A DNA stretch of 64,000 nt from Amphiura filiformis (taxonomy: Eukaryota > Echinodermata > Ophiuroidea > Amphilepidida > Amphiuridae), in NCBI RefSeq assembly GCF_039555335.1, contig NC_092641.1:39078437-39142436 (forward strand), given 5' to 3'. The notes beneath the pieces were generated by a model. That model was not told where the DNA came from. It did no database searches and saw only the letters and a list, made by a program, of their open reading frames with translations. This document shows, piece by piece, positions 1-64,000 of the stretch; position 1 is the first letter of the stretch; the number at the start of each line of letters is the position of its first letter. The position numbers were made by a program, and so were the translations under genes.

Positions 1-209
1 TCAGTTAGTAGTTAACAGAAATCTGCAAAAACGAACCCCCTAACTCGGAGGGCTGGCTACGGGCCTGAAGACTAATATATTACACTTACAGACACGGTTC
101 AACTGGCACCCCCGAGAAATTTGTGTATTGGGTTCAATCAATCCAATTTGATATCAAAGTAGGCTGAAATGTTGTGTTTTAGATGGCCAATTTTCACTAC
201 CGGTATAAT

Positions 210-1095
210 GTGTTACTTTCGGGGCCCATTTTTTTAAATTTGTTTTTAGTGAGTTGGAATCTGCATAGGTAGTATACTTTCTAAGCTTTTCTACCAAGGA
301 TGTATTTGCAAACACGTCTCTGAATTTTCTCAAGCTGGGCCACCTGATTATGAGTAAGACCAGAATGCCAAAGTGGGGCGGCATACTCTAAAACAGGGCG
401 GATGTACCCATGTACACCAATAACAACTTCTCGGGTGAGAGAGATGCTTCCTTCAGTTTGCGGAGCATGAAGAGTTTACGATTGGCCTTCGCATATACAT
501 GGAATCATCTTGTTCATCCCAACATAAATGGTTTTGGATCATAACACCCAGGAGTTTAACCTTCTCAACAACAGCTAATTTATGATAATCAATGGAAAGA
601 TCTACATGTGCATCGGGGTAGCTTTCTTGCCAAAATAAACTTGCATGGCCTGACATTTTGAAGGGTTCAACTTCAATTTATTGCTCTGAGACCACTCATT
701 CAGGGCATCAAGATTCCCTTGGATTGAACTATCATCACTATATGCCCGATTTTCACATTGTCAGGTCATTAACGTATTTCCAGACTCTATTGTTTGTATG
801 GACATCATTCAAGGCATAGTTGATCATGGCAAGAAAGGTTATAGGTCCCATGTTGGTACCTTGTGGAACACCTCCAGAGAGAGTAACCCATTTAGAAAAG
901 GTTTGCTTGTATTTAACCCTTTGCTTACGGGAGGAATGGAAATTAAGTCAATCACTCCACAATTGCAGGGAAGACACCCATCTTCAACAAATTGATGACA
1001 GCAATTCTGTGGTCTATCATGTCGAAGGCTTTGGTAGGATCAATGTTGGGGACATGAATAGTGTTCTCGACCTTATTCATGCTTTATATTTTGTT
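210..1095 (-). pseudogene. Decayed non-LTR retrotransposon reverse transcriptase fragment
   Basis: Minus-strand translation in shifting frames gives recognisable parts of a LINE-type reverse transcriptase. From about 1,095 downward there is a DPTKAFDMIDHR-like motif A, then SGGVPQGTNMGP (motif B, about 850-890), WKYVND (about 765-785) where the catalytic YxDD should be, NKLKLNPSKCQAM (about 640-690), VKLLGVMIQNHLCW (about 540-575) and the C-terminal YIRPVLEYAAPLWHSG (about 365-410). The order matches CR1/L2/Jockey-group RTs. Asp to Asn in the catalytic pair, frameshifts and missing 5' parts show it is dead. The RT homology stops near 1,095 at a hammerhead-like motif, suggesting a composite insertion. 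The exact clade cannot be fixed by eye. Confidence 0.8.
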
Positions 1096-1103
1096 GTCTG
1101 TCC

Positions 1104-1136
1104 CTGAAGAAGAGCAGTTTATCTGCTCGAAACGTC
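1104..1136 (+). ncRNA. Hammerhead-ribozyme-like core motif
   Basis: The core CTGAAGA (1104-1110) is followed by a 6-bp stem GAGCAG/CTGCTC with a 5-nt loop (1112-1128), then GAAAC (1129-1133) and GTC (1134-1136). This is the order of conserved hammerhead elements: CUGANGA, stem II, GAAA, and the NUH cleavage triplet. Stem III would be minimal. Stem I looks weak, with only a GG/CC match visible. Minimal hammerheads of this kind are known from Penelope-like elements and retrozymes. It adjoins the RT fragment but lies on the opposite strand, so the association may be accidental. Activity is not claimed. Confidence 0.5.
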
Positions 1137-1174
1137 GGTTGTTTTTTTTCTGTTTTGTTGTTTGACTGCTATGT

Positions 1175-1432
1175 ACACAGTGATTTTCATCACTTCCAGT
1201 GTACTGTTTTCCTGACACTTTTGAGGGCTCTGGAATTGGCAATTTTTGGCCATCGAACTTTGCCTGTTTTTGTGCCTACTCTGTGGATGTTTGGTTTAGC
1301 GTGTCTGTTTATATGCACAGTGATTTTCATCACTTGTTCTTGTGCAGTTTTGTATTACCATTGATCCTTGTTGTTTTTGCAGGTTCAGCACTTCTGTGGG
1401 CCTTGGAACTGGTAATTTTTGGCTTTCGAACT
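1175..1432. repeat. Diverged two-copy tandem repeat
   Basis: A module starting CACAGTGATTTTCATCACTT and ending with a TTTTTGGC..TCGAACT block occurs at about 1175-1262 and again, diverged, at about 1316-1432. No credible coding frame is seen. From here to 2,270 I see only AT-rich non-coding sequence. Confidence 0.5.
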
Positions 1433-2479
1433 GTAATGGGATATTGAAAGGTATCTCTTTAATGCATAAAATAAAAACCACTGTCTACCAATTATTAGAA
1501 ACACCCCAATTATACTGCCCCAATTATGCAAATTAGGCCCTGTTAAAAACCCAGTGCACAGTCCAAGAAGTCATTCTGTGTGAGCTCTGTGTGGGCAAAA
1601 AGTTACCATTTGATACTGTGTGAGAAGAAATAATTAAGATTTTGAACTGTGTGAGGAACTTTGTGGATAACTAAAAACTGTGTGTTGAACTTGCAGCTGT
1701 GTGCTAGAAGAAGATTTTATATTTTGTGTTGTGCCTTGGCCAATACTGAGGTTTTGGTATTCTGTAGGCCCACAGTCTAGTATTACATTGCGATATTATT
1801 GGTTGTTAAGAGCCACTGTCTGTAAGATTCAGACTCTCAGACTCTCAGATTCAAGTGCATCATAAATTTTCTTTAAAAAAAATAGGATGATGCAACATTG
1901 TTCCAAGAAAATAACCCCAAAGTTTTAGCTTCCTCGCTCATTTCGTTTGTCCGCAAAAAAATAATGAAATTTTGGCCCCAAAAACATCGTTAAATGGTTT
2001 ATCATTTAGCAATGACTACAAAATTGTGCGCCAACATTGGCCCAGTAAATAGAAAACATTTTTTGAATCCTTCTATGGGTGTCATTACAATTACACAAAA
2101 AATGGTTGGGTTACCATTGGCGCGTCGTAATAAACAAGTTTAAAATATTAGTGAAAAGCGCCCTCGTGTTGTTTTCTGTGGCTTGAAACTTGTTGCGCCA
2201 TTAAGCACCCATATAAAAAGCAAGCTGAAATGGATAAACTAATTATTTAGAAGCAAATGCAAATGCAAAATTGATGGGTGCTCGTTGGCGCTAGAAGAAA
2301 ATTGGGGTCAAAGGTCAAATTTTCTTATTTTGTGCCATTTTCACGCCTCATTAATTTTGTGCGCCAAGGTCAAAGAACATTAAAAGTGGTGTTCAGTAGT
2401 AAAGAAACTATAACTCTAATAAAAGAAACAAAAACAAGCTTGGGTCCTGTTGGTTTAGTATTTTTAATGATTTTCTAAA

Positions 2480-4075
2480 TATCATCCTAAAGCCTAGTAA
2501 ATAGTAAATAATAGACCAAATAGGGGTTCCATCAATATTCAAGCATCCACAACAGGACGTGCCAACAGGTACCCATGGTGTTTTTACTTCATTCACCATA
2601 TTTAAGTGCTGTTATTTACATTCATATAGAAATTAGTTTGGGCTCATGTTGGCACAAGGATATTTTAGGGGTCAAAGGTTAATCCAAAACCATAAAATGC
2701 TGCTTTATGATAGTTCGTGCAACCAATATGCAATCTTCAAGCATCCACTACTAGATGTGCCAAAGAGTACCCATAATGTTTTTACTACAATCAGTTTATC
2801 TAAGTGCTGTTAAATTAATTGCATTTATGTAGAAATTAGTATGGGTTCATGTTGGCGCAAGGATATTTTTAAGGTCAAAAGGTTAATCCAAAACCACAAA
2901 ATGCTACTTTTTGATAGTTCCTGCAACTAATACGCAATCTTCAAGCATCAACTACTAGATGTGCCAAAAAGTACCCTTAATGTTTTTACTTCAATCAGTT
3001 TATCTAAGTGCTGTTACTTGCATTTATGTAGAAATTTATTTGGGTTCATGTTGGCGCAAGGATATTTTAAGGGTCAAAGGTCAATCCTAAAGTCAAGAGC
3101 AATTTTTTTGCCAGTTCGTGCAACTGTGAAAATGTGCGCAAACATTGCCCCAATTTCTACCACAAATGGAGTGTATTGTTGTTGAAGTCATAACAATGGG
3201 ATGCCCATGGCACAGTGATATTTAAGAATATAACACTTTAATTTTGTTGAATGCAGAATGTGTATAAATCGAAACTTTTACCCTGCATTTTCAGATCATG
3301 TGACCAAGTTGAAAGTACACATTTTAAGTTTTCATGGTTTACAAAAATATTTAGGAACTCAAAAATATTATAAGCCTGCACATGTTATAAGTATATTGAT
3401 TCATTGCAGTCAAAATGCAATATTGATCTTCATATATAATAATATTAAGCTTGTAACTTCTGCAGTTTAAATAAATATGCATAAGTTGGTCACATATTTG
3501 TAATATTTGGCTCTTTAAATATTCAAAAGATTTCATATGTCAATATTATCCCAAGGACTTTTATGAAAAAATGTAATAAATCGAGTTGGCATAGGTTATA
3601 GGTAGTGAAAAAATTATGGGATCTTGTTGTCATTGAAATTACCAAGACTCAAAGAATGCAATTTGTCATATTTTGAGTTTTTTGTATTGACCTTTGACCC
3701 TCAGAATATCATTGCGCCAACATAAGCAGCTATAAGCCCAAACATATTCCTACAGATATGCAAGTAACAGCACTTGGATAAACTAAATGAAGTTATAACA
3801 CCATGGGTACTTGTTGGCGCATCGAGAAATGGATACTTGAAGATTGCATATTGGTCGCATAAACTAACACAAAAGTAGCATTTTGTGATTTTGAAGTGAC
3901 CTTTTGACCTTAAAATATCCTTGCGCCAACATGAGCCCACACATATTTCCACAGAAATGCAAGCAACAGCACTTGAATAAACTAAATAAAGTTAAAACAC
4001 CATGGGTACTTGTTGGCACATCTAGTAGAGGACGCTTAAAGTTCGCATATGGTCATTTTCACAGTAAAGGATGTA
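2480..4075. repeat. Composite inverted/tandem repeat with about 200-bp modules
   Basis: Modules of about 200 bp containing GGCGCAAGGATATTTTAAGG, a GGTCAAAGGTCAA word, a CTACTAGATGTGCC word and TAAGTGCTGTTA are repeated in tandem at about 2480-2647, 2648-2848, 2849-3050 and partly from 3051. Reverse-complement copies follow at about 3690-3890 and 3895-4075. The 3110-3690 centre is unique AT-rich DNA. This looks like a foldback or MITE-derived composite. The small ORFs across it are not conserved between modules. Confidence 0.75.
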
Positions 4076-4335
4076 ACTTTTGATTTTTAGGGTCAAAATT
4101 TCAAACCACTTAAATATGTTTCTGTTTACTGAAATCATGCATAGAAGCAACTTAAATTCCAGTAAAATAATGTTTCAAGGCTTACTTTTTGATTTCTAAT
4201 AAAAAATTTGACATTTCCATAACATTTTGGTTAAAATCTAAGAAAAAATGTATTTTACATAACCTCAGAAAATTATGACATGAAAGCTGGAATACATGTT
4301 AAATCCCATTCCAAAGTAAGTCAATGGCCAAAGGG

Positions 4336-4751
4336 GGGGGGGCAAGCGTTTTTTGGCAGACCATTTTGAGAATTCACCCCCCAGGGGTACATATAATTAT
4401 TGCACCACCCCTTATTCAGCAACTGTTTGGTCTTAAATGGACAGTGGTGTCATATACAGGAAAGAGGAAAAAGTAAAAAATATTATAAAATATTTCGCCA
4501 CCCGAGGGTGACACTCATTAATTTCAACCTATTCTTTTATTATTTCTGATAGACTCGAAAATTTTATGCTGGATAATTGCTTCGCAAAAGTGCATTCGTC
4601 AAGATAATTGCACTTGACCGTGCTATTGCATTTAGCTCTCCAGCCCCGGGCTCCAGCCTAACGGCTCTCGAGCTAATAACAATAACTCTACGCTCTTGTG
4701 CGATTATCTTGACTAATGCACTGTTGAATTAGTCTTTTTAGATCTTGTAGT
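4336..4751. repeat. Direct repeat copy 1 (about 415 bp)
   Basis: Nearly identical to 5553-5969, from GCAGACCATTTTGAGAATTC through the GCTCTCCAGCCCCGGGCTCC block to GTTGAATTAGTCTTTT. It is a dispersed non-coding repeat duplicated within 1.2 kb. Confidence 0.85.
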
Positions 4752-4754
4752 AAC

Positions 4755-4852
4755 CAGTAAACATACTTATGAGACTATTTTTGTCAGTGTAATTACTAGT
4801 CCTTATGTAGGCCTACATTATGGTCCAAAAATGGTCTCATAAGTATGTTTAC
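4755..4852. repeat. Small inverted repeat (foldback)
   Basis: TAAACATACTTATGAGAC near 4757 is matched by its reverse complement ending at about 4852. The 18-bp arms enclose about 55 bp with a TAGGCCTA word. A miniature foldback element is likely. Confidence 0.6.
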
Positions 4853-5032
4853 TTTCTTTACAGGTGGCGCTAGATGTAGGCGCATAACCTTTTCATGATA
4901 AAATCCTCCACTTTCTTGAATTTCTTCACTGTGGCCGCATCATCCGAAAGTGATGGACGTCCCATAGAACATCGATATAGCTCCTTCGCTTCTGGGTGAT
5001 GTCAAAAACTTTTGGATACCCCCTCGTATAAC

Positions 5033-5131
5033 CCGACATTTTAATGTTATTAAAACGTTTTTACCGAAACCAAAAGCCAAAATACAACTTATTTAAAACG
5101 TTTTTAAAACGTTTTCGTGTTTGCTGGGTAT
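5033..5131 (-). repeat. Fragment of the GCAAACAC-ended DNA element
   Basis: Carries ATAACCCGACATTTTAATG, a run of AAAACGTTTT words and the terminal GTGTTTGCTGGG. It is the reverse complement of the end of the element at 26962-27656. A solitary end of a non-autonomous DNA transposon. Confidence 0.65.
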
Positions 5132-5416
5132 ATACAATTTATTAGTGTGATAGCTAGCTGTTGGTATTATTCAGGACTACTAGCATTATAATAATGTTTT
5201 GTAAGAAATACTAATAAATGATCCCATCAAAGTATAATCATAGATTCAAGGATTCATTCAAAAATAAATAAATATACATGTATATAAATTTATTTAAATA
5301 AAATACTATTATTGGTGAACCATGGAATGGTTTCAGTCTAGTCTACCTTACTTACGAGTATAAATATACTTCCTTACTTTTACTTAGGGGTGGTGCAATA
5401 ATTATGTGTACAGGGG

Positions 5417-5575
5417 GGTGAATTATAGGGGGGCAAAGATTTTTAGCAGGCCAGAAAAGGGGGGGCAAGCATTTTTGGCAGGTCAAAGGGGGGTCAAGCG
5501 ATTTTGGCAGGTCGAGGGGGGGCAATGATTTTTGGCATGGCCAAAGGGGGGGAACAAGCGTTTTTGGCAGACCAT
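5417..5575. repeat. Short G-rich imperfect tandem repeat, about 32-bp unit
   Basis: Five imperfect copies of a GGGGGGCAAGCATTTTTGGC-type unit run into the second copy of the 415-bp direct repeat. The proline-rich minus-strand frame across it is an artefact of the repeat. Confidence 0.7.
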
Positions 5576-5969
5576 TTTGAGAATTCACCCCCAGGGGTAC
5601 ACATAATTATTGCACCACCCCTTTTCAGCAACTGTTTGGTCTTAAATGGACAGTGGAGTCACATACAGGAAAGAGGAAAAAGTAAAAAATATTATAAAAT
5701 ATTTCGCCACCCGAGGGTGACACTCATTAATGTCAACCTATTCTTTTATTATTTCTGATAGACTCGAAAATTTTATGCTGGATAATTGCTTCGCAAAAGT
5801 GCATTCGTCAAGATAATTGCACTTGACCTTGCTATATTGCATTTAGCTCTCCAGCCCCGGGCTCCAGCCTAACGGCTCTCGAGCTAATAGCAATAACTCT
5901 ACGCTCTTGTGCGATTATCTTGACTAAATGCACTGTTGAATTAGTCTTTTCAGACCTTGTAGGTAGGCC
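5553..5969. repeat. Direct repeat copy 2 (about 415 bp)
   Basis: Second copy of 4336-4751, with a few substitutions and small indels. From here to about 7,500 I see AT-rich non-coding DNA with no supportable gene. Confidence 0.85.
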
Positions 5970-7520
5970 TAACCAGCATAAACAGGATCAGGATCTATCT
6001 CAGGAACATGCACAACCGGATGTACATGTAGTCGTTCCTGAAACCGAGATCCGTTTCCTGAAATCAGTACATTCTTTCAAAAGACCTTTATGAAGTTTTA
6101 ATAGAAATGTTTAATTTTTGAATGAAGATTTCATAGAATGATGATAATACAGGACATAAACGTAAAAATATTTTTTAAATATAGGCTTACAGCTTGTATT
6201 GATGAAAATAGGCACATGAAGAATTACAGCGTTTACTCAGTATATTTCTCACTTAGAATAACTAACACAGTAACCATGGTAACACAACTGGTCGAATTTT
6301 AGCGTTACGTTGCACTTTGTTCCATTCAACTCTGAAACAATGCAGTATTTACTTAGGCATGACATAATGTAAATTACATACTGCGTGTGTACTTTGTGAG
6401 ATTTTAAAAATGGACCAAAGTGCAACTTTCAAAACTGCATTTTGTGTGACCGAAAGAAAAATATTTGACATTGTAAATATTGGAGTAAGTTTGTAAAACA
6501 AATTAGTTTTAAACAACTTTTTGAGTTATTCTAAAGGGAGAACATTATCTGATATACAATTGTCACTGTAAATTAATACAATAATGTCATTTTAAGAAGG
6601 GGTACTACACCCATTGATTTTTTTTTTGCATTTTGTTGCATTTTGTGAAGAAATTACAAACAAAAATTGGACAAAGTGGTATGCAAAATGAAGGGGCAAA
6701 TCTTCTCGTTTTATTGGTGGCATCGGTATCAATGTAGCTTACATGCTTTTGAATATAGAACCCAAAAGGAGGTACATCACTTATGATTTAAATTCACTTC
6801 ATTTTGGAAAGCTTACTATCAACGGATTTCGTTAAAATTTTGGATATGTGTTGCTAACACATTAGGGAAATAATGTTAATATGTAAAATGGGAATAAGTG
6901 GTCCCTGATTTCTTTTATGACTTCATGAACTTGGTGCTCCAAAACTATCAAAAAACGAACCGGTTAAAATGCTTCTATTTTCAATGTCGAGCTATATTTT
7001 GTATTTTGAACTTGCAACACTATGTCACTGAAACTTTAATTAAGCCATAGGTAGCAGGTTACCACAACCACACTACAGCAATGTTGAAAAAGATTGTATT
7101 TTTTATCACCTATACCACCATATTAGGTAGTTTTCCGTAAGTTTCATTTTTGTGATTTTGGTAACTATTTTATATTTTATTTGCCCAATCCAACTCAACT
7201 AGGCAATCTAAATTGTACTCACCATTTACATCCCAAGGTATTTTAGTATATCCACCTCACACATTTCCATTATATATCCAGTAACAGACAAAATATCAAA
7301 ATTGATGCCTCATTATGACATGTATGATATCACAGACTATCACATGTATTCAAAATTGATGCCTGAATTTGACCTGAACCAATTGACCTATAACCTGACC
7401 TTTGATGACCTTATAGCCTTTTTAAATCTCTTTTCCCAACAACATATTATAGAAGATATAATATATAGTTAATCAAAACAGCTGAAGATAGTGCTCGATA
7501 CTATTAGATAGTAGAGCGTG

Positions 7521-7685
7521 TAATAAAATACATAAAACAACGTAATTATGTTATAACAGCATGATTTATTACTCGGAGTTTCACGCCTTCAGATATTTAT
7601 CTGATGATCGCCGTTTTAGGCGTGAAACTCCGAGTAATAAATCATGCTGTTATAACATAATTACGTTGTTTTATGTATTTTATTA
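7521..7685. repeat. Perfect 68-bp inverted repeat (cruciform-capable)
   Basis: The left arm 7521-7588 and right arm 7618-7685 are exact reverse complements, separated by 29 bp that contain a smaller TCAGATA/TCTGA hairpin. The arms include GTTATAACAGCATGATTTAT and a GGAGTTTCACGCC word. A diverged single-armed relative, TATAACAGCGTGCTTTATTG, occurs at about 39,000. Perfect arms suggest a recent foldback insertion. From 7,690 to 10,100 nothing else is supportable beyond AT-rich DNA and a small hairpin near 9,170-9,208. Confidence 0.9.
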
Positions 7686-10105
7686 TAGAAGATACATACA
7701 TGGTGTAATATTAAATTGTCTATGTGGAAGAGATTATTTAGGCCTATTTAATTTATTCAGTGTTATAATCAGTGAGTATATTTCTATAGATAGTATAACA
7801 AAGGATTTAATGTATTCTATTCATGTAGTCTACTTCAACTACTTGAACATGTTCAATAGAATAAATTATGGTTTGTTATGAAACACACATCTCAGTTACC
7901 AGGATACAGTAAACAAAAAAAAAAATATATAGGGCTAAAATGATTTTCTAAAATGGTTTAAAACCACTTTTTATGTAGAGATATTTGATAAGTTCAGGAC
8001 ATGAGATGATGAACATATTATATACTTTATAAAAAAAAAAAAAAAAAAGAAGATGGGTACTGATGAAAATCAGGGTATTAAATCGCCTTAAGCTAAATAT
8101 TGAAAGAAATGGCTTTTATTTTAGAATCAATGCCACTGCATAGTTTACTACGTTTTTCGCATGCTGTGACATTAAAGCCCAAAAACTTGTACAAAGAGCA
8201 ATTTCAAATTATGCATTCTAATATTTGGAAAACACATTTTCTAATCTTTTTCATAACCGATTATCTAAAAAACATAAAATATTAAAATTATGAGCTAACT
8301 TTTAGCCTATACTCAATATTTTGAATGCTGAATTTTGTGACTGCAATTGTAAGAAATCATACAAAATTGCATGTTTTAGCCCATTTGCCCTCATATTTGA
8401 AAAAGATTAAAATTGGACTTTTATTGCTAGTTAGAACTAAGAAAATTATTAGGATTTAGTTATGTTTCATTTGACAAAACAAGATAATTTTTTTTATTCC
8501 AAAAAAGTAGTGCAGTATTTTTTTTTTGAATCAGAATTAATGCCCAAGTGATTCCATACAGACCTTTATAAATGGTAGCTCATACGAATTTAGAAATTTA
8601 GCACTTGTCCAGTCCAGTAGCACATTTTAGGTGGGAAAACAGGGGGCTAGTTGCATGGATCTTACTTGCCCAGCCGGGAAATGTACGTAAACACCCCTTA
8701 TCTGGCACTGGAGATGCAAATTTTCATGATTGAGGCATGTAACTAGATGTACAATAAGCTCAACAATCCAGTTTTGAAAGTTAAAAGAGAATTCGACAAA
8801 GCGTTTTCGTAAAGATGGACTTTTTGGATCAAAGTTGAGCATGAGGGCGCTCTTTCAGATTTGTCGCAAACTTTCTATGTTTTACTAGTTTTTAGTTTAC
8901 TGAAGTAAAGAGGATCACAACCAAGGTCTGCTTAAGAAATTTGAGCCTTTTATCATGTTTCGTTTGTCCGTACCATCCTTTTGAATGTTGCCTACATTAA
9001 ATCCCTATTAAATACATAGAGAGGTCAATGAACTTTATTAATGTAGCAACAAGTAATTTTTAATTGTCTAATTAACAAATACTGAGGCAATGAATGCTAA
9101 ACATGATATCACTTGGCTGAGATCAAGTACAGAAACAAGTAGAAATCCATCAATAATGTTTATTGAAGATCATGTGGCGGTGGATCACCATCCTCCACCA
9201 CATGATCCTCCGCCACATGAGCCACCCCTGACTAATTAGACTTAACGAGTTACAGTAATTAGTACAAATGAAAATCATTAAGTTTTGTTTCAGAAATTGA
9301 AAGACCAATGCCTAAGGAAAAAATAGTACTAAACAAGCTCATAATAAATATCAAATAAACAAGCTACATGCATGTAAACACGTCTTGATGAGTAAGAATG
9401 CAACAGAGCCGCCCTTTTTAGGTGCCCAGTATAAAAAACATTATCCTTATGTACTTCAGTAAACTAACATACCCTGCAAAAATCACGACTTTAGGTGCTG
9501 TAGTTTTATCGAAATGTGAAATTTTGAATAAACCGCAGGAACCGTCGCTTTATTATTACGATGGGAATATCGAACGTGTACACGATGTGCATAACACAGT
9601 ACGTACATGGCGAGCGGGCAGTCGTGACATATCAAAAGAGCCGACACGACTCACGTTCGAATGAGTGGCCCGCATTGGCGACATATGCGCCCGGCATATG
9701 CGCTGGTATTAAATAGCGATTTTCATTGCATTGCCTCGTCTGTTTGGGCCCAAATTAAAAGAGGACATATCTGACAATGAAAACTAACATTTTATACCAA
9801 AAAACTACAATTCTATTTCTTATGGAAATGTTATAATACGGCTACTGTGGTTTACATTGGTGTGTTGCGTGTTGTTTGTATTTTACCCGACCGCTTATCC
9901 ACAAGTACAGACTTGTTCATGATGCACTATCCGAAGGTATGGGGTTCAAGTCCCCGCACAGGCACGTATGTGATAAGTTTTTTTCCGCTGGTTTACCTGC
10001 TTATGCAATAAGATGATGTGCTGGTGTGCGATATATGCGGTTCTTCTTTCCCGGTCCCCTGTATATAAAGGTTTTTTTAATCCACCTACGCTTAATTTTT
10101 ATTTT

Positions 10106-10565
10106 TTACATACTACATATGAACGCAGCACATAGCACAAGCAATACCATCAGATTGACACAACATAGTGTTGAAGTTATGGCTCCGTTTCCGTTCGACG
10201 TATTAGTTGAAGTACTTCCTTTTGAACCCGCCTTTGACCCGGCTTTTGACACCGTCCCATCGCACCTATCTTCTGAACAGTAACATGTGGTCCCATCTAC
10301 TGCTTGACTGGCACCAAGAAAACTGAGAGTTTTGAAGACTGTTCCTAAGATATCATCGGGGATGTCTTCTGCCTCGTAACAACCATTTTGTGGGACTGCA
10401 TTGTTGTCAAAGACTGCACAGGAACGGTAGGTTCCAGCGGCTGTCTGTGGATCAACTGCATAAATGAATGAATAAATAATTTATTCCAGCGAAAACGTGA
10501 AAAAATGGCAATTTTTAAATTTACCATTTAAAAAAATATCATTAATAATGTAAAAAAATGAAAAA

Positions 10566-10598
<33 letters not shown>

Positions 10599-11763
10599 GT
10601 GCTTATGTTCTAACATGCATCTTCAGACAAATTTTATACAGTATATGGTCGATTCCAAAAATGCCACTTTTTAGAATTACCATTTAAAAAATATCATTAA
10701 TAAAGAGAATTGATTCATTCGTATTGAAGATATACATTTTTTCCCCAAATAATGAATCAAACAAACAAACAAAGCCGTATGAAATATTGCACTTCAAAAC
10801 TGTAACATAAATTTACTCACACAGTGGTGGGTCAACTGTGACGGAGCCTTTGAAGACCTGACATTTACCAACTTTACCATCAGGTATCTGGCAGGGTTCG
10901 GTCCCTATTTTCGTCTTATCTAATTCTATACAGGCATCATTAGAATGCGTATCGCCAACACCCAGAGAGTTGCATGAATAACACTCTAGACCAGACACTG
11001 TTGGGAAAAAGAAGACCAGAAAAGAAAATGCAAAAATAAAATCACAATAGTACTACAGACTGCATTATCAGAAAAAATAGGTGTTATCATGCGCCGCGTA
11101 CTATTTGAGTCACTTGAAATTAATAATAATCATGATTATAGTCAATGGAGGAGGAACCGGGGGACCAAGGGAGACTTTTGTCGACCGGGGAGGGGCGGCC
11201 CCTTTAATCAAACCCATAATGTGCTGTGTGTCACCTGTCTGGGTGACCATAAATAATCATTTCTCTATTGTAGACCCTGAAAGAAAGTGTAAAAATGATG
11301 CACCAAATGGGTCAAGCTTTCCGTGCCATGTGCTTTCGTATGATGACGCAATCGCATCACGTGGATTGCTGCTGTAGCTTTTTGTGGCTTTTGGGTAAGT
11401 TATAGAGTTTACGAAACTGGTGCACCGGTATATACAGGTACGTAGTAGTCAGAAGCCAAAACATCATTAAAAAAGTATTCATATATATATAACACCCAGA
11501 GCTGTAACATTATACATGATTACAATATAATTCCTTTATTTTCCTTTCCTTTCTCTCTTTCTCTCTCCCCCACCTCTCTCGCTCGCTCCCTCTCTTACTC
11601 CCTAACCCCTCCGTCTTCAAACTCTCTTTCCCCTCCCCCCTGTCTCTCAGTTGTTTTTTGATATCCGGGAGGCGCGCGCCGGTTCAAAAGAGACTGTATT
11701 GGCTATTGAGCAAATCATACCTGTAACTAAAGAAGTGAGTAAACCAGTCAGGAAGAGCAGCAT
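10106..11763 (-). CDS. LU-domain (Ly6/uPAR-like) GPI-anchored protein, copy 1, three exons
   Basis: Spliced minus-strand gene. Exon 1 is 11721-11763 (ATG; signal peptide MLLFLTGLLTSLVT; donor GTATGA). Exon 2 is 10821-10997 (acceptor CCCAACAG; LECYSCNSLGV; donor GTGAGT). Exon 3 is 10106-10455 (acceptor TATGCAG; stop TAA). Phases agree at both junctions, giving 189 residues. The mature part has 10 cysteines ending in TCYCSEDRC, as in three-finger LU domains, although the usual final Cys-Asn is Cys-Asp. The C-terminus is a Ser/Thr/Gly-rich linker plus the hydrophobic tail NLMVLLVLCAAFIC, a likely GPI signal. This predicts a secreted, membrane-anchored protein with unknown ligand. Intron 1 holds a pyrimidine tract (11531-11650). 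A second copy lies at 17131-22695. Confidence 0.85.
10561..10597. repeat. (AAAT)n microsatellite in intron 2 of LU copy 1
   Basis: About nine AAAT units just upstream, in gene orientation, of exon 3. It is the short counterpart of the long array at 17472-17614 in the second gene copy. Confidence 0.9.
11531..11650. repeat. Pyrimidine-rich tract in intron 1 of LU copy 1
   Basis: An almost pure C/T stretch on the plus strand built from CTCTCTTTC and CTCCCTCT words. Mirror-type polypurine/polypyrimidine DNA can adopt triplex structure. No coding potential. Confidence 0.7.
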
Positions 11764-12000
11764 GGTACCACAATATTTGGTCTGGTAAAACAATCAATAT
11801 AGTACATGAATGGTTAACTGTAGTTTGGAACCACTGCCTATTCCAATGGCGGATGAAGAGTGCAGCTCTCAACGGCTAATGAGCGGATGTAAATGATTGT
11901 ATTATTCCAACGCAGAGCGGTAAACAGGATGGTGCTGAACACGTCATCATAGGTCAAATACTAACTGGCCAATGTGTTCGTGGTCAGTTAGAACACAAAT
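11764..12000 (-). promoter_or_regulatory. Conserved upstream region of LU copy 1
   Basis: This stretch matches the region upstream of LU copy 2 (22696-22990). Shared words include GTTTGGA.CCACTGCCTATT, CAATGGC.GATGAAGAGTGC, GAGCGGATG and ACTGGCCAAT (an inverted-CCAAT-type box near 11970). Conservation of duplicated flanks is expected from a segmental duplication, so promoter function is only inferred. No clear TATA box was identified. Confidence 0.45.
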
Positions 12001-12289
12001 CCTGGAAATAAAAAGCCATTCGGTTGCTGTTGCCTCCGGAAATATTATGCTGTTCAGGGATTATCACCCGCTCAGGTGACAGAACCACACTAATTGATAA
12101 GAATGGCAATTTAATGATAATGAAAACTACAAACAATATCCAAATACTAGATCGAAGGTGTCTAGGCAGATGTCTTCTACTAAATCTATGGTGTCATCAT
12201 CATCAGTCGGCTGCGGAGCAGGCGACTACAAGCTTTCTCCAACTAATGCGATCTTGGGCAAGCGAAACAATTTTGTTTGGCTGCAGCTT

Positions 12290-12790
12290 CCCTTCAGTAT
12301 CTCCCAGGAGGTAAGTACAGTAGGCCTATGTGCGGCCATCTCGGTTTCCTCTTCCCATGTGGTGGAATATAAAGCGCATATTCTTTCACAGGCTCGCCAT
12401 CTTCAAGACGCAGTATATGGCCGAGAAATCTGAGTTGATGAATCTTGACTCTGGCAACCAGTGGAGTGGTGTTGATCAGGTTGTAGATGGTTTCATTTGG
12501 AATCCGATCCACACGCTTGATTTTTAACATGACTCTTGAAGTCTGTGTCATGGTTGATGGTACTACCATATACTTCAAGTACTGGTTGGGCGTTACAGTT
12601 TGCAGTCATATATTCTGTCTTAGGTGCGCTGATGACAAGGCCTAGATCTGCTGCTGCAGTTGCAGTCCTAGTAAGCATGGTAAGCTGTCTATGGAAGGTT
12701 CCAGCAGGGCAATATCATCAGCAAAATCCAGGTCATTCAGCATCTTGGCAGGATACCTGCTTGACCGACGTGGGTAGGTAACAATTCCAG
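12290..12790 (-). pseudogene. Decayed non-LTR reverse transcriptase C-terminal fragment
   Basis: Minus-strand frames give LNDLDFADDIAL (catalytic FADD, about 12705-12735), then LTRTATAAADLGLVISAPKT (about 12620-12680), and after a frameshift RFLGHILRLEDGEPVKEYAL (about 12345-12405). This order matches the end of an RTE/L1-like LINE polymerase. There are at least one frameshift and no complete ORF. The fragment lies just upstream of LU copy 1 and is absent from the equivalent place at copy 2, so it probably inserted after the duplication. Confidence 0.75.
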
Positions 12791-13456
12791 CGTCAATTCC
12801 AGAAGTTGATTTATGGTGTACCAGCGAGAAACTGGCACAAAAACATAAACTGTTCCTGGTGTGTCTCGTCTACCTACCTTCAAACCACTTATGGTACCCA
12901 CCTACAATGTGTACCTTTATCAGAAAGGCAAATCCCATCACAACTGTTTATCGGTTACAATTACGCAGGTACAGGTGTCGACATTGCCCCCACCGATAAA
13001 TTATGGTCTGGGTACTCATTTACAGCTCAGACACAGACCAGAGACTCGGTGGGTGTCACACAAGACTGCGATGCTGATAGAGGACATAAAAAAGAGGCAT
13101 CTGCTTGCCAGAGCCCTGCAGTTATGAGAAACTTGGAGAAGGCTCAACACCAGTCTGAATGAATCGGACCAGTTGATGTACAACGTACAATGATACGTAG
13201 ACCAGAAGGACTTTTAAATCCAATTCCCCATATACAAGTATGGCAGGGAGAGTAAAATGAACGCAACTTTAAAACTGTCAGGAGTAGAACCCCGGTGCTT
13301 TTTAGTAAGTAAGAAAATATTGGTGTACCGATATAAGTGAGGACTGTCTTCTATACTCTACGGAAAATGTAAGGACAGCTAAAAAAACCCAAAAAAAACC
13401 AAAAAACAGTGAGGACATTTTTGATGTCTTCACATTTATATGAAGGTTACGGAAGG

Positions 13457-13682
13457 TTTTGATTCCGTTAGAGACCACCCTTTTTTTCTTGCCCTGCTGG
13501 AACCTTCTATATTGGAACTCACTATGAGTATTTAGTTGTAGTATGGGAGTCTCGTCAGCTCGTAACCCAATATCAACAAAAAACATTAAGGGCGCATACG
13601 ACAACTACACACTCCAAATGAGCCTCCAAATGAGTTCCAACATAGAAAGCAAGGGTGACGGACTGTCTCTAACGGAATCAAT
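13457..13682. mobile_element. MITE-like element with short inverted ends
   Basis: TTGATTCCGTTAGAGA near 13457 and its reverse complement TCTCTAACGGAATCAA ending at 13682 bracket about 225 bp without coding capacity. No target-site duplication was confirmed. The 12,800-13,450 and 13,700-15,360 intervals hold no gene that I can support. Confidence 0.5.
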
Positions 13683-15360
13683 TTGACACCATAGAATATA
13701 TATTTTACTTTTTAAAACTTTTAACCCATAATTTATTGTTCAAGCCCTGCCCTATAGAAGGGGGTAATTTACAGTTTAAGCTGGTTGGATGTATGTGGCG
13801 GTTATAGTGGTTCTTTGCAGCCCTGCGGGGTAAAGGTAATTGGATATCCAAATTTCGCGGTTAGTTGTTCTTTGTAGCCTTGCGGGGGCAATCTCGGTAG
13901 TTGAAATTCCCTAGTGAGCGGCAGTTGTTGGCGGTGTTTCGCGGTTTGTGTTAAGTTAGTAAGCAAATACCATACACTTCTATAAGGTGAACTATTCGGT
14001 TCACCAAAGATAAGGGGGGGGTGGTTGTGTGTCAAACCAGGTGTTTGGAAACAATTAGGTCTTTGATGGATTGCAATGCTGCCCGGCAAAGCTGAAAGGA
14101 GGTGTTAATTTGCAGCCCCCCCCCCTACATCCGGGCCTTACATACGCATCATCTCCACTGAGCTACAATGGGAGTGACCGTCGGGACAAGACAAATCACC
14201 CTGCCATTTACAGTAGTGCTACTTACCCACTTCAACATGGGGGATGGGGAATTCTGCCAATATTGTGATAAGAGGGATGGTCCGTACAATCATCCCCCCA
14301 ATATTGATGCACGTATGCTGGTTTAACCTCCTATTTGGACATTTTAGCCCGAAAAGTGCTCATTTTACGGGCTTCGCGCGAATTTATTCCACTTTTGCAC
14401 CATAGTTCACCATTTTAGCTTCAATATGGCAAGTTATTCGCGCTTCTCGCGCATTTGTTCCACAAACTTATTCCGTCTCGCTATACTTCAAGAAATTTTT
14501 CCAACCTCATCCCCCAATGTCAAAAAGAAATCTATGCCACTGAATGTTTGACATTGTAAAACAATATAATATCTTGAACATCTTTCCGAGTAACTTATAA
14601 CTTATAACTCCTTATTTGATATACAATTCCACCTGTAATTTAACACAATACAGTCATATTTAGCTAAATATTGACAAAAATAAGTCTTTTTAATTCAGAA
14701 TCAATACTTTATAAATATTGTATACATAAAATGCAGCAATATCCAAGCTAATAATACTATTGTATAATTTACATCATTTACATTGACAATTTTTTATAGA
14801 TTATTAAACTTTTTATGATTTGTTTAAATACAAAGTACCGACTCCATAAACATGTCAGACAGGAGCAGTTCACAAACATGTCACTGTTTCTTCCTCTTTC
14901 CATAGCTTTGTTCAATTTTTTCAACAACCATCACATCGTAAAAGGGTGTAAACTTGTAGAAACAATAAAAGAAAGATATTCGGAATCATCCCCCCCATGT
15001 GTAATAATATTATTTTGCTCTTCGATTAAGGTTAAATACAATTGATTTTCAAGGCTTGATTCCAGAGGGGCGTAAGTTAATAATGGAAACAGCCATGCAG
15101 AAAAGAATGAACTCACGCGTACAATGGTGAATGGTGTATCAATCTGAACTAGGGCCACGGGCAAACCGCGGCTCGTGAGTCATCCTATATATGTTGCAGG
15201 GATAGGGAGGGGGCGACCATGATAGGACCATATGGGCTGATGGGGGGGGTGATTGTGGGCAGCCGTTTTCGGCAATTCCTTTGGATTTTCTAAATTTTCA
15301 ATTTTTAAAATTATCCTGGATGATATCTGTCGTGAAATAAATCAATGCTTCTATAGGCTA

Positions 15361-15606
15361 TATGTGCCCGTACACCACGAATGAGCCGTAAATGTCCTCA
15401 ATTGTATTCTGAGTTACAGTGTAAAATGGGCATGAAGGTCGTATTCATAGGTACCTCAATTTGGTGCTACGTGTACCTCATTTAATGAGATACACGTAGC
15501 ACCAAATTGAAATACCTATGAATATGACCTTCATGCCCATTTTACACTGTAACTCAGAATACAATTGAGGACATTTACGGCTCATTCGTGGTGTACTGGT
15601 CACATA
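15361..15606. mobile_element. Palindromic MITE, GTGACC-ended family, copy 1
   Basis: 15370-15596 is a near-perfect palindrome: two 113-nt arms around a single central base, with very few mismatches. The ends read ATATGTG.CCGTACACC and GGTGTACTGGTCACATAT, the same termini as the 17763-18363 element. The arms carry GAATGAGCCGTAAATG and CAATTGTATTCTGAGTTACA words shared with that copy. A TA or TATA target duplication is plausible but cannot be distinguished from the palindromic ends. Confidence 0.8.
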
Positions 15607-15894
15607 TAGGCCTAGTATGCCTATTTATACCCTGATTATGCAATATATAGGCCTACAACAATAACTACAACAACAGTAACAAAACCAACAACCAATATTT
15701 TGTTAATCTAATTTGTAAAAATATATTCATAGACCGCGCCTATTAGACTAGTATAGCCTACAAATTCCTGAATTATATAATGAAAAAAACCGTGCAAAAA
15801 CAATCAATCGCTGCAGTCAGAAAGAAAGAAACGAACAAGAAAAAAGAAGAAAAAAAGTGAGAGAAAAATAAAATAAAATAGATGGAATGGACCA

Positions 15895-16000
15895 CATAAG
15901 GACTCGAACACGTACCAAAGTTTTCCAGCTCAAAACTATAGTATTATATAGTCGAACGTGAGTTCGGCGCGCTAACCGATTGAGCTATTGAGTGACCTGT
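15895..16000 (-). pseudogene. tRNA-like / SINE-type sequence with A and B boxes
   Basis: The minus strand contains TAGCTCAATCGGTTAGCG, which fits the tRNA A box, and about 80 nt later TGTTCGAGTCC, close to a B box. The intervening sequence does not fold into an obvious complete tRNA. I read it as a tRNA-derived SINE head or a tRNA pseudogene with internal pol III promoter relics. Confidence 0.45.
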
Positions 16001-16739
16001 GAAATCGATTGATCTCAAACTGACTATTATGGAATAGTGCATACTAGGCTCTTATAATAAACAATCTCATCACCGCTGTAAATGTCGGACGTATCGATGG
16101 CGAAAAACCTCGATTTTTGCAAAAGTAGCTTAAATTTGGAGTGAAATTCAAATGGTAAAGTAAGCGACAGACATTTGAGAAATAATGTAGGCAGTTAGAA
16201 ATCAAAATTAACGTTCCACAAACCAGATATCGATAATATAACATAACAGTGTTTTGTGGTACAAGATTCTCGAAAATTCTTCCCAAAACGGGCTAATAAA
16301 ATTTAATCGGTACTGTATTTGGTTCTTCCCCATGGCAACATTATTTCTTTGGTCGATTTGTAGTACAATACAAAAAAGGAGAAAACAATCACTCGGTGTG
16401 GTTTTATACGGAGCGAATATTTGAAAAAAACTGCATGGAACGTGGTTTTCATCTTGTGAACATGGTGCGTAAAAATGATTTAAACGAAGGATTTTCAAAC
16501 GGATTCTAAAAATTTGCATAAACACACAAAAATAATGTTAAGATACATCCATGCACCAACATTTGACTCACTGCGATATTTGATTGCTGAGAAAACGCGG
16601 TTTTAGAGAACAACTTTATACGTCTTTTATACGTTTTTTATACGTTTCTTCGTGTAACCTTAATACTTAAATTTGGTACAGGGTTACTTAGTTTTCTGCA
16701 TGGTGGTCAATGTATGAGGATTTGGTTACGCTTGGTGCT

Positions 16740-16809
16740 CTTGGTATGCTGTGCCCATGGGTCATGTGCGTATTTATAAATACGTATTTATTATAGTCGA
16801 AGCATACTG
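16740..16809 (+). repeat. Terminal fragment of the GCTTCGACT / GCGTATTTATAAATACG element family
   Basis: The sequence GGGTCATGTGCGTATTTATA through TAGTCGAAGCATACTG matches the termini of the elements at 34012-34404 and 37967-38744. Only one end is recognisable here. Confidence 0.6.
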
Positions 16810-16899
16810 CTTATTGATAACATCCAACATAATTTACAACCTGTTTTTAAGACATTTCAGAATACACAATTGGTGTGTTGTGTGTTGTTTAAACTGTTT

Positions 16900-16980
16900 A
16901 CACTGCTTATTGATAGGTAGTACCAGACTCATGACGCACTATCCGAAGGTCTGGGGTTCAAGTCCCCACACACCCATGTA
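16900..16980 (+). pseudogene. tRNA 3'-half-like sequence
   Basis: CTGGGGTTCAAGTCCCCACA has a perfect T-arm (GGGG, TTCAAGT, CCCC) with a B-box core. A duplicated counterpart is at about 9920-9965, downstream of LU copy 1. The 5' half does not form a convincing D-arm, so both are tRNA-derived relics rather than genes. Confidence 0.4.
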
Positions 16981-17130
16981 TGTCCGTATGCATGCTATGT
17001 TTTTATTGTAATTTCATGTTAAAATGGGCTTGTGTGCGATGATGTGCTTCTTTTTTCCCGGTCCCCTGTATATAAAAAGTGTTTTTTGTGTTTGTTTTTT
17101 AAATCCACTTATGCTTAATTTTTATTTATT

Positions 17131-22695
<5,565 letters not shown>

Positions 22696-23030
22696 GGTAC
22701 CAAAACACGTGGTCTGGTACAACTATCAATGTATTTTACGTGTATGGTAATGAAACTACAGTTTGGAGCTATTACAATGGCCGATGTATGGTAAACTACA
22801 GTTTGGAGCCACTGCCTATTACAATGGCCGATGAAGAGTGCACCTCTCAACTGCTATAGAGCGGATGATAATGATTGTATTATTTCAACCACGGTAAACA
22901 GGTGGAACACGTTATCATAATGTTCAACTAACTTCACTGGCCAATCGGTCGTTTCAACTTATGAATACAAGATTGGTTTTGGTTTTGGTCACGTGGTTTC
23001 CTATATGCCTAGCTCTTGACTGACGTCATT
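22696..23030 (-). promoter_or_regulatory. Conserved upstream region of LU copy 2
   Basis: Alignable with 11764-12000. A GGTAAACTACAGTTTGGAGC block is itself locally duplicated here (about 22750 and 22790). It contains ACTGGCCAAT near 22940 and a perfect CRE-type TGACGTCA at 23021-23028. Promoter function is inferred from position and conservation only. Confidence 0.45.
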
Positions 23031-23861
23031 ACCGATATCTTTTTCTGTACCCTTTGTTAGGAACTTAGAACTTGTAGAAAGCAGTTTCAGTTTTCATTTC
23101 AGTGCAGTCTTTTTAAATGAATTTGGTTGTTTGTTGTTTTTTGTTCTGGTTTATCAAACTGATTTTTGGGGGCAAATCTGTCATGTACATGTCCAAACTT
23201 ACACTTAACTATAAGCAGTCAAACTTTTTGAGTTTGTAAGATTCTTAATTATTATTTGCAACCATAGGCATGGTAGGAGGGGTGCTAATACAGAAAATTC
23301 CATTTTATTATTGGGAAGTGTGATTACTGATCATATTGCACTGATTTTGCGCCAGAATTCACCAACTTAAATAAACATCTCAAACAGGAACTACTTACAC
23401 ATAGTATGCATGCATTTAAGGAACGTTTGGTTATATTGTAACAACCATGATAACACATTATTTCCTATGTTGCGGAAACGGTGGTTAGGGACCCACCGTT
23501 ACATTCTCGGGGGTGGGTGGGGGGGGGGGGCATTGGAGTTTGGTTTTGACGGATATTTTTTCACCGCCTTCTGCGACTTTTTTTTTCAATTTTAGTGTAT
23601 GCCTTTATACAGAGTTGGGTGGGCAATTTTTTTTACTCATCAGTGAGGCAATTATTTTTTTTACTGACTAGTGGGCGCAATTTAAAAAAAACCTCCCATG
23701 CCCATCCCCTGGAAATCAAATGGTGTGCCCCTTACATTCTGGGCATCTTCTGGGTATATATAATTTATGTTACGAAACAAATCAGTCTACTTGCACTCTA
23801 TGGTGATAGAAACTGTCCCGAGACCCCGTACCTGTGTTTTTTAGGTCATTGTAATAACATA

Positions 23862-24358
23862 ATAAACATCTCAAAAAAAGTAACTAACCCCTAATGGCCA
23901 TTATTCAAAAAAGGGCTATTGTATTACAAATCTGTAAAATGCGTTGGAAGCAGAATTTATTTCTGCGGATTTTGACACCTCATTTGATACGATAGCCCGG
24001 AAAACAATAAAACACCGGTCAATTTAATGTAGTAAGGTCCAGGTTTGAAAGTTGCACTTACATACAAATTTTTACAATACAAAAACACTCAGATATCATT
24101 ACACAGATTTCCTTCCATTACACTGAATACAAAATCAATACAATTTACTGCAACTTTCAAATCTTGGGTTACATTGATTTAAATGTACGCTGTGGCGTCA
24201 ATATTTAGTCAATTGCTGCAAATGAGGTGTCAAAATGTGCAGAAATAAATTCTCCTTCCAACGCATTTTACAGATTTGTGATACAATCACCCGTTTTTGA
24301 ATAATGGTCATTATTTAAGCATGTTGGGGGGGTTAGTTACTTTTTTTTTGAGATGTTT
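23862..24358. mobile_element. Foldback element, about 140-bp arms
   Basis: The left arm (about 23862-23990; AAACATCTCAAAAAAAGTAA through TAAAATGCGTTGGAAG to GACACCTCATTTG) is the reverse complement of the right arm (about 24210-24358), with small indels. The centre, with CAATTTAATG and TTTGAAAGTTGCA words, is non-coding. From 22,990 to 25,100 no gene is supportable apart from this element and a G-run near 23,515. Confidence 0.75.
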
Positions 24359-25109
24359 ACTTCCGTGGTTAGGAAACTTGGGTGACATTCTGGGCACATT
24401 CTGGGTATAAGTGTATTATGAAAACAACATACATACGTACGTGTTTCAAAGTAAATGTAAGGACCGTATGAGAATACCGTTTCTAATTTCAACCACAAGA
24501 ACAAAGAGGTATCGAGTCAATTTCCCTCTCTGAATCATAAAAAGTCCCCAAACCTGAGGCTGAGACTGCTTGAATATGTTTCTGTTCCAAAAAAGAAGTA
24601 AATAACCTAAAGCCAAGAATTCTCCGCGTTGCGGAAATTCCGCGAAAATCGCGGAATTCGGAGGTAAAGCGGAAAACGCATTTCTGAGAAAAAAAATAAG
24701 CAAAAATGACCTAGAAAAATACAATTGAAAAGAAATAAATAAAATACTAAATGAAATGGGTCTTCAAAATTCATCAAAATAAAGTAAAATCCGTCATAGA
24801 GTTACCGTACAACGCCTGTCCTACCTCCCATTGCAGCCATGATACCCAATCACCCATCCCAACTTTGCAACATCGCAATGATCGTCACATTGGCCGGGCT
24901 GCAAACATGCTGCAATGCGTCATTTTCACAGCTCGAGTATCCCACAATCCTGGTAAGATTCTTGTGAAATTTTATTATGTCAGAAATGTGCTTAAATTAC
25001 AAAGCGGAGAAAAACGGAATTTAGCATTTGTAAAGCAGAAAATTTTTGGCTTTAAAATAACCACATGTTATACTCTCTAGCAATGGCATGCGATCTTCCA
25101 CATGACTAT

Positions 25110-25530
25110 TATAGTTTCCACCTCGATACACCTGAGCACACATTTTCGTCTAAGAGCTTCCAAGCAGAGAACAGCAAGCAGGGAATTGTCTCCTCCACAG
25201 TCTTTGATTACAGTACACAGTTGATATAGCATCGTATGATGAGCTATGGAGCTTCTAGCTGGAAAATGGGTCTCTGTAATTGGTTTTTGTAGAAACCTAA
25301 TGTGTTCCCTTCATCCAATCAAATTTTTTTTATATGAAACGAAAGCTAACACCTACCCTAAAAATACTTTTCGTCACTAGGTCAACAGATAACGGATAAC
25401 GCACTTCAATGTTATAGCAAGGCGACTGTGGTAAATCTGGTTAAAACTACCTATCCAAGCACATTTTTTGACCAAAATGTACGTTTTTAAAGTCAAAACC
25501 TCAAGTGATCCTTATAGTATTTTGTCAGGA
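25110..25530. repeat. Dispersed repeat, copy 1 (inverted copy at 41120-41548)
   Basis: Includes TTCCACCTCGATACACCTGA, GTTCCCTTCATCCAATCA, CGAAAGCTAAC, CAAGCACATTTTTTGACCAA and GTCAAAACCTCAAGTG. All recur as reverse complement in the same relative order at 41120-41548. Non-coding. Confidence 0.8.
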
Positions 25531-25849
25531 TCTTTCTAATAGTATAAGCAATTTTATGTTATGTAGACTGAAATGAAATATTGATCGAGAGCATGATGCA
25601 ATAAATAGTTCAAGCAGTGAACCTATTCATCTTGTGGTGTGCAATTAAAGCTATGATTACAACGATCTTCGTTTAAATGACAAAAGCTTCCAGATGCATC
25701 AACCTATTATCTTCAGGTTATTAGATCAGTAAGTTAACATATGCCCCTTTCTATTTATAGTGAGTAATTTAATTTAATTATTTAACTTTGTTTACAAGCT
25801 GAAATTATTTCATGAGATGGGTAACCCCCTTGCACTTGCAAGAGTTTGT

Positions 25850-26812
25850 GTGTTATGGCATATTCTAGGGGAATTCCCTTTCATTCATCAGGTGATCAAA
25901 ACAAACTGAATCAGAGTTATTAATATCATAGGGGATTTTCCATATTACTCAATATTTAGTGCATAGTTGCACCATCAGGGGAATCCCTGATAACAGATTG
26001 TGAAATGGACATGATTTTATAAAATCCCCAGGAAGTAAATGTGACAGAATGGTATATTAATAGATTGTGTGTATAAAAGGTGAAGATTTGGAGTTTGGTT
26101 TCACAGAATGTCATGGGAGATTGCAAAACTCCACATGTGTGTGATGGTGTTCGTGCTTCAAAAAAGAAGTACATTTTAACCAGTTTACATAGCCAATAAT
26201 TGAGCTAATTTTAATACAGCAACGAAGGAGATTGCAAGCACACACGTGTGCTCTTCCTCATCAAAGGATTAAAGTTCTTCTGTCGAATTGCTGGAGTTTG
26301 CTGGGTTTATGAAGGCCACGCATCTGTCAAATACAGCGGAGCTGTGTTAAAGAAACCTGTTCCCTGGAGAAAGAGTGATTGGTGAAAGAAACACCATTTT
26401 TGGAGAAAGCAGCGCAAGGAGATAAATACTTGGAGAAAGCAGCGCAAGGAGATATATTTTGCAGCATCATTTTCGTGTGAGGATTTCATACGCAAGGATA
26501 TTTATAAATGCAAGTGTACACTGGACTTCGCTGATTTCGCAGAACAAGTGAATAAGGATATATCACATCAGTCGTCCAGAACATTGCAAGAACTCTAGGA
26601 TCACCAACAAGAAAACCGCTGGTTAAGTCTGATAGAATAAAACTGATTGTGTGATTTTATTGTATATTGTTGTTATATGTACCAATCATACTTTGCTTTC
26701 CAATTAAAGACTTAGATTTTGTTAGCTTAATCAAACAGTGTATTTGTGTTGTGCATTCGTGTGAGTTCGGGTAAAAGGGGATTTTGGCCTTGAGTTAGTA
26801 CGACTCGTAACA
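25850..26812 (+). mobile_element. Possible solo LTR
   Basis: The block begins near TGTTATGGCATATTC and ends GACTCGTAACA, so it has TG..CA borders. It contains a TATA-type TGTATAAAAGGTG near 26070, a short internal direct repeat TTGGAGAAAGCAGCGCAAGG (two copies, 26400-26455) and a polyadenylation-like AATTAAAG near 26702. I did not find a convincing target-site duplication or adjacent primer-binding site. It could also be an unrelated repeat. Confidence 0.25.
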
Positions 26813-26961
26813 AGTACAAAAACTATATTACTATATATTTTTGAAAATGTCAAATCCCAAGTGCCGGTACAAAGCGCGGTTTATTCAATTGTTAATTTCA
26901 ATCGCATGGATGGATGATGAATATTTAGCACATCGGAATGAAAAATGCTACAAAGCAACTT

Positions 26962-27656
26962 CCCAGCAAACACAAAAACGTTTTAAAAACGTTTTAAATA
27001 AGTTATATTTTGGCTTTTGGTTTAGGTAAAAAAGGTTTTAATAATATTAAAATGTCGGGTTATATAAAGGTCATGATAACGTTTTAAAACGTTTTGTATG
27101 AAAACGCGCTACAACAATATTTTTAAATGTTTTCAAAAAATGTTATTGTAAACTATTTTTGCAAAAATTTTTGCCAAATATTGTGTCAATACTTAAATAA
27201 CATTATGTTAAAATATTTGAACCCAGGAAACACAAAAATGTTCTTAAAATGTTTTTTTCATAACCTTTTAATAACATTTAAATGTCGGGTTATATAAAGG
27301 TCATGAAAACGTTTTTAAATCGTTATTGAAAATATTTTGGGCAAACATTTTTCGTAAAATATTTTTTCAACCCCAAAATAACATTCTGTTTAGAATGTTT
27401 CGTATCAAGTTTTCAAGAATGTTTTTGGAATGTTATTAAAACGTTTTTATACCCTTTATATAACCCGACATTTAAACGTTTTCTGTAAAACATTTTTCTT
27501 TGCTGGGCAGTAGATTATCAAAAAAATGTATTTTAAGATTATGAAAACGATTTATTCTCTTAATATACCCTTTATATAACCCGACATTTAAACGTTTTGT
27601 GACAACCTTTTATAACCTTTTGCGAATGATATCGAAAACGTTTTGTGTTTGCTGGG
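26962..27656. mobile_element. CCCAGCAAACAC-ended non-autonomous DNA element
   Basis: It starts CCCAGCAAACACAAAAACG and ends CGTTTTGTGTTTGCTGGG, good inverted termini. The interior is a run of AACGTTTT/AAAATGTT words with repeated ATGTCGGGTTATATAAAGG blocks in both orientations (about 27050, 27290, 27460, 27570). Internal end-like words near 27227 and 27503 suggest nested copies. A fragment lies at 5033-5131. Confidence 0.75.
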
Positions 27657-28627
27657 TTGTTATGATAATGTGGAAAACCAGTTAAAATAAAGTCCGGGTT
27701 AAAGTTCAAACAGCCTTACCCCTTGAGCATTTATTGTTGTGTTTAGTAGATTTGCATAGGCATTGATCATATCAAAAAGTCTTTAAACATTGTGTTTTTC
27801 TTTTGAAAGCTTATGGTATTACCATAATACCTATAATAATAATGACAATTTTGAATGACACATGAACAAATTCCTCTGCGGGCAGATGAAAATAGCAGAT
27901 CTTGGTAAAATATTTTAAGATTTAGAGAGGAAGAAGCACTTTGATTTAAATGAAACCATATCCACTCAGGCCCTGGGTTAGGGTATAGGGCAATATACCA
28001 GCGTATAAGTGATGAAATAGAGAGAACGCGTGAATCCTGGAAGTCTGCCTGCATGCTTGACGCCCCCGCTTTTCTAAATGCACAATTATTTGTGAAAACT
28101 TCAAGCAAAATGAGAGCGCTAAATGATATCACACAGTAACATACAGCAAACGAGTCTCGCCTCAGATTGTGTGCATGTCATACAGCCACAATTTGGTACA
28201 CTTAGTACTGCCATTGCAAAAAAAAAAAGTAAATTAAATGGAACAGCCTATTTTGTGGCCATTCCAGAGGGAGTATGTAAATTAAATAGAACAGCCAATG
28301 GTTATGTAATTTAACTAAAACAGCCTTAACGTTTATGTTATCTATATTATAATTACGCTATTGTCTGTGAATCTGTTTAGTTCTACGTGTATGGGGTGGG
28401 ATCGGATGGGTGTTTTTAACAATATAATTCTCAGGTGCAATCTGTGTACAAACTCTGAGCCCTGAAGCTGCTTTATTTGATGATAACACATGGGGTTCAT
28501 ATATACATATAACAATATAATGCTGAAGACCTATTAGTGTACCAAATCTAAACCCTGTAGCTCCTTTATTTGCTGAGAAACGACCGGCCCTTTGTTTTAA
28601 CATTTGGGCCTCTGGGGCCCATAGCCT

Positions 28628-29075
28628 ATGCTTTGTATTTTTACATTTGGACCCTGGGGCCCGTGACCTTTGACCTCTGGGGCCAAGATGTGCAAAGGAC
28701 AAATCTACGTGGTAGGGCCCATAAGTGTACCACATATGGGCCATGTGGCCCTTGTAGTTTTAGCGCTAGCCCTGTCAAACTGTTGTCCCTTATTTTAACA
28801 TTTGGGGCCCTGGGGCCCATTATATATGACATATGGGGCTCATGTATACTTGTATATATAGAGTACCCCTGGGGCTATCAGTGTACCAACTCAGGGCCCT
28901 GAGGCTGCTTCATTTGATGAGAAACGGCATGCTTTGTATTTTTACATTTGGCCCCTGGGGCCCGTGACCTTTGACCTCTGGGGCCAAGATGGGCAAAGGA
29001 TAAATCTACGGGGTAGGGCCCATAAGTGTACAACATATGAGCCCTATGGCCCTTGTAGTTTTAGCGCTAGCCTTG
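28628..29075. repeat. GC-rich direct repeat, 147 bp x 2, 301-bp period
   Basis: 28628-28774 and 28929-29075 are near-identical, from ATGCTTTGTATTTTTACATT to TTTTAGCGCTAGCC. They contain many GGGGCCC words and a perfect DR1-type TGACCTTTGACCT (28664-28676 and 28965-28977). The intervening and preceding sequence is diverged repeat of the same style (ACTCTGAGCCCTGAAGCTGC, about 28450; CTCAGGGCCCTGAGGCTGC, about 28890). The ORFs on both strands are by-products. Confidence 0.8.
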
Positions 29076-29398
29076 ACAGAATGTTGTGTTTGAATGGAGG
29101 AGGAAGAAGAAATGGAGGAGAAGAAACCATAGAATGGCAATATACCCGTTCATGCTTCGCATGCGGGCACTCTGAACTATTGTTGTACAAGGCTCACTCA
29201 GTCATTTAATGGTCAATACAAACGATCGAATTTGGTGTTGAAATGAGCAAAATTTTGAGTTACACCTTTTCAATGTTAAATTAATTTTCTCGGCCAAATG
29301 AAAAGCAATAATTTTCATTTTTTCAGTAAATGTCAGGAAAAACTGTAATGCTTGAATACTGAAATTCAGTCATTTAGTGTAAGATTTTCGATATTGAT

Positions 29399-30515
29399 AG
29401 GCTTCAACTCTGCCCGCGAGCCTTTTTTTGGATCAACCTTTTAGCTTTTCAAAGTAATATAGTTCGCTAATGAAAGATTTTTCCTAACGCACATCACCGT
29501 GAGCGATATTTTTTACTGCCGGCTGAAAATTTTTCAAAATCAACGCGTGAAATCTGAGGCTAATACAGCATTGTGGATCGATATCTCTGGGCCCGGCCTG
29601 GCTACAGTGTTGTCAGAACTTCAATGCAGCAAGAAATTCCCAGGCCTAGCGTGGAAGTTTATAAAAACCTATTAAATGACCTAAATGAAAAAACATTTGT
29701 GGCAACAATGAGCCTTGCATTGAAAGTCATGGTTAAAATGTATTGAGTACCACCCCTACATACACCCCCACTACCCACCTCACACACCTGTGCACCCACC
29801 CAACCCCATAGGCCTACATATCATATTACATACCGGTACATAATAATTTTTATATAGCACGGCTATAGCTATACATTTAGAAAGTAGGTCCTAGTGCTAA
29901 ATTATGACAAATAGGCCTACATGTCAAATTAAAAACAAACCCGAACACAAGTCTGAAGGGTGTAATGAAAATGCCAACCCGCGATGGGAGGGGGGGGGGG
30001 TCATACAAAATTCACCTGGAGATAGGAGGGACAGAAAATTAAAATCCCCTATAATAACACGCTACTTTCTCTAGGTTTGGAGAGTGGATTTTCCCATGGA
30101 CCTCTTTCTAGGTAAATAAACAAACAACAAACAGACAAAATGGTTTTCATAATCATAGAATCCATAGGCCCTATAAATTGAAATTGCAGGCTATCACGGG
30201 AGCAAATTTCCAAAATTCACCTCATTTACCAGAACACCCAATTGGGGATTTGGGCTACCAGATCGCTGGTCGGGCAATCCTTGCTTTCAATGGAAAAGGG
30301 ACCTTGATGACAACAATGGAAATATCGATTATTTCTGCTGGTGCTGAGTTTGACATTTTCGGAGCATGAAGGAAAAAGGGTAAAATAAAACGGAAATTCT
30401 GACAAAACTATAATATATAGACCCACACGATGTGCCTTACAGAGGTGGGAAATATCTTTCTTTAGCAACTATATTAAAATGAATTCCGTAAAAAGCTCGC
30501 GGGCGAACTAAAGGC
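29399..30515. mobile_element. Putative 1.1-kb inverted-terminal element
   Basis: TAGGCTTCAACTCTGCCCGC + GAGCC at the left is partly matched by the reverse complement of GCTCGCGGGCGAACTAAAGG + CCTA at the right. About 30 bp align with several mismatches. The interior holds no transposase frame, and no target duplication was confirmed. Low confidence. Confidence 0.3.
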
Positions 30516-30737
30516 CTACAAAAATATCACACTAAAAGACACTATTTGATGCTTAATTTTAACACCAGGATTAAAAAAAAATTATATCCAAGCACTATGT
30601 TTTTAACTGACATTACTGAAGAAAAAAATATTGCTTTATATTTGACCGAGAAAATAAATTTCATAGCAAAAAGGTGTATCTCTGAATTGTGCTGATTTTA
30701 ACATGTATCGATCGACTTTTAGCGCGACTATGCATAA

Positions 30738-31116
30738 GGCCGTGTAAAATTAATATTTTGGTTCTCGTCCCCTCCCTCCTCAATTTCTGGGATTTGTCAG
30801 ATTTTTTTTTTTTTTATAGATTTTTCAATTTTTTAGACTTTGGAATGATTTATGAAATCTTCATACATATAAATAAGTTTATTAGAGAACAAGCATCACT
30901 TCCAAGTCTTTTCGTGGTACTCTAGGGGTTTATCCCTCAGAATCTCACATTTGAAAAAAAAAGGGCCTCATCGTTTCCTCGAGCACTGTTGGAGAAGACC
31001 GAAAACTACTGACAATGCTAATTTTACATTGAAAAAAAAAAAAAAAACCACCTCCCTCCCTCATCAATTCATGAAAATCCTCTGGACGAGAACCAAAACA
31101 TTAATTTTATACGGCC
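30738..31116. mobile_element. Foldback/MITE with 33-bp inverted ends
   Basis: The left end 30738-30770 (GGCCGTGTAAAATTAATA..) and right end 31084-31116 are reverse complements with two mismatches over 33 bp. The interior is T-rich and A-rich, with no coding potential. Confidence 0.75.
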
Positions 31117-31263
31117 TAACAAAAGAATTTTTGACCATCTTTCTGAGTGCGGGTATAATAACAACTTTATTTTAAGGAATGTAGGTAAAACATTACTAAA
31201 ATGTAAATACCAACAACATCTTTCTCCTCTCTAGATGGAATGGGATATTCTAGGTTAAAAACA

Positions 31264-31412
31264 TACACTCCATATGGAAGACATGACCTTAATATTCCCA
31301 CACAGGAGGGTAGATTTCAAAATAAAGTCACCAATTCAGGTCACGTTATTTGACATTCACCCTCCTTGTGTGGAAGATTAAGGTTGAGCCTTCCATACTA
31401 GGGGTGTAGGCC
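31264..31412. mobile_element. Small MITE with imperfect inverted ends
   Basis: TATGGAAGACATGACCTTAA at the left, followed by CCCACACAGGAGGGT, mirrors ACCCTCCTTGTGTGG..TTAAGG..CTTCCATA at the right. About 45-bp arms enclose roughly 30 bp. From 31,420 to 32,270 there is only AT-rich DNA and the dispersed repeat shared with 19.6-20.3 kb. Confidence 0.6.
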
Positions 31413-32269
31413 TACGCATTACAACTGAAAAAGCTCGAAGTACGTTTTTGAACATCCATAATCATGCAGAATGCATAGACAAGTATTATCACAAACAGAT
31501 ACAGGGAAAGGGTATCGCTGGAATCTTCCTTCATGCCCGTTCTTTGGTAAAATGTCCAAATTTTGTCGCGTATTTGTTCCGTTCAAGTTAGAAGTGTAAA
31601 AAAAATTAAATTGTTAATAAATTGCTTAAAGGTGAAGGGTTAGTCATTCAAATTGTCATTTGGTATTTTTGAAATGAAATATAAAAACAAAGAAAACGAC
31701 AGTATTAACGAAGTTGAAGCCCCATTTAAATACATGTATCTAATTTATATAATGTCACTATATAAATTACAGATTCATGTAAATGCTTTATTTTGTCTTA
31801 AATACACGGTTGTCGGCTGAACCACTATAGCAGGCTATGTTAGCAGATCTATGGCAATGAAAAAGGTACCTAAATTTTGATGATTTTAATGATCGTCCGG
31901 ATGAGCAAATCACTGATTGGACCTTTAAAGCCATAATGCGATCAAATAATATAAAATTTTAATATGATTTTATTTTTCATATTTATAATGTTTACACATG
32001 TCCCAACGTATACCTAAAAGTTATGTAATCGGCCAAATGTGTTGTCTTTGTAGGTCAACAGAGCAAAGTTCGACATAAAGTCATGTATTTTATTATTTTT
32101 CTTTCACTTTATCTTGTTATTATCTTGTTAAAATGGACAGTAACCCTTCCCGGCAGTTATTATTATTAATAATTCAACATTGTAAAATAAAAAATAAAAA
32201 ATAAAAATTTGATCCAAACCCCATGTACACAAATATATTTTCCTTTAAATTATCATGATAGGCCTTCCA

Positions 32270-33017
32270 TTATTTAAATTTTAAAAAGACACAACATATG
32301 TTACAGACGAGAGCTAGGTACGTGTGTGCATAATGAGTTAGATTCGCTTTAATTACTATAAAATACAACAAATAATGTGGGACAGCTGTTGCATTATCGA
32401 TATTATAATCCATACATTGTTGTTGGTTTGGTTTTTCTATCGTTTAATAGAAATTGATGCAGGAATATGTGCACGGCATTGGTTTGCACAGGCCTACCTG
32501 TTGAAAATGGCTACAAAGGACATGTTTGTTAATTTCTAATTTGTATAATAATAGTTTCACGTTCTCCAATGTGGATGGTACAACGTGAGCTAGATCCAAC
32601 TCTTCGACAAATTAACGTTGTACCAATTATACAACCCTTTGCTCAAACTGCTTCTGATGACACTTTGCAAAGCGACCTACTGATATTACGGACGTCTGAT
32701 GATAATCTGGTGGAGCAGACCTGCAAGTGTCACCGTGTGTCCATCCAAGGAGCACAGCATTTAAGAATATAGGCTTGCAAACTATAGCCTGCAAACAGGC
32801 TTTTGGAAATATTTTAATGAGACATCGACGGTTTAGAGTTGTACAGATACGGTAACAACCACCTACAAAACGACTTTCATGTTATACTCCAGCTTCCTTT
32901 GAAGCTGTACAGTGTAAACCAATTGTTATAAAATGCCACTTCAGTATACAACCTAAAGAAATCCATCATCACATCGCCATCTTAAAGCAGGGATATCCTA
33001 GCTTACAGTTCTTCAAG
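32270..33017 (+). promoter_or_regulatory. Upstream region / 5' leader of GPCR-like gene A
   Basis: It aligns with 35,740-36,398 upstream of gene B. Shared words include CTTCTGATGACACTTTGCAAAG, T.TGTGTCCATCCAAG, and the final CTTCAAGATGACG / CTCAAGATGACG around the start codon. The small frame starting ATGTGGATGG at 32569 is broken in the duplicate, so I treat it as leader rather than a gene. No TATA box was assigned with confidence. Confidence 0.4.
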
Positions 33018-33668
33018 ATGACGACAGACACACATTTTCCAGACCTCACCGTAGATTCTTCCACGCTCTTAACCGGTCTCACTATCGCGAATCTTATCAT
33101 CAACTCTCTCAGTGCAGTTGTCTTGTATAATTTCCTAGACTTCCATTGCAGCAAACATTCTATGAGCAATTCCATTTGGTTTACTTTGCATTGCACAGCG
33201 GTTGGGTTTATCACTGGAGCCGCCATTTTTTCTGCCATGTTGACTAAATATTACTTTATGGGCCAAGTGTTATGTGTCGCCAGTGTCATCATCAATAACG
33301 CCATAATAGACTTAACTTTAGCTAAAATGTTACATCAAATAGATGATATGTATACCTCATGCCGGGAGATCACTTCGTTCCTAAAATTCACCAGAATCAC
33401 ATTCTTCTGCGCGTGGGTCCTTGCGTTGCTTTACTGTATTGTAATATTAGACAGACCAGGAGCATCCGAGATTGGTGACCATCATTCTGGCATGCATGGA
33501 TTGGTTATTATGGGAGATAGGAAAGCGATGATCACAATATTTTGCCCAAATCTTGTATTATTCCTTATGTTTGTTCGGTTACATATGAAGACTTATATCA
33601 CGGATAAGCCGTCTCAGGTCCATTGGATAATTATGAAGGATGAGGAAAAACAGATGATTAACGTTTGA
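33018..33668 (+). CDS. Five-membrane-segment GPCR-like protein, copy A (intronless)
   Basis: 216 residues, single exon, starting MTTDTHFPDL. Five hydrophobic helices are visible: about residues 16-41, 51-76, 80-105, 124-146 (FFCAWVLALLYCIVIL) and 168-190 (ITIFCPNLVLFLMF). A conserved loop, GASEIGDHHSGMHGLVIMGD, lies before helix 5, and the tail is short and charged (IMKDEEKQM). The pattern resembles the first five helices of a rhodopsin-family receptor, but there is no DRY, no CWxP and no NPxxY, and helices 6-7 are absent before the stop. It could be an unrelated multi-pass protein. Copy B (36399-37040) keeps length and helices, so selection at the protein level is likely. Function unknown. 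Confidence 0.7.
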   Translation: MTTDTHFPDLTVDSSTLLTGLTIANLIINSLSAVVLYNFLDFHCSKHSMSNSIWFTLHCTAVGFITGAAIFSAMLTKYYFMGQVLCVASVIINNAIIDLTLAKMLHQIDDMYTSCREITSFLKFTRITFFCAWVLALLYCIVILDRPGASEIGDHHSGMHGLVIMGDRKAMITIFCPNLVLFLMFVRLHMKTYITDKPSQVHWIIMKDEEKQMINV

Positions 33669-33736
33669 CAAATTTAAACAACCATAAACTTTAAAGTAAC
33701 ACCGAAAAAAATGTATTCATCCATTTATGGAATGGT

Positions 33737-33997
33737 CATATGTGATGCGATCAAGCAAAATCAGTCGGAACTCGGCAATAATAAATTTTCAGTTTCTTAC
33801 AGGATAGTAAAAAACATTTACAAAGCCGGATTTGGCAGAAAACCCCATTGAAATTGAACAACCAGTTCCAAAGATATGAGCAATTAAAGAGTTTCCAAAA
33901 CAGGAAGAAACAAAAGGAAATATTTCCTTTATTTGGCTATATCTCAAAATCAATATTTCCGAGTTCCGACTGATTTTGCTTGATCGCATCACATATG
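33737..33997. mobile_element. MITE with perfect 39-bp inverted ends
   Basis: 33737-33775 (CATATGTGATGCGATCAAGC..) is the exact reverse complement of 33959-33997. The 183-bp interior has no coding capacity. It lies about 70 bp after the stop of gene A and is absent behind gene B, so insertion postdates the duplication. Confidence 0.9.
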
Positions 33998-34011
33998 TGC
34001 GTAGCCATTAA

Positions 34012-34404
34012 CAGTGGACTTCGGGTATATATATAAATGTGCTTTTATAAATGCGCACGTGACATCTGCAAGTCGCCATACCGTGTTCAACGATGTAAGG
34101 TACGCGGATGTACACAGACTCCACACGTTCGGGGCCTCCAAATTTTGGCCTGGCCCAGGGCCCACATAAGGTAAATTCCACCCTGGTTATAAGGGCCCGT
34201 ATTGCTCCTTGTCCATGGGCCCCTGATGCTCTTGCTACGCCCCTGGCCAGTGGTAGCCACGAAACAAGGTCACAACTGTAGCCACTCCCTCAATGGTTGC
34301 CATTTCAGTGATTGACAGTGATGTAATGCAAGCATGGCGCTGGCCATCTGGTCACATGCGCATTTATAAAAGCGCATTTATATATATATAACCGAAGTCT
34401 ACTG
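34012..34404. mobile_element. GCGCATTTATAAA-type MITE with ATTAA target duplication
   Basis: The ends CAGTGGACTTCGG and CCGAAGTCTACTG are inverted. The similarity extends about 60 bp inward through TATATATATAAATG and GCGCA.GTGAC blocks. It is flanked by direct ATTAA at 34007-34011 and 34405-34409, a clean target-site duplication. No transposase, so non-autonomous. Relatives are at 37967-38744 and 16740-16809. Confidence 0.85.
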
Positions 34405-34599
34405 ATTAAGACCAAGAAGTGACACGCGACGGACCATAAATAAACTAACGAGTAAAACTTTGCAGAGAATTATTCAATGATTTGTTCAAGCTTAGGTTTT
34501 AAAATGCATAGCTAGAGAACAGAGAACGCGTATTACATGACCTACTACAGATATTAAATATATCCCACCAGCGAACTGTATATCAACAAATAGGGAATG

Positions 34600-34668
34600 T
34601 CACATGACTGGAATCGAACCCTTGATCTTTAATTACGTAATTGACAAGTATCCAAACCACTGTAGTCC
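34600..34668 (-). pseudogene. tRNA-like relic, copy 1
   Basis: The minus strand reads AGTGGTTTGGATACTTGTC then GGGTTCGATTCCAGTC, giving D-arm-like and T-arm-like parts. It is duplicated at 37485-37548 within the segmental duplication. Anticodon and acceptor stems do not form cleanly, so it is probably a tRNA-derived SINE or pseudogene. Confidence 0.45.
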
Positions 34669-34688
34669 ATTTGGCTTCCTCGAGAGAT

Positions 34689-34788
34689 TGACGTCAGATG
34701 TACCGCCTTTGATGGCGCGTGCAAACACGTCAGTTATTTGAGTCAACGAACCCAATTCATACACGCACTGGAGCACAGATTGACGTCA
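34689..34788. promoter_or_regulatory. CRE-type site pair
   Basis: Perfect palindromic TGACGTCA at 34689-34696 and 34781-34788. TGACGTCA is the consensus for CREB/ATF bZIP proteins. The matching duplicate region 37575-37699 also has several. It lies between GPCR-like genes A and B. Confidence 0.45.
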
Positions 34789-35049
34789 CTTTCACGAGGA
34801 AGCTGAATGAAGTGGCTCATAGAAATAATACAAATTTGAAGCTACGCCCCACGGGTACACTTAGCTCGTTTAAATGGAGATTCAATCTGACTTGACAGGA
34901 TTTATTTGAATAATATAATCATTAGGTATAGAACAGACTTCTAGCTTATATAGTAGCTTAAGAAATTACCTTACCTTGACGACCAAGTAAAATTTAATAC
35001 AATCAATAATTGACATGCTTGTATAATACGTATTTTCTAAATTGTATAA

Positions 35050-35800
35050 CTCTTTTTGTTACAACCTATATAAACCATTTCAGAGGTTTTACGTCTCAGT
35101 ATTAGGAAACTTTCTTTCCTAACGGCACCATGTCAACCCGGGTGTGTCAACAATACCAAGAAACCTTGCTTTTAGCCTTGTAAAAGTACCGTATTTGTTC
35201 GTCATTTTCCGTGATTCCTTTTCGCCAATCGGCACCAGATAAATCAATGCCTTCCTTTTTGAAAGAATGCTGAAGATCCATAAAACATTAATCACAACAA
35301 TAGTCGTTAATGTTTTGAAACGGATCAGAAATATTACACAACTGATGGCATATAATACAGTCTACTTACATTATTCTTAAAGCTTCTTATACCATTTTCA
35401 CCCTGATGTGGCAATTGCGTCAATGCGCGCGAGTGTGCGTGTGTACGGCAGCACGGTGAGCGAACGCAGCGACTTAAAGCTGCGCCCAAAGAAATAGCAC
35501 TGACGTTTCTACCACATAAAAGAGAAAATGGTATAGTATCTGCGTCGAAATGTTTGTCAAGTTATCAACTATAATTCTGCCAGCATTAATTTGTTAGCAC
35601 TTCAGACATGTCTGTGGTGTTTTGTAAATTGAGTTTTCCAATTCATAACCAGCGTGATTTCCTTAAAATAAGGTTTATGAATATTCTATAAAGCGACACA
35701 ACACGAGTTGTTGCTGGTATACACAACACAAGTTGAAGCGCTTTAATTTACTTACTATAATTATGTCTATAAAATATAATGAGTATTTACGGGCGCATCT
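35050..35800. repeat. Segmental duplication block upstream of gene B (partner 39040-40830)
   Basis: The TTTACGTCT..TATTAGGAA..CTTTCTTTCCT block, the CCTTGTAAAAGTACCGTA block, GCTTCTTATACCATTTTCAC, AAAGCTGCGCCCAAAGAAAT and GTTATCAACTAT recur in order at 39040-40830. No coding frame is seen. It lies just upstream of the leader of gene B. Confidence 0.75.
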
Positions 35801-36398
35801 GTTGCATAGTTTTGCATTATCGATATTATATTCCACATATTTTTGATAACGTTCATCGTTTTGTAGACAAACGGATTGAAAAGCAAGAATATCTGTGCGG
35901 CTTTGTTTTGCACAGGACTACCTACTAAAAACTTGTATGATTTTTTAAATGATATTTCTATGAGGGTAGGTTCACGTTCTACAATGTGGATGATATTCTG
36001 CAATCTTCAATTCTTCAACATTCCGATACAAATGAAGTACCACTGCAGACTTGGATAGCTCAAAACGCTTCTGATGACACTTTGCAAAGCCATCTACTGA
36101 AATTACGCACGTCTCATGATAGTCTGATGTTGCAGTCCTGATAGTGCCACTCTGTGTCCATCCAAGAAGCACAACACCTATTGCGAAAATATGCTTCAAC
36201 TTTATAGCCTGCGACCAGGGCCTGTGAAAACATTTATAAGATATCTTTACAGTTTCAAGTCGGAAGTAACTACCTCCAGAGACCCTTTTCTGGTCATACT
36301 CTAGCTGCTTCTGTGGGAAACAGTTTCAACAAAAATTGGCTTTAAATGCCACTCATAAAGAAACCCTTCATCATATCGTCATCTTAAAGTTCCTCAAG

Positions 36399-37040
36399 AT
36401 GACGCCAGACACACATTTTCCAGACTTCCCCATAGATTCTGCCACGCTCTTAACCGGTCTCACTATCACGAATCTCATCATCAATTCCCTTAGCGCAGTT
36501 GCTTTGTGCAATCTCCTAGATTTTCACTGTGGCAAACATTCCATGAGGAATTCCATTTGGTTTACTTTACTTTGCACTGCAGTTGGGTTTATCACCGGAG
36601 CCGCCATTTTTTCTGCCATGCTGACTAAATATCACTTTATGGGTCACGTGTTATGTATCTCCAGTGTTATCATCCATAACGCCATAATAGACTTAACTTT
36701 AGTTAAAATGTTACATCAAAAAGGTGATACAATTATGAATACCTCATGCCTGGAGATCACTTCGTTCCTAAAATTCACCCGAATCACTTTCATCTGCTTG
36801 TGGGCCCTTGCTTTGCTTTACTGTGTTGTAGTAGTAGACAGAACAGGAGCATCCGAGATTGGTGACCATCATTCTGGCATGCATGGATTGGTTATTATGG
36901 GAGATAGGAAAGCGATGATCACAATATTTTGTCCTAATCTTGTATTAATCCTTATATTTGTTCGGTTACACCTGAAAATGTATATATCGCAGCGCCATTG
37001 TACAATAAAGGATGAGAAGAAAATGATGACTAACGTTTGA
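36399..37040 (+). CDS. Five-membrane-segment GPCR-like protein, copy B (intronless)
   Basis: Starting at MTPDTHFPDF, which aligns with the start of copy A, the product is 213 residues. An upstream in-frame ATG at 36336 would add 21 residues not matched in A. Helices are at equivalent places: LLTGLTITNLIINSLSAVAL, WFTLLCTAVGFITGAAIF, a third VLCISSVII helix, FICLWALALLYCVVVV and ITIFCPNLVLILIF. The GASEIGDHHSGMHGLVIMGD loop is identical to copy A. Two residues are inserted between helices 3 and 4 (KGDTIMN against IDDMY). Intact ORFs in both copies argue for function. GPCR-like is inference from helix pattern only. Confidence 0.7.
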   Translation: MTPDTHFPDFPIDSATLLTGLTITNLIINSLSAVALCNLLDFHCGKHSMRNSIWFTLLCTAVGFITGAAIFSAMLTKYHFMGHVLCISSVIIHNAIIDLTLVKMLHQKGDTIMNTSCLEITSFLKFTRITFICLWALALLYCVVVVDRTGASEIGDHHSGMHGLVIMGDRKAMITIFCPNLVLILIFVRLHLKMYISQRHCTIKDEKKMMTNV

Positions 37041-37484
37041 CAGATTTAAACGGTGATTAACTTTACACAAACGAGTAAATATTTGCAGAGAATGTTCTTT
37101 GATTTGGTCAAGTTTAAAAACGCATCTACAATCTCGGGAAAAATGTGTTCGAACATCTACTCTAATTTCCATATTCTTCTTACTATGGTGCGCACACTAA
37201 ATTATATAGGAGTCACTGGAAACTAAGAATTATAATAGTGTTGTCGCAATGTTAATTTTAAGCGTACCCCCTCCCCTTTCCCCACCAAACAATATTGAGA
37301 GAAGATACGGTGAAGATGAGCATATTGGGCATGCAAACATTGTACGGGAGGGTAGAAGGCCTAAAGTGTTTGAACAATTATTTCTAAGATTGTAGCTAGA
37401 GAACAGAAAACGGTTATTAAGGACCTACAGACATGACAGATAAATACAGCGAACTGTATACGGTATATCAAGAAATGGTGAATG

Positions 37485-37548
37485 TGGCGTGACTGGAATC
37501 GAACCCGGGATCTCTTGCGTAATAAACACGTATCCAAACCACTGTAAG
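37485..37548 (-). pseudogene. tRNA-like relic, copy 2
   Basis: The minus strand has CAGTGGTTTGGATACGTG and a good T-arm, CCGGGTTCGATTCCAG. It is the duplicate of 34600-34668, slightly better preserved. Incomplete acceptor pairing makes a working tRNA unlikely. Confidence 0.45.
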
Positions 37549-37574
37549 TAGTCCATTTGGCTTCCTCGCAAGAG

Positions 37575-37699
37575 TGACGTCAGTATTATGTCGAAGTTAC
37601 TTCGCGCGTATACACCGCCTTTGATCGTGCGTTGCAACTACTTCAATTCTCTGAGTCAACGTGCGCACACTGACGTCACTGGAGCACACAACGACGTCA
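37575..37699. promoter_or_regulatory. CRE-type site cluster
   Basis: Perfect TGACGTCA at 37575-37582 and 37671-37678 and a one-base variant CGACGTCA at 37692-37699. The neighbouring words (GAGTCAAC, CTGGAGCACA) are shared with 34740-34790. Another TGACGTCA is at 38914-38921. Confidence 0.45.
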
Positions 37700-37966
37700 C
37701 GTTCAGCTACGCCACACTGGTACGCTTAGCTCGTTTAAATGTTGAGTCAATCTGCTTTGACATGATTTCCGGGAGTAAATTTTTAATCATTAGGTATTGA
37801 ACGCATTGGCAAATAAATATCGTCTTATTTATTAGTAAATTATCCCCTTGATAGTTGGAGTATCACAACATACAATCGTGGGTTTTTTTTTCATACTGGT
37901 GAGCCTCAGATATAAAACACAACTCGTCACTTTGTATTAAACCGACCTTGACGTTTTCACTTTCTT

Positions 37967-38744
37967 CAGTAGGCTTCGACTTTATTTATAAATACGTATT
38001 TATAAATACGCACGTGACCCATGGGCATGACATACCAAAACCAGCAAGGATGGCAAAATCCTCATACATTGATCACAATACAGAAAAGGATAAAGTATAG
38101 GAACTCTGTAGATAAATATCATCAAATTTTGCTAAATTATTACATATGGGGGGGGTTCCGAATTTGTAATATGCATGTAAGTTATCAAAAACAACATCTT
38201 GAAAGTATTTGACGACGGAAATAATGTAATCACAAAGTTGAACAAAATATACAATTTTTGCTGTCATGATGCAGTCATGTCTACAGTAGAATTCATCTCG
38301 ACCTTTGCAGGACTTAACCCCATTAAAAGCTATTAAACCAAGATAACACTCATTGAAACAGCTCAACTGATTAAATCGGATCTTCTCTGGTTGTGCACAA
38401 GTGACTGTTTTCATGTGCGATATCGCAATAAAGATGGTATTCATAGCTTCAGTTGGGTAACCGATTATAAAGGAAACTGTTAACGTAGGGCTATTTGTAA
38501 AGGTCACGCGTCAATGGGAAAGAGCACTGTGTATTGTGTATAGGAAAACGGACAGTAACTGCAGTATGTACTGTACATTAGTCTCATGTTGTTCCGTCTT
38601 TGCATTCAAAATGTATAGGAAGACCCCCCGCTATGTATAGAAGGTCACTTCAAGACTTACTGTCAACAAGCAGTTATGGCAGCGCGGAGGTGGTCACGTG
38701 CGTATTTATAAAAACGTATTTATAAATATAGTCGAAGCATATTG
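37967..38744. mobile_element. GCTTCGACT / GCGTATTTATAAATACG element, 0.78 kb
   Basis: The left end CAGTAGGCTTCGACTTTATT + TATAAATACG and the right end TATTTATAAATATAGTCGAA + GCATATTG are inverted relatives. Inner ends GCACGTGACC and GGTCACGTGC are also inverted. Interior non-coding. It belongs to the family of 34012-34404. The target duplication is not clear (TTTCTT versus TTATTT). Confidence 0.7.
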
Positions 38745-39039
38745 TTATTTTTGTGCAAGTTGTTGCTATGTTTGCTACACACGCTCGGTGCATCGCGTAC
38801 GGCGCTGCACAAGTTTAATTATATGGGAACGGTTTATAGTACTTGATATTCCTCAATGCAAAATTCACAATGATTTATAATCAAAGACAGAATTAAAAAG
38901 AATAGTGTGCGTCTGACGTCATCTGTCAATCAAAATCGGGCACGGTTTGTTTACGAGTGTCTTAATTATTGAGTTTCTGAGCGCGGTGGTACAATATGGT
39001 ATAACAGCGTGCTTTATTGTTCATTTTGCACCTTCAGAT

Positions 39040-40830
39040 ATATAAACCGTCTCAGAAGTTTACGTCTTGTATTAGGAATCTTTCTTTCCTTAAGGCATCA
39101 TATCAACAATGCCAAGAAACATTGCTTTTTGCCTTGTAAAAGTACCGTACTTTTTCGCCATTTCCTGTGATTCATGTTTTCCTATCGGCATCAGATGAAT
39201 CAAGGCCTTCCTTTTACGCGCTATTAACCAATCACGGGTTACGAGGAGTTTGATTGACACAGACAGTTTTGAAGTGTTTAGCCAAAATAATAAATAAGGT
39301 ATCTGTGCATTAAATAATATCATGATTTAACATGATTTGCACGATTGTTATGGGAATTTATTGGACTAAAATAGCCAATGAAACTATGAAACTAAGACCG
39401 ATGGACGGTACAAATTCAAAAGTATCAGACTTATCGATTTGTACACATCATGAGTTTTCATTTTCCGTCAACATGATCAACATTTACCGTAGCAACTAGC
39501 AAGCCCTATTGTCAACAGCACTCACAAAGATTGAACATGTTGAACAAGGTTATCCTACTGTCATTTGCTCACAACTTTTGAATCTGTACCTTCTATCGGT
39601 TTTAGTTTCATATTTAACTTCGTTAGTTTTTCATCATTTGCAGTCACTGATATCTCAAATCAAAGAAAGCACCCTTGCCGTTATTATGGTCACCTCGATT
39701 TTGGAAATCAATCCTCACTTTGGCTGGCTAGGTCGTGAGATCATGAACTGCTGCTTTATTTAATTGTGCTGACTTTACATGGTATACAAAAAGTATAAAG
39801 GATACATCTCACGGTTGTTTGATATAGAATTGGCTTCATTATTAACTGAATGCAAACTATAGATGGCGCTATTTATCCTAAATCATATTTCTATATTTGC
39901 AAGGGGTAGGGGATTAATACTGCCATTAAAACAGCTGGAATAGGTGAAACAAGAAACAAGGAAATTTTATAAACTTATTTTATCAGACATTAAAAGGAAT
40001 TATTTGTATTAAAAACTTGAAAGAGTAATTTCCAGTTACTAAATAGCGCTACCAATTTCGTCATTAATAGATACATTTTATATCCGAAAAAGCTTTAAGA
40101 TATGCTATAAAAGTGAATAATTTTGTAAAAGACGGAAAATTAAAGTTGAGAATGACTCAAAAGCGTCTGTATACATTAGCATGATATTACATTTAGCTGT
40201 TTAAGCCTACAATATGGTTGTACATAATGTTTTGTTTGAAAAACTAATAAATGGTCCCCTCAAACAACCGTGAAATATCTGGAGCGCCAGATATAATTAA
40301 CAGAATGCCCTCTGAGCCGCCGTTATAGGATACCCACGGGATACAGCAACCAAAAATAAATTACACGATTGGCCTAAAATCCGGCCTACCTACATTATTC
40401 TTAGAGCTTCTTATACCATTTTCACCCGAATGTAGCAATTACGTCACTGCGTTGAAACAGTTGTTTCGCCCGCGGATCAATGCGGCGTCTGTAAGTGCGG
40501 GCGTGTGTGTGTGCGCCAGCAAGTTGAGCGAAGGCTTAAAAGCTGCGCCCAAAGAAATCACACTGACATTTCTGCTGCATAAGGGAGTAACGTGGTATGC
40601 GCCGGAATGTTCGTTAAGTTATCAACTATTCTGACAGCACCAATTCGTTAGCATTTCTGTCATGTCTCTCGTGTACACATACACATTATATAATCTTTAT
40701 TTTTTAAATTGAGTTCTCCAATTTATAACCAGTGGGATTTCAATAATATAAGGCCTATAATTAGAGACAAAAACCGAGTTGTTGCTGCATGGTATACGTG
40801 GCACAAGTTGCCGATAAATCGGCAGTACTT
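39040..40830. repeat. Third segmental-duplication fragment, gene lost or not copied
   Basis: It aligns with 35050-35800 at both ends (39045-39210 and 40390-40830), interrupted by about 1.1 kb that includes a foldback-like segment with TCACGGTTGTTTGA at 39809-39822 and its reverse complement at 40260-40273. No GPCR-like frame follows, so the third copy ends before the gene. Confidence 0.6.
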
Positions 40831-41119
40831 GGAATTGAAAAATCGGCGAAAATAAATCTCCAAACTACTCCTTTTTAGTCATAAATCAAAGGTAGTCCTT
40901 CAAAGTTTCATTCTGGGAAATATGCCGATCAAATCTTGTGAACTTTTATTTTTATATCAATTTCAAAAATGCCCATGTGTCATATCAATTTGTAAGCGCT
41001 CTTTTTTAAAGGTCATAGTTCATTGAGTTTACAACCGTATGACAAAACAGGCGAAAATAGTTACTTTTTGCACAAGATTTGCTAGTGACTCTAGTACATG
41101 GACAATATAAGTGTGCTTT

Positions 41120-41548
41120 TTCATTTAATGATATAAAATTTGAAAAATATTGTAAGGGACACTTGAGGTTTTGACTTTTAAAACCTACATTTTGGTCAAA
41201 AAATGTGCTTGGATAGGTAGTTTTCAACAGATTTTCCACATTCGCCTTGCTATCACATTGAATTGTGTTATCTGTTGACATGATCTAGTGACTATGAGTG
41301 TTTTTAGGGGGAAGCGTTAGCTTTCGTTTGATATAAACAAAAATTCTGATTGGATGAAGGGAACATTTGAGGTTTCGACAAAAACCAATCAAAGAGGCCC
41401 ATTTTTAGCTAGAAGTTTCACAGGTCCTACATTGCTATGCACTCAACCGTGTAGTGTAGTCAATGACTGTAGTTGAGACATTCGCTGCTTGTTGTTCTCT
41501 GCTTGAAAGCTCTTGGGACGAAAGTGTGTGCTCAGGTGTATCGAGGTG
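41120..41548. repeat. Dispersed repeat, copy 2 (inverse of 25110-25530)
   Basis: Reverse-complement relative of 25110-25530. It stops at GGTGTATCGAGGTGTAA where the 41550-42514 element begins, suggesting that element inserted into this repeat. Confidence 0.8.
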
Positions 41549-41549
41549 T

Positions 41550-42514
41550 AAACTCGTCGCCAGAGTGCTACACTATCGTAAGTGACATTTTTGGCCAAAA
41601 TGATATTTTGACGAATTATGGAAGGCCATATAAAAACGCACATTTTAAACCAGGTTTTAAGTTTCAAAATTGCTTAATTATTTTTTAATTAATAAAATAA
41701 AATATCGTAAGTACAATGCAATTTTAATTAATGCATGCAAGACTATCGTATGTGCCACTTACGATAGTCTTGCACGCTAATTTTGTTTTTCATTTGCTGC
41801 AAGACCATCGTATATGCCACATACGTTACTTTATTGGACCTAAACAACAAAATCACGGAATGCTACACCATCGTAAGTGCAAAACAGTCTCCGACACATC
41901 ACTGGCTGTGACGCTGACGGCTGTATGCGTTGTCATCATGCTGGCTACGTTCATAGCTCCCATGACTGGTAATAGAGACGATAAATCCGGTGTTTTTAGT
42001 TTTAGATTGAGTAATAAATCTTCAGAGATAACATTACGGTAAAAGGTGTCTTGCTATTGTAGGTATGCCAAAATAAATTAACTCTTGTTAAGAAACATAA
42101 AATGACAAAATATTGGATATTTGAGCCGATATTACGCATATCCTAATTTAGCAATGAATGCTACACTATCGTATGTGGCACATACGATAGTGTTGCACTC
42201 TACACTTATTTCTATTTGAGTGCAACACTATCGTATGTGGCACATACGATAGTGTTGCACTCTACACTAATTTCAATTTGAGTGTAACACTATCGTATGT
42301 GGCACTTAAGATATCTAAATCAGTAAATAATTCATCGATTTATTAAATTTAACACCATTTATATAGTTTATATTATTAAATTCAAATTGCTTTACATTCC
42401 CATGTCATTTTATGGCTACTTGGAAACAAACGGCTACGCTAAACACAAAAATGCTTCTCCTGTAAAACTGTCCAAACTGCACTTACGATAGTGTAGCACT
42501 CTGCCGACGAATTG
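41550..42514. mobile_element. TIR element with internal CACTATCGTATGTG palindromes
   Basis: The ends CAGAGTGCTACACTATCGTA + AGTG (41561-41584) and its exact reverse complement (42480-42503) extend outward, with mismatches, to about 35 bp. Inside, a perfect palindrome of CACTATCGTATGTG, G, CACATACGATAGTG occurs at 42164-42192 and 42226-42254, with a half copy at 42288. These form a 62-bp tandem repeat. Diverged palindromes are at 41739-41771 and about 41801-41828. No transposase frame. Confidence 0.8.
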
Positions 42515-42579
42515 TGCGCATGTTGGTTTTTAAGAGAATCGTTTTTGTATAGAAACCTTTCCATATGTTTCTGTGGGTA

Positions 42580-43275
42580 ACTTACGTTACTAAGGAAAAC
42601 ATACGTTACCATTAGATTAAAAGGAGTACAGCATCGTCTGTTGACAATGTAAAAACTCATTGTTTTGGCATAAAACAATGCAATGTCGCCTTTTAGTTCA
42701 ACAATTTTTGTTAAAGGGTAATTGATTGCTTAAAAAAAAAGAGTTGAAAAAGAATTGAAAATTTAGATGAAACTTACAATTAGGATACTTTTCATTGAGG
42801 ATATTTTCTGTCCCTTTCCTAAATACTTATCATGCATGGTGGCGTTAAGAAAACAATACACGGATAATTGGGCGGTTTTAGTACATTTTAATAGGGTGTT
42901 AAAATTAATGGTAACGTACTATATGTCTGTGACGTAGGTTACATTTTAACTTCAAAATGCCCGACAAGTATGTTAGAAATGCGTTAATGATATTATATTA
43001 ATAAAGTTTAGCAAGTACACCTGCGGCTATAATTTGCTCAACAGTTTATTATAGTCACTCTTTTGTTTTAATTCTGCACTTTATGGTAACGTATGTTACA
43101 TTTCTTAAACATACGGTCTAATTTTTCGAATTTCCTATAATTCAAATTTCAAATACATAAACATGTGAACCTGAAACATTACTATCATGATAAACCGTAT
43201 ATTTAAGGACAGTTTGGTTCAATTTCAGTGTTTGGAACGACTAAGGTACGTGTTAACATATCGGGGTAACGTATG
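42580..43275. repeat. Cluster of GTAACGTATG-type words
   Basis: ACTTACGTTACTAAGG and ACATACGTTACC (42580-42612), GTAACGTACT (about 42911), GGTAACGTATGTTACA (about 43085) and GGTAACGTATGATTC (about 43264) are spread through AT-rich DNA. They resemble the core of the preceding TIR element. Role unknown. Confidence 0.4.
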
Positions 43276-43736
43276 ATTCACCAAACCTTGCGACATATTT
43301 CGATGGTATTTTTAAAATATCAAAGTAAGCCGTGGCATTTAAATTTTCGCTGCTTTGTATCAGTATAGAGTGTTACTTCAAATACGACCCATGCTCCAAC
43401 TGAATGCACGTCTGTTTAAGAATGAGCAACATTAAATATGAAAAATATTTCACCTACGACACAGTGTTTTGACCATAAATCCCTCAAACAACCTGCCGTG
43501 GTGCCATTACCATTTTTCTGTCTGTAATCTGGTTGTTTCATTAAACAAAAGAAATTTACAATGGAAGTTAAATCATTCGTGAAAATTATAATTCAATAAT
43601 TAGTGCGACACGATTTTTCCAAGTACTGCCGGTGTTGATCTTTTCATTATGTTAAATAAACACAGCCAAAAAAGAAAGTCTCCAGTAGTTCCATCCCCAT
43701 TTAATCAGAGTATGATGAGTTTATGGCAAAATAATT

Positions 43737-44748
43737 TATATGAAGGGTTTACAAAAAATAACTCCCCCCTAAAATTACAAAACATTTTTTTGCATAACTT
43801 GACATACATTTCGTGGATTTGAAAAATTAAAAAACCTGTAAATAAAGGAATTGTTTTTCTACCCTCCCAACGTTCTTTTGTCTGAAAATCTTTTTGTTTT
43901 GGCCAAAAATAATCACGTTTTCTAAAAATGATGCTTTCAGAAAAAGTTGCACTTTTCAACATCCTCATTTATGTCAAAATTAGCTTCAACAAATCATTAT
44001 TTTGCACTACGTGACGGTTGCATGGGTGACTAAGAGTTCAGAGACAAAAAGGTGAAGGAAAAAAACCAAATTAAATCAATCGTAACATTGATACCGAGGA
44101 AGTTTTGTACATTACATGTATAGGATGTTGAAAAGCGCAACTTTTTTTAAAGCATCATTTTTGAAAAATGTGATTATTTTTGACCAAAACCAAAAAATTC
44201 TTTAGAAGGAATAACTTTGGTAGTGTAGCAAACGATTCCTCTATTCAAATGTTTTAAAAATTTTCAAATCAAGAAAATGAATGTTAAGTTATGCAAAGAA
44301 ATGTTTTGTAACTCCTAAATTGATTTTACCATTTTGAAACACCGGCTCAATAAAATCTTCTAGAAAAACCCCGTACATGTCAATTAGTCATTGTTTTATA
44401 CTGCAAGATGATTGCATGGGTGACTGAGTAATCCTATACATAAAAATTAAAGAAAATAAAAACACCATTAAATAAATCAAAGCATTGATATCGAGAATGT
44501 TTTTGTACATTAAATGTATAGGATGTGGAAAAGTGCAACTTTTTCTGAAAAAAAAAAAATAAAAAAATGTGATTATTTTTGGCCAAAACAAAAATATTTT
44601 TTAAGTAAAGAACTTTGGGAGGGTAGGAAAATGATTCCTTTATTCACAGGTTTTTAGATTTTTCAAATCAACGAAATGTATGTCAAGTTATGCAAAGAAA
44701 TGTCTAGTAATTTTAAGGGGGGAGTTATTTTTTGTGAACCCTTTATAG
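43737..44748. mobile_element. Three-module foldback element at the array edge
   Basis: A module of about 240 bp (GGATGT.GAAAAG.GCAACTTTTT, GTGATTATTTTTG.CCAAAA, TTATGCAAAGAAATGT, GGGGGGAGTTATTTTTTGTG) occurs inverted at about 43740-43985 and direct at about 44105-44330 and 44505-44748. The outer copies make a foldback. Its right end coincides with the first base of the tandem array. Confidence 0.75.
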
Positions 44749-45482
44749 TTTTGAAAAGAAAAGACGGGGATAGAACCGAACCTGTTAAGAAACAACCCAA
44801 GACAGGTGTCTGGTGGTATTTTTATACCTTATAGGCTTCCCTCCCTCTTCGGGGGTGGGATAAAAAGATATATTCTTGTGGCTTCTTCGTGAGAGATTAT
44901 AGCATTTTCTTCATTAAACTGAGATTCAGATGTGAGCGATTCTTGACGCAGAATCTTGTCCTAAGTGGGAAAATTTGGTCTTTCAAAAACCTATTTTCAA
45001 ACAGGATTTATAGTGAATTTGTTCGATATTTCACCATGTAGTAGGTGTATGGAAAAAGGTAGTATAGGCGGGAAAATTCCTTTTTAGAGAGGTTTAGCAT
45101 GGTGTCAGCTTGTCCTCAAAGGAGCGTTATAATTTTCTTTATGCTTTTCTTTATATGGGAGACGCTTGCTTTTACGTCCGGAAAGAAAGCACCGTGTAGT
45201 TAAAATATATGAAGCTTCAGATCTTATATTTCGCGCGCCAACAATCTTGACCGTGCGATGACATCGTAGGCGGAAAGGGCGTCGACCCCGCTATGAAGCG
45301 GTGCTGTACTAAGGTATATGCAAGCCCGGCCATGTGTAGGTACGATTTCTAGTCTGCTTTATAGTTTCTTGTGCTATCTGTTAAAGATAACGTGATTAAA
45401 AAAGGAAAGAATAGAAATCGGATTTCTTCAATTTCATGAATTAAGACCGATAAAATGGTCTTTATGTGTGAGTGGTACTGAT
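44749..45482. repeat. Subrepeat A of unit 1 (734 bp)
   Basis: It starts TTTTGAAAAGAAAAGACGGG and ends GTGAGTGGTACTGA. A diverged relative, B, follows directly. Shared landmarks include GGTGTCTGGTGGTATTTTTA, TTATAGCATTTTCTTCATTA, GGTTTAGCATGGTGTCAGC and AACGTGATT. No conserved ORF. Confidence 0.85.
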
Positions 45483-46172
45483 TTTTGAAAAGAAAAGACT
45501 GGGATAGAACCGAACCTGTTGCGAAACAACCCAAGACGGGTGTCTGGTGGTATTTTTATACCTTTCAGGTAAAAAGATCCATTCTTGTGGCTTCTTTGTG
45601 GGAGATTATAGCATTTTCTTCATTAAACTGAGATTCGGATGTGAGCGATTCTTTAGTTAGAACCTTGTCCAGAGTGGAAAGATTGGTCTTTCTAAAACCT
45701 ATTTTCAAACTGGATTTAAAATGAATTTGTCCCGATATTCCCCATGTAGTAGCTTTATGGAAAAAGGTAGAAAATGCGGGAAAATGTCTCTTTAGAGAGG
45801 TTTAGCATGGTGTCAGCCTTTCCTCAAAGGTGCGTTATAAAATTTCTTTATGCTTTTCTTTATATGAGAGGCGGTTCCTTTTACGTCCGAAAAGAAAGCA
45901 CCGTATAGTGAAAATACATAGCTTCAGATCTCACATTTCGCGCCATCAATCTTGACCGCACGATGACATCGAAGGCGGAAAGGCCGACGACCCCGCTATG
46001 AGGCGGCGCTGTACTGTGGTTTGTGAAATCCCAGCCTTGTGTAGACACGATTTCTAGTCAGCTTTATAGATCTTGTGCTATCTGTTAAAGATAACGTGAT
46101 TGAAAAAGAAATCGGATTTCTTCAATTTCAAGAAATAAGACCGATAAAGTGGTCTTTGGGTGTAAGTGGTAC
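45483..46172. repeat. Subrepeat B of unit 1
   Basis: It starts TTTTGAAAAGAAAAGACTGG. It is the same landmark series as A but consistently different, for example ACCTTTCAGGTAAAAAGATC in place of the TTCCCTCCCTCTTCGGGG segment. The A/B differences are the same in every unit, so the two types diverged before the array was amplified. Confidence 0.8.
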
Positions 46173-47142
46173 TTCTGAAGTAGAAGTAGAACTCGAGTGG
46201 GGGGGGTTTGTATAATTATGTGTGTGTGAGTGTGTGGTAAGTGAATGTGTGTCACGTCTGGGCCCGTTTCGGGCCTAAGTGGATAAGAGACATCCCTCGC
46301 GTGGCGATGGGAGAGAATAGTTTAAAAACTTTTCCATCAGTAGTGAGTGACTTTGCGAGAAACTTTCAATATTAGTTTTGGGAGGGATGCGATTGCATCC
46401 CTTTGGTAGGCAAATATAAAATAATATTTGGCCCGTTCTGTAAAGGGCGATTTTACAGAGGGAATAAAACGATGAAAAATAATTTCTGTGTGGAAAATAT
46501 TACCTCAAAGGATAAATTCCCGCACCAGGAGTCGTGAGGAAGAACTGATAACCTCGTGAAGTAGTTCACTTAGTGATATAATTCAATATTCTTCCTTTGC
46601 GTTTTTAGATAACGTATCTTAAACATCTCCTTGGAGGCTCGCTATCTGAGGAAGATAGTTAGAATGGAGATATCGACAAGAATAAAAATGGCTTTGGATA
46701 TAAGCCTAAAAAATGATACAGGTAATCGGTCTGCTGCTATTTGTTTTGGTTATGGAATAGCTTTAGGCCTGTACAATGTATACGTGCGTTTCTTAAACAT
46801 GTTAGGCGTTGAGCTTAACAGGTACCATCTTGCTTCATATATATTTGAAACGAGATTAACTTGTCATGATAAAGATGACTTTCTTTATTTTTTATGCTTT
46901 ATGTGTAATTTTCCTTATTTGGAAAAGTAGCATTAATTTGTAGACTCCTGGCTATACGCTAGGAAATATACTAACATAAACATTTCTTGAAATTATCGAG
47001 AAATGTCGATGCGAGAAAGTGCAAGCAGTTAGTAAGACGCGTATCCGGGAGATTTAAATCCCTTTATTCTATTTTCATCGTTTAAATTTTTTGTTAGATA
47101 TTCTCTTATAAAAGGTTATTAGAAAGAGAATTGAAAATATCA
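46173..47142. other. Non-coding part of unit 1 between subrepeats and RT 3' end
   Basis: Contains (GT)-rich GTGTGTGTGAGTGTGTGG, the hairpin-forming CGTTCTGTAAAGGGCG..TTTTACAG segment and a plus-strand 99-codon frame from 46631. That frame starts with TTG, gains 6 bp in unit 2 and is broken in unit 3. I see no supportable gene. Confidence 0.5.
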
Positions 47143-47173
47143 GACGCGTTTCTGGAATGAAATCCTTCATCAG
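47143..47173 (-). ncRNA. Hammerhead-like core downstream of RT, unit 1
   Basis: The minus strand reads CTGATGA (47173-47167), a weak stem II GGA/UCC inside 14 nt, GAAAC (47152-47148), two bases, then GTC (47145-47143). The element order fits a minimal hammerhead with a very short stem III, as described for Penelope-like elements, and it lies in the sense orientation of the RT. Stem I is not convincing and there is an A.A mismatch at the base of stem II, so it may be a relic. It is identical in unit 2 (54840-54870). Confidence 0.4.
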
Positions 47174-47318
47174 TTACCCTGCTACTTGGTCATGTTGGTC
47201 GTGGTAAACCCGGACCTATGTTATTTTATGCTCTTAAAAGTCGCGTTTCACCGGGTATGATGGTGTGGCTTTGTGAGAGCAAGAGAACCAGAAATGTAGG
47301 AGACTGGTTTGTGATTTG

Positions 47319-47402
47319 CAGGACCAAGAACGAGTCCTGATTAAAAGTTAAACTGCTTTGAGTTTAACTTTTGTGTAAATCTTTGCCTTTATGGAAAGAT
47401 TT
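47319..47402. other. Three consecutive hairpins downstream of the RT stem-loop
   Basis: Perfect stems: 6 bp CAGGAC/GTCCTG (47319-47339), 12 bp AAAAGTTAAACT with its complement around a 6-nt loop (47343-47372), and 8 bp AAATCTTT/AAAGATTT (47377-47402). With the histone-type stem-loop at 47406-47421 they make four hairpins in about 100 bp. In unit 2 the only change in the 12-bp hairpin is in the loop. Confidence 0.7.
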
Positions 47403-47405
47403 GTT

Positions 47406-47421
47406 AGCTCTGAAAAGAGCT
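47406..47421 (-). promoter_or_regulatory. Histone-type 3' stem-loop of the RT gene, unit 1
   Basis: The minus strand reads AGCTCTTTTCAGAGCT: a 6-bp stem and UUUC loop, as in histone mRNAs, with the outer G-C pair replaced by A-U and the essential second G-C retained. Flanks are ACA before and AACA after. A purine-rich AAAGGCAAAGA follows at about 16 nt as a possible histone downstream element. It lies about 100 nt after the RT stop. I infer U7/SLBP-type 3' processing. Confidence 0.7.
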
Positions 47422-47522
47422 GTTGTGGTTTTTGTTTATATAAAATGTGAAAGGTGTGAGGTGTGTGTCGTTTTTGCAACGTGCTTTAACTCTGTCGAAT
47501 ACATCACATATCTTGTCTCTTT

Positions 47523-49614
47523 TCAAAACTCGATATCTGAGTCGTCCCCGGGATACCTTCCGGTGTTGTCTTCAGGTGTGAAGAAGTAATCGTTGAAACC
47601 TCTGCTTTCTAAAGCTAGATCATATAGCATGTTGAGAGTTGGGGAGCCTGGACGTGTCTCTTCGAAAAGAATGCTTTCGTCTGTGACTAGATTCTTTGGA
47701 GAGTTCAATCTGGCTCTGACAAGTGTGTCGCTCAAGTTTTGAGCTCTGCTGAATGCTATAATTGGGACCTTCGGAAAGATCCTTTTCAAAGTTGGATTAT
47801 CTTTAACGATGTCCCAATGCTTCAGTATGGCATGTTTGATGTGGTTCCCACTTATCTGTGGGAAGAATTGTGACTTGAAGACCAAAGGGATCTTGTTCGA
47901 TCTTTTCGGTTTCTCTGTCAAATATGCCTGTCTATTTTCAAAGAACACTTCTTTCGAAGCTGTATTGATTTCTTTGAGGTTATAACCTCTGCTTAGAAGT
48001 TTTTCTGTGAAGATTGTTTTCCTGTCATCATAAGACTTTTTTTCACTGGAGTTCCTGACTAGTCTGATTAGTTCTCCTTTGATGAACCCTTTGAAAACTG
48101 AGGGATTGTGACATGAGCTTCTGTCCAGGTAACCCCACGTCTCTGTGGGTTTAGTGAAGCATTTTATGTCGAGGATATTTTGACGATTGAAAACGATCTC
48201 CTTTGTAGATGGTGAGATCTAGGAATTGGATTTCGTTTTCTGATGCTACGTGTGTGAACTTGAGAGATGGGTGGAGATCGTTTATTTTGGACACAAAAAT
48301 CTCAAGTTGTTCCACTGATCCTGACCACATCATTAGAGAGTCATCCATGTAGACATGGAAAGATATGATGTGTTCGTCCATATGTAATATTTTCTGGACC
48401 AACCTATTTGCGACTAGGCAGCTGAGAGATACGCTGGATCTTAGGCCCATAGGGGTTCCTGAGATTTGAAGAAAATGGTGACCATTAAATTCGAAGGCGT
48501 TCCTGAAAAGAACGAGAGTCAAAAGCTTTCTCATATATTGCAAATTAGGCATGGGAGGGTCGAAGGATAACGGATTGACCCCTTCCAATGCTTCCATGGC
48601 TACCTCTAATGCCTCCTCTTGAGGAACTGAGGTGAACATGCTAACTATATCTATGCTCGCAAGAATTATATTGCTCGGAAGGACCAGTTGTTCGATTTTA
48701 CGAATGGTGTCCGCTGTATCTTTAAGATACGTGGGTGCTTTCTGGACTTCCGGTAAGAGGTAATGGTCAAGAAATTCTGAGATTCTGTTGAGTGGTGATC
48801 CGCAGTGTGACGTCACTGGGCGGCCTATAAAGGTGCCGCTTTTTGGTGTTTTATGTACTTTTGGTAACATGAAAAACACTGGTGTTTTTGTTTGTGCACT
48901 GTCTACTGGATCTAAGTAATCTGCTAATGCCTTGTCGATCTCTTTTGATTGACACATCTCGTTAATTAGGTCACTAACCAAATCAGTGGTAGAAGTTGTC
49001 ATGTCATAGTCTAGTTTGAGATATGATTTTTTGTCCAAAAGTTGTCTATGACCCTCGGATACGTAATCCTTTTTGGACAAAATGCAAATTCCTCTCCCTT
49101 TATCGAACTTTTTCAGAACGATATCAGGGTTATTTTTCAATTTCTTTACAGCCTGGATTTCAACCTTACTCATGTTGGGTTGTGTGTTTTTGATCGGAAT
49201 ATCTGCTAATTCCGTCCTCATTCCTTCCAGATAGTCTTCTAAGCCTATACCGGCGGCCAGACCAGGAATCCATGTTGATGGGTTTCTGAATCTGTGCCTG
49301 GATTTCCAGCCTCTCATTGCTGCATGGAATCGAATCCTCATGTTTCTCGCTAAACCGTCTGCAGCCTCCATCAGGAAGCGTTTTGTGGGTTTGCTTGGTG
49401 TGGGTATAAAGGATAAACCTTTAGAAAGCGCAATTGTTTCCGACTCTGAAAGTTCGTAGTCAGAAAGGTTCTTAACGAATTGTTTTGCTTTATTTACCAT
49501 AAGTTCCCTTTTAGAACTTCTGGTTTGTGTTCTACTTAATAAGTTAGACTTCCTTTTCTTACGTCTAATATGAGTAGATTCCCTGTGTAGGTGCTTGCGG
49601 AAGTGGCGTCCCAT
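47523..49614 (-). pseudogene. Penelope-like reverse transcriptase, unit 1 (one frameshift)
   Basis: The start chosen is ATG at 49614 (MGRHFRKHLH). Frame-corrected length is about 696 aa. A basic N-terminus comes first, then NLSDYELSESE, the Penelope-type LPKVHKTPK (about 250) and GRPVTSHCGSPLNRISEFLD, motif A DIVSMFTSV (322-330), motif B TPMGLRSSVS (387-396), catalytic YMDD (422-425), and the thumb with NHIKHAILKHWDIV. The C-terminus is acidic (DDSDIEF). There is no GIY-YIG endonuclease at either end, unlike canonical Penelope, so this is an EN-minus type as known for Athena/Coprina. An extra T in the run 48177-48181 breaks the frame. Unit 2 lacks it, so it may be a sequencing error. Confidence 0.85.
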
Positions 49615-49642
49615 GTTTGAATATATAAAAGGGGTTAGGTTG

Positions 49643-49690
49643 TACACAATTTATTGTGTTCGCTACCCTATTCTTATATATAAGTATAAA
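49643..49690 (-). promoter_or_regulatory. TATA box and dyad at the RT start, unit 1
   Basis: On the minus strand TATATATAAG (49682-49673) precedes a dyad ACACAATAAATTGTGT (49659-49644) by about 14 nt, and the RT ATG follows at 49614. Initiation at the dyad would give a short leader. The same TATA plus dyad pair occurs at about 50292-50340. Confidence 0.5.
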
Positions 49691-49934
49691 TATATTATAT
49701 GAATATATTTAGTATATAAGTGAAAAGGAATACTAGAAAGCTGGTGTCTCGAGAGTGACGAGCGATAAAACAAAACGTATGATAAGTGACTGACTATCAG
49801 CGTACTCTTTCCGAAGACCGGCTGGCACCGTGTTCACCCATTGAGCTGCATTGGCTCAAATGGTGAGGAATCGGGGTGAATTTTGCTTTTGTTAGGAAGC
49901 AGGGATCCTAGAACGGATCCTAGCAAGTCCTGCG

Positions 49935-50040
49935 TTCTGATTGGCTCCCTGAGCGTATGCACTGGCCAATCCTGTCGTGAAACTGACAGTAAAATTTTCT
50001 GATTGGTTGTTCAGAATGGCGCTAAAAAAGGCGGGGCCTA
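49935..50040 (-). promoter_or_regulatory. CCAAT/GC-box cluster upstream of RT, unit 1
   Basis: ATTGG/CCAAT boxes at 49940-49944, 49966-49970 and 50002-50006, a GGCGGGGC box at 50031-50038, and on the minus strand TTTTTTAGCGCC, close to an E2F site. Several CCAAT boxes plus E2F-like sites are typical of S-phase genes, including histones. Function is inferred. Confidence 0.5.
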
Positions 50041-50291
50041 GGGGGGGGTTTGCTTCCTGAGCGAATCTGTCCCTGGATGGTTGTCTGGTTGCCGCCAAGT
50101 GAATGTTCCCATTTTCATGGTGTGACGACATTGATAATTCTGAGTCCCAAGGTTTGAGTCAAATGGATTTTATATGAAAAAATGTATTACTAAAGCATTG
50201 GGCGCTTTATTTTGTCATCTACAGTATATTCAGACCCTATGGTGGAGCCTACGAGTATGTTGGCCCTTGTTTAATATTATTATAGGATGTC

Positions 50292-50340
50292 ACACAATTT
50301 ATTGTGTTGATCAATCTGTTTATATAATATATTTATAGCA
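50292..50340 (-). promoter_or_regulatory. Second TATA-plus-dyad element, unit 1
   Basis: ACACAATTTATTGTGT at 50292-50307 repeats exactly the dyad at 49644-49659, again with a TATA-rich stretch (TTTATATAATATATTTATAG) on the upstream side for the minus strand. It lies between the ORF1 3' stem-loops and the RT CCAAT cluster. Could be an alternative RT promoter. Confidence 0.4.
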
Positions 50341-50419
50341 TAGGGAGAGATTGTGTTGCTAATCTTTATTAAGATTAGGGGTGGATGGGTAATACACAAA
50401 AAGCATTTGACTTTTGTCA

Positions 50420-50430
50420 CTCTCTTTTTG
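50420..50430 (-). promoter_or_regulatory. Histone-downstream-element-like purine tract, unit 1
   Basis: The minus strand reads CAAAAAGAGAG beginning 11 nt after the perfect stem-loop, the usual spacing of the U7-pairing element (CAAGAAAGA in sea urchins, from general knowledge). Confidence 0.5.
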
Positions 50431-50441
50431 GGAAAAGTGGT

Positions 50442-50457
50442 GGCTCTGAAAAGAGCC
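50442..50457 (-). promoter_or_regulatory. Perfect histone mRNA 3' stem-loop after ORF1, unit 1
   Basis: The minus strand reads GGCTCTTTTCAGAGCC preceded by CCCAAC and followed by ACCAC. This is the metazoan replication-dependent histone stem-loop with its conserved flanks. It lies 56 nt after the ORF1 stop, a normal histone distance. Known role of the motif: binds SLBP and, with U7 snRNP, directs cleavage without polyadenylation. Confidence 0.9.
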
Positions 50458-50473
50458 GTTGGGTTTTTGTGGT

Positions 50474-50489
50474 GGGTCTGAAAAGAGCC
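50474..50489 (-). promoter_or_regulatory. Second histone-type stem-loop after ORF1, unit 1
   Basis: GGCTCTTTTCAGACCC, one C.C mismatch in the stem, flanked by AAAC and ACCACA. It lies 24 nt after the stop and 16 nt before the perfect copy. It looks like a local duplication in which this copy has decayed slightly. Confidence 0.75.
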
Positions 50490-50513
50490 GTTTGGATCTC
50501 GGTCTTTCACCGG

Positions 50514-51389
50514 CTACCGTGACCCACCTTGGTGTTGCTTGCCTCTTTTCGGGCCATTCCAATGGGACCTCTGTGGTCCCCATTGCCATATTTGAGGAGG
50601 ATAGTAGTGTGCCGGTGGTTGGTAATCGGCTCGTTGCCTCTTGCCTCCCTGATGCCTATGGTGTGGCTGCTGGCGTTTCACCGGTAGTTGCGTTTTTCTT
50701 TTCGAGATATTCTTATGCCTGTAGTTATCTCCTCTCTTGTCTCTCTTCTTAGAGATCTCTGCTTTGAGCTTGGAAAACGCCTCTCCTAGCTCAAGAGGAA
50801 GGCAATCCTCTTTGAGTTTTGCCTCTGCTCTCTGGACCGTGTCTTGGCAGTCTCGTTCACACTCTGGGATTATTTTAGTGACCAGGTCGTCCCTAAGGCG
50901 CCTTACGAATTCTTTGTCGTGTGCGTTTTTCATGGCGTCCAACTCTGTCCTGGCTCTCACTGTAAAGTTATATCCCTGTGCTAGTAGTGGCAATTCTCTC
51001 TTACCTGAGAGCCCCTTTGGAAGATCAGATTTGTCTTCGAGCACGTTGGTATACAGCTCACGTTTGGCTTCTAAGCTTGCCAGTGCGTGATACGACCTGT
51101 CTACCGTTTTAACTAGCTCGAATACGAAAGAATTGGTGACTTTTGAAAGCGCCTTTTCTTCCGGTGAGGGTTTTTCAACCCTGTTTTCCTTGTTTTCTGC
51201 CTCTTTCGGAGTTGCTGAGTCTAAACTTGGTTCTTTTGAACCTTGTCTAGGAGCGGAGTTGACTTTGGCATTGTCTTCCTGTGTCTCCGGTATTACCATT
51301 ACTTTATTCTGGTCCTTCGATGAGTCTTTATTGGTGGTGCTAAGTTTATTTTTCCTAGCGGTGAAAGGTTTGAATTGCTTGAGAGACAT
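50514..51389 (-). CDS. ORF1 of the Penelope-like unit 1, basic-tailed protein
   Basis: 291 aa from the ATG at 51389 (MSLKQFKPFT). The frame is open 13 codons further upstream but only from a TTG. Order: Lys/Ser/Glu-rich N-terminus (1-95), a predicted helical core from NSFVFELVKTVDRSYHALAS through DLPKGLSGKRELPLL to KLKEDCLPLELGEAFSKLKA (about 100-215), then a basic, Gln/His/Pro/Gly-rich tail (KRKTQLPVKRQQPHHRHQ..) likely to bind RNA. The LPxGL core resembles, from memory, ORF1 of some Penelope-like elements. No GIY-YIG, zinc finger or protease is seen. It is immediately followed by two histone-type stem-loops. Intact in both units. A gag-like or RT-partner role is inference. Confidence 0.75.
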   Translation of the reverse strand: MSLKQFKPFTARKNKLSTTNKDSSKDQNKVMVIPETQEDNAKVNSAPRQGSKEPSLDSATPKEAENKENRVEKPSPEEKALSKVTNSFVFELVKTVDRSYHALASLEAKRELYTNVLEDKSDLPKGLSGKRELPLLAQGYNFTVRARTELDAMKNAHDKEFVRRLRDDLVTKIIPECERDCQDTVQRAEAKLKEDCLPLELGEAFSKLKAEISKKRDKRGDNYRHKNISKRKTQLPVKRQQPHHRHQGGKRQRADYQPPAHYYPPQIWQWGPQRSHWNGPKRGKQHQGGSR

Positions 51390-51429
51390 GATGAAAATGA
51401 CTGATACCGGTGAGTAGCTGAGACCCAAT

Positions 51430-51720
51430 GAAATAGAAATCCATAAAACCCGCTCAGATAAGGAGAAATGGTGTTAGCGCTGATTGGTTGTAAAAGCGGA
51501 CATTTTGATTGGATGTGTGAAAGGCGAAGTATCGTGTGATTGGATGCAGGGCTTGGCGCTGAAACCGGTATGGGATTTGAATCCCATTCGGGTCGTAAAA
51601 AAGATCCTACTGAGTCGGGTTGCTGTGATAGGCTCCTCGGTGGAGGGGGAAAGGCCAATCGGTGTGAACACTATCAGCTAATTTTTTTCATTGGTTGATA
51701 GCTGTGCGACGAGGAAGAGA
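51430..51720 (-). promoter_or_regulatory. CCAAT-rich upstream region of ORF1, unit 1
   Basis: Five CCAAT/ATTGG boxes in both orientations: 51483-51487, 51508-51512, 51539-51543, 51655-51659 and 51690-51694. AGCGCTAAC and TTGGCGCTGAAACC words lie close by. The nearest CCAAT is about 95 bp from the ORF1 ATG. The density recalls histone-gene promoters (NF-Y). A clear TATA box is not seen. Confidence 0.5.
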
Positions 51721-52088
51721 AAAATATGACATGGTCCCGCCAATACGATCTTTCTCTAAATTGTGTTGAAAAACAACAGAAAGAGAAAAGATACCTTGCT
51801 GTAACGTAAAGTGAACCTGGTAGACTGGGCTAAATAATGTAAAGCCATGGTTCCGTTTCCAGAAAAAAGAAATGGGGTAAAATTATATAGAAAAAACTAT
51901 ATAAAAAAAAATATATATCACCCTGAACCATTAAAGAAAACGCTTTTTTTTATAAATAAAAAGAAAAGGGAAAGAGGTGCTTTGCCCCTGTTGATGCTTT
52001 TTAATATGATATAATACTGTTGCCAGACTATATATAATATAGATCTGTAAGAAAATGCCTCGGGTGGCCGTCAACAGAATATAAAAAT

Positions 52089-52104
52089 AGCTCTTTTCAG
52101 TGCT
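52089..52104 (+). promoter_or_regulatory. Imperfect histone-type stem-loop on the plus strand
   Basis: AGCTCTTTTCAGTGCT: a six-pair stem with one T.T mismatch and the UUUC loop, opposite in direction to the other three. The flanks do not match (TAATAG after). It is conserved at 59779-59794. No plus-strand ORF leads into it, so it may be chance or a relic. Confidence 0.3.
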
Positions 52105-52441
52105 AATAGTATAGGAAGAGGCCTATGAGTGGGATACCAAACCTGTTGGTAAGTTTCCATCAAAATGGAAGAAATTATTTGAGTTTCTTTCCTGTGATGG
52201 CTTTATAGAAGCCAAGAAGGGAGTGATGGAAATTATTATGATTGTGTGAATGTCTAAGAAGTACGGTGTCCTCCTTACAAAGGGGTCCGTGGCCCTCCTC
52301 GGGAGGTTACTCAACGAGGGATACTCAGACCAGTAACCCAAAGGAGCTACTGCGAGTATACTACCGATTCGCCGGCCGTCACCCACTCGAGCTTTTAGAA
52401 AACATTAATGAGTTCTAGAGCCCGGGGGGGTAGTGACAAAT

Positions 52442-53880
52442 TTTTGAAAAGAAAAGACGGGGATAGAACCGAACCTGTTAAGAAACAACCCAAGACAGGT
52501 GTCTGGTGGTATTTTTATACCTTATAGGCTTCCCTCCCTCTTCGGGGTGGGATAAAAAGATATATTCTTGTGGCTTCTTCGTGAGAGATTATAGCATTTT
52601 CTTCATTAAACTGAGATTCAGATGTGAGCGATTCTTGACGCAGAATCTTGTCCTAAGTGGGAAAATTTGGTCTTTCAAAAGCCTATTTTCAAACAGGATT
52701 TATAGTGAATTTGTTCGATATTTCACCATGTAGTAGGTGTATGGAAAAAGGTAGTATAGGCGGGAAAATTCCTTTTTAGAGAGTTTTAGCATGGTGTCAG
52801 CTTGTCCTCAAAGGAGCGTTATAATTTTCTTTATGCTTTTCTTTATATGGGAGACGCTTGCTTTTACGTCCGGAAAGAAAGCACCGTGTAGTTAAAATAT
52901 ATGAAGCTTCAGATCTTATATTTCGCGCGCCAACAATCTTGACCGTGCGATGACATCGTAGGCGGAAAGGGCGTCGACCCCGCTATGAAGCGGTGCTGTA
53001 CTAAGGTATATGCAAGCCCGGCCATGTGTAGGTACGATTTCTAGTCTGCTTTATAGTTTCTTGTGCTATCTGTTAAAGATAACGTGATTAAAAAAGGAAA
53101 GAATAGAAATCGGATTTCTTCAATTTCATGAATTAAGACCGATAAAATGGTCTTTATGTGTGAGTGGTACTGATTTTTGAAAAGAAAAGACTGGGATAGA
53201 ACCGAATCTGGTGCAAAACAACCCAAGACGGGTGTCTGGTGGTATTTTTATACCTTTCAGGTAAAAAGATCCATTCTTGTGGCTTCTTTGTGGGAGATTA
53301 TAGCATTTTCTTCATTAAACTGAGATTCGGATGTGAGCGATTCTTTAGTTAGAACCTTGTCCAGAGTGGAAAGATTGGTCTTTCTAAAACCTATTTTCAA
53401 ACTGGATTTAAAATGAATTTGTCCCGATATTCCCCATGTAGTAGCTTTATGGAAAAAGGTAGAAAATGCGGGAAAATGTCTCTTTAGAGAGGTTTAGCAT
53501 GGTGTCAGCCTTTCCTCAAAGGTGCGTTATAAAATTTCTTTATGCTTTTCTTTATATGAGAGGCGGTTCCTTTTACGTCCGAAAAGAAAGCACCGTATAG
53601 TGAAAATACATAGCTTCAGATCTCACATTTCGCGCCATCAATCTTGACCGCACGATGACATCGAAGGCGGAAAGGCCGACGACCCCCGCTATGAGGCGGC
53701 GCTGTACTGTGGTTTGTGAAATCCCAGCCTTGTGTAGACACGATTTCTAGTCAGCTTTATAGATCTTGTGCTATCTGTTAAAGATAACGTGATTGAAAAA
53801 GAAATCGGATTTCTTCAATTTCAAGAAATAAGACCGATAAAGTGGTCTTTGGGTGTAAGTGGTACTTCTGAAGTAGAAGT
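52442..53880. repeat. Subrepeats A and B of unit 2
   Basis: A is 52442-53174 and B is 53175-about 53862. Nearly identical to the A and B of unit 1, respectively. No gene. Confidence 0.85.
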
Positions 53881-54839
53881 AGAACTCGAGTGGGGGGGGT
53901 TTGTATAATTATGTGTGTGTGAGTGTGTGGTAAGTGAATGTGTGTCACGTCTGGGCCCGTTTCGGGCCTAAGTGGATAAGAGACATCCTCGCGTGGCGAT
54001 GGGAGAGAAGAGTCGCAAAACTTTTCCATCAGTAGTGAGTGACTTTGCGAGAAACTTTCAATATTAGTTTTGGGAGGATGCGATTGCATCCCTTTGGTAG
54101 GCAAATATAAAATAATAATTGGCCCGTTCTGTAAAGGGCGATTTTACAGAGGGAAAAAAAAAAAAAAAAATAATTTCTGTGTGGAAAATATTACCTCAAA
54201 GGATAAATTCCCGCACCAGGAGTCGTGAGGAAGAACTGATAACCTCGTGAAGTAGTTCACTTAGTGATATAATTCAATATTCTTCCTTTGCGTTTTTAGA
54301 TAACGTATCTTAAACATCTCCTTGGAGGCTCGCTATCTGAGGAAGATAGTTAGAATGGAGATATCGACAAGAATAAAAATAAAAATGGCTTTGGATATAA
54401 GCCTAAAAAATGATACAGGTAATCGGTCTGCTGCTATTTGTTTTGGTTATGGAATAGCTTTAGGCCTGTACAATGTATACGTGCGTTTCTTAAACATGTT
54501 AGGCGTTGAGCTTAACAGGTACCATCTTGCTTCATATATATTTGAAACGAGATTAACTTGTCATGATAAAGATGACTTTCTTTATTTTTTATGCTTTATG
54601 TGTAATTTTCCTTATTTGGAAAAGTAGCATTAATTTGTAGACTCCTGGCTATACGCTAGGAAATATACTAACATAAACATTTCTTGAAATTATCGAGAAA
54701 TGTCGATGCGAGAAAGTGCAAGCAGTTAGTAAGACGCGTATCCGGGAGATTTAAATCCCTTTATTCTATTTTCATCGTTTAAATTTTTTGTTAGATATTC
54801 TCTTATAAAAGGTTATTAGAAAGAGAATTGAAAATATCA

Positions 54840-54870
54840 GACGCGTTTCTGGAATGAAATCCTTCATCAG
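54840..54870 (-). ncRNA. Hammerhead-like core downstream of RT, unit 2
   Basis: Same CTGATGA, GAAAC, GTC series as at 47143-47173, unchanged. It shares the weak stem I and stem II of the unit 1 copy. Confidence 0.4.
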
Positions 54871-55102
54871 TTACCCTGCTACTTGGTCATGTTGGTCGTG
54901 GTAAACCCGGACCTATGTTATTTTATGCTCTTAAAAGTCGCGTTTCACCGGGTATGATGGTGTGGCTTTGTGAGAGCAAGAGAACCAGAAATGTAGGAGA
55001 CTGGTTTGTGATTTGCAGGACCAAGAACGAGTCCTGATTAAAAGTTAAACTGCTTGGAGTTTAACTTTTGTGTAAATCTTTGCCTTTATGGAAAGATTTG
55101 TT

Positions 55103-55118
55103 AGCTCTGAAAAGAGCT
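55103..55118 (-). promoter_or_regulatory. Histone-type 3' stem-loop of the RT gene, unit 2
   Basis: AGCTCTTTTCAGAGCT on the minus strand, unchanged from unit 1, about 85-110 nt downstream of the RT end depending on which frame is used there. Confidence 0.7.
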
Positions 55119-55200
55119 GTTGTGGTTTTTGTTTATATAAAATGTGAAAGGTGTGAGGTGTGTGTCGTTTTTGCAACGTGCTTTAACTCTGTCGAATACA

Positions 55201-57304
55201 TCACATATCTTGTCTCTTTTCAAAACTCGATATCTGAGTCGTCCCAGGATACCTTCCGGTGTTGTCTTCAGGTGTGAAGAAGTAATCGTTGAAACCTCTG
55301 CTTTCTAAAGCTAGATCATATAGCATGTTGAGAGTTGGGGAGCCTGGACGTGTCTCTTCGAAAAGAATGCTTTCGTCTGTGACTAGATTCTTTGGAGAGT
55401 TCAATCTGGCTCTGACAAGTGTGTCGCTCAAGTTTTGAGCTCTGCTGAATGCTATAATTGGGACCTTCGGAAAGATCCTTTTCAAAGTTGGATTATCTTT
55501 AACGATGTCCCAATGCTTCAGTATGGCATGTTTGATGTGGTTCCCACTTATCTGTGGGAAGAATTGTGACTTGAAGACCAAAGGGATCTTGTTCGATCTT
55601 TTCGGTTTCTCTGTCAAATATGCCTGTCTATTTTCAAAGAACACTTCTTTCGAAGCTGTATTGATTTCTTTGAGGTTATAACCTCTGCTTAGAAGTTTTT
55701 CTGTGAAGATTGTTTTCCTGTCATCATAAGACTTTTTGTCACTGGAGTTCCTGACTAGTCTGATTAGTTCTCCTTTGATGAACCCTTTGAAAACTGAGGG
55801 ATTGTGACATGAGCTTCTGTCCAGGTAACCCCACGTCTCTGTGGGTTTAGTGAAGCATTTTATGTCGAGGATATTTGACGATTGAAAACGATCTCCTTTG
55901 TAGATGGTGAGATCTAGGAATTGGATTTCGTTTTCTGATGCTACGTGTGTGAACTTGAGAGATGGGTGGAGATCGTTTATTTTGGACACAAAAATCTCAA
56001 GTTGTTCCACTGATCCTGACCACATCATTAGAGAGTCATCCATGTAGACATGGAAAGATATGATGTGTTCGTCCATATGTAATATTTTCTGGACCAACCT
56101 ATTTGCGACTAGGCAGCTGAGAGATACGCTGGATCTTAGGCCCATAGGGGTTCCTGAGATTTGAAGAAAATGGTGACCATTAAATTCGAAGGCGTTCCTG
56201 AAAAGAACGAGAGTCAAAAGCTTTCTCATATATTGCAAATTAGGCATGGGAGGGTCGAAGGATAACGGATTGACCCCTTCCAATGCTTCCATGGCTACCT
56301 CTAATGCCTCCTCTTGAGGAACTGAGGTGAACATGCTAACTATATCTATGCTCGCAAGAATTATATTGCTCGGAAGGACCAGTTGTTCGATTTTACGAAT
56401 GGTGTCCGCTGTATCTTTAAGATACGTGGGTGCTTTCTGGACTTCCGGTAAGAGGTAATGGTCAAGAAATTCTGAGATTCTGTTGAGTGGTGATCCGCAG
56501 TGTGACGTCACTGGGCGGCCTATAAAAGTGCCGCTTTTTGGTGTTTTATGTACTTTTGGTAACATGAAAAACACTGGTGTTTTTGTTTGTGCACTGTCTA
56601 CTGGATCTAAGTAATCTGCTAATGCCTTGTCGATCTCTTTTGATTGACACATCTCGTTAATTAGGTCACTAACCAAATCAGTGGTAGAAGTTGTCATGTC
56701 ATAGTCTAGTTTGAGATATGATTTTTGTCCAAAAGTTGTCTATGACCCTCGGATACGTAATCCTTTTTGGACAAAATGCAAATTCTCTCCCTTTATCGAA
56801 CTTTTTCAGAACGATATCAGGGTTATTTTTCAATTTCTTTACAGCCTGGATTTCAACCTTACTCATGTTGGGTTGTGCATTTTGATCGGAATATCTGCTA
56901 ATTCCGTCCTCATTCCTTCCAGATAGTCTTCTAAGCCTATACTTGGGACAAGACCAGGAATCCATGTTGATGGGTTTCTGAATCTGTGCCTGGATTTCCA
57001 GCCTCTCATTGCTGCATGGAATCGAATCCTCATGTTTCTCGCTAAACCGTCTGCAGCCTCCATCAGGAAGCGTTTTGTGGGTTTGCTTGGTGTGGGTATA
57101 AAGGATAAACCTTTAGAAAGCGCAATTGTTTCCGACTCTGAAAGTTCGTAGTCAGAAAGGTTCTTAACGAATTGTTTTGCTTTATTTACCATAAGTTCCC
57201 TTAGAACTTCTGGTTTGTGTTCTACTTAATAAGTTAGACTTCCTTTTCTTACGTCTAATATGAGTAGATTCCCTGTGTAGGTGCTTGCGGAAGTGGCGTC
57301 CCAT
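55201..57304 (-). pseudogene. Penelope-like reverse transcriptase, unit 2 (several frameshifts)
   Basis: From the internal Met at 56697 one open frame carries the whole catalytic RT (LPKVHKTPK, DIVSMFTSV, YMDDSLMMW) and thumb, including the stretch that is frameshifted in unit 1. The N-terminal part is broken by a 2-base deletion near 57202, changes near 56940 and 56876, and single-base losses near 56784 and 56725. A one-base loss near 55243 replaces the acidic tail with a longer one ending at 55201. So units 1 and 2 are each broken, but at different positions. Most breaks sit in homopolymers and could be assembly error. Confidence 0.85.
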
Positions 57305-57335
57305 GTTTGAATATATAAAAGGGGTTAGGTTGTAC

Positions 57336-57790
57336 ACAATTTATTGTGTTCGCTACCCTATTCTTATATATAAGTATAAATATATTATATGAATATATTT
57401 AGTATATAAGTGAAAAGGAATACTAGAAAGCTGGTGTCTCGAGAGTGACGAGCGATAAAACAAAACGTATGATAAGTGACTGACTATCAGCGTACTCTTT
57501 CCGAAGACCGGTTGGCACTGTGTTCACCCATTGAGCTGCATTGGCTCAAATGGTGAGGAATCGGGGTGAATTTTGCTTTTGTTAGGAAGCAGGATCCTAG
57601 AACGGATCCTAGCAAGTCCTGCGTTCTGATTGGCTCCCTGAGCGTATGCACTGGCCAATCCTGTCGTGAAACTGACAGTAAAATTTTCTGATTGGTTGTT
57701 CAGAATGGCGCTAAAAAGGCGGGGCCTAGGGGGGGTTTGCTTCCTGAGCGAATCTGTCCCTGGATGGTTGTCTGGTTGCCGCCAAGTGAA
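57336..57790 (-). promoter_or_regulatory. RT upstream region, unit 2 (TATA, dyad, CCAAT cluster)
   Basis: The same TATATATAAG plus ACACAATAAATTGTGT pair as unit 1 lies just before the ATG position, followed upstream by CCAAT boxes (TCTGATTGGCTCC, ACTGGCCAATCC, TCTGATTGGTTG) and a GGCGGGGC box. The dyad recurs near 57979. Confidence 0.5.
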
Positions 57791-58128
57791 TGTTCCCATT
57801 TTCATGGTGTGACGACATTGATAATTCTGAGTCCCAAGGTTTGAGTCAAATGGATTTTATATGAAAAAATGTATTACTAAAGCATTGGGCGCTTTATTTT
57901 GTCATCTACAGTATATTCAGACCCTATGGTGGAGCCTACGAGTATGTTGGCCCTTGTTTAATATTATTATAGGATGTCACACAATTTATTGTGTTGATCA
58001 ATCTGTTTATATAATATATTTATAGCATAGGGAGAGATTGTGTTGCTAATCTTTATTAAGATTAGGGGTGGATGGGTAATACACAAAAAGCATTTGACTT
58101 TTGTCACTCTCTTTTTGGGAAAAGTGGT

Positions 58129-58144
58129 GGCTCTGAAAAGAGCC
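58129..58144 (-). promoter_or_regulatory. Perfect histone mRNA 3' stem-loop after ORF1, unit 2
   Basis: GGCTCTTTTCAGAGCC with the same CCCAAC and ACCAC flanks and the same purine tract 11 nt downstream as in unit 1. Confidence 0.9.
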
Positions 58145-58160
58145 GTTGGGTTTTTGTGGT

Positions 58161-58176
58161 GGGTCTGAAAAGAGCC
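58161..58176 (-). promoter_or_regulatory. Second histone-type stem-loop after ORF1, unit 2
   Basis: GGCTCTTTTCAGACCC, with the same single mismatch as unit 1, 24 nt after the ORF1 stop. Confidence 0.75.
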
Positions 58177-58200
58177 GTTTGGATCTCGGTCTTTCACCGG

Positions 58201-59076
58201 CTACCGTGACCCACCTTGGTGTTGCTTGCCTCTTTTCGGGCCATTCCAATGGGACCTCTGTGGTCCCCATTGCCATATTTGAGGAGGATAGTAGTGTGCC
58301 GGTGGTTGGTAATCGGCTCGTTGCCTCTTGCCTCCCTGATGCCTATGGTGTGGCTGCTGGCGTTTCACCGGTAGTTGCGTTTTCTTTGTCGAGATATTCT
58401 TATGCCTGTAGTTATCTCCTCTCTTGTCTCTCTTCTTAGAGATCTCTGCTTTGAGCTTGGAAAACGCCTCTCCTAGCTCAAGAGGAAGGCAATCCTCTTT
58501 GAGTTTTGCCTCTGCTCTCTGGACCGTGTCTTGGCAGTCTCGTTCACACTCTGGGATTATTTTAGTGACCAGGTCGTCCCTAAGGCGCCTTACGAATTCT
58601 TTGTCGTGTGCGTTTTTCATGGCGTCCAACTCTGTCCTGGCTCTCACTGTAAAGTTATATCCCTGTGCTAGTAGTGGCAATTCTCTCTTACCTGAGAGCC
58701 CCGTTGGAAGATCAGATTTGTCTTCGAGCACGTTGGTATACAGCTCACGTTTGGCTTCTAAGCTTGCCAGTGCGTGATACGACCTGTCTACCGTTTTAAC
58801 TAGCTCGAATACGAAAGAATTGGTGACTTTTGAAAGCGCCTTTTCTTCCGGTGAGGGTTTTTCAACCCTGTTTTCCTTGTTTTCTGCCTCTTTCGGAGTT
58901 GCTGAGTCTAAACTTGGTTCTTTTGAACCTTGTCTAGGAGCGGAGTTGACTTTGGCATTGTCTTCCTGTGTCTCCGGTATTACCATTACTTTATTCTGGT
59001 CCTTCGATGAGTCTTTATTGGTGGTGCTAAGTTTATTTTTCCTAGCGGTGAAAGGTTTGAATTGCTTGAGAGACAT
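58201..59076 (-). CDS. ORF1 of the Penelope-like unit 2
   Basis: 291 aa from ATG 59076, the same length as in unit 1. There are only a few substitutions (for example LPTGL for LPKGL, and STKK for SKRK near the basic tail). The frame is intact despite frequent indels elsewhere in the unit. This suggests either selection on ORF1 or better read accuracy here. Confidence 0.75.
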   Translation of the reverse strand: MSLKQFKPFTARKNKLSTTNKDSSKDQNKVMVIPETQEDNAKVNSAPRQGSKEPSLDSATPKEAENKENRVEKPSPEEKALSKVTNSFVFELVKTVDRSYHALASLEAKRELYTNVLEDKSDLPTGLSGKRELPLLAQGYNFTVRARTELDAMKNAHDKEFVRRLRDDLVTKIIPECERDCQDTVQRAEAKLKEDCLPLELGEAFSKLKAEISKKRDKRGDNYRHKNISTKKTQLPVKRQQPHHRHQGGKRQRADYQPPAHYYPPQIWQWGPQRSHWNGPKRGKQHQGGSR

Positions 59077-59106
59077 GATGAAAATGACTGATACCGGTGA
59101 GTAGCT

Positions 59107-59400
59107 GAGACCCAATGAAATAGAAATCCATAAAACCCGCTCAGATAAGGAGAAATGGTGTTAGCGCTGATTGGTTGTAAAGCGGACATTTTGATTGGAT
59201 GTGTGAAAGGCGAAGTATCGTGTGATTGGATGCAGGCTTGGCGCTGAAACCGGTATGGGATTTGAATCCCATTCGGGTCGTAAAAAAGATCCTACTGAGT
59301 CGGGTTGCTGTGATAGGCTCCTCGGTGGAGGGGGAAAGGCCAATCGGTGTGAACACTATCAGCTAATTTTTTTCATTGGTTGATAGCTGTGCGACGAGGA
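59107..59400 (-). promoter_or_regulatory. CCAAT-rich upstream region of ORF1, unit 2
   Basis: Counterpart of 51430-51720, with the same five ATTGG/CCAAT boxes and AGCGC words. One base of an A-run and one G are lost relative to unit 1. Confidence 0.5.
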
Positions 59401-59778
59401 AGAGAAAAATATGACATGGTCCCGCCAATACGTTCTTTCTCTAAAATAAATAAAAAAACAACAGAAAGAGAAAAGATACCTTGCTGTAACGTAAAGTGAA
59501 CCAGGTAGACTAGGCTAAATAATGTAAAGCCATGGTTCCGTTTCCAGAAAAAAGAAATGGGGGTAAAATTATATAGAAAAAAACTATATAAAAAAAAAAT
59601 ATATATCACCCTGAACCACAAAGAAAACGCTTTCTTTTTTATAAATAAAAAAGAAAAGGGAAAGAGGTGCTTTGCCCCTGTTGATGCTTTTTAATATGAT
59701 ATAATACTGTTGCCAGACTATATATAATATAGATCTGTAAGAAAATGCCTCGGGTGGCCGTCAACAGAATATAAAAAT

Positions 59779-59794
59779 AGCTCTTTTCAGTGCT
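59779..59794 (+). promoter_or_regulatory. Imperfect plus-strand histone-type stem-loop, unit 2
   Basis: Same AGCTCTTTTCAGTGCT as 52089-52104. See that entry for doubts. Confidence 0.3.
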
Positions 59795-60133
59795 AATAGT
59801 ATAGGAAGAGGCCTATGAGTGGGATACCAAACCTGTTGGTAAGTTTCCATCAAAATGGAAGAAATTATTTGAGTTTCTTTCCTGTGATGGCTTTATAGAA
59901 GCCAAGAAGGGAGTGATGGAAATTATTATGATTGTGTGAATGTCTAAGAAGTACGGTGTCCTCCTTACAAAGGGGTCCGTGGCCCTCCTCGGGAGGTTAC
60001 TCAACGAGGGATACTCAGACCAGTAACCCAAAGGAGCTACTGCGAGTATACTACTGATTCGCCGGCCGTCACCCACTCGAGCTTTTAGAAAACATTAATG
60101 AGTTCTAGAGCCCGGGGGGGGGTAGTGACAAAT

Positions 60134-63100
60134 TTTTGAAAAGAAAAGACGGGGATAGAACCGAACCTGTTAAGAAACAACCCAAGACAGGTGTCTGGTG
60201 GTATTTTTATACCTTATAGGCTTCCCTCCCTCTTCGGGGGTGGGAAAAAAGATATATTCTTGTGGCTTCTTCGTGAGAGATTATAGCATTTTCTTCATTA
60301 AACTGAGATTCAGATGTGAGCGATTCTTGACGCAGAATCTTGTCCTAAGTGGGAAAATTTGGTCTTTCAAAAACCTATTTTCAAACAGGATTTATAGTGA
60401 ATTTGTTCGATATTTCACCATGTAGTAGGTGTATGGAAAAAGGTAGTATAGGCGGGAAAATTCCTTTTTAGAGAGGTTTAGCATGGTGTCAGCTTGTCCT
60501 CAAAGGAGCGTTATAATTTTCTTTATGCTTTTCTTTATATGGGAGACGCTTGCTTTACGTCCGGAAAGAAAGCACCGTGTAGTTAAAATATATGAAGCTT
60601 CAGATCTTATATTTCGCGCCAACAATCTTGACCGTGCGATGACATCGTAGGCGGAAAGGGCGTCGACCCCGCTATGAAGCGGTGCTGTACTAAGGTATAT
60701 GCAAGCCCGGCCATGTGTAGGTACGATTTCTAGTCTGCTTTATAGTTTCTTGTGCTATCTGTTAAAGATAAAAAAAAAAAAAAGGAAAGAATAGAAATCG
60801 GATTTCTTCAATTTCATGAATTAAGACCGATAAAATGGTCTTTATGTGTGAGTGGTACTGATTTTTGAAAAGAAAAGACTGGGATAGAACCGAACCTGTT
60901 GCNAANNNNNNNNNNNNNNNNNNNNNNNNNNNNNNNNNNNNNNNNNNNNNNNNNNNNNNNNNNNNNNNNNNNNNNNNNNNNNNNNNNNNNNNNNNNNNNN
61001 NNNNNNNNNNNNNNNNNNNNNNNNNNNNNNNNNNNNNNNNNNNNNNNNNNNNNNNNNNNNNNNNNNNNNNNNNNNNNNNNNNNNNNNNNNNNNNNNNNNN
61101 NNNNNNAACCTGTTAAGAAACAACCCAAGACAGGTGTCTGGGTGGTATTTTTATACCTTATAGGCTCTCTCCCCTTCGGGGTGGGATAAAAAGATATATT
61201 CTTGTGGCTTTCTTCGTGAGAGATTATAGCATTTTCTTCATTAAAACTGAGATCTCAGGATGTGAAAGCGATTCTTGGACACGCAGAATCTTGTCCCGCG
61301 GGAAAATTCTGGTCCTTCAAAAACCTATTTTCAAAACAGGATTTATAGAAAAGAATTTGTTCGATATTTCACCATGTAGGTAGGTGTGCGGAAAAAAGGT
61401 AGTATAGGCGGGAAAATTCCTTTTTAGAGAGGCTTTAGCATGGTGCCAGCTTGTCCCCAAAGGAGCGTTACACTTTCTTCTATGCTTTTCTTTTTATATG
61501 GGAGACGCTTGCTTTTTACGTCCGGAAAAGAAAGCACCGTGTAGTAAAAATATATGAAGCTTCAGATCTTATATTTCGCGCCAATAATCTTGACTCAAAA
61601 GGATGACATCAATGTAGGCGGAAAGGGCGTCGACCCCGCTAGGAAGCGGTGCTGTACTACGGTATATGCAAGCCCGGCCATGTGTAGGCAACGATTTCTA
61701 GTCTGCTTTATAAGTGTTTGTGCCATCTGTTAAAGATAACGTGATCAAAGTGGTAAGAATAGAAATCGGATTTCTTCAATTTCATGAATTAAAGACCGAC
61801 AAAAATGGTCTTTATGCGTAAAGAGTGGTAAATTTTTGAAAAGAAAAGACGGGGATAGAGCCGAACCTGTTAAGAAACAACCCAATACAGGTGTCTGGTG
61901 GTATTTTTATACCTTATAGCCTTCCCTCCCTCTTGGGGTGGGATAAAAAGATATATTCTTGTGGCTTCTTACCGTGAGAGATTATAGCATTTTCTTCATT
62001 AAACTGAGATTCAGATGTGAGCGATTCTTGGCGCAGAATCTTGTCCTAAGTGGGAAAATTTGGTCCTTCAAAACCTATTTTCAAACAGGATTTATAGTGA
62101 ATTTGTTCGATATTTCACCATGTAGTAGGAGTATGGAAAAAGGTAGTATAGGCGGGAAAATTCCTTTTAGAGAGGTTTAGCATGGTGTCAGCTTGTCCTC
62201 AAAGGGGCGTTATAATTTTCTTTATGCTTTTTCTTTATATGGGAGGCGGCTTGCTTTTACGTCCGGAAAGAAAGCACCGTGTAGTAAAAATATATGAAGC
62301 TTCAGATCTTATATTTCGCGCAACAATCTTGACCGTGCTTGATGACTATCGGTAGGCGGAAAGAGCGTCGACCCGCTATGAAGCGGTGCTGTACTAAGGT
62401 ATATGCAAGCCCGGCCATGTGTAGGTACGATTTCTAGTCTGCTTTATAGTTTCTTGTGCTATCTGTTAAAGATAACGTGATTAAAAAAGGAAAGAATAGA
62501 AATCGGTTTCTTCAATTTCATGAATTAAGACCGATAAAATGGATCTTTATGTGTGAGTGGTACTGATTTTTGAAAAGAAAAGACTGGGATAGAACCTGAA
62601 CCTGTTGTGAAACAACCCAAGGCAGGTGTCTGGTGGTATTTTATACCTTTTAGGTAAAAAGATCCATTCTTGTGGCTTCTTTGTGGGAGATTATAGCATT
62701 TTCTTCATTAAACTGAGATTCGGATGTGAGCGATTCTTTTAGGTAGAACCTTGTCCAGAGTGGAAAGATTGGTCTTTCTAAAACCTATTTTCAAACTGGA
62801 TTTATAGTGAATTTGTCCGATATTCCCCATGTAGTAGCTTTATGGAAAAAGGTAGAAAATGCGGGAAAATTTCTTTTAGAGAGGTTTAGCATGGTGTCAG
62901 CCTTTCCTCAAAGGTGCGTTATAAAATTTCTTTATGCTTTTCTTTATATGAGAGCGGTTCCTTTTACGTCCGAAAAGAAAGCACCGTATAGTGAAAATAC
63001 ATAGCTTCAGATCTCACATTTAGCGCCATCAATCTTGACCGCCGCGATGACATCGAAGGCGGAAAGGCCGACGACCCCGCTATGAGGCGGCGCTGTACTA

Positions 63101-64000
63101 TGGTTGTGAAATCCCAGCCTTGTGTAGACCACGATTTCTAGTCAGCTTTATAGATCTTGTGCTATCTGTTAAAGATAACGTGATTGAAAAAGAAATCGGA
63201 TTTCTTCAATTTCAAGAAATAAGACCGATAAAGTGGTCTTTGGGTGTAAGTGGTACTTCTGAGTAGAAGTAGAACTTCGAGTGGGGGGTTTTGTATAATT
63301 ATGTGTGTGTGAGTGTGTGGTAAGTGAATGTGTGTCACGTCTGGGCCCGTTTCGGGCCTAAGTGGATAAGAGACATCCCTCGCGTGGCGATGGGAGAGAA
63401 TAGTTTAAAAACTTTTCCATCAGTAGTGAGTGACTTTTCGTGAAACTTTCAATATTAGTTTTGGGAGGATGCGATTGCATCCCTTTGGTAGGCAAATATA
63501 AAATAATATTTGGCCCGTTCTGTAAAGGGCGATTTTACAGAGGAATAAAGCGATGAAAAATAATTTCTGTGTGGAAAATATTACCTCAAAGGGTAAATTC
63601 CGCACCAGGAGTCGTGAGGAAGAACTGATAACCTCGTGAAGTGGTTCACTTAGTGATATAATTCAATATTCTTCCTTTGCGTTTTTAGATAACGTATCTT
63701 AAACATCTCCTTGGAGGCTCGCTATCTGAGGAAGATAGTTAGAATGGAGATATCGACAAAAATAAAAAATGGCTTTGGATATAAGCCTAAAAATGATACA
63801 GGTAATCGGTCTGTTGCTATTTGTTTTGGTTATGGAATAGCTTTAGGCCTGTACAATGTATACGTCGCGTTTCTTAAACATGTTAGGCGTTGAGCTTAAC
63901 AGGTACCATCTTGCTTCATATATATTTGAAGCAGAGATTAACTTGTCATGATAAAGATGACTTTCTTTATTTTTTATGCTTTATGTGTAATTTTCCTTAT
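60134..64000 (-). mobile_element. Penelope-like element tandem unit 3 (partial, gap and noisy sequence)
   Basis: It starts in register with units 1 and 2 but shows more subrepeats: A at 60134-60862, the start of B at 60863, an N gap, another A from 61107, A again at 61834-62567, then B from 62568. From 63,270 it continues like 46,173 of unit 1 and leaves the window before the RT 3' end. Many single-base indels relative to units 1 and 2 after the gap (for example near 61250, 61580, 62340) look like uncorrected long-read sequence. Confidence 0.8.
60903..61106. other. Assembly gap (Ns)
   Basis: About 200 Ns interrupt subrepeat B right after its first 40 bases. The sequence resumes inside an A-type subrepeat. 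True distance and subrepeat number are unknown. Confidence 0.99.

Follow-up and report, generated by a model that had tools for sequence, protein, structure and literature searches.

Canonical Penelope-like elements encode a reverse transcriptase (RT) and a C-terminal GIY-YIG endonuclease in a single ORF, and tandem or partly tandem copies that give rise to pseudo-LTRs are a trait of Penelope-like elements (PMC11167929). The array described here has a homologous RT, tandem pseudo-LTR copies and a candidate hammerhead-like core in common with them, but it differs in its separate ORF1, the lack of a GIY-YIG match and its histone-type 3′ ends. Endonuclease-deficient Penelope-like elements, namely Athena of rotifers and elements of fungi, protists and plants, are characterized by a Penelope-type RT without GIY-YIG and by head-to-tail tandem copies (PMC3846280, PMC6431247), and two ORFs without endonuclease are given as their organization (PMC6431247). 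These features likewise apply to our array, whereas a histone-type stem-loop follows each ORF here and no telomeric repeat run is present in the window, by which we mean the whole 64-kb stretch of DNA that was analyzed; the comparison was made by description rather than by the RT sequences of the named clades.

Replication-dependent animal histone genes are the second system to which the array can be related. The common features are a stem-loop with a UUUC loop and an ACCA flank, a candidate AAAGAG-type purine site downstream, upstream CCAAT clusters and tandem units. In contrast to histone genes, the array encodes ORF1 and an RT, and a second predicted hairpin follows each hairpin. To our knowledge, animal mRNAs that lack poly(A) are essentially the replication-dependent histone mRNAs. 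Our search of the literature found no published Penelope element with histone-type hairpins.

Organization of the tandem array

Self-BLAST and junction positions delimited two complete units of 7.69 kb, unit 1 at 44749..52440 and unit 2 at 52442..60133, both on the minus strand and thus read from 52440 to 44749 and from 60133 to 52442. They are 98.95% identical across 8,486 columns in the self-BLAST of the array, a match that exceeds one unit by about 0.8 kb. Within 44749-60133, the minus strand carries all genes and hairpins of both units, in the sense order ORF1, hairpin, Penelope-type RT, hairpin. A preliminary description of the locus had proposed exactly this content, with two genes per unit and a sense-strand histone-type hairpin after each gene in both complete units, and our results bear it out. 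The self-BLAST and the junctions also show the tandem copies yielding pseudo-LTRs that are expected of a Penelope-like element.

ORF1 is open in both units, with 291 codons and a stop in unit 1 (ATG at 51389, stop at 50514; 50514..51389, minus strand) and with its ATG at 59076 and stop at 58201 in unit 2 (58201..59076, minus strand). The C-terminus of the predicted protein is basic and rich in histidine, glutamine and glycine. Searches with ORF1 returned nothing in Pfam at E ≤ 1, GIY-YIG included, no homologue at E ≤ 10 among 963 candidates, no relative in the PDB at E ≤ 1 and no locus encoding a relative in viral_contigs. Judged by these searches, ORF1 is an orphan.

The RT gene of unit 1 extends from an ATG at 49614 to a stop at 47523 (47523..49614, minus strand) and was identified by its RVT_1 match, its homologues and alignment; it contains one frameshift, between the RT core and the C-terminal part. 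The RT gene of unit 2, from an ATG at 57304 to a stop at 55220 (55220..57304, minus strand), is broken near the start, near the last residues and probably once between, with no break at the unit-1 site, and a single 498-aa frame covers the RT core together with almost the entire C-terminal part. The earlier identification of this protein as a Penelope-like RT is upheld by an RVT_1 match in Pfam (E 7.6e-8) and by 124 homologues, the nearest named relatives being proteins of the brittle star Amphiura filiformis. Homology to two GIY-YIG-bearing proteins, P0055 over 89% of the query (E 5.5e-58) and P0067 over 94% (E 8.0e-47), further identifies it as Penelope-type. The RT itself gave no GIY-YIG match; RVT_1 was the only domain found at E ≤ 1 in either RT piece of unit 1 and in the 498-aa frame of unit 2, in a scan restricted to ORFs of at least 120 aa. 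Likewise, the GIY-YIG label occurs in 0 of 36 rows in the RT's own set versus 9 of 47 outside it. Within the proteins scanned, each unit thus has two ORFs and no endonuclease. The RT matched no phage record and no solved structure, and no locus encoding a relative was present in viral_contigs; genome_contigs contained one distant related locus, L001.

Stem-loops and flanking motifs

The stem-loop with its ACCA flank that follows ORF1 is located at 50438..50457 in unit 1 (Rfam match 50462-50418) and at 58125..58144 in unit 2 (Rfam match 58149-58105), both on the minus strand and both also found with a 20-mer comprising stem-loop and ACCA. These hairpins are perfect and score 39.8 bits with the Rfam model RF00032 (Histone3), above the gathering score of 34. 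The stem-loop following the RT is located at 47402..47421 in unit 1 (Rfam match 47426-47381) and at 55099..55118 in unit 2 (Rfam match 55123-55078), in both cases with a 20-mer match and again on the minus strand, and scores 27.3 bits (E 4.6e-4), below the gathering score. Its first pair is A-U rather than G-C, and AACA replaces ACCA. The sub-threshold score and the AACA tail count against the explanation that we favor below. An imperfect stem-loop with one broken pair, identified by 20-mer match, precedes the ORF1 hairpin by 32 nt on the same strand (50470..50489 in unit 1 and 58157..58176 in unit 2). The stop codon is 56 nt from the hairpin in ORF1 and 101 nt in the RT gene, with all hairpins in sense orientation.

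All four gene 3′ ends in the array's two complete units gave Histone3 matches; no others appeared in 1-44700 (E ≤ 10) or in 44700-64000 (E ≤ 5). With up to three mismatches allowed, the 20-mer matched six times in 64 kb, always within these 3′ ends, and not once in 100 dinucleotide shuffles. As the units are near-copies, the four good hairpins count as two independent cases. The three hairpins have an identical loop and most of the stem in common, and in one pair both bases have changed; this pattern, seen in only three sequences and matched by 163 of 500 shuffles, is weak evidence when taken alone. Neither the 20-mer nor a 19-mer version had an exact match in viral_contigs, and L001 had no Histone3 match at E ≤ 1. 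A tblastn search of the window with H2A, H2B, H3 and H4 gave a best E of 3.1, which supports assigning the hairpins to ORF1 and the RT rather than to a histone gene inserted there.

A candidate histone downstream element, AAAGAG, is present at 50422..50427 (minus strand), starting at the 15th nt past the ORF1 stem, and AAAGA begins at the 22nd nt past the RT stem. The same AAAGAG is named as the purine core in a mouse H2a substrate (PMC7026596). In the second predicted hairpins (-5.8 and -7.2 kcal/mol), some bases of the candidate U7 site would be paired. AATAAA or ATTAAA occurs at least 70 nt past the ORF1 hairpin and at least 332 nt past the RT hairpin; signals of this kind are also found after ordinary histone genes (PMC1924863). 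Both the competing second hairpins and the downstream AATAAA/ATTAAA count against the explanation favored below.

CCAAT is a component of histone promoters, and we found it clustered upstream of both genes, in two stretches that were picked after the positions were known. In unit 1, the region before ORF1 (51387..51740, minus strand) has six CCAAT in 354 bp, three of which fit RRCCAATSR, together with one TTGGCGC, and TTGGCGG at its outer edge (51737-51743); the region before the RT (49800..50100, minus strand) has four in 301 bp, two of which fit RRCCAATSR, and TTGGCGG at 50092-50098. Over the unit as a whole there is no excess of CCAAT (20 versus a shuffled mean of 19.2). At least six in some 300 bp arose in 4 of 500 unit shuffles, and the maximum in 1-44700 is four per 300 bp. 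All five RRCCAATSR matches in unit 1 fall inside these upstream stretches; there are eight matches in 1-44700, and a shuffled unit can have as many as six (mean 1.1). The E2F-like motif TTTSSCGC has all 16 of its window matches inside the array and none in 1-44700, and 4 of 420 permuted forms, the motif itself counted, equal its count per unit. The looser TTSGCGS was rejected as a promoter sign because it is unspecific, with 18 of 36 matches outside the array. Self-BLAST and motif search further revealed two pseudo-LTR-like terminal sub-repeats of ~0.7 kb (84% alike) at 44749..46173 in unit 1 and a matching pair at 52440..53866 in unit 2 (both minus strand), each sub-repeat carrying TTTCCCGC and TTTCGCGC (E2F-like). 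The upstream CCAAT clusters and the E2F-like sites in the terminal sub-repeats lend weaker support to an S-phase reading, against which stand the unenriched CCAAT total, the choice of the two stretches by known position, the RRCCAATSR counts in 1-44700 and in shuffles, and the permuted E2F forms that equal the motif's count.

A hammerhead-like core (CTGATGA...GAAAC...GTC) lies at 47143..47173 on the minus strand, with a second copy starting at 54870. Rfam hammerhead models had no match at E ≤ 10 in 46900-47450, and L001 matched HH9 at 27.1 bits, below gathering; the core-like motif is too weak for a ribozyme call.

Proposed transcripts and competing explanations

The explanation we favor, at a probability of roughly 0.6, is that of an endonuclease-lacking Penelope-like tandem array, in the brittle star A. 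filiformis or a very close relative, whose mRNAs have histone-type ends and an S-phase-linked expression, with a separate template RNA. ORF1 and the RT would be two separate histone-style genes, each with a CCAAT-clustered upstream region and a histone 3′ stem-loop. SLBP and U7 would form the ends of their mRNAs, which would lack poly(A), and expression of both would be limited to S phase. We consider it a reasonable inference from sequence that the transcripts are cell-cycle-limited and non-polyadenylated, to which the CCAAT clusters, the E2F-like sites and the AAAGAG past the ORF1 stem add. The RNA copied into DNA would be a distinct, longer transcript that continues past both hairpins as far as the terminal sub-repeat or farther. 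More tentatively, an endonuclease-less retroelement may have taken over the histone program at both gene ends, combining G1/S-type promoters with 3′ ends of the SLBP type; RT and ORF1 would then be present only in S phase, when replication supplies free DNA 3′ ends of a kind the element cannot cut for itself.

Alternatively, the hairpins may serve the element's own protein, with the RT or ORF1 binding them for template recognition or initiation and the histone likeness reflecting origin or convergence. A purified Penelope-clade element begins reverse transcription within an AC-rich RNA stem-loop (PMC11167929), and both hairpins of the array have AC-rich flanks. However, the array's visible 3′ end (44749) falls where a terminal sub-repeat stops, as do both junctions between units, and these points are not at the hairpins but about 2.66 kb past the one that follows the RT. 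Moreover, one hairpin per gene with an SLBP-type loop and flank is more what mRNA ends would call for than what a single initiation site would. We regard this alternative as unlikely. Because the array end is so far downstream, the suggestion in the preliminary description that the hairpin gives the RT an RNA 3′ end for priming is not supported.

We judge it similarly improbable that the hairpins are relics of a captured histone 3′ end that no longer acts, with transcripts using the downstream poly(A) signals. The AATAAA signals themselves, the broken RT frames in both units and the damaged, imperfect copy upstream of the ORF1 hairpin could be read in this way, but the ORF1 hairpin itself is perfect and above the Rfam gathering score, and the RT hairpin retains a perfect six-pair stem despite a first pair that differs on both sides. 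Furthermore, the RT breaks differ between the units and the A. filiformis protein P0001 is open across the place of the unit-1 break, suggesting recent breaks or assembly errors rather than an old shared loss. The broken RT frames and the lack of a Histone3 match at L001 count against our favored explanation as well.

Very unlikely, in our estimation, is a domesticated host tandem gene array with histone-cluster-like regulation, no longer mobile and perhaps acting at chromosome ends. Near-identical tandem units with histone-like 3′ ends do resemble a histone gene cluster, and endonuclease-lacking Penelope elements can work at telomeres (PMC3846280). Against domestication stand the RT breaks in both units and the RT-related A. 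filiformis proteins, which have 54-100% identity and are encoded on at least two contigs. In addition, the whole window contains no run of (TTAGGG)2+, and hence none at the unit-to-unit junctions. Telomeric repeats at the 5′ ends of copies and a location at chromosome ends are traits of endonuclease-deficient Penelope-like elements; the window gives no sign of a telomere array, and the element is therefore classified as endonuclease-lacking rather than as telomere-associated, on the evidence of that part of the array which lies short of its outer 5′ boundary. Finally, hairpins that arose by chance or came with an inserted histone-gene fragment can hardly be credited, with nothing found in favor of such an origin and given the empty shuffles, the lack of Histone3 matches elsewhere and of histone-coding matches in the window, and the sense-oriented hairpins that follow both genes.

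If our favored explanation is true, a mobile element with two histone-type 3′ ends would join the known users of SLBP and U7, and its transcripts would escape poly(A)-selected RNA-seq. It would also link retrotransposition directly to S phase, in a way that can be tested, and would be relevant to the question of how endonuclease-less Penelope elements obtain their primers.

Array organization and histone-type hairpins

Self-comparison resolved a minus-strand array with two complete units, unit 1 at ~52440 to 44749 and unit 2 at 60133 to 52442, which are 98.95% identical; beyond an assembly gap (N at 60906-61106) the array extends as more sub-repeats to the end of the window. Read on the minus strand, each unit begins with a leader, followed by a stretch of clustered CCAAT motifs, ORF1 (291 codons) and its histone-type hairpin. 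Another CCAAT stretch and an AT-rich region then lead to the reverse transcriptase (RT) gene and a second histone-type stem-loop, and the unit closes, after ~1.2 kb of different sequence, with a pair of 0.7-kb sub-repeats that are 84% alike. ORF1 had no relative in Pfam (E≤1), a homologue search (E≤10) or the PDB (E≤1). Other repeats in the window include a satellite array at 20954-22607 (units of roughly 44 bp, about 97% alike) and a 62-bp tandem unit at 42155-42313, whose consensus is largely palindromic and which matches several unrelated microRNA models, all under their gathering scores. Matches to microRNA models at 15434-15532, also below gathering, fall on both strands, and this region is therefore probably an inverted repeat.

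The Rfam family Histone3 scored 39.8 bits 3′ of ORF1 and 27.3 bits 3′ of the RT, identically in both units, with the RT matches under the gathering score (E 4.6e-4 in 19.3 kb); positions 1-44700 gave no Histone3 match at E≤10. Allowing up to 3 mismatches, the 20-mer comprising stem-loop and ACCA occurred in 6 places, all within the 3′ ends of ORF1 or RT genes, and never in 100 shuffles. The stems start 56 nt past the ORF1 stop and 101 nt past the RT stop, and 32 nt before its well-formed hairpin ORF1 has a second, imperfect one. Since units 1 and 2 are near-copies, the independent evidence amounts to two hairpins and a damaged third. When these three distinct hairpins were compared, 17 of 18 pair cells held standard pairs and one pair was changed on both sides, a result that with three sequences is not significant (equalled by 163 of 500 shuffles).

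Downstream of the ORF1 stem, AAAGAG begins at the 15th nt; an excerpt of PMC7026596 gives this as the purine core of a mouse H2a substrate. Directly after each histone-type stem a further hairpin is predicted (50441-50415 for ORF1, 47405-47372 for the RT), differing in sequence between the two genes but identical in place. They might mask the U7 site or act as separate signals. Two points argue against a plain histone end: the predicted hairpins would cover part of the purine site, and the flank of the RT hairpin is AACA. Poly(A) signals were found farther downstream, as a section of PMC1924863 also describes for histone genes of worm, human and fly.

Motifs upstream of the two genes and in the sub-repeats

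Unit 1 has no overall excess of CCAAT (20, shuffle mean 19.2), but the motifs cluster: the 354 bp preceding ORF1 contain 6 and the 301 bp preceding the RT contain 4, stretches picked after the CCAAT positions were seen; a 300-bp stretch with 6 was attained in 4 of 500 shuffles. The stretches before ORF1 and the RT, together 655 bp of the 7,692-bp unit, hold all five RRCCAATSR motifs of unit 1, compared with a mean of 1.1 and a maximum of 6 per shuffled unit. The whole window contains 18 (10 in the array, 8 in positions 1-44700), a count attained by 1 of 100 shuffles.

For TTTSSCGC, a stricter E2F-like motif, the window has 16 occurrences, every one in the array sub-repeats and none in positions 1-44700. 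Its concentration in the sub-repeats is suggestive only, because these are mutual copies and, among 420 permutations with the motif itself counted in, 4 equal its count in one unit. The looser TTSGCGS is also clustered elsewhere in the window. An E2F-like pair, TTTCCCGC and TTTCGCGC some 160 bp apart, was seen in seven of eight compared sub-repeats (for example 45068-45236 and 45776-45943); the eighth has TTTCCCGC alone.

Relationships and integrity of the reverse transcriptase

The unit-1 RT, 487 aa to its frameshift, matches RVT_1, and 124 database proteins matched the query at E≤0.001, 120 of them listed. The best of those listed is an uncharacterized Amphiura filiformis protein (100% identity over 68% of the query); further A. 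filiformis proteins match at 88% and 54%. Judged from these proteins, A. filiformis is the most likely source of the window. Judged by sequence, the RT is Penelope-type, because relatives labeled as bearing GIY-YIG (P0055, P0064, P0066 and P0067, three of which were rescanned for the domain) align with 87-94% of the query and share 29-31% identity with it.

The window RT was also placed in a tree of 83 rows: itself, the distant locus L001, two shorter A. filiformis proteins, and 79 proteins of at least 560 aa from the 120 listed. It fell within a 36-row set with SH-aLRT 96, by a quick method without bootstrap. Precomputed GIY-YIG labels were found on 0 of these 36 rows versus 9 of the 47 outside, a weak sign by itself since the other 38 outside rows, some perhaps fragments, lack the label too. 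Better signs that the endonuclease is lacking are the relatives of ~700 aa that terminate without GIY-YIG and the unit-2 frame spanning the RT core and C-terminal part, in which a domain scan found none. L001 (1-4620) encodes a Penelope-type RT; its small contig is catalogued under a cyanobacterium MAG, which it probably entered as contamination from a eukaryote, and carries a below-gathering hammerhead HH9 match upstream.

The RT frame (47523-49614 in unit 1, 55220-57304 in unit 2) is broken in both units, at differing positions. A single break in unit 1 separates core from C-terminal part. In unit 2 the frame reads through that place and breaks near codon 35 and near the last residues, with the stretch between them reading less well (88.9% of one segment). 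The A. filiformis protein P0001 likewise continues uninterrupted past the site of the unit-1 break, so either intact copies are probably present or assembly error accounts for some of the breaks; differing breaks in near-identical units may point to such errors in the array.

A possible link to S phase

We propose one element with two histone-style transcription units, in which the host SLBP/U7 machinery would make the mRNA ends of ORF1 and RT and thereby restrict both to S phase. The preliminary description had offered the hairpin as a possible priming end, an idea that the outer array end and both unit junctions speak against: these share a terminal sequence ~2.66 kb past the RT hairpin, so that the RNA copied into DNA would have to be a separate transcript, distinct from the proposed hairpin-ended mRNAs.

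A literature search, with most subscription journals outside its scope, found no Penelope-like element or other retroelement with histone stem-loops, and neither Penelope nor histone occurs in the main text of the brittle-star genome paper (PMC11310086). A Penelope-like element with histone-type hairpins is thus likely, though not proven, to be new. An element lacking its endonuclease would require DNA ends from elsewhere, and an extract of PMC3846280 states that elements of this kind apparently use double-strand breaks or exposed chromosome ends for priming. We hypothesize that S-phase expression would suit this need for outside DNA ends.
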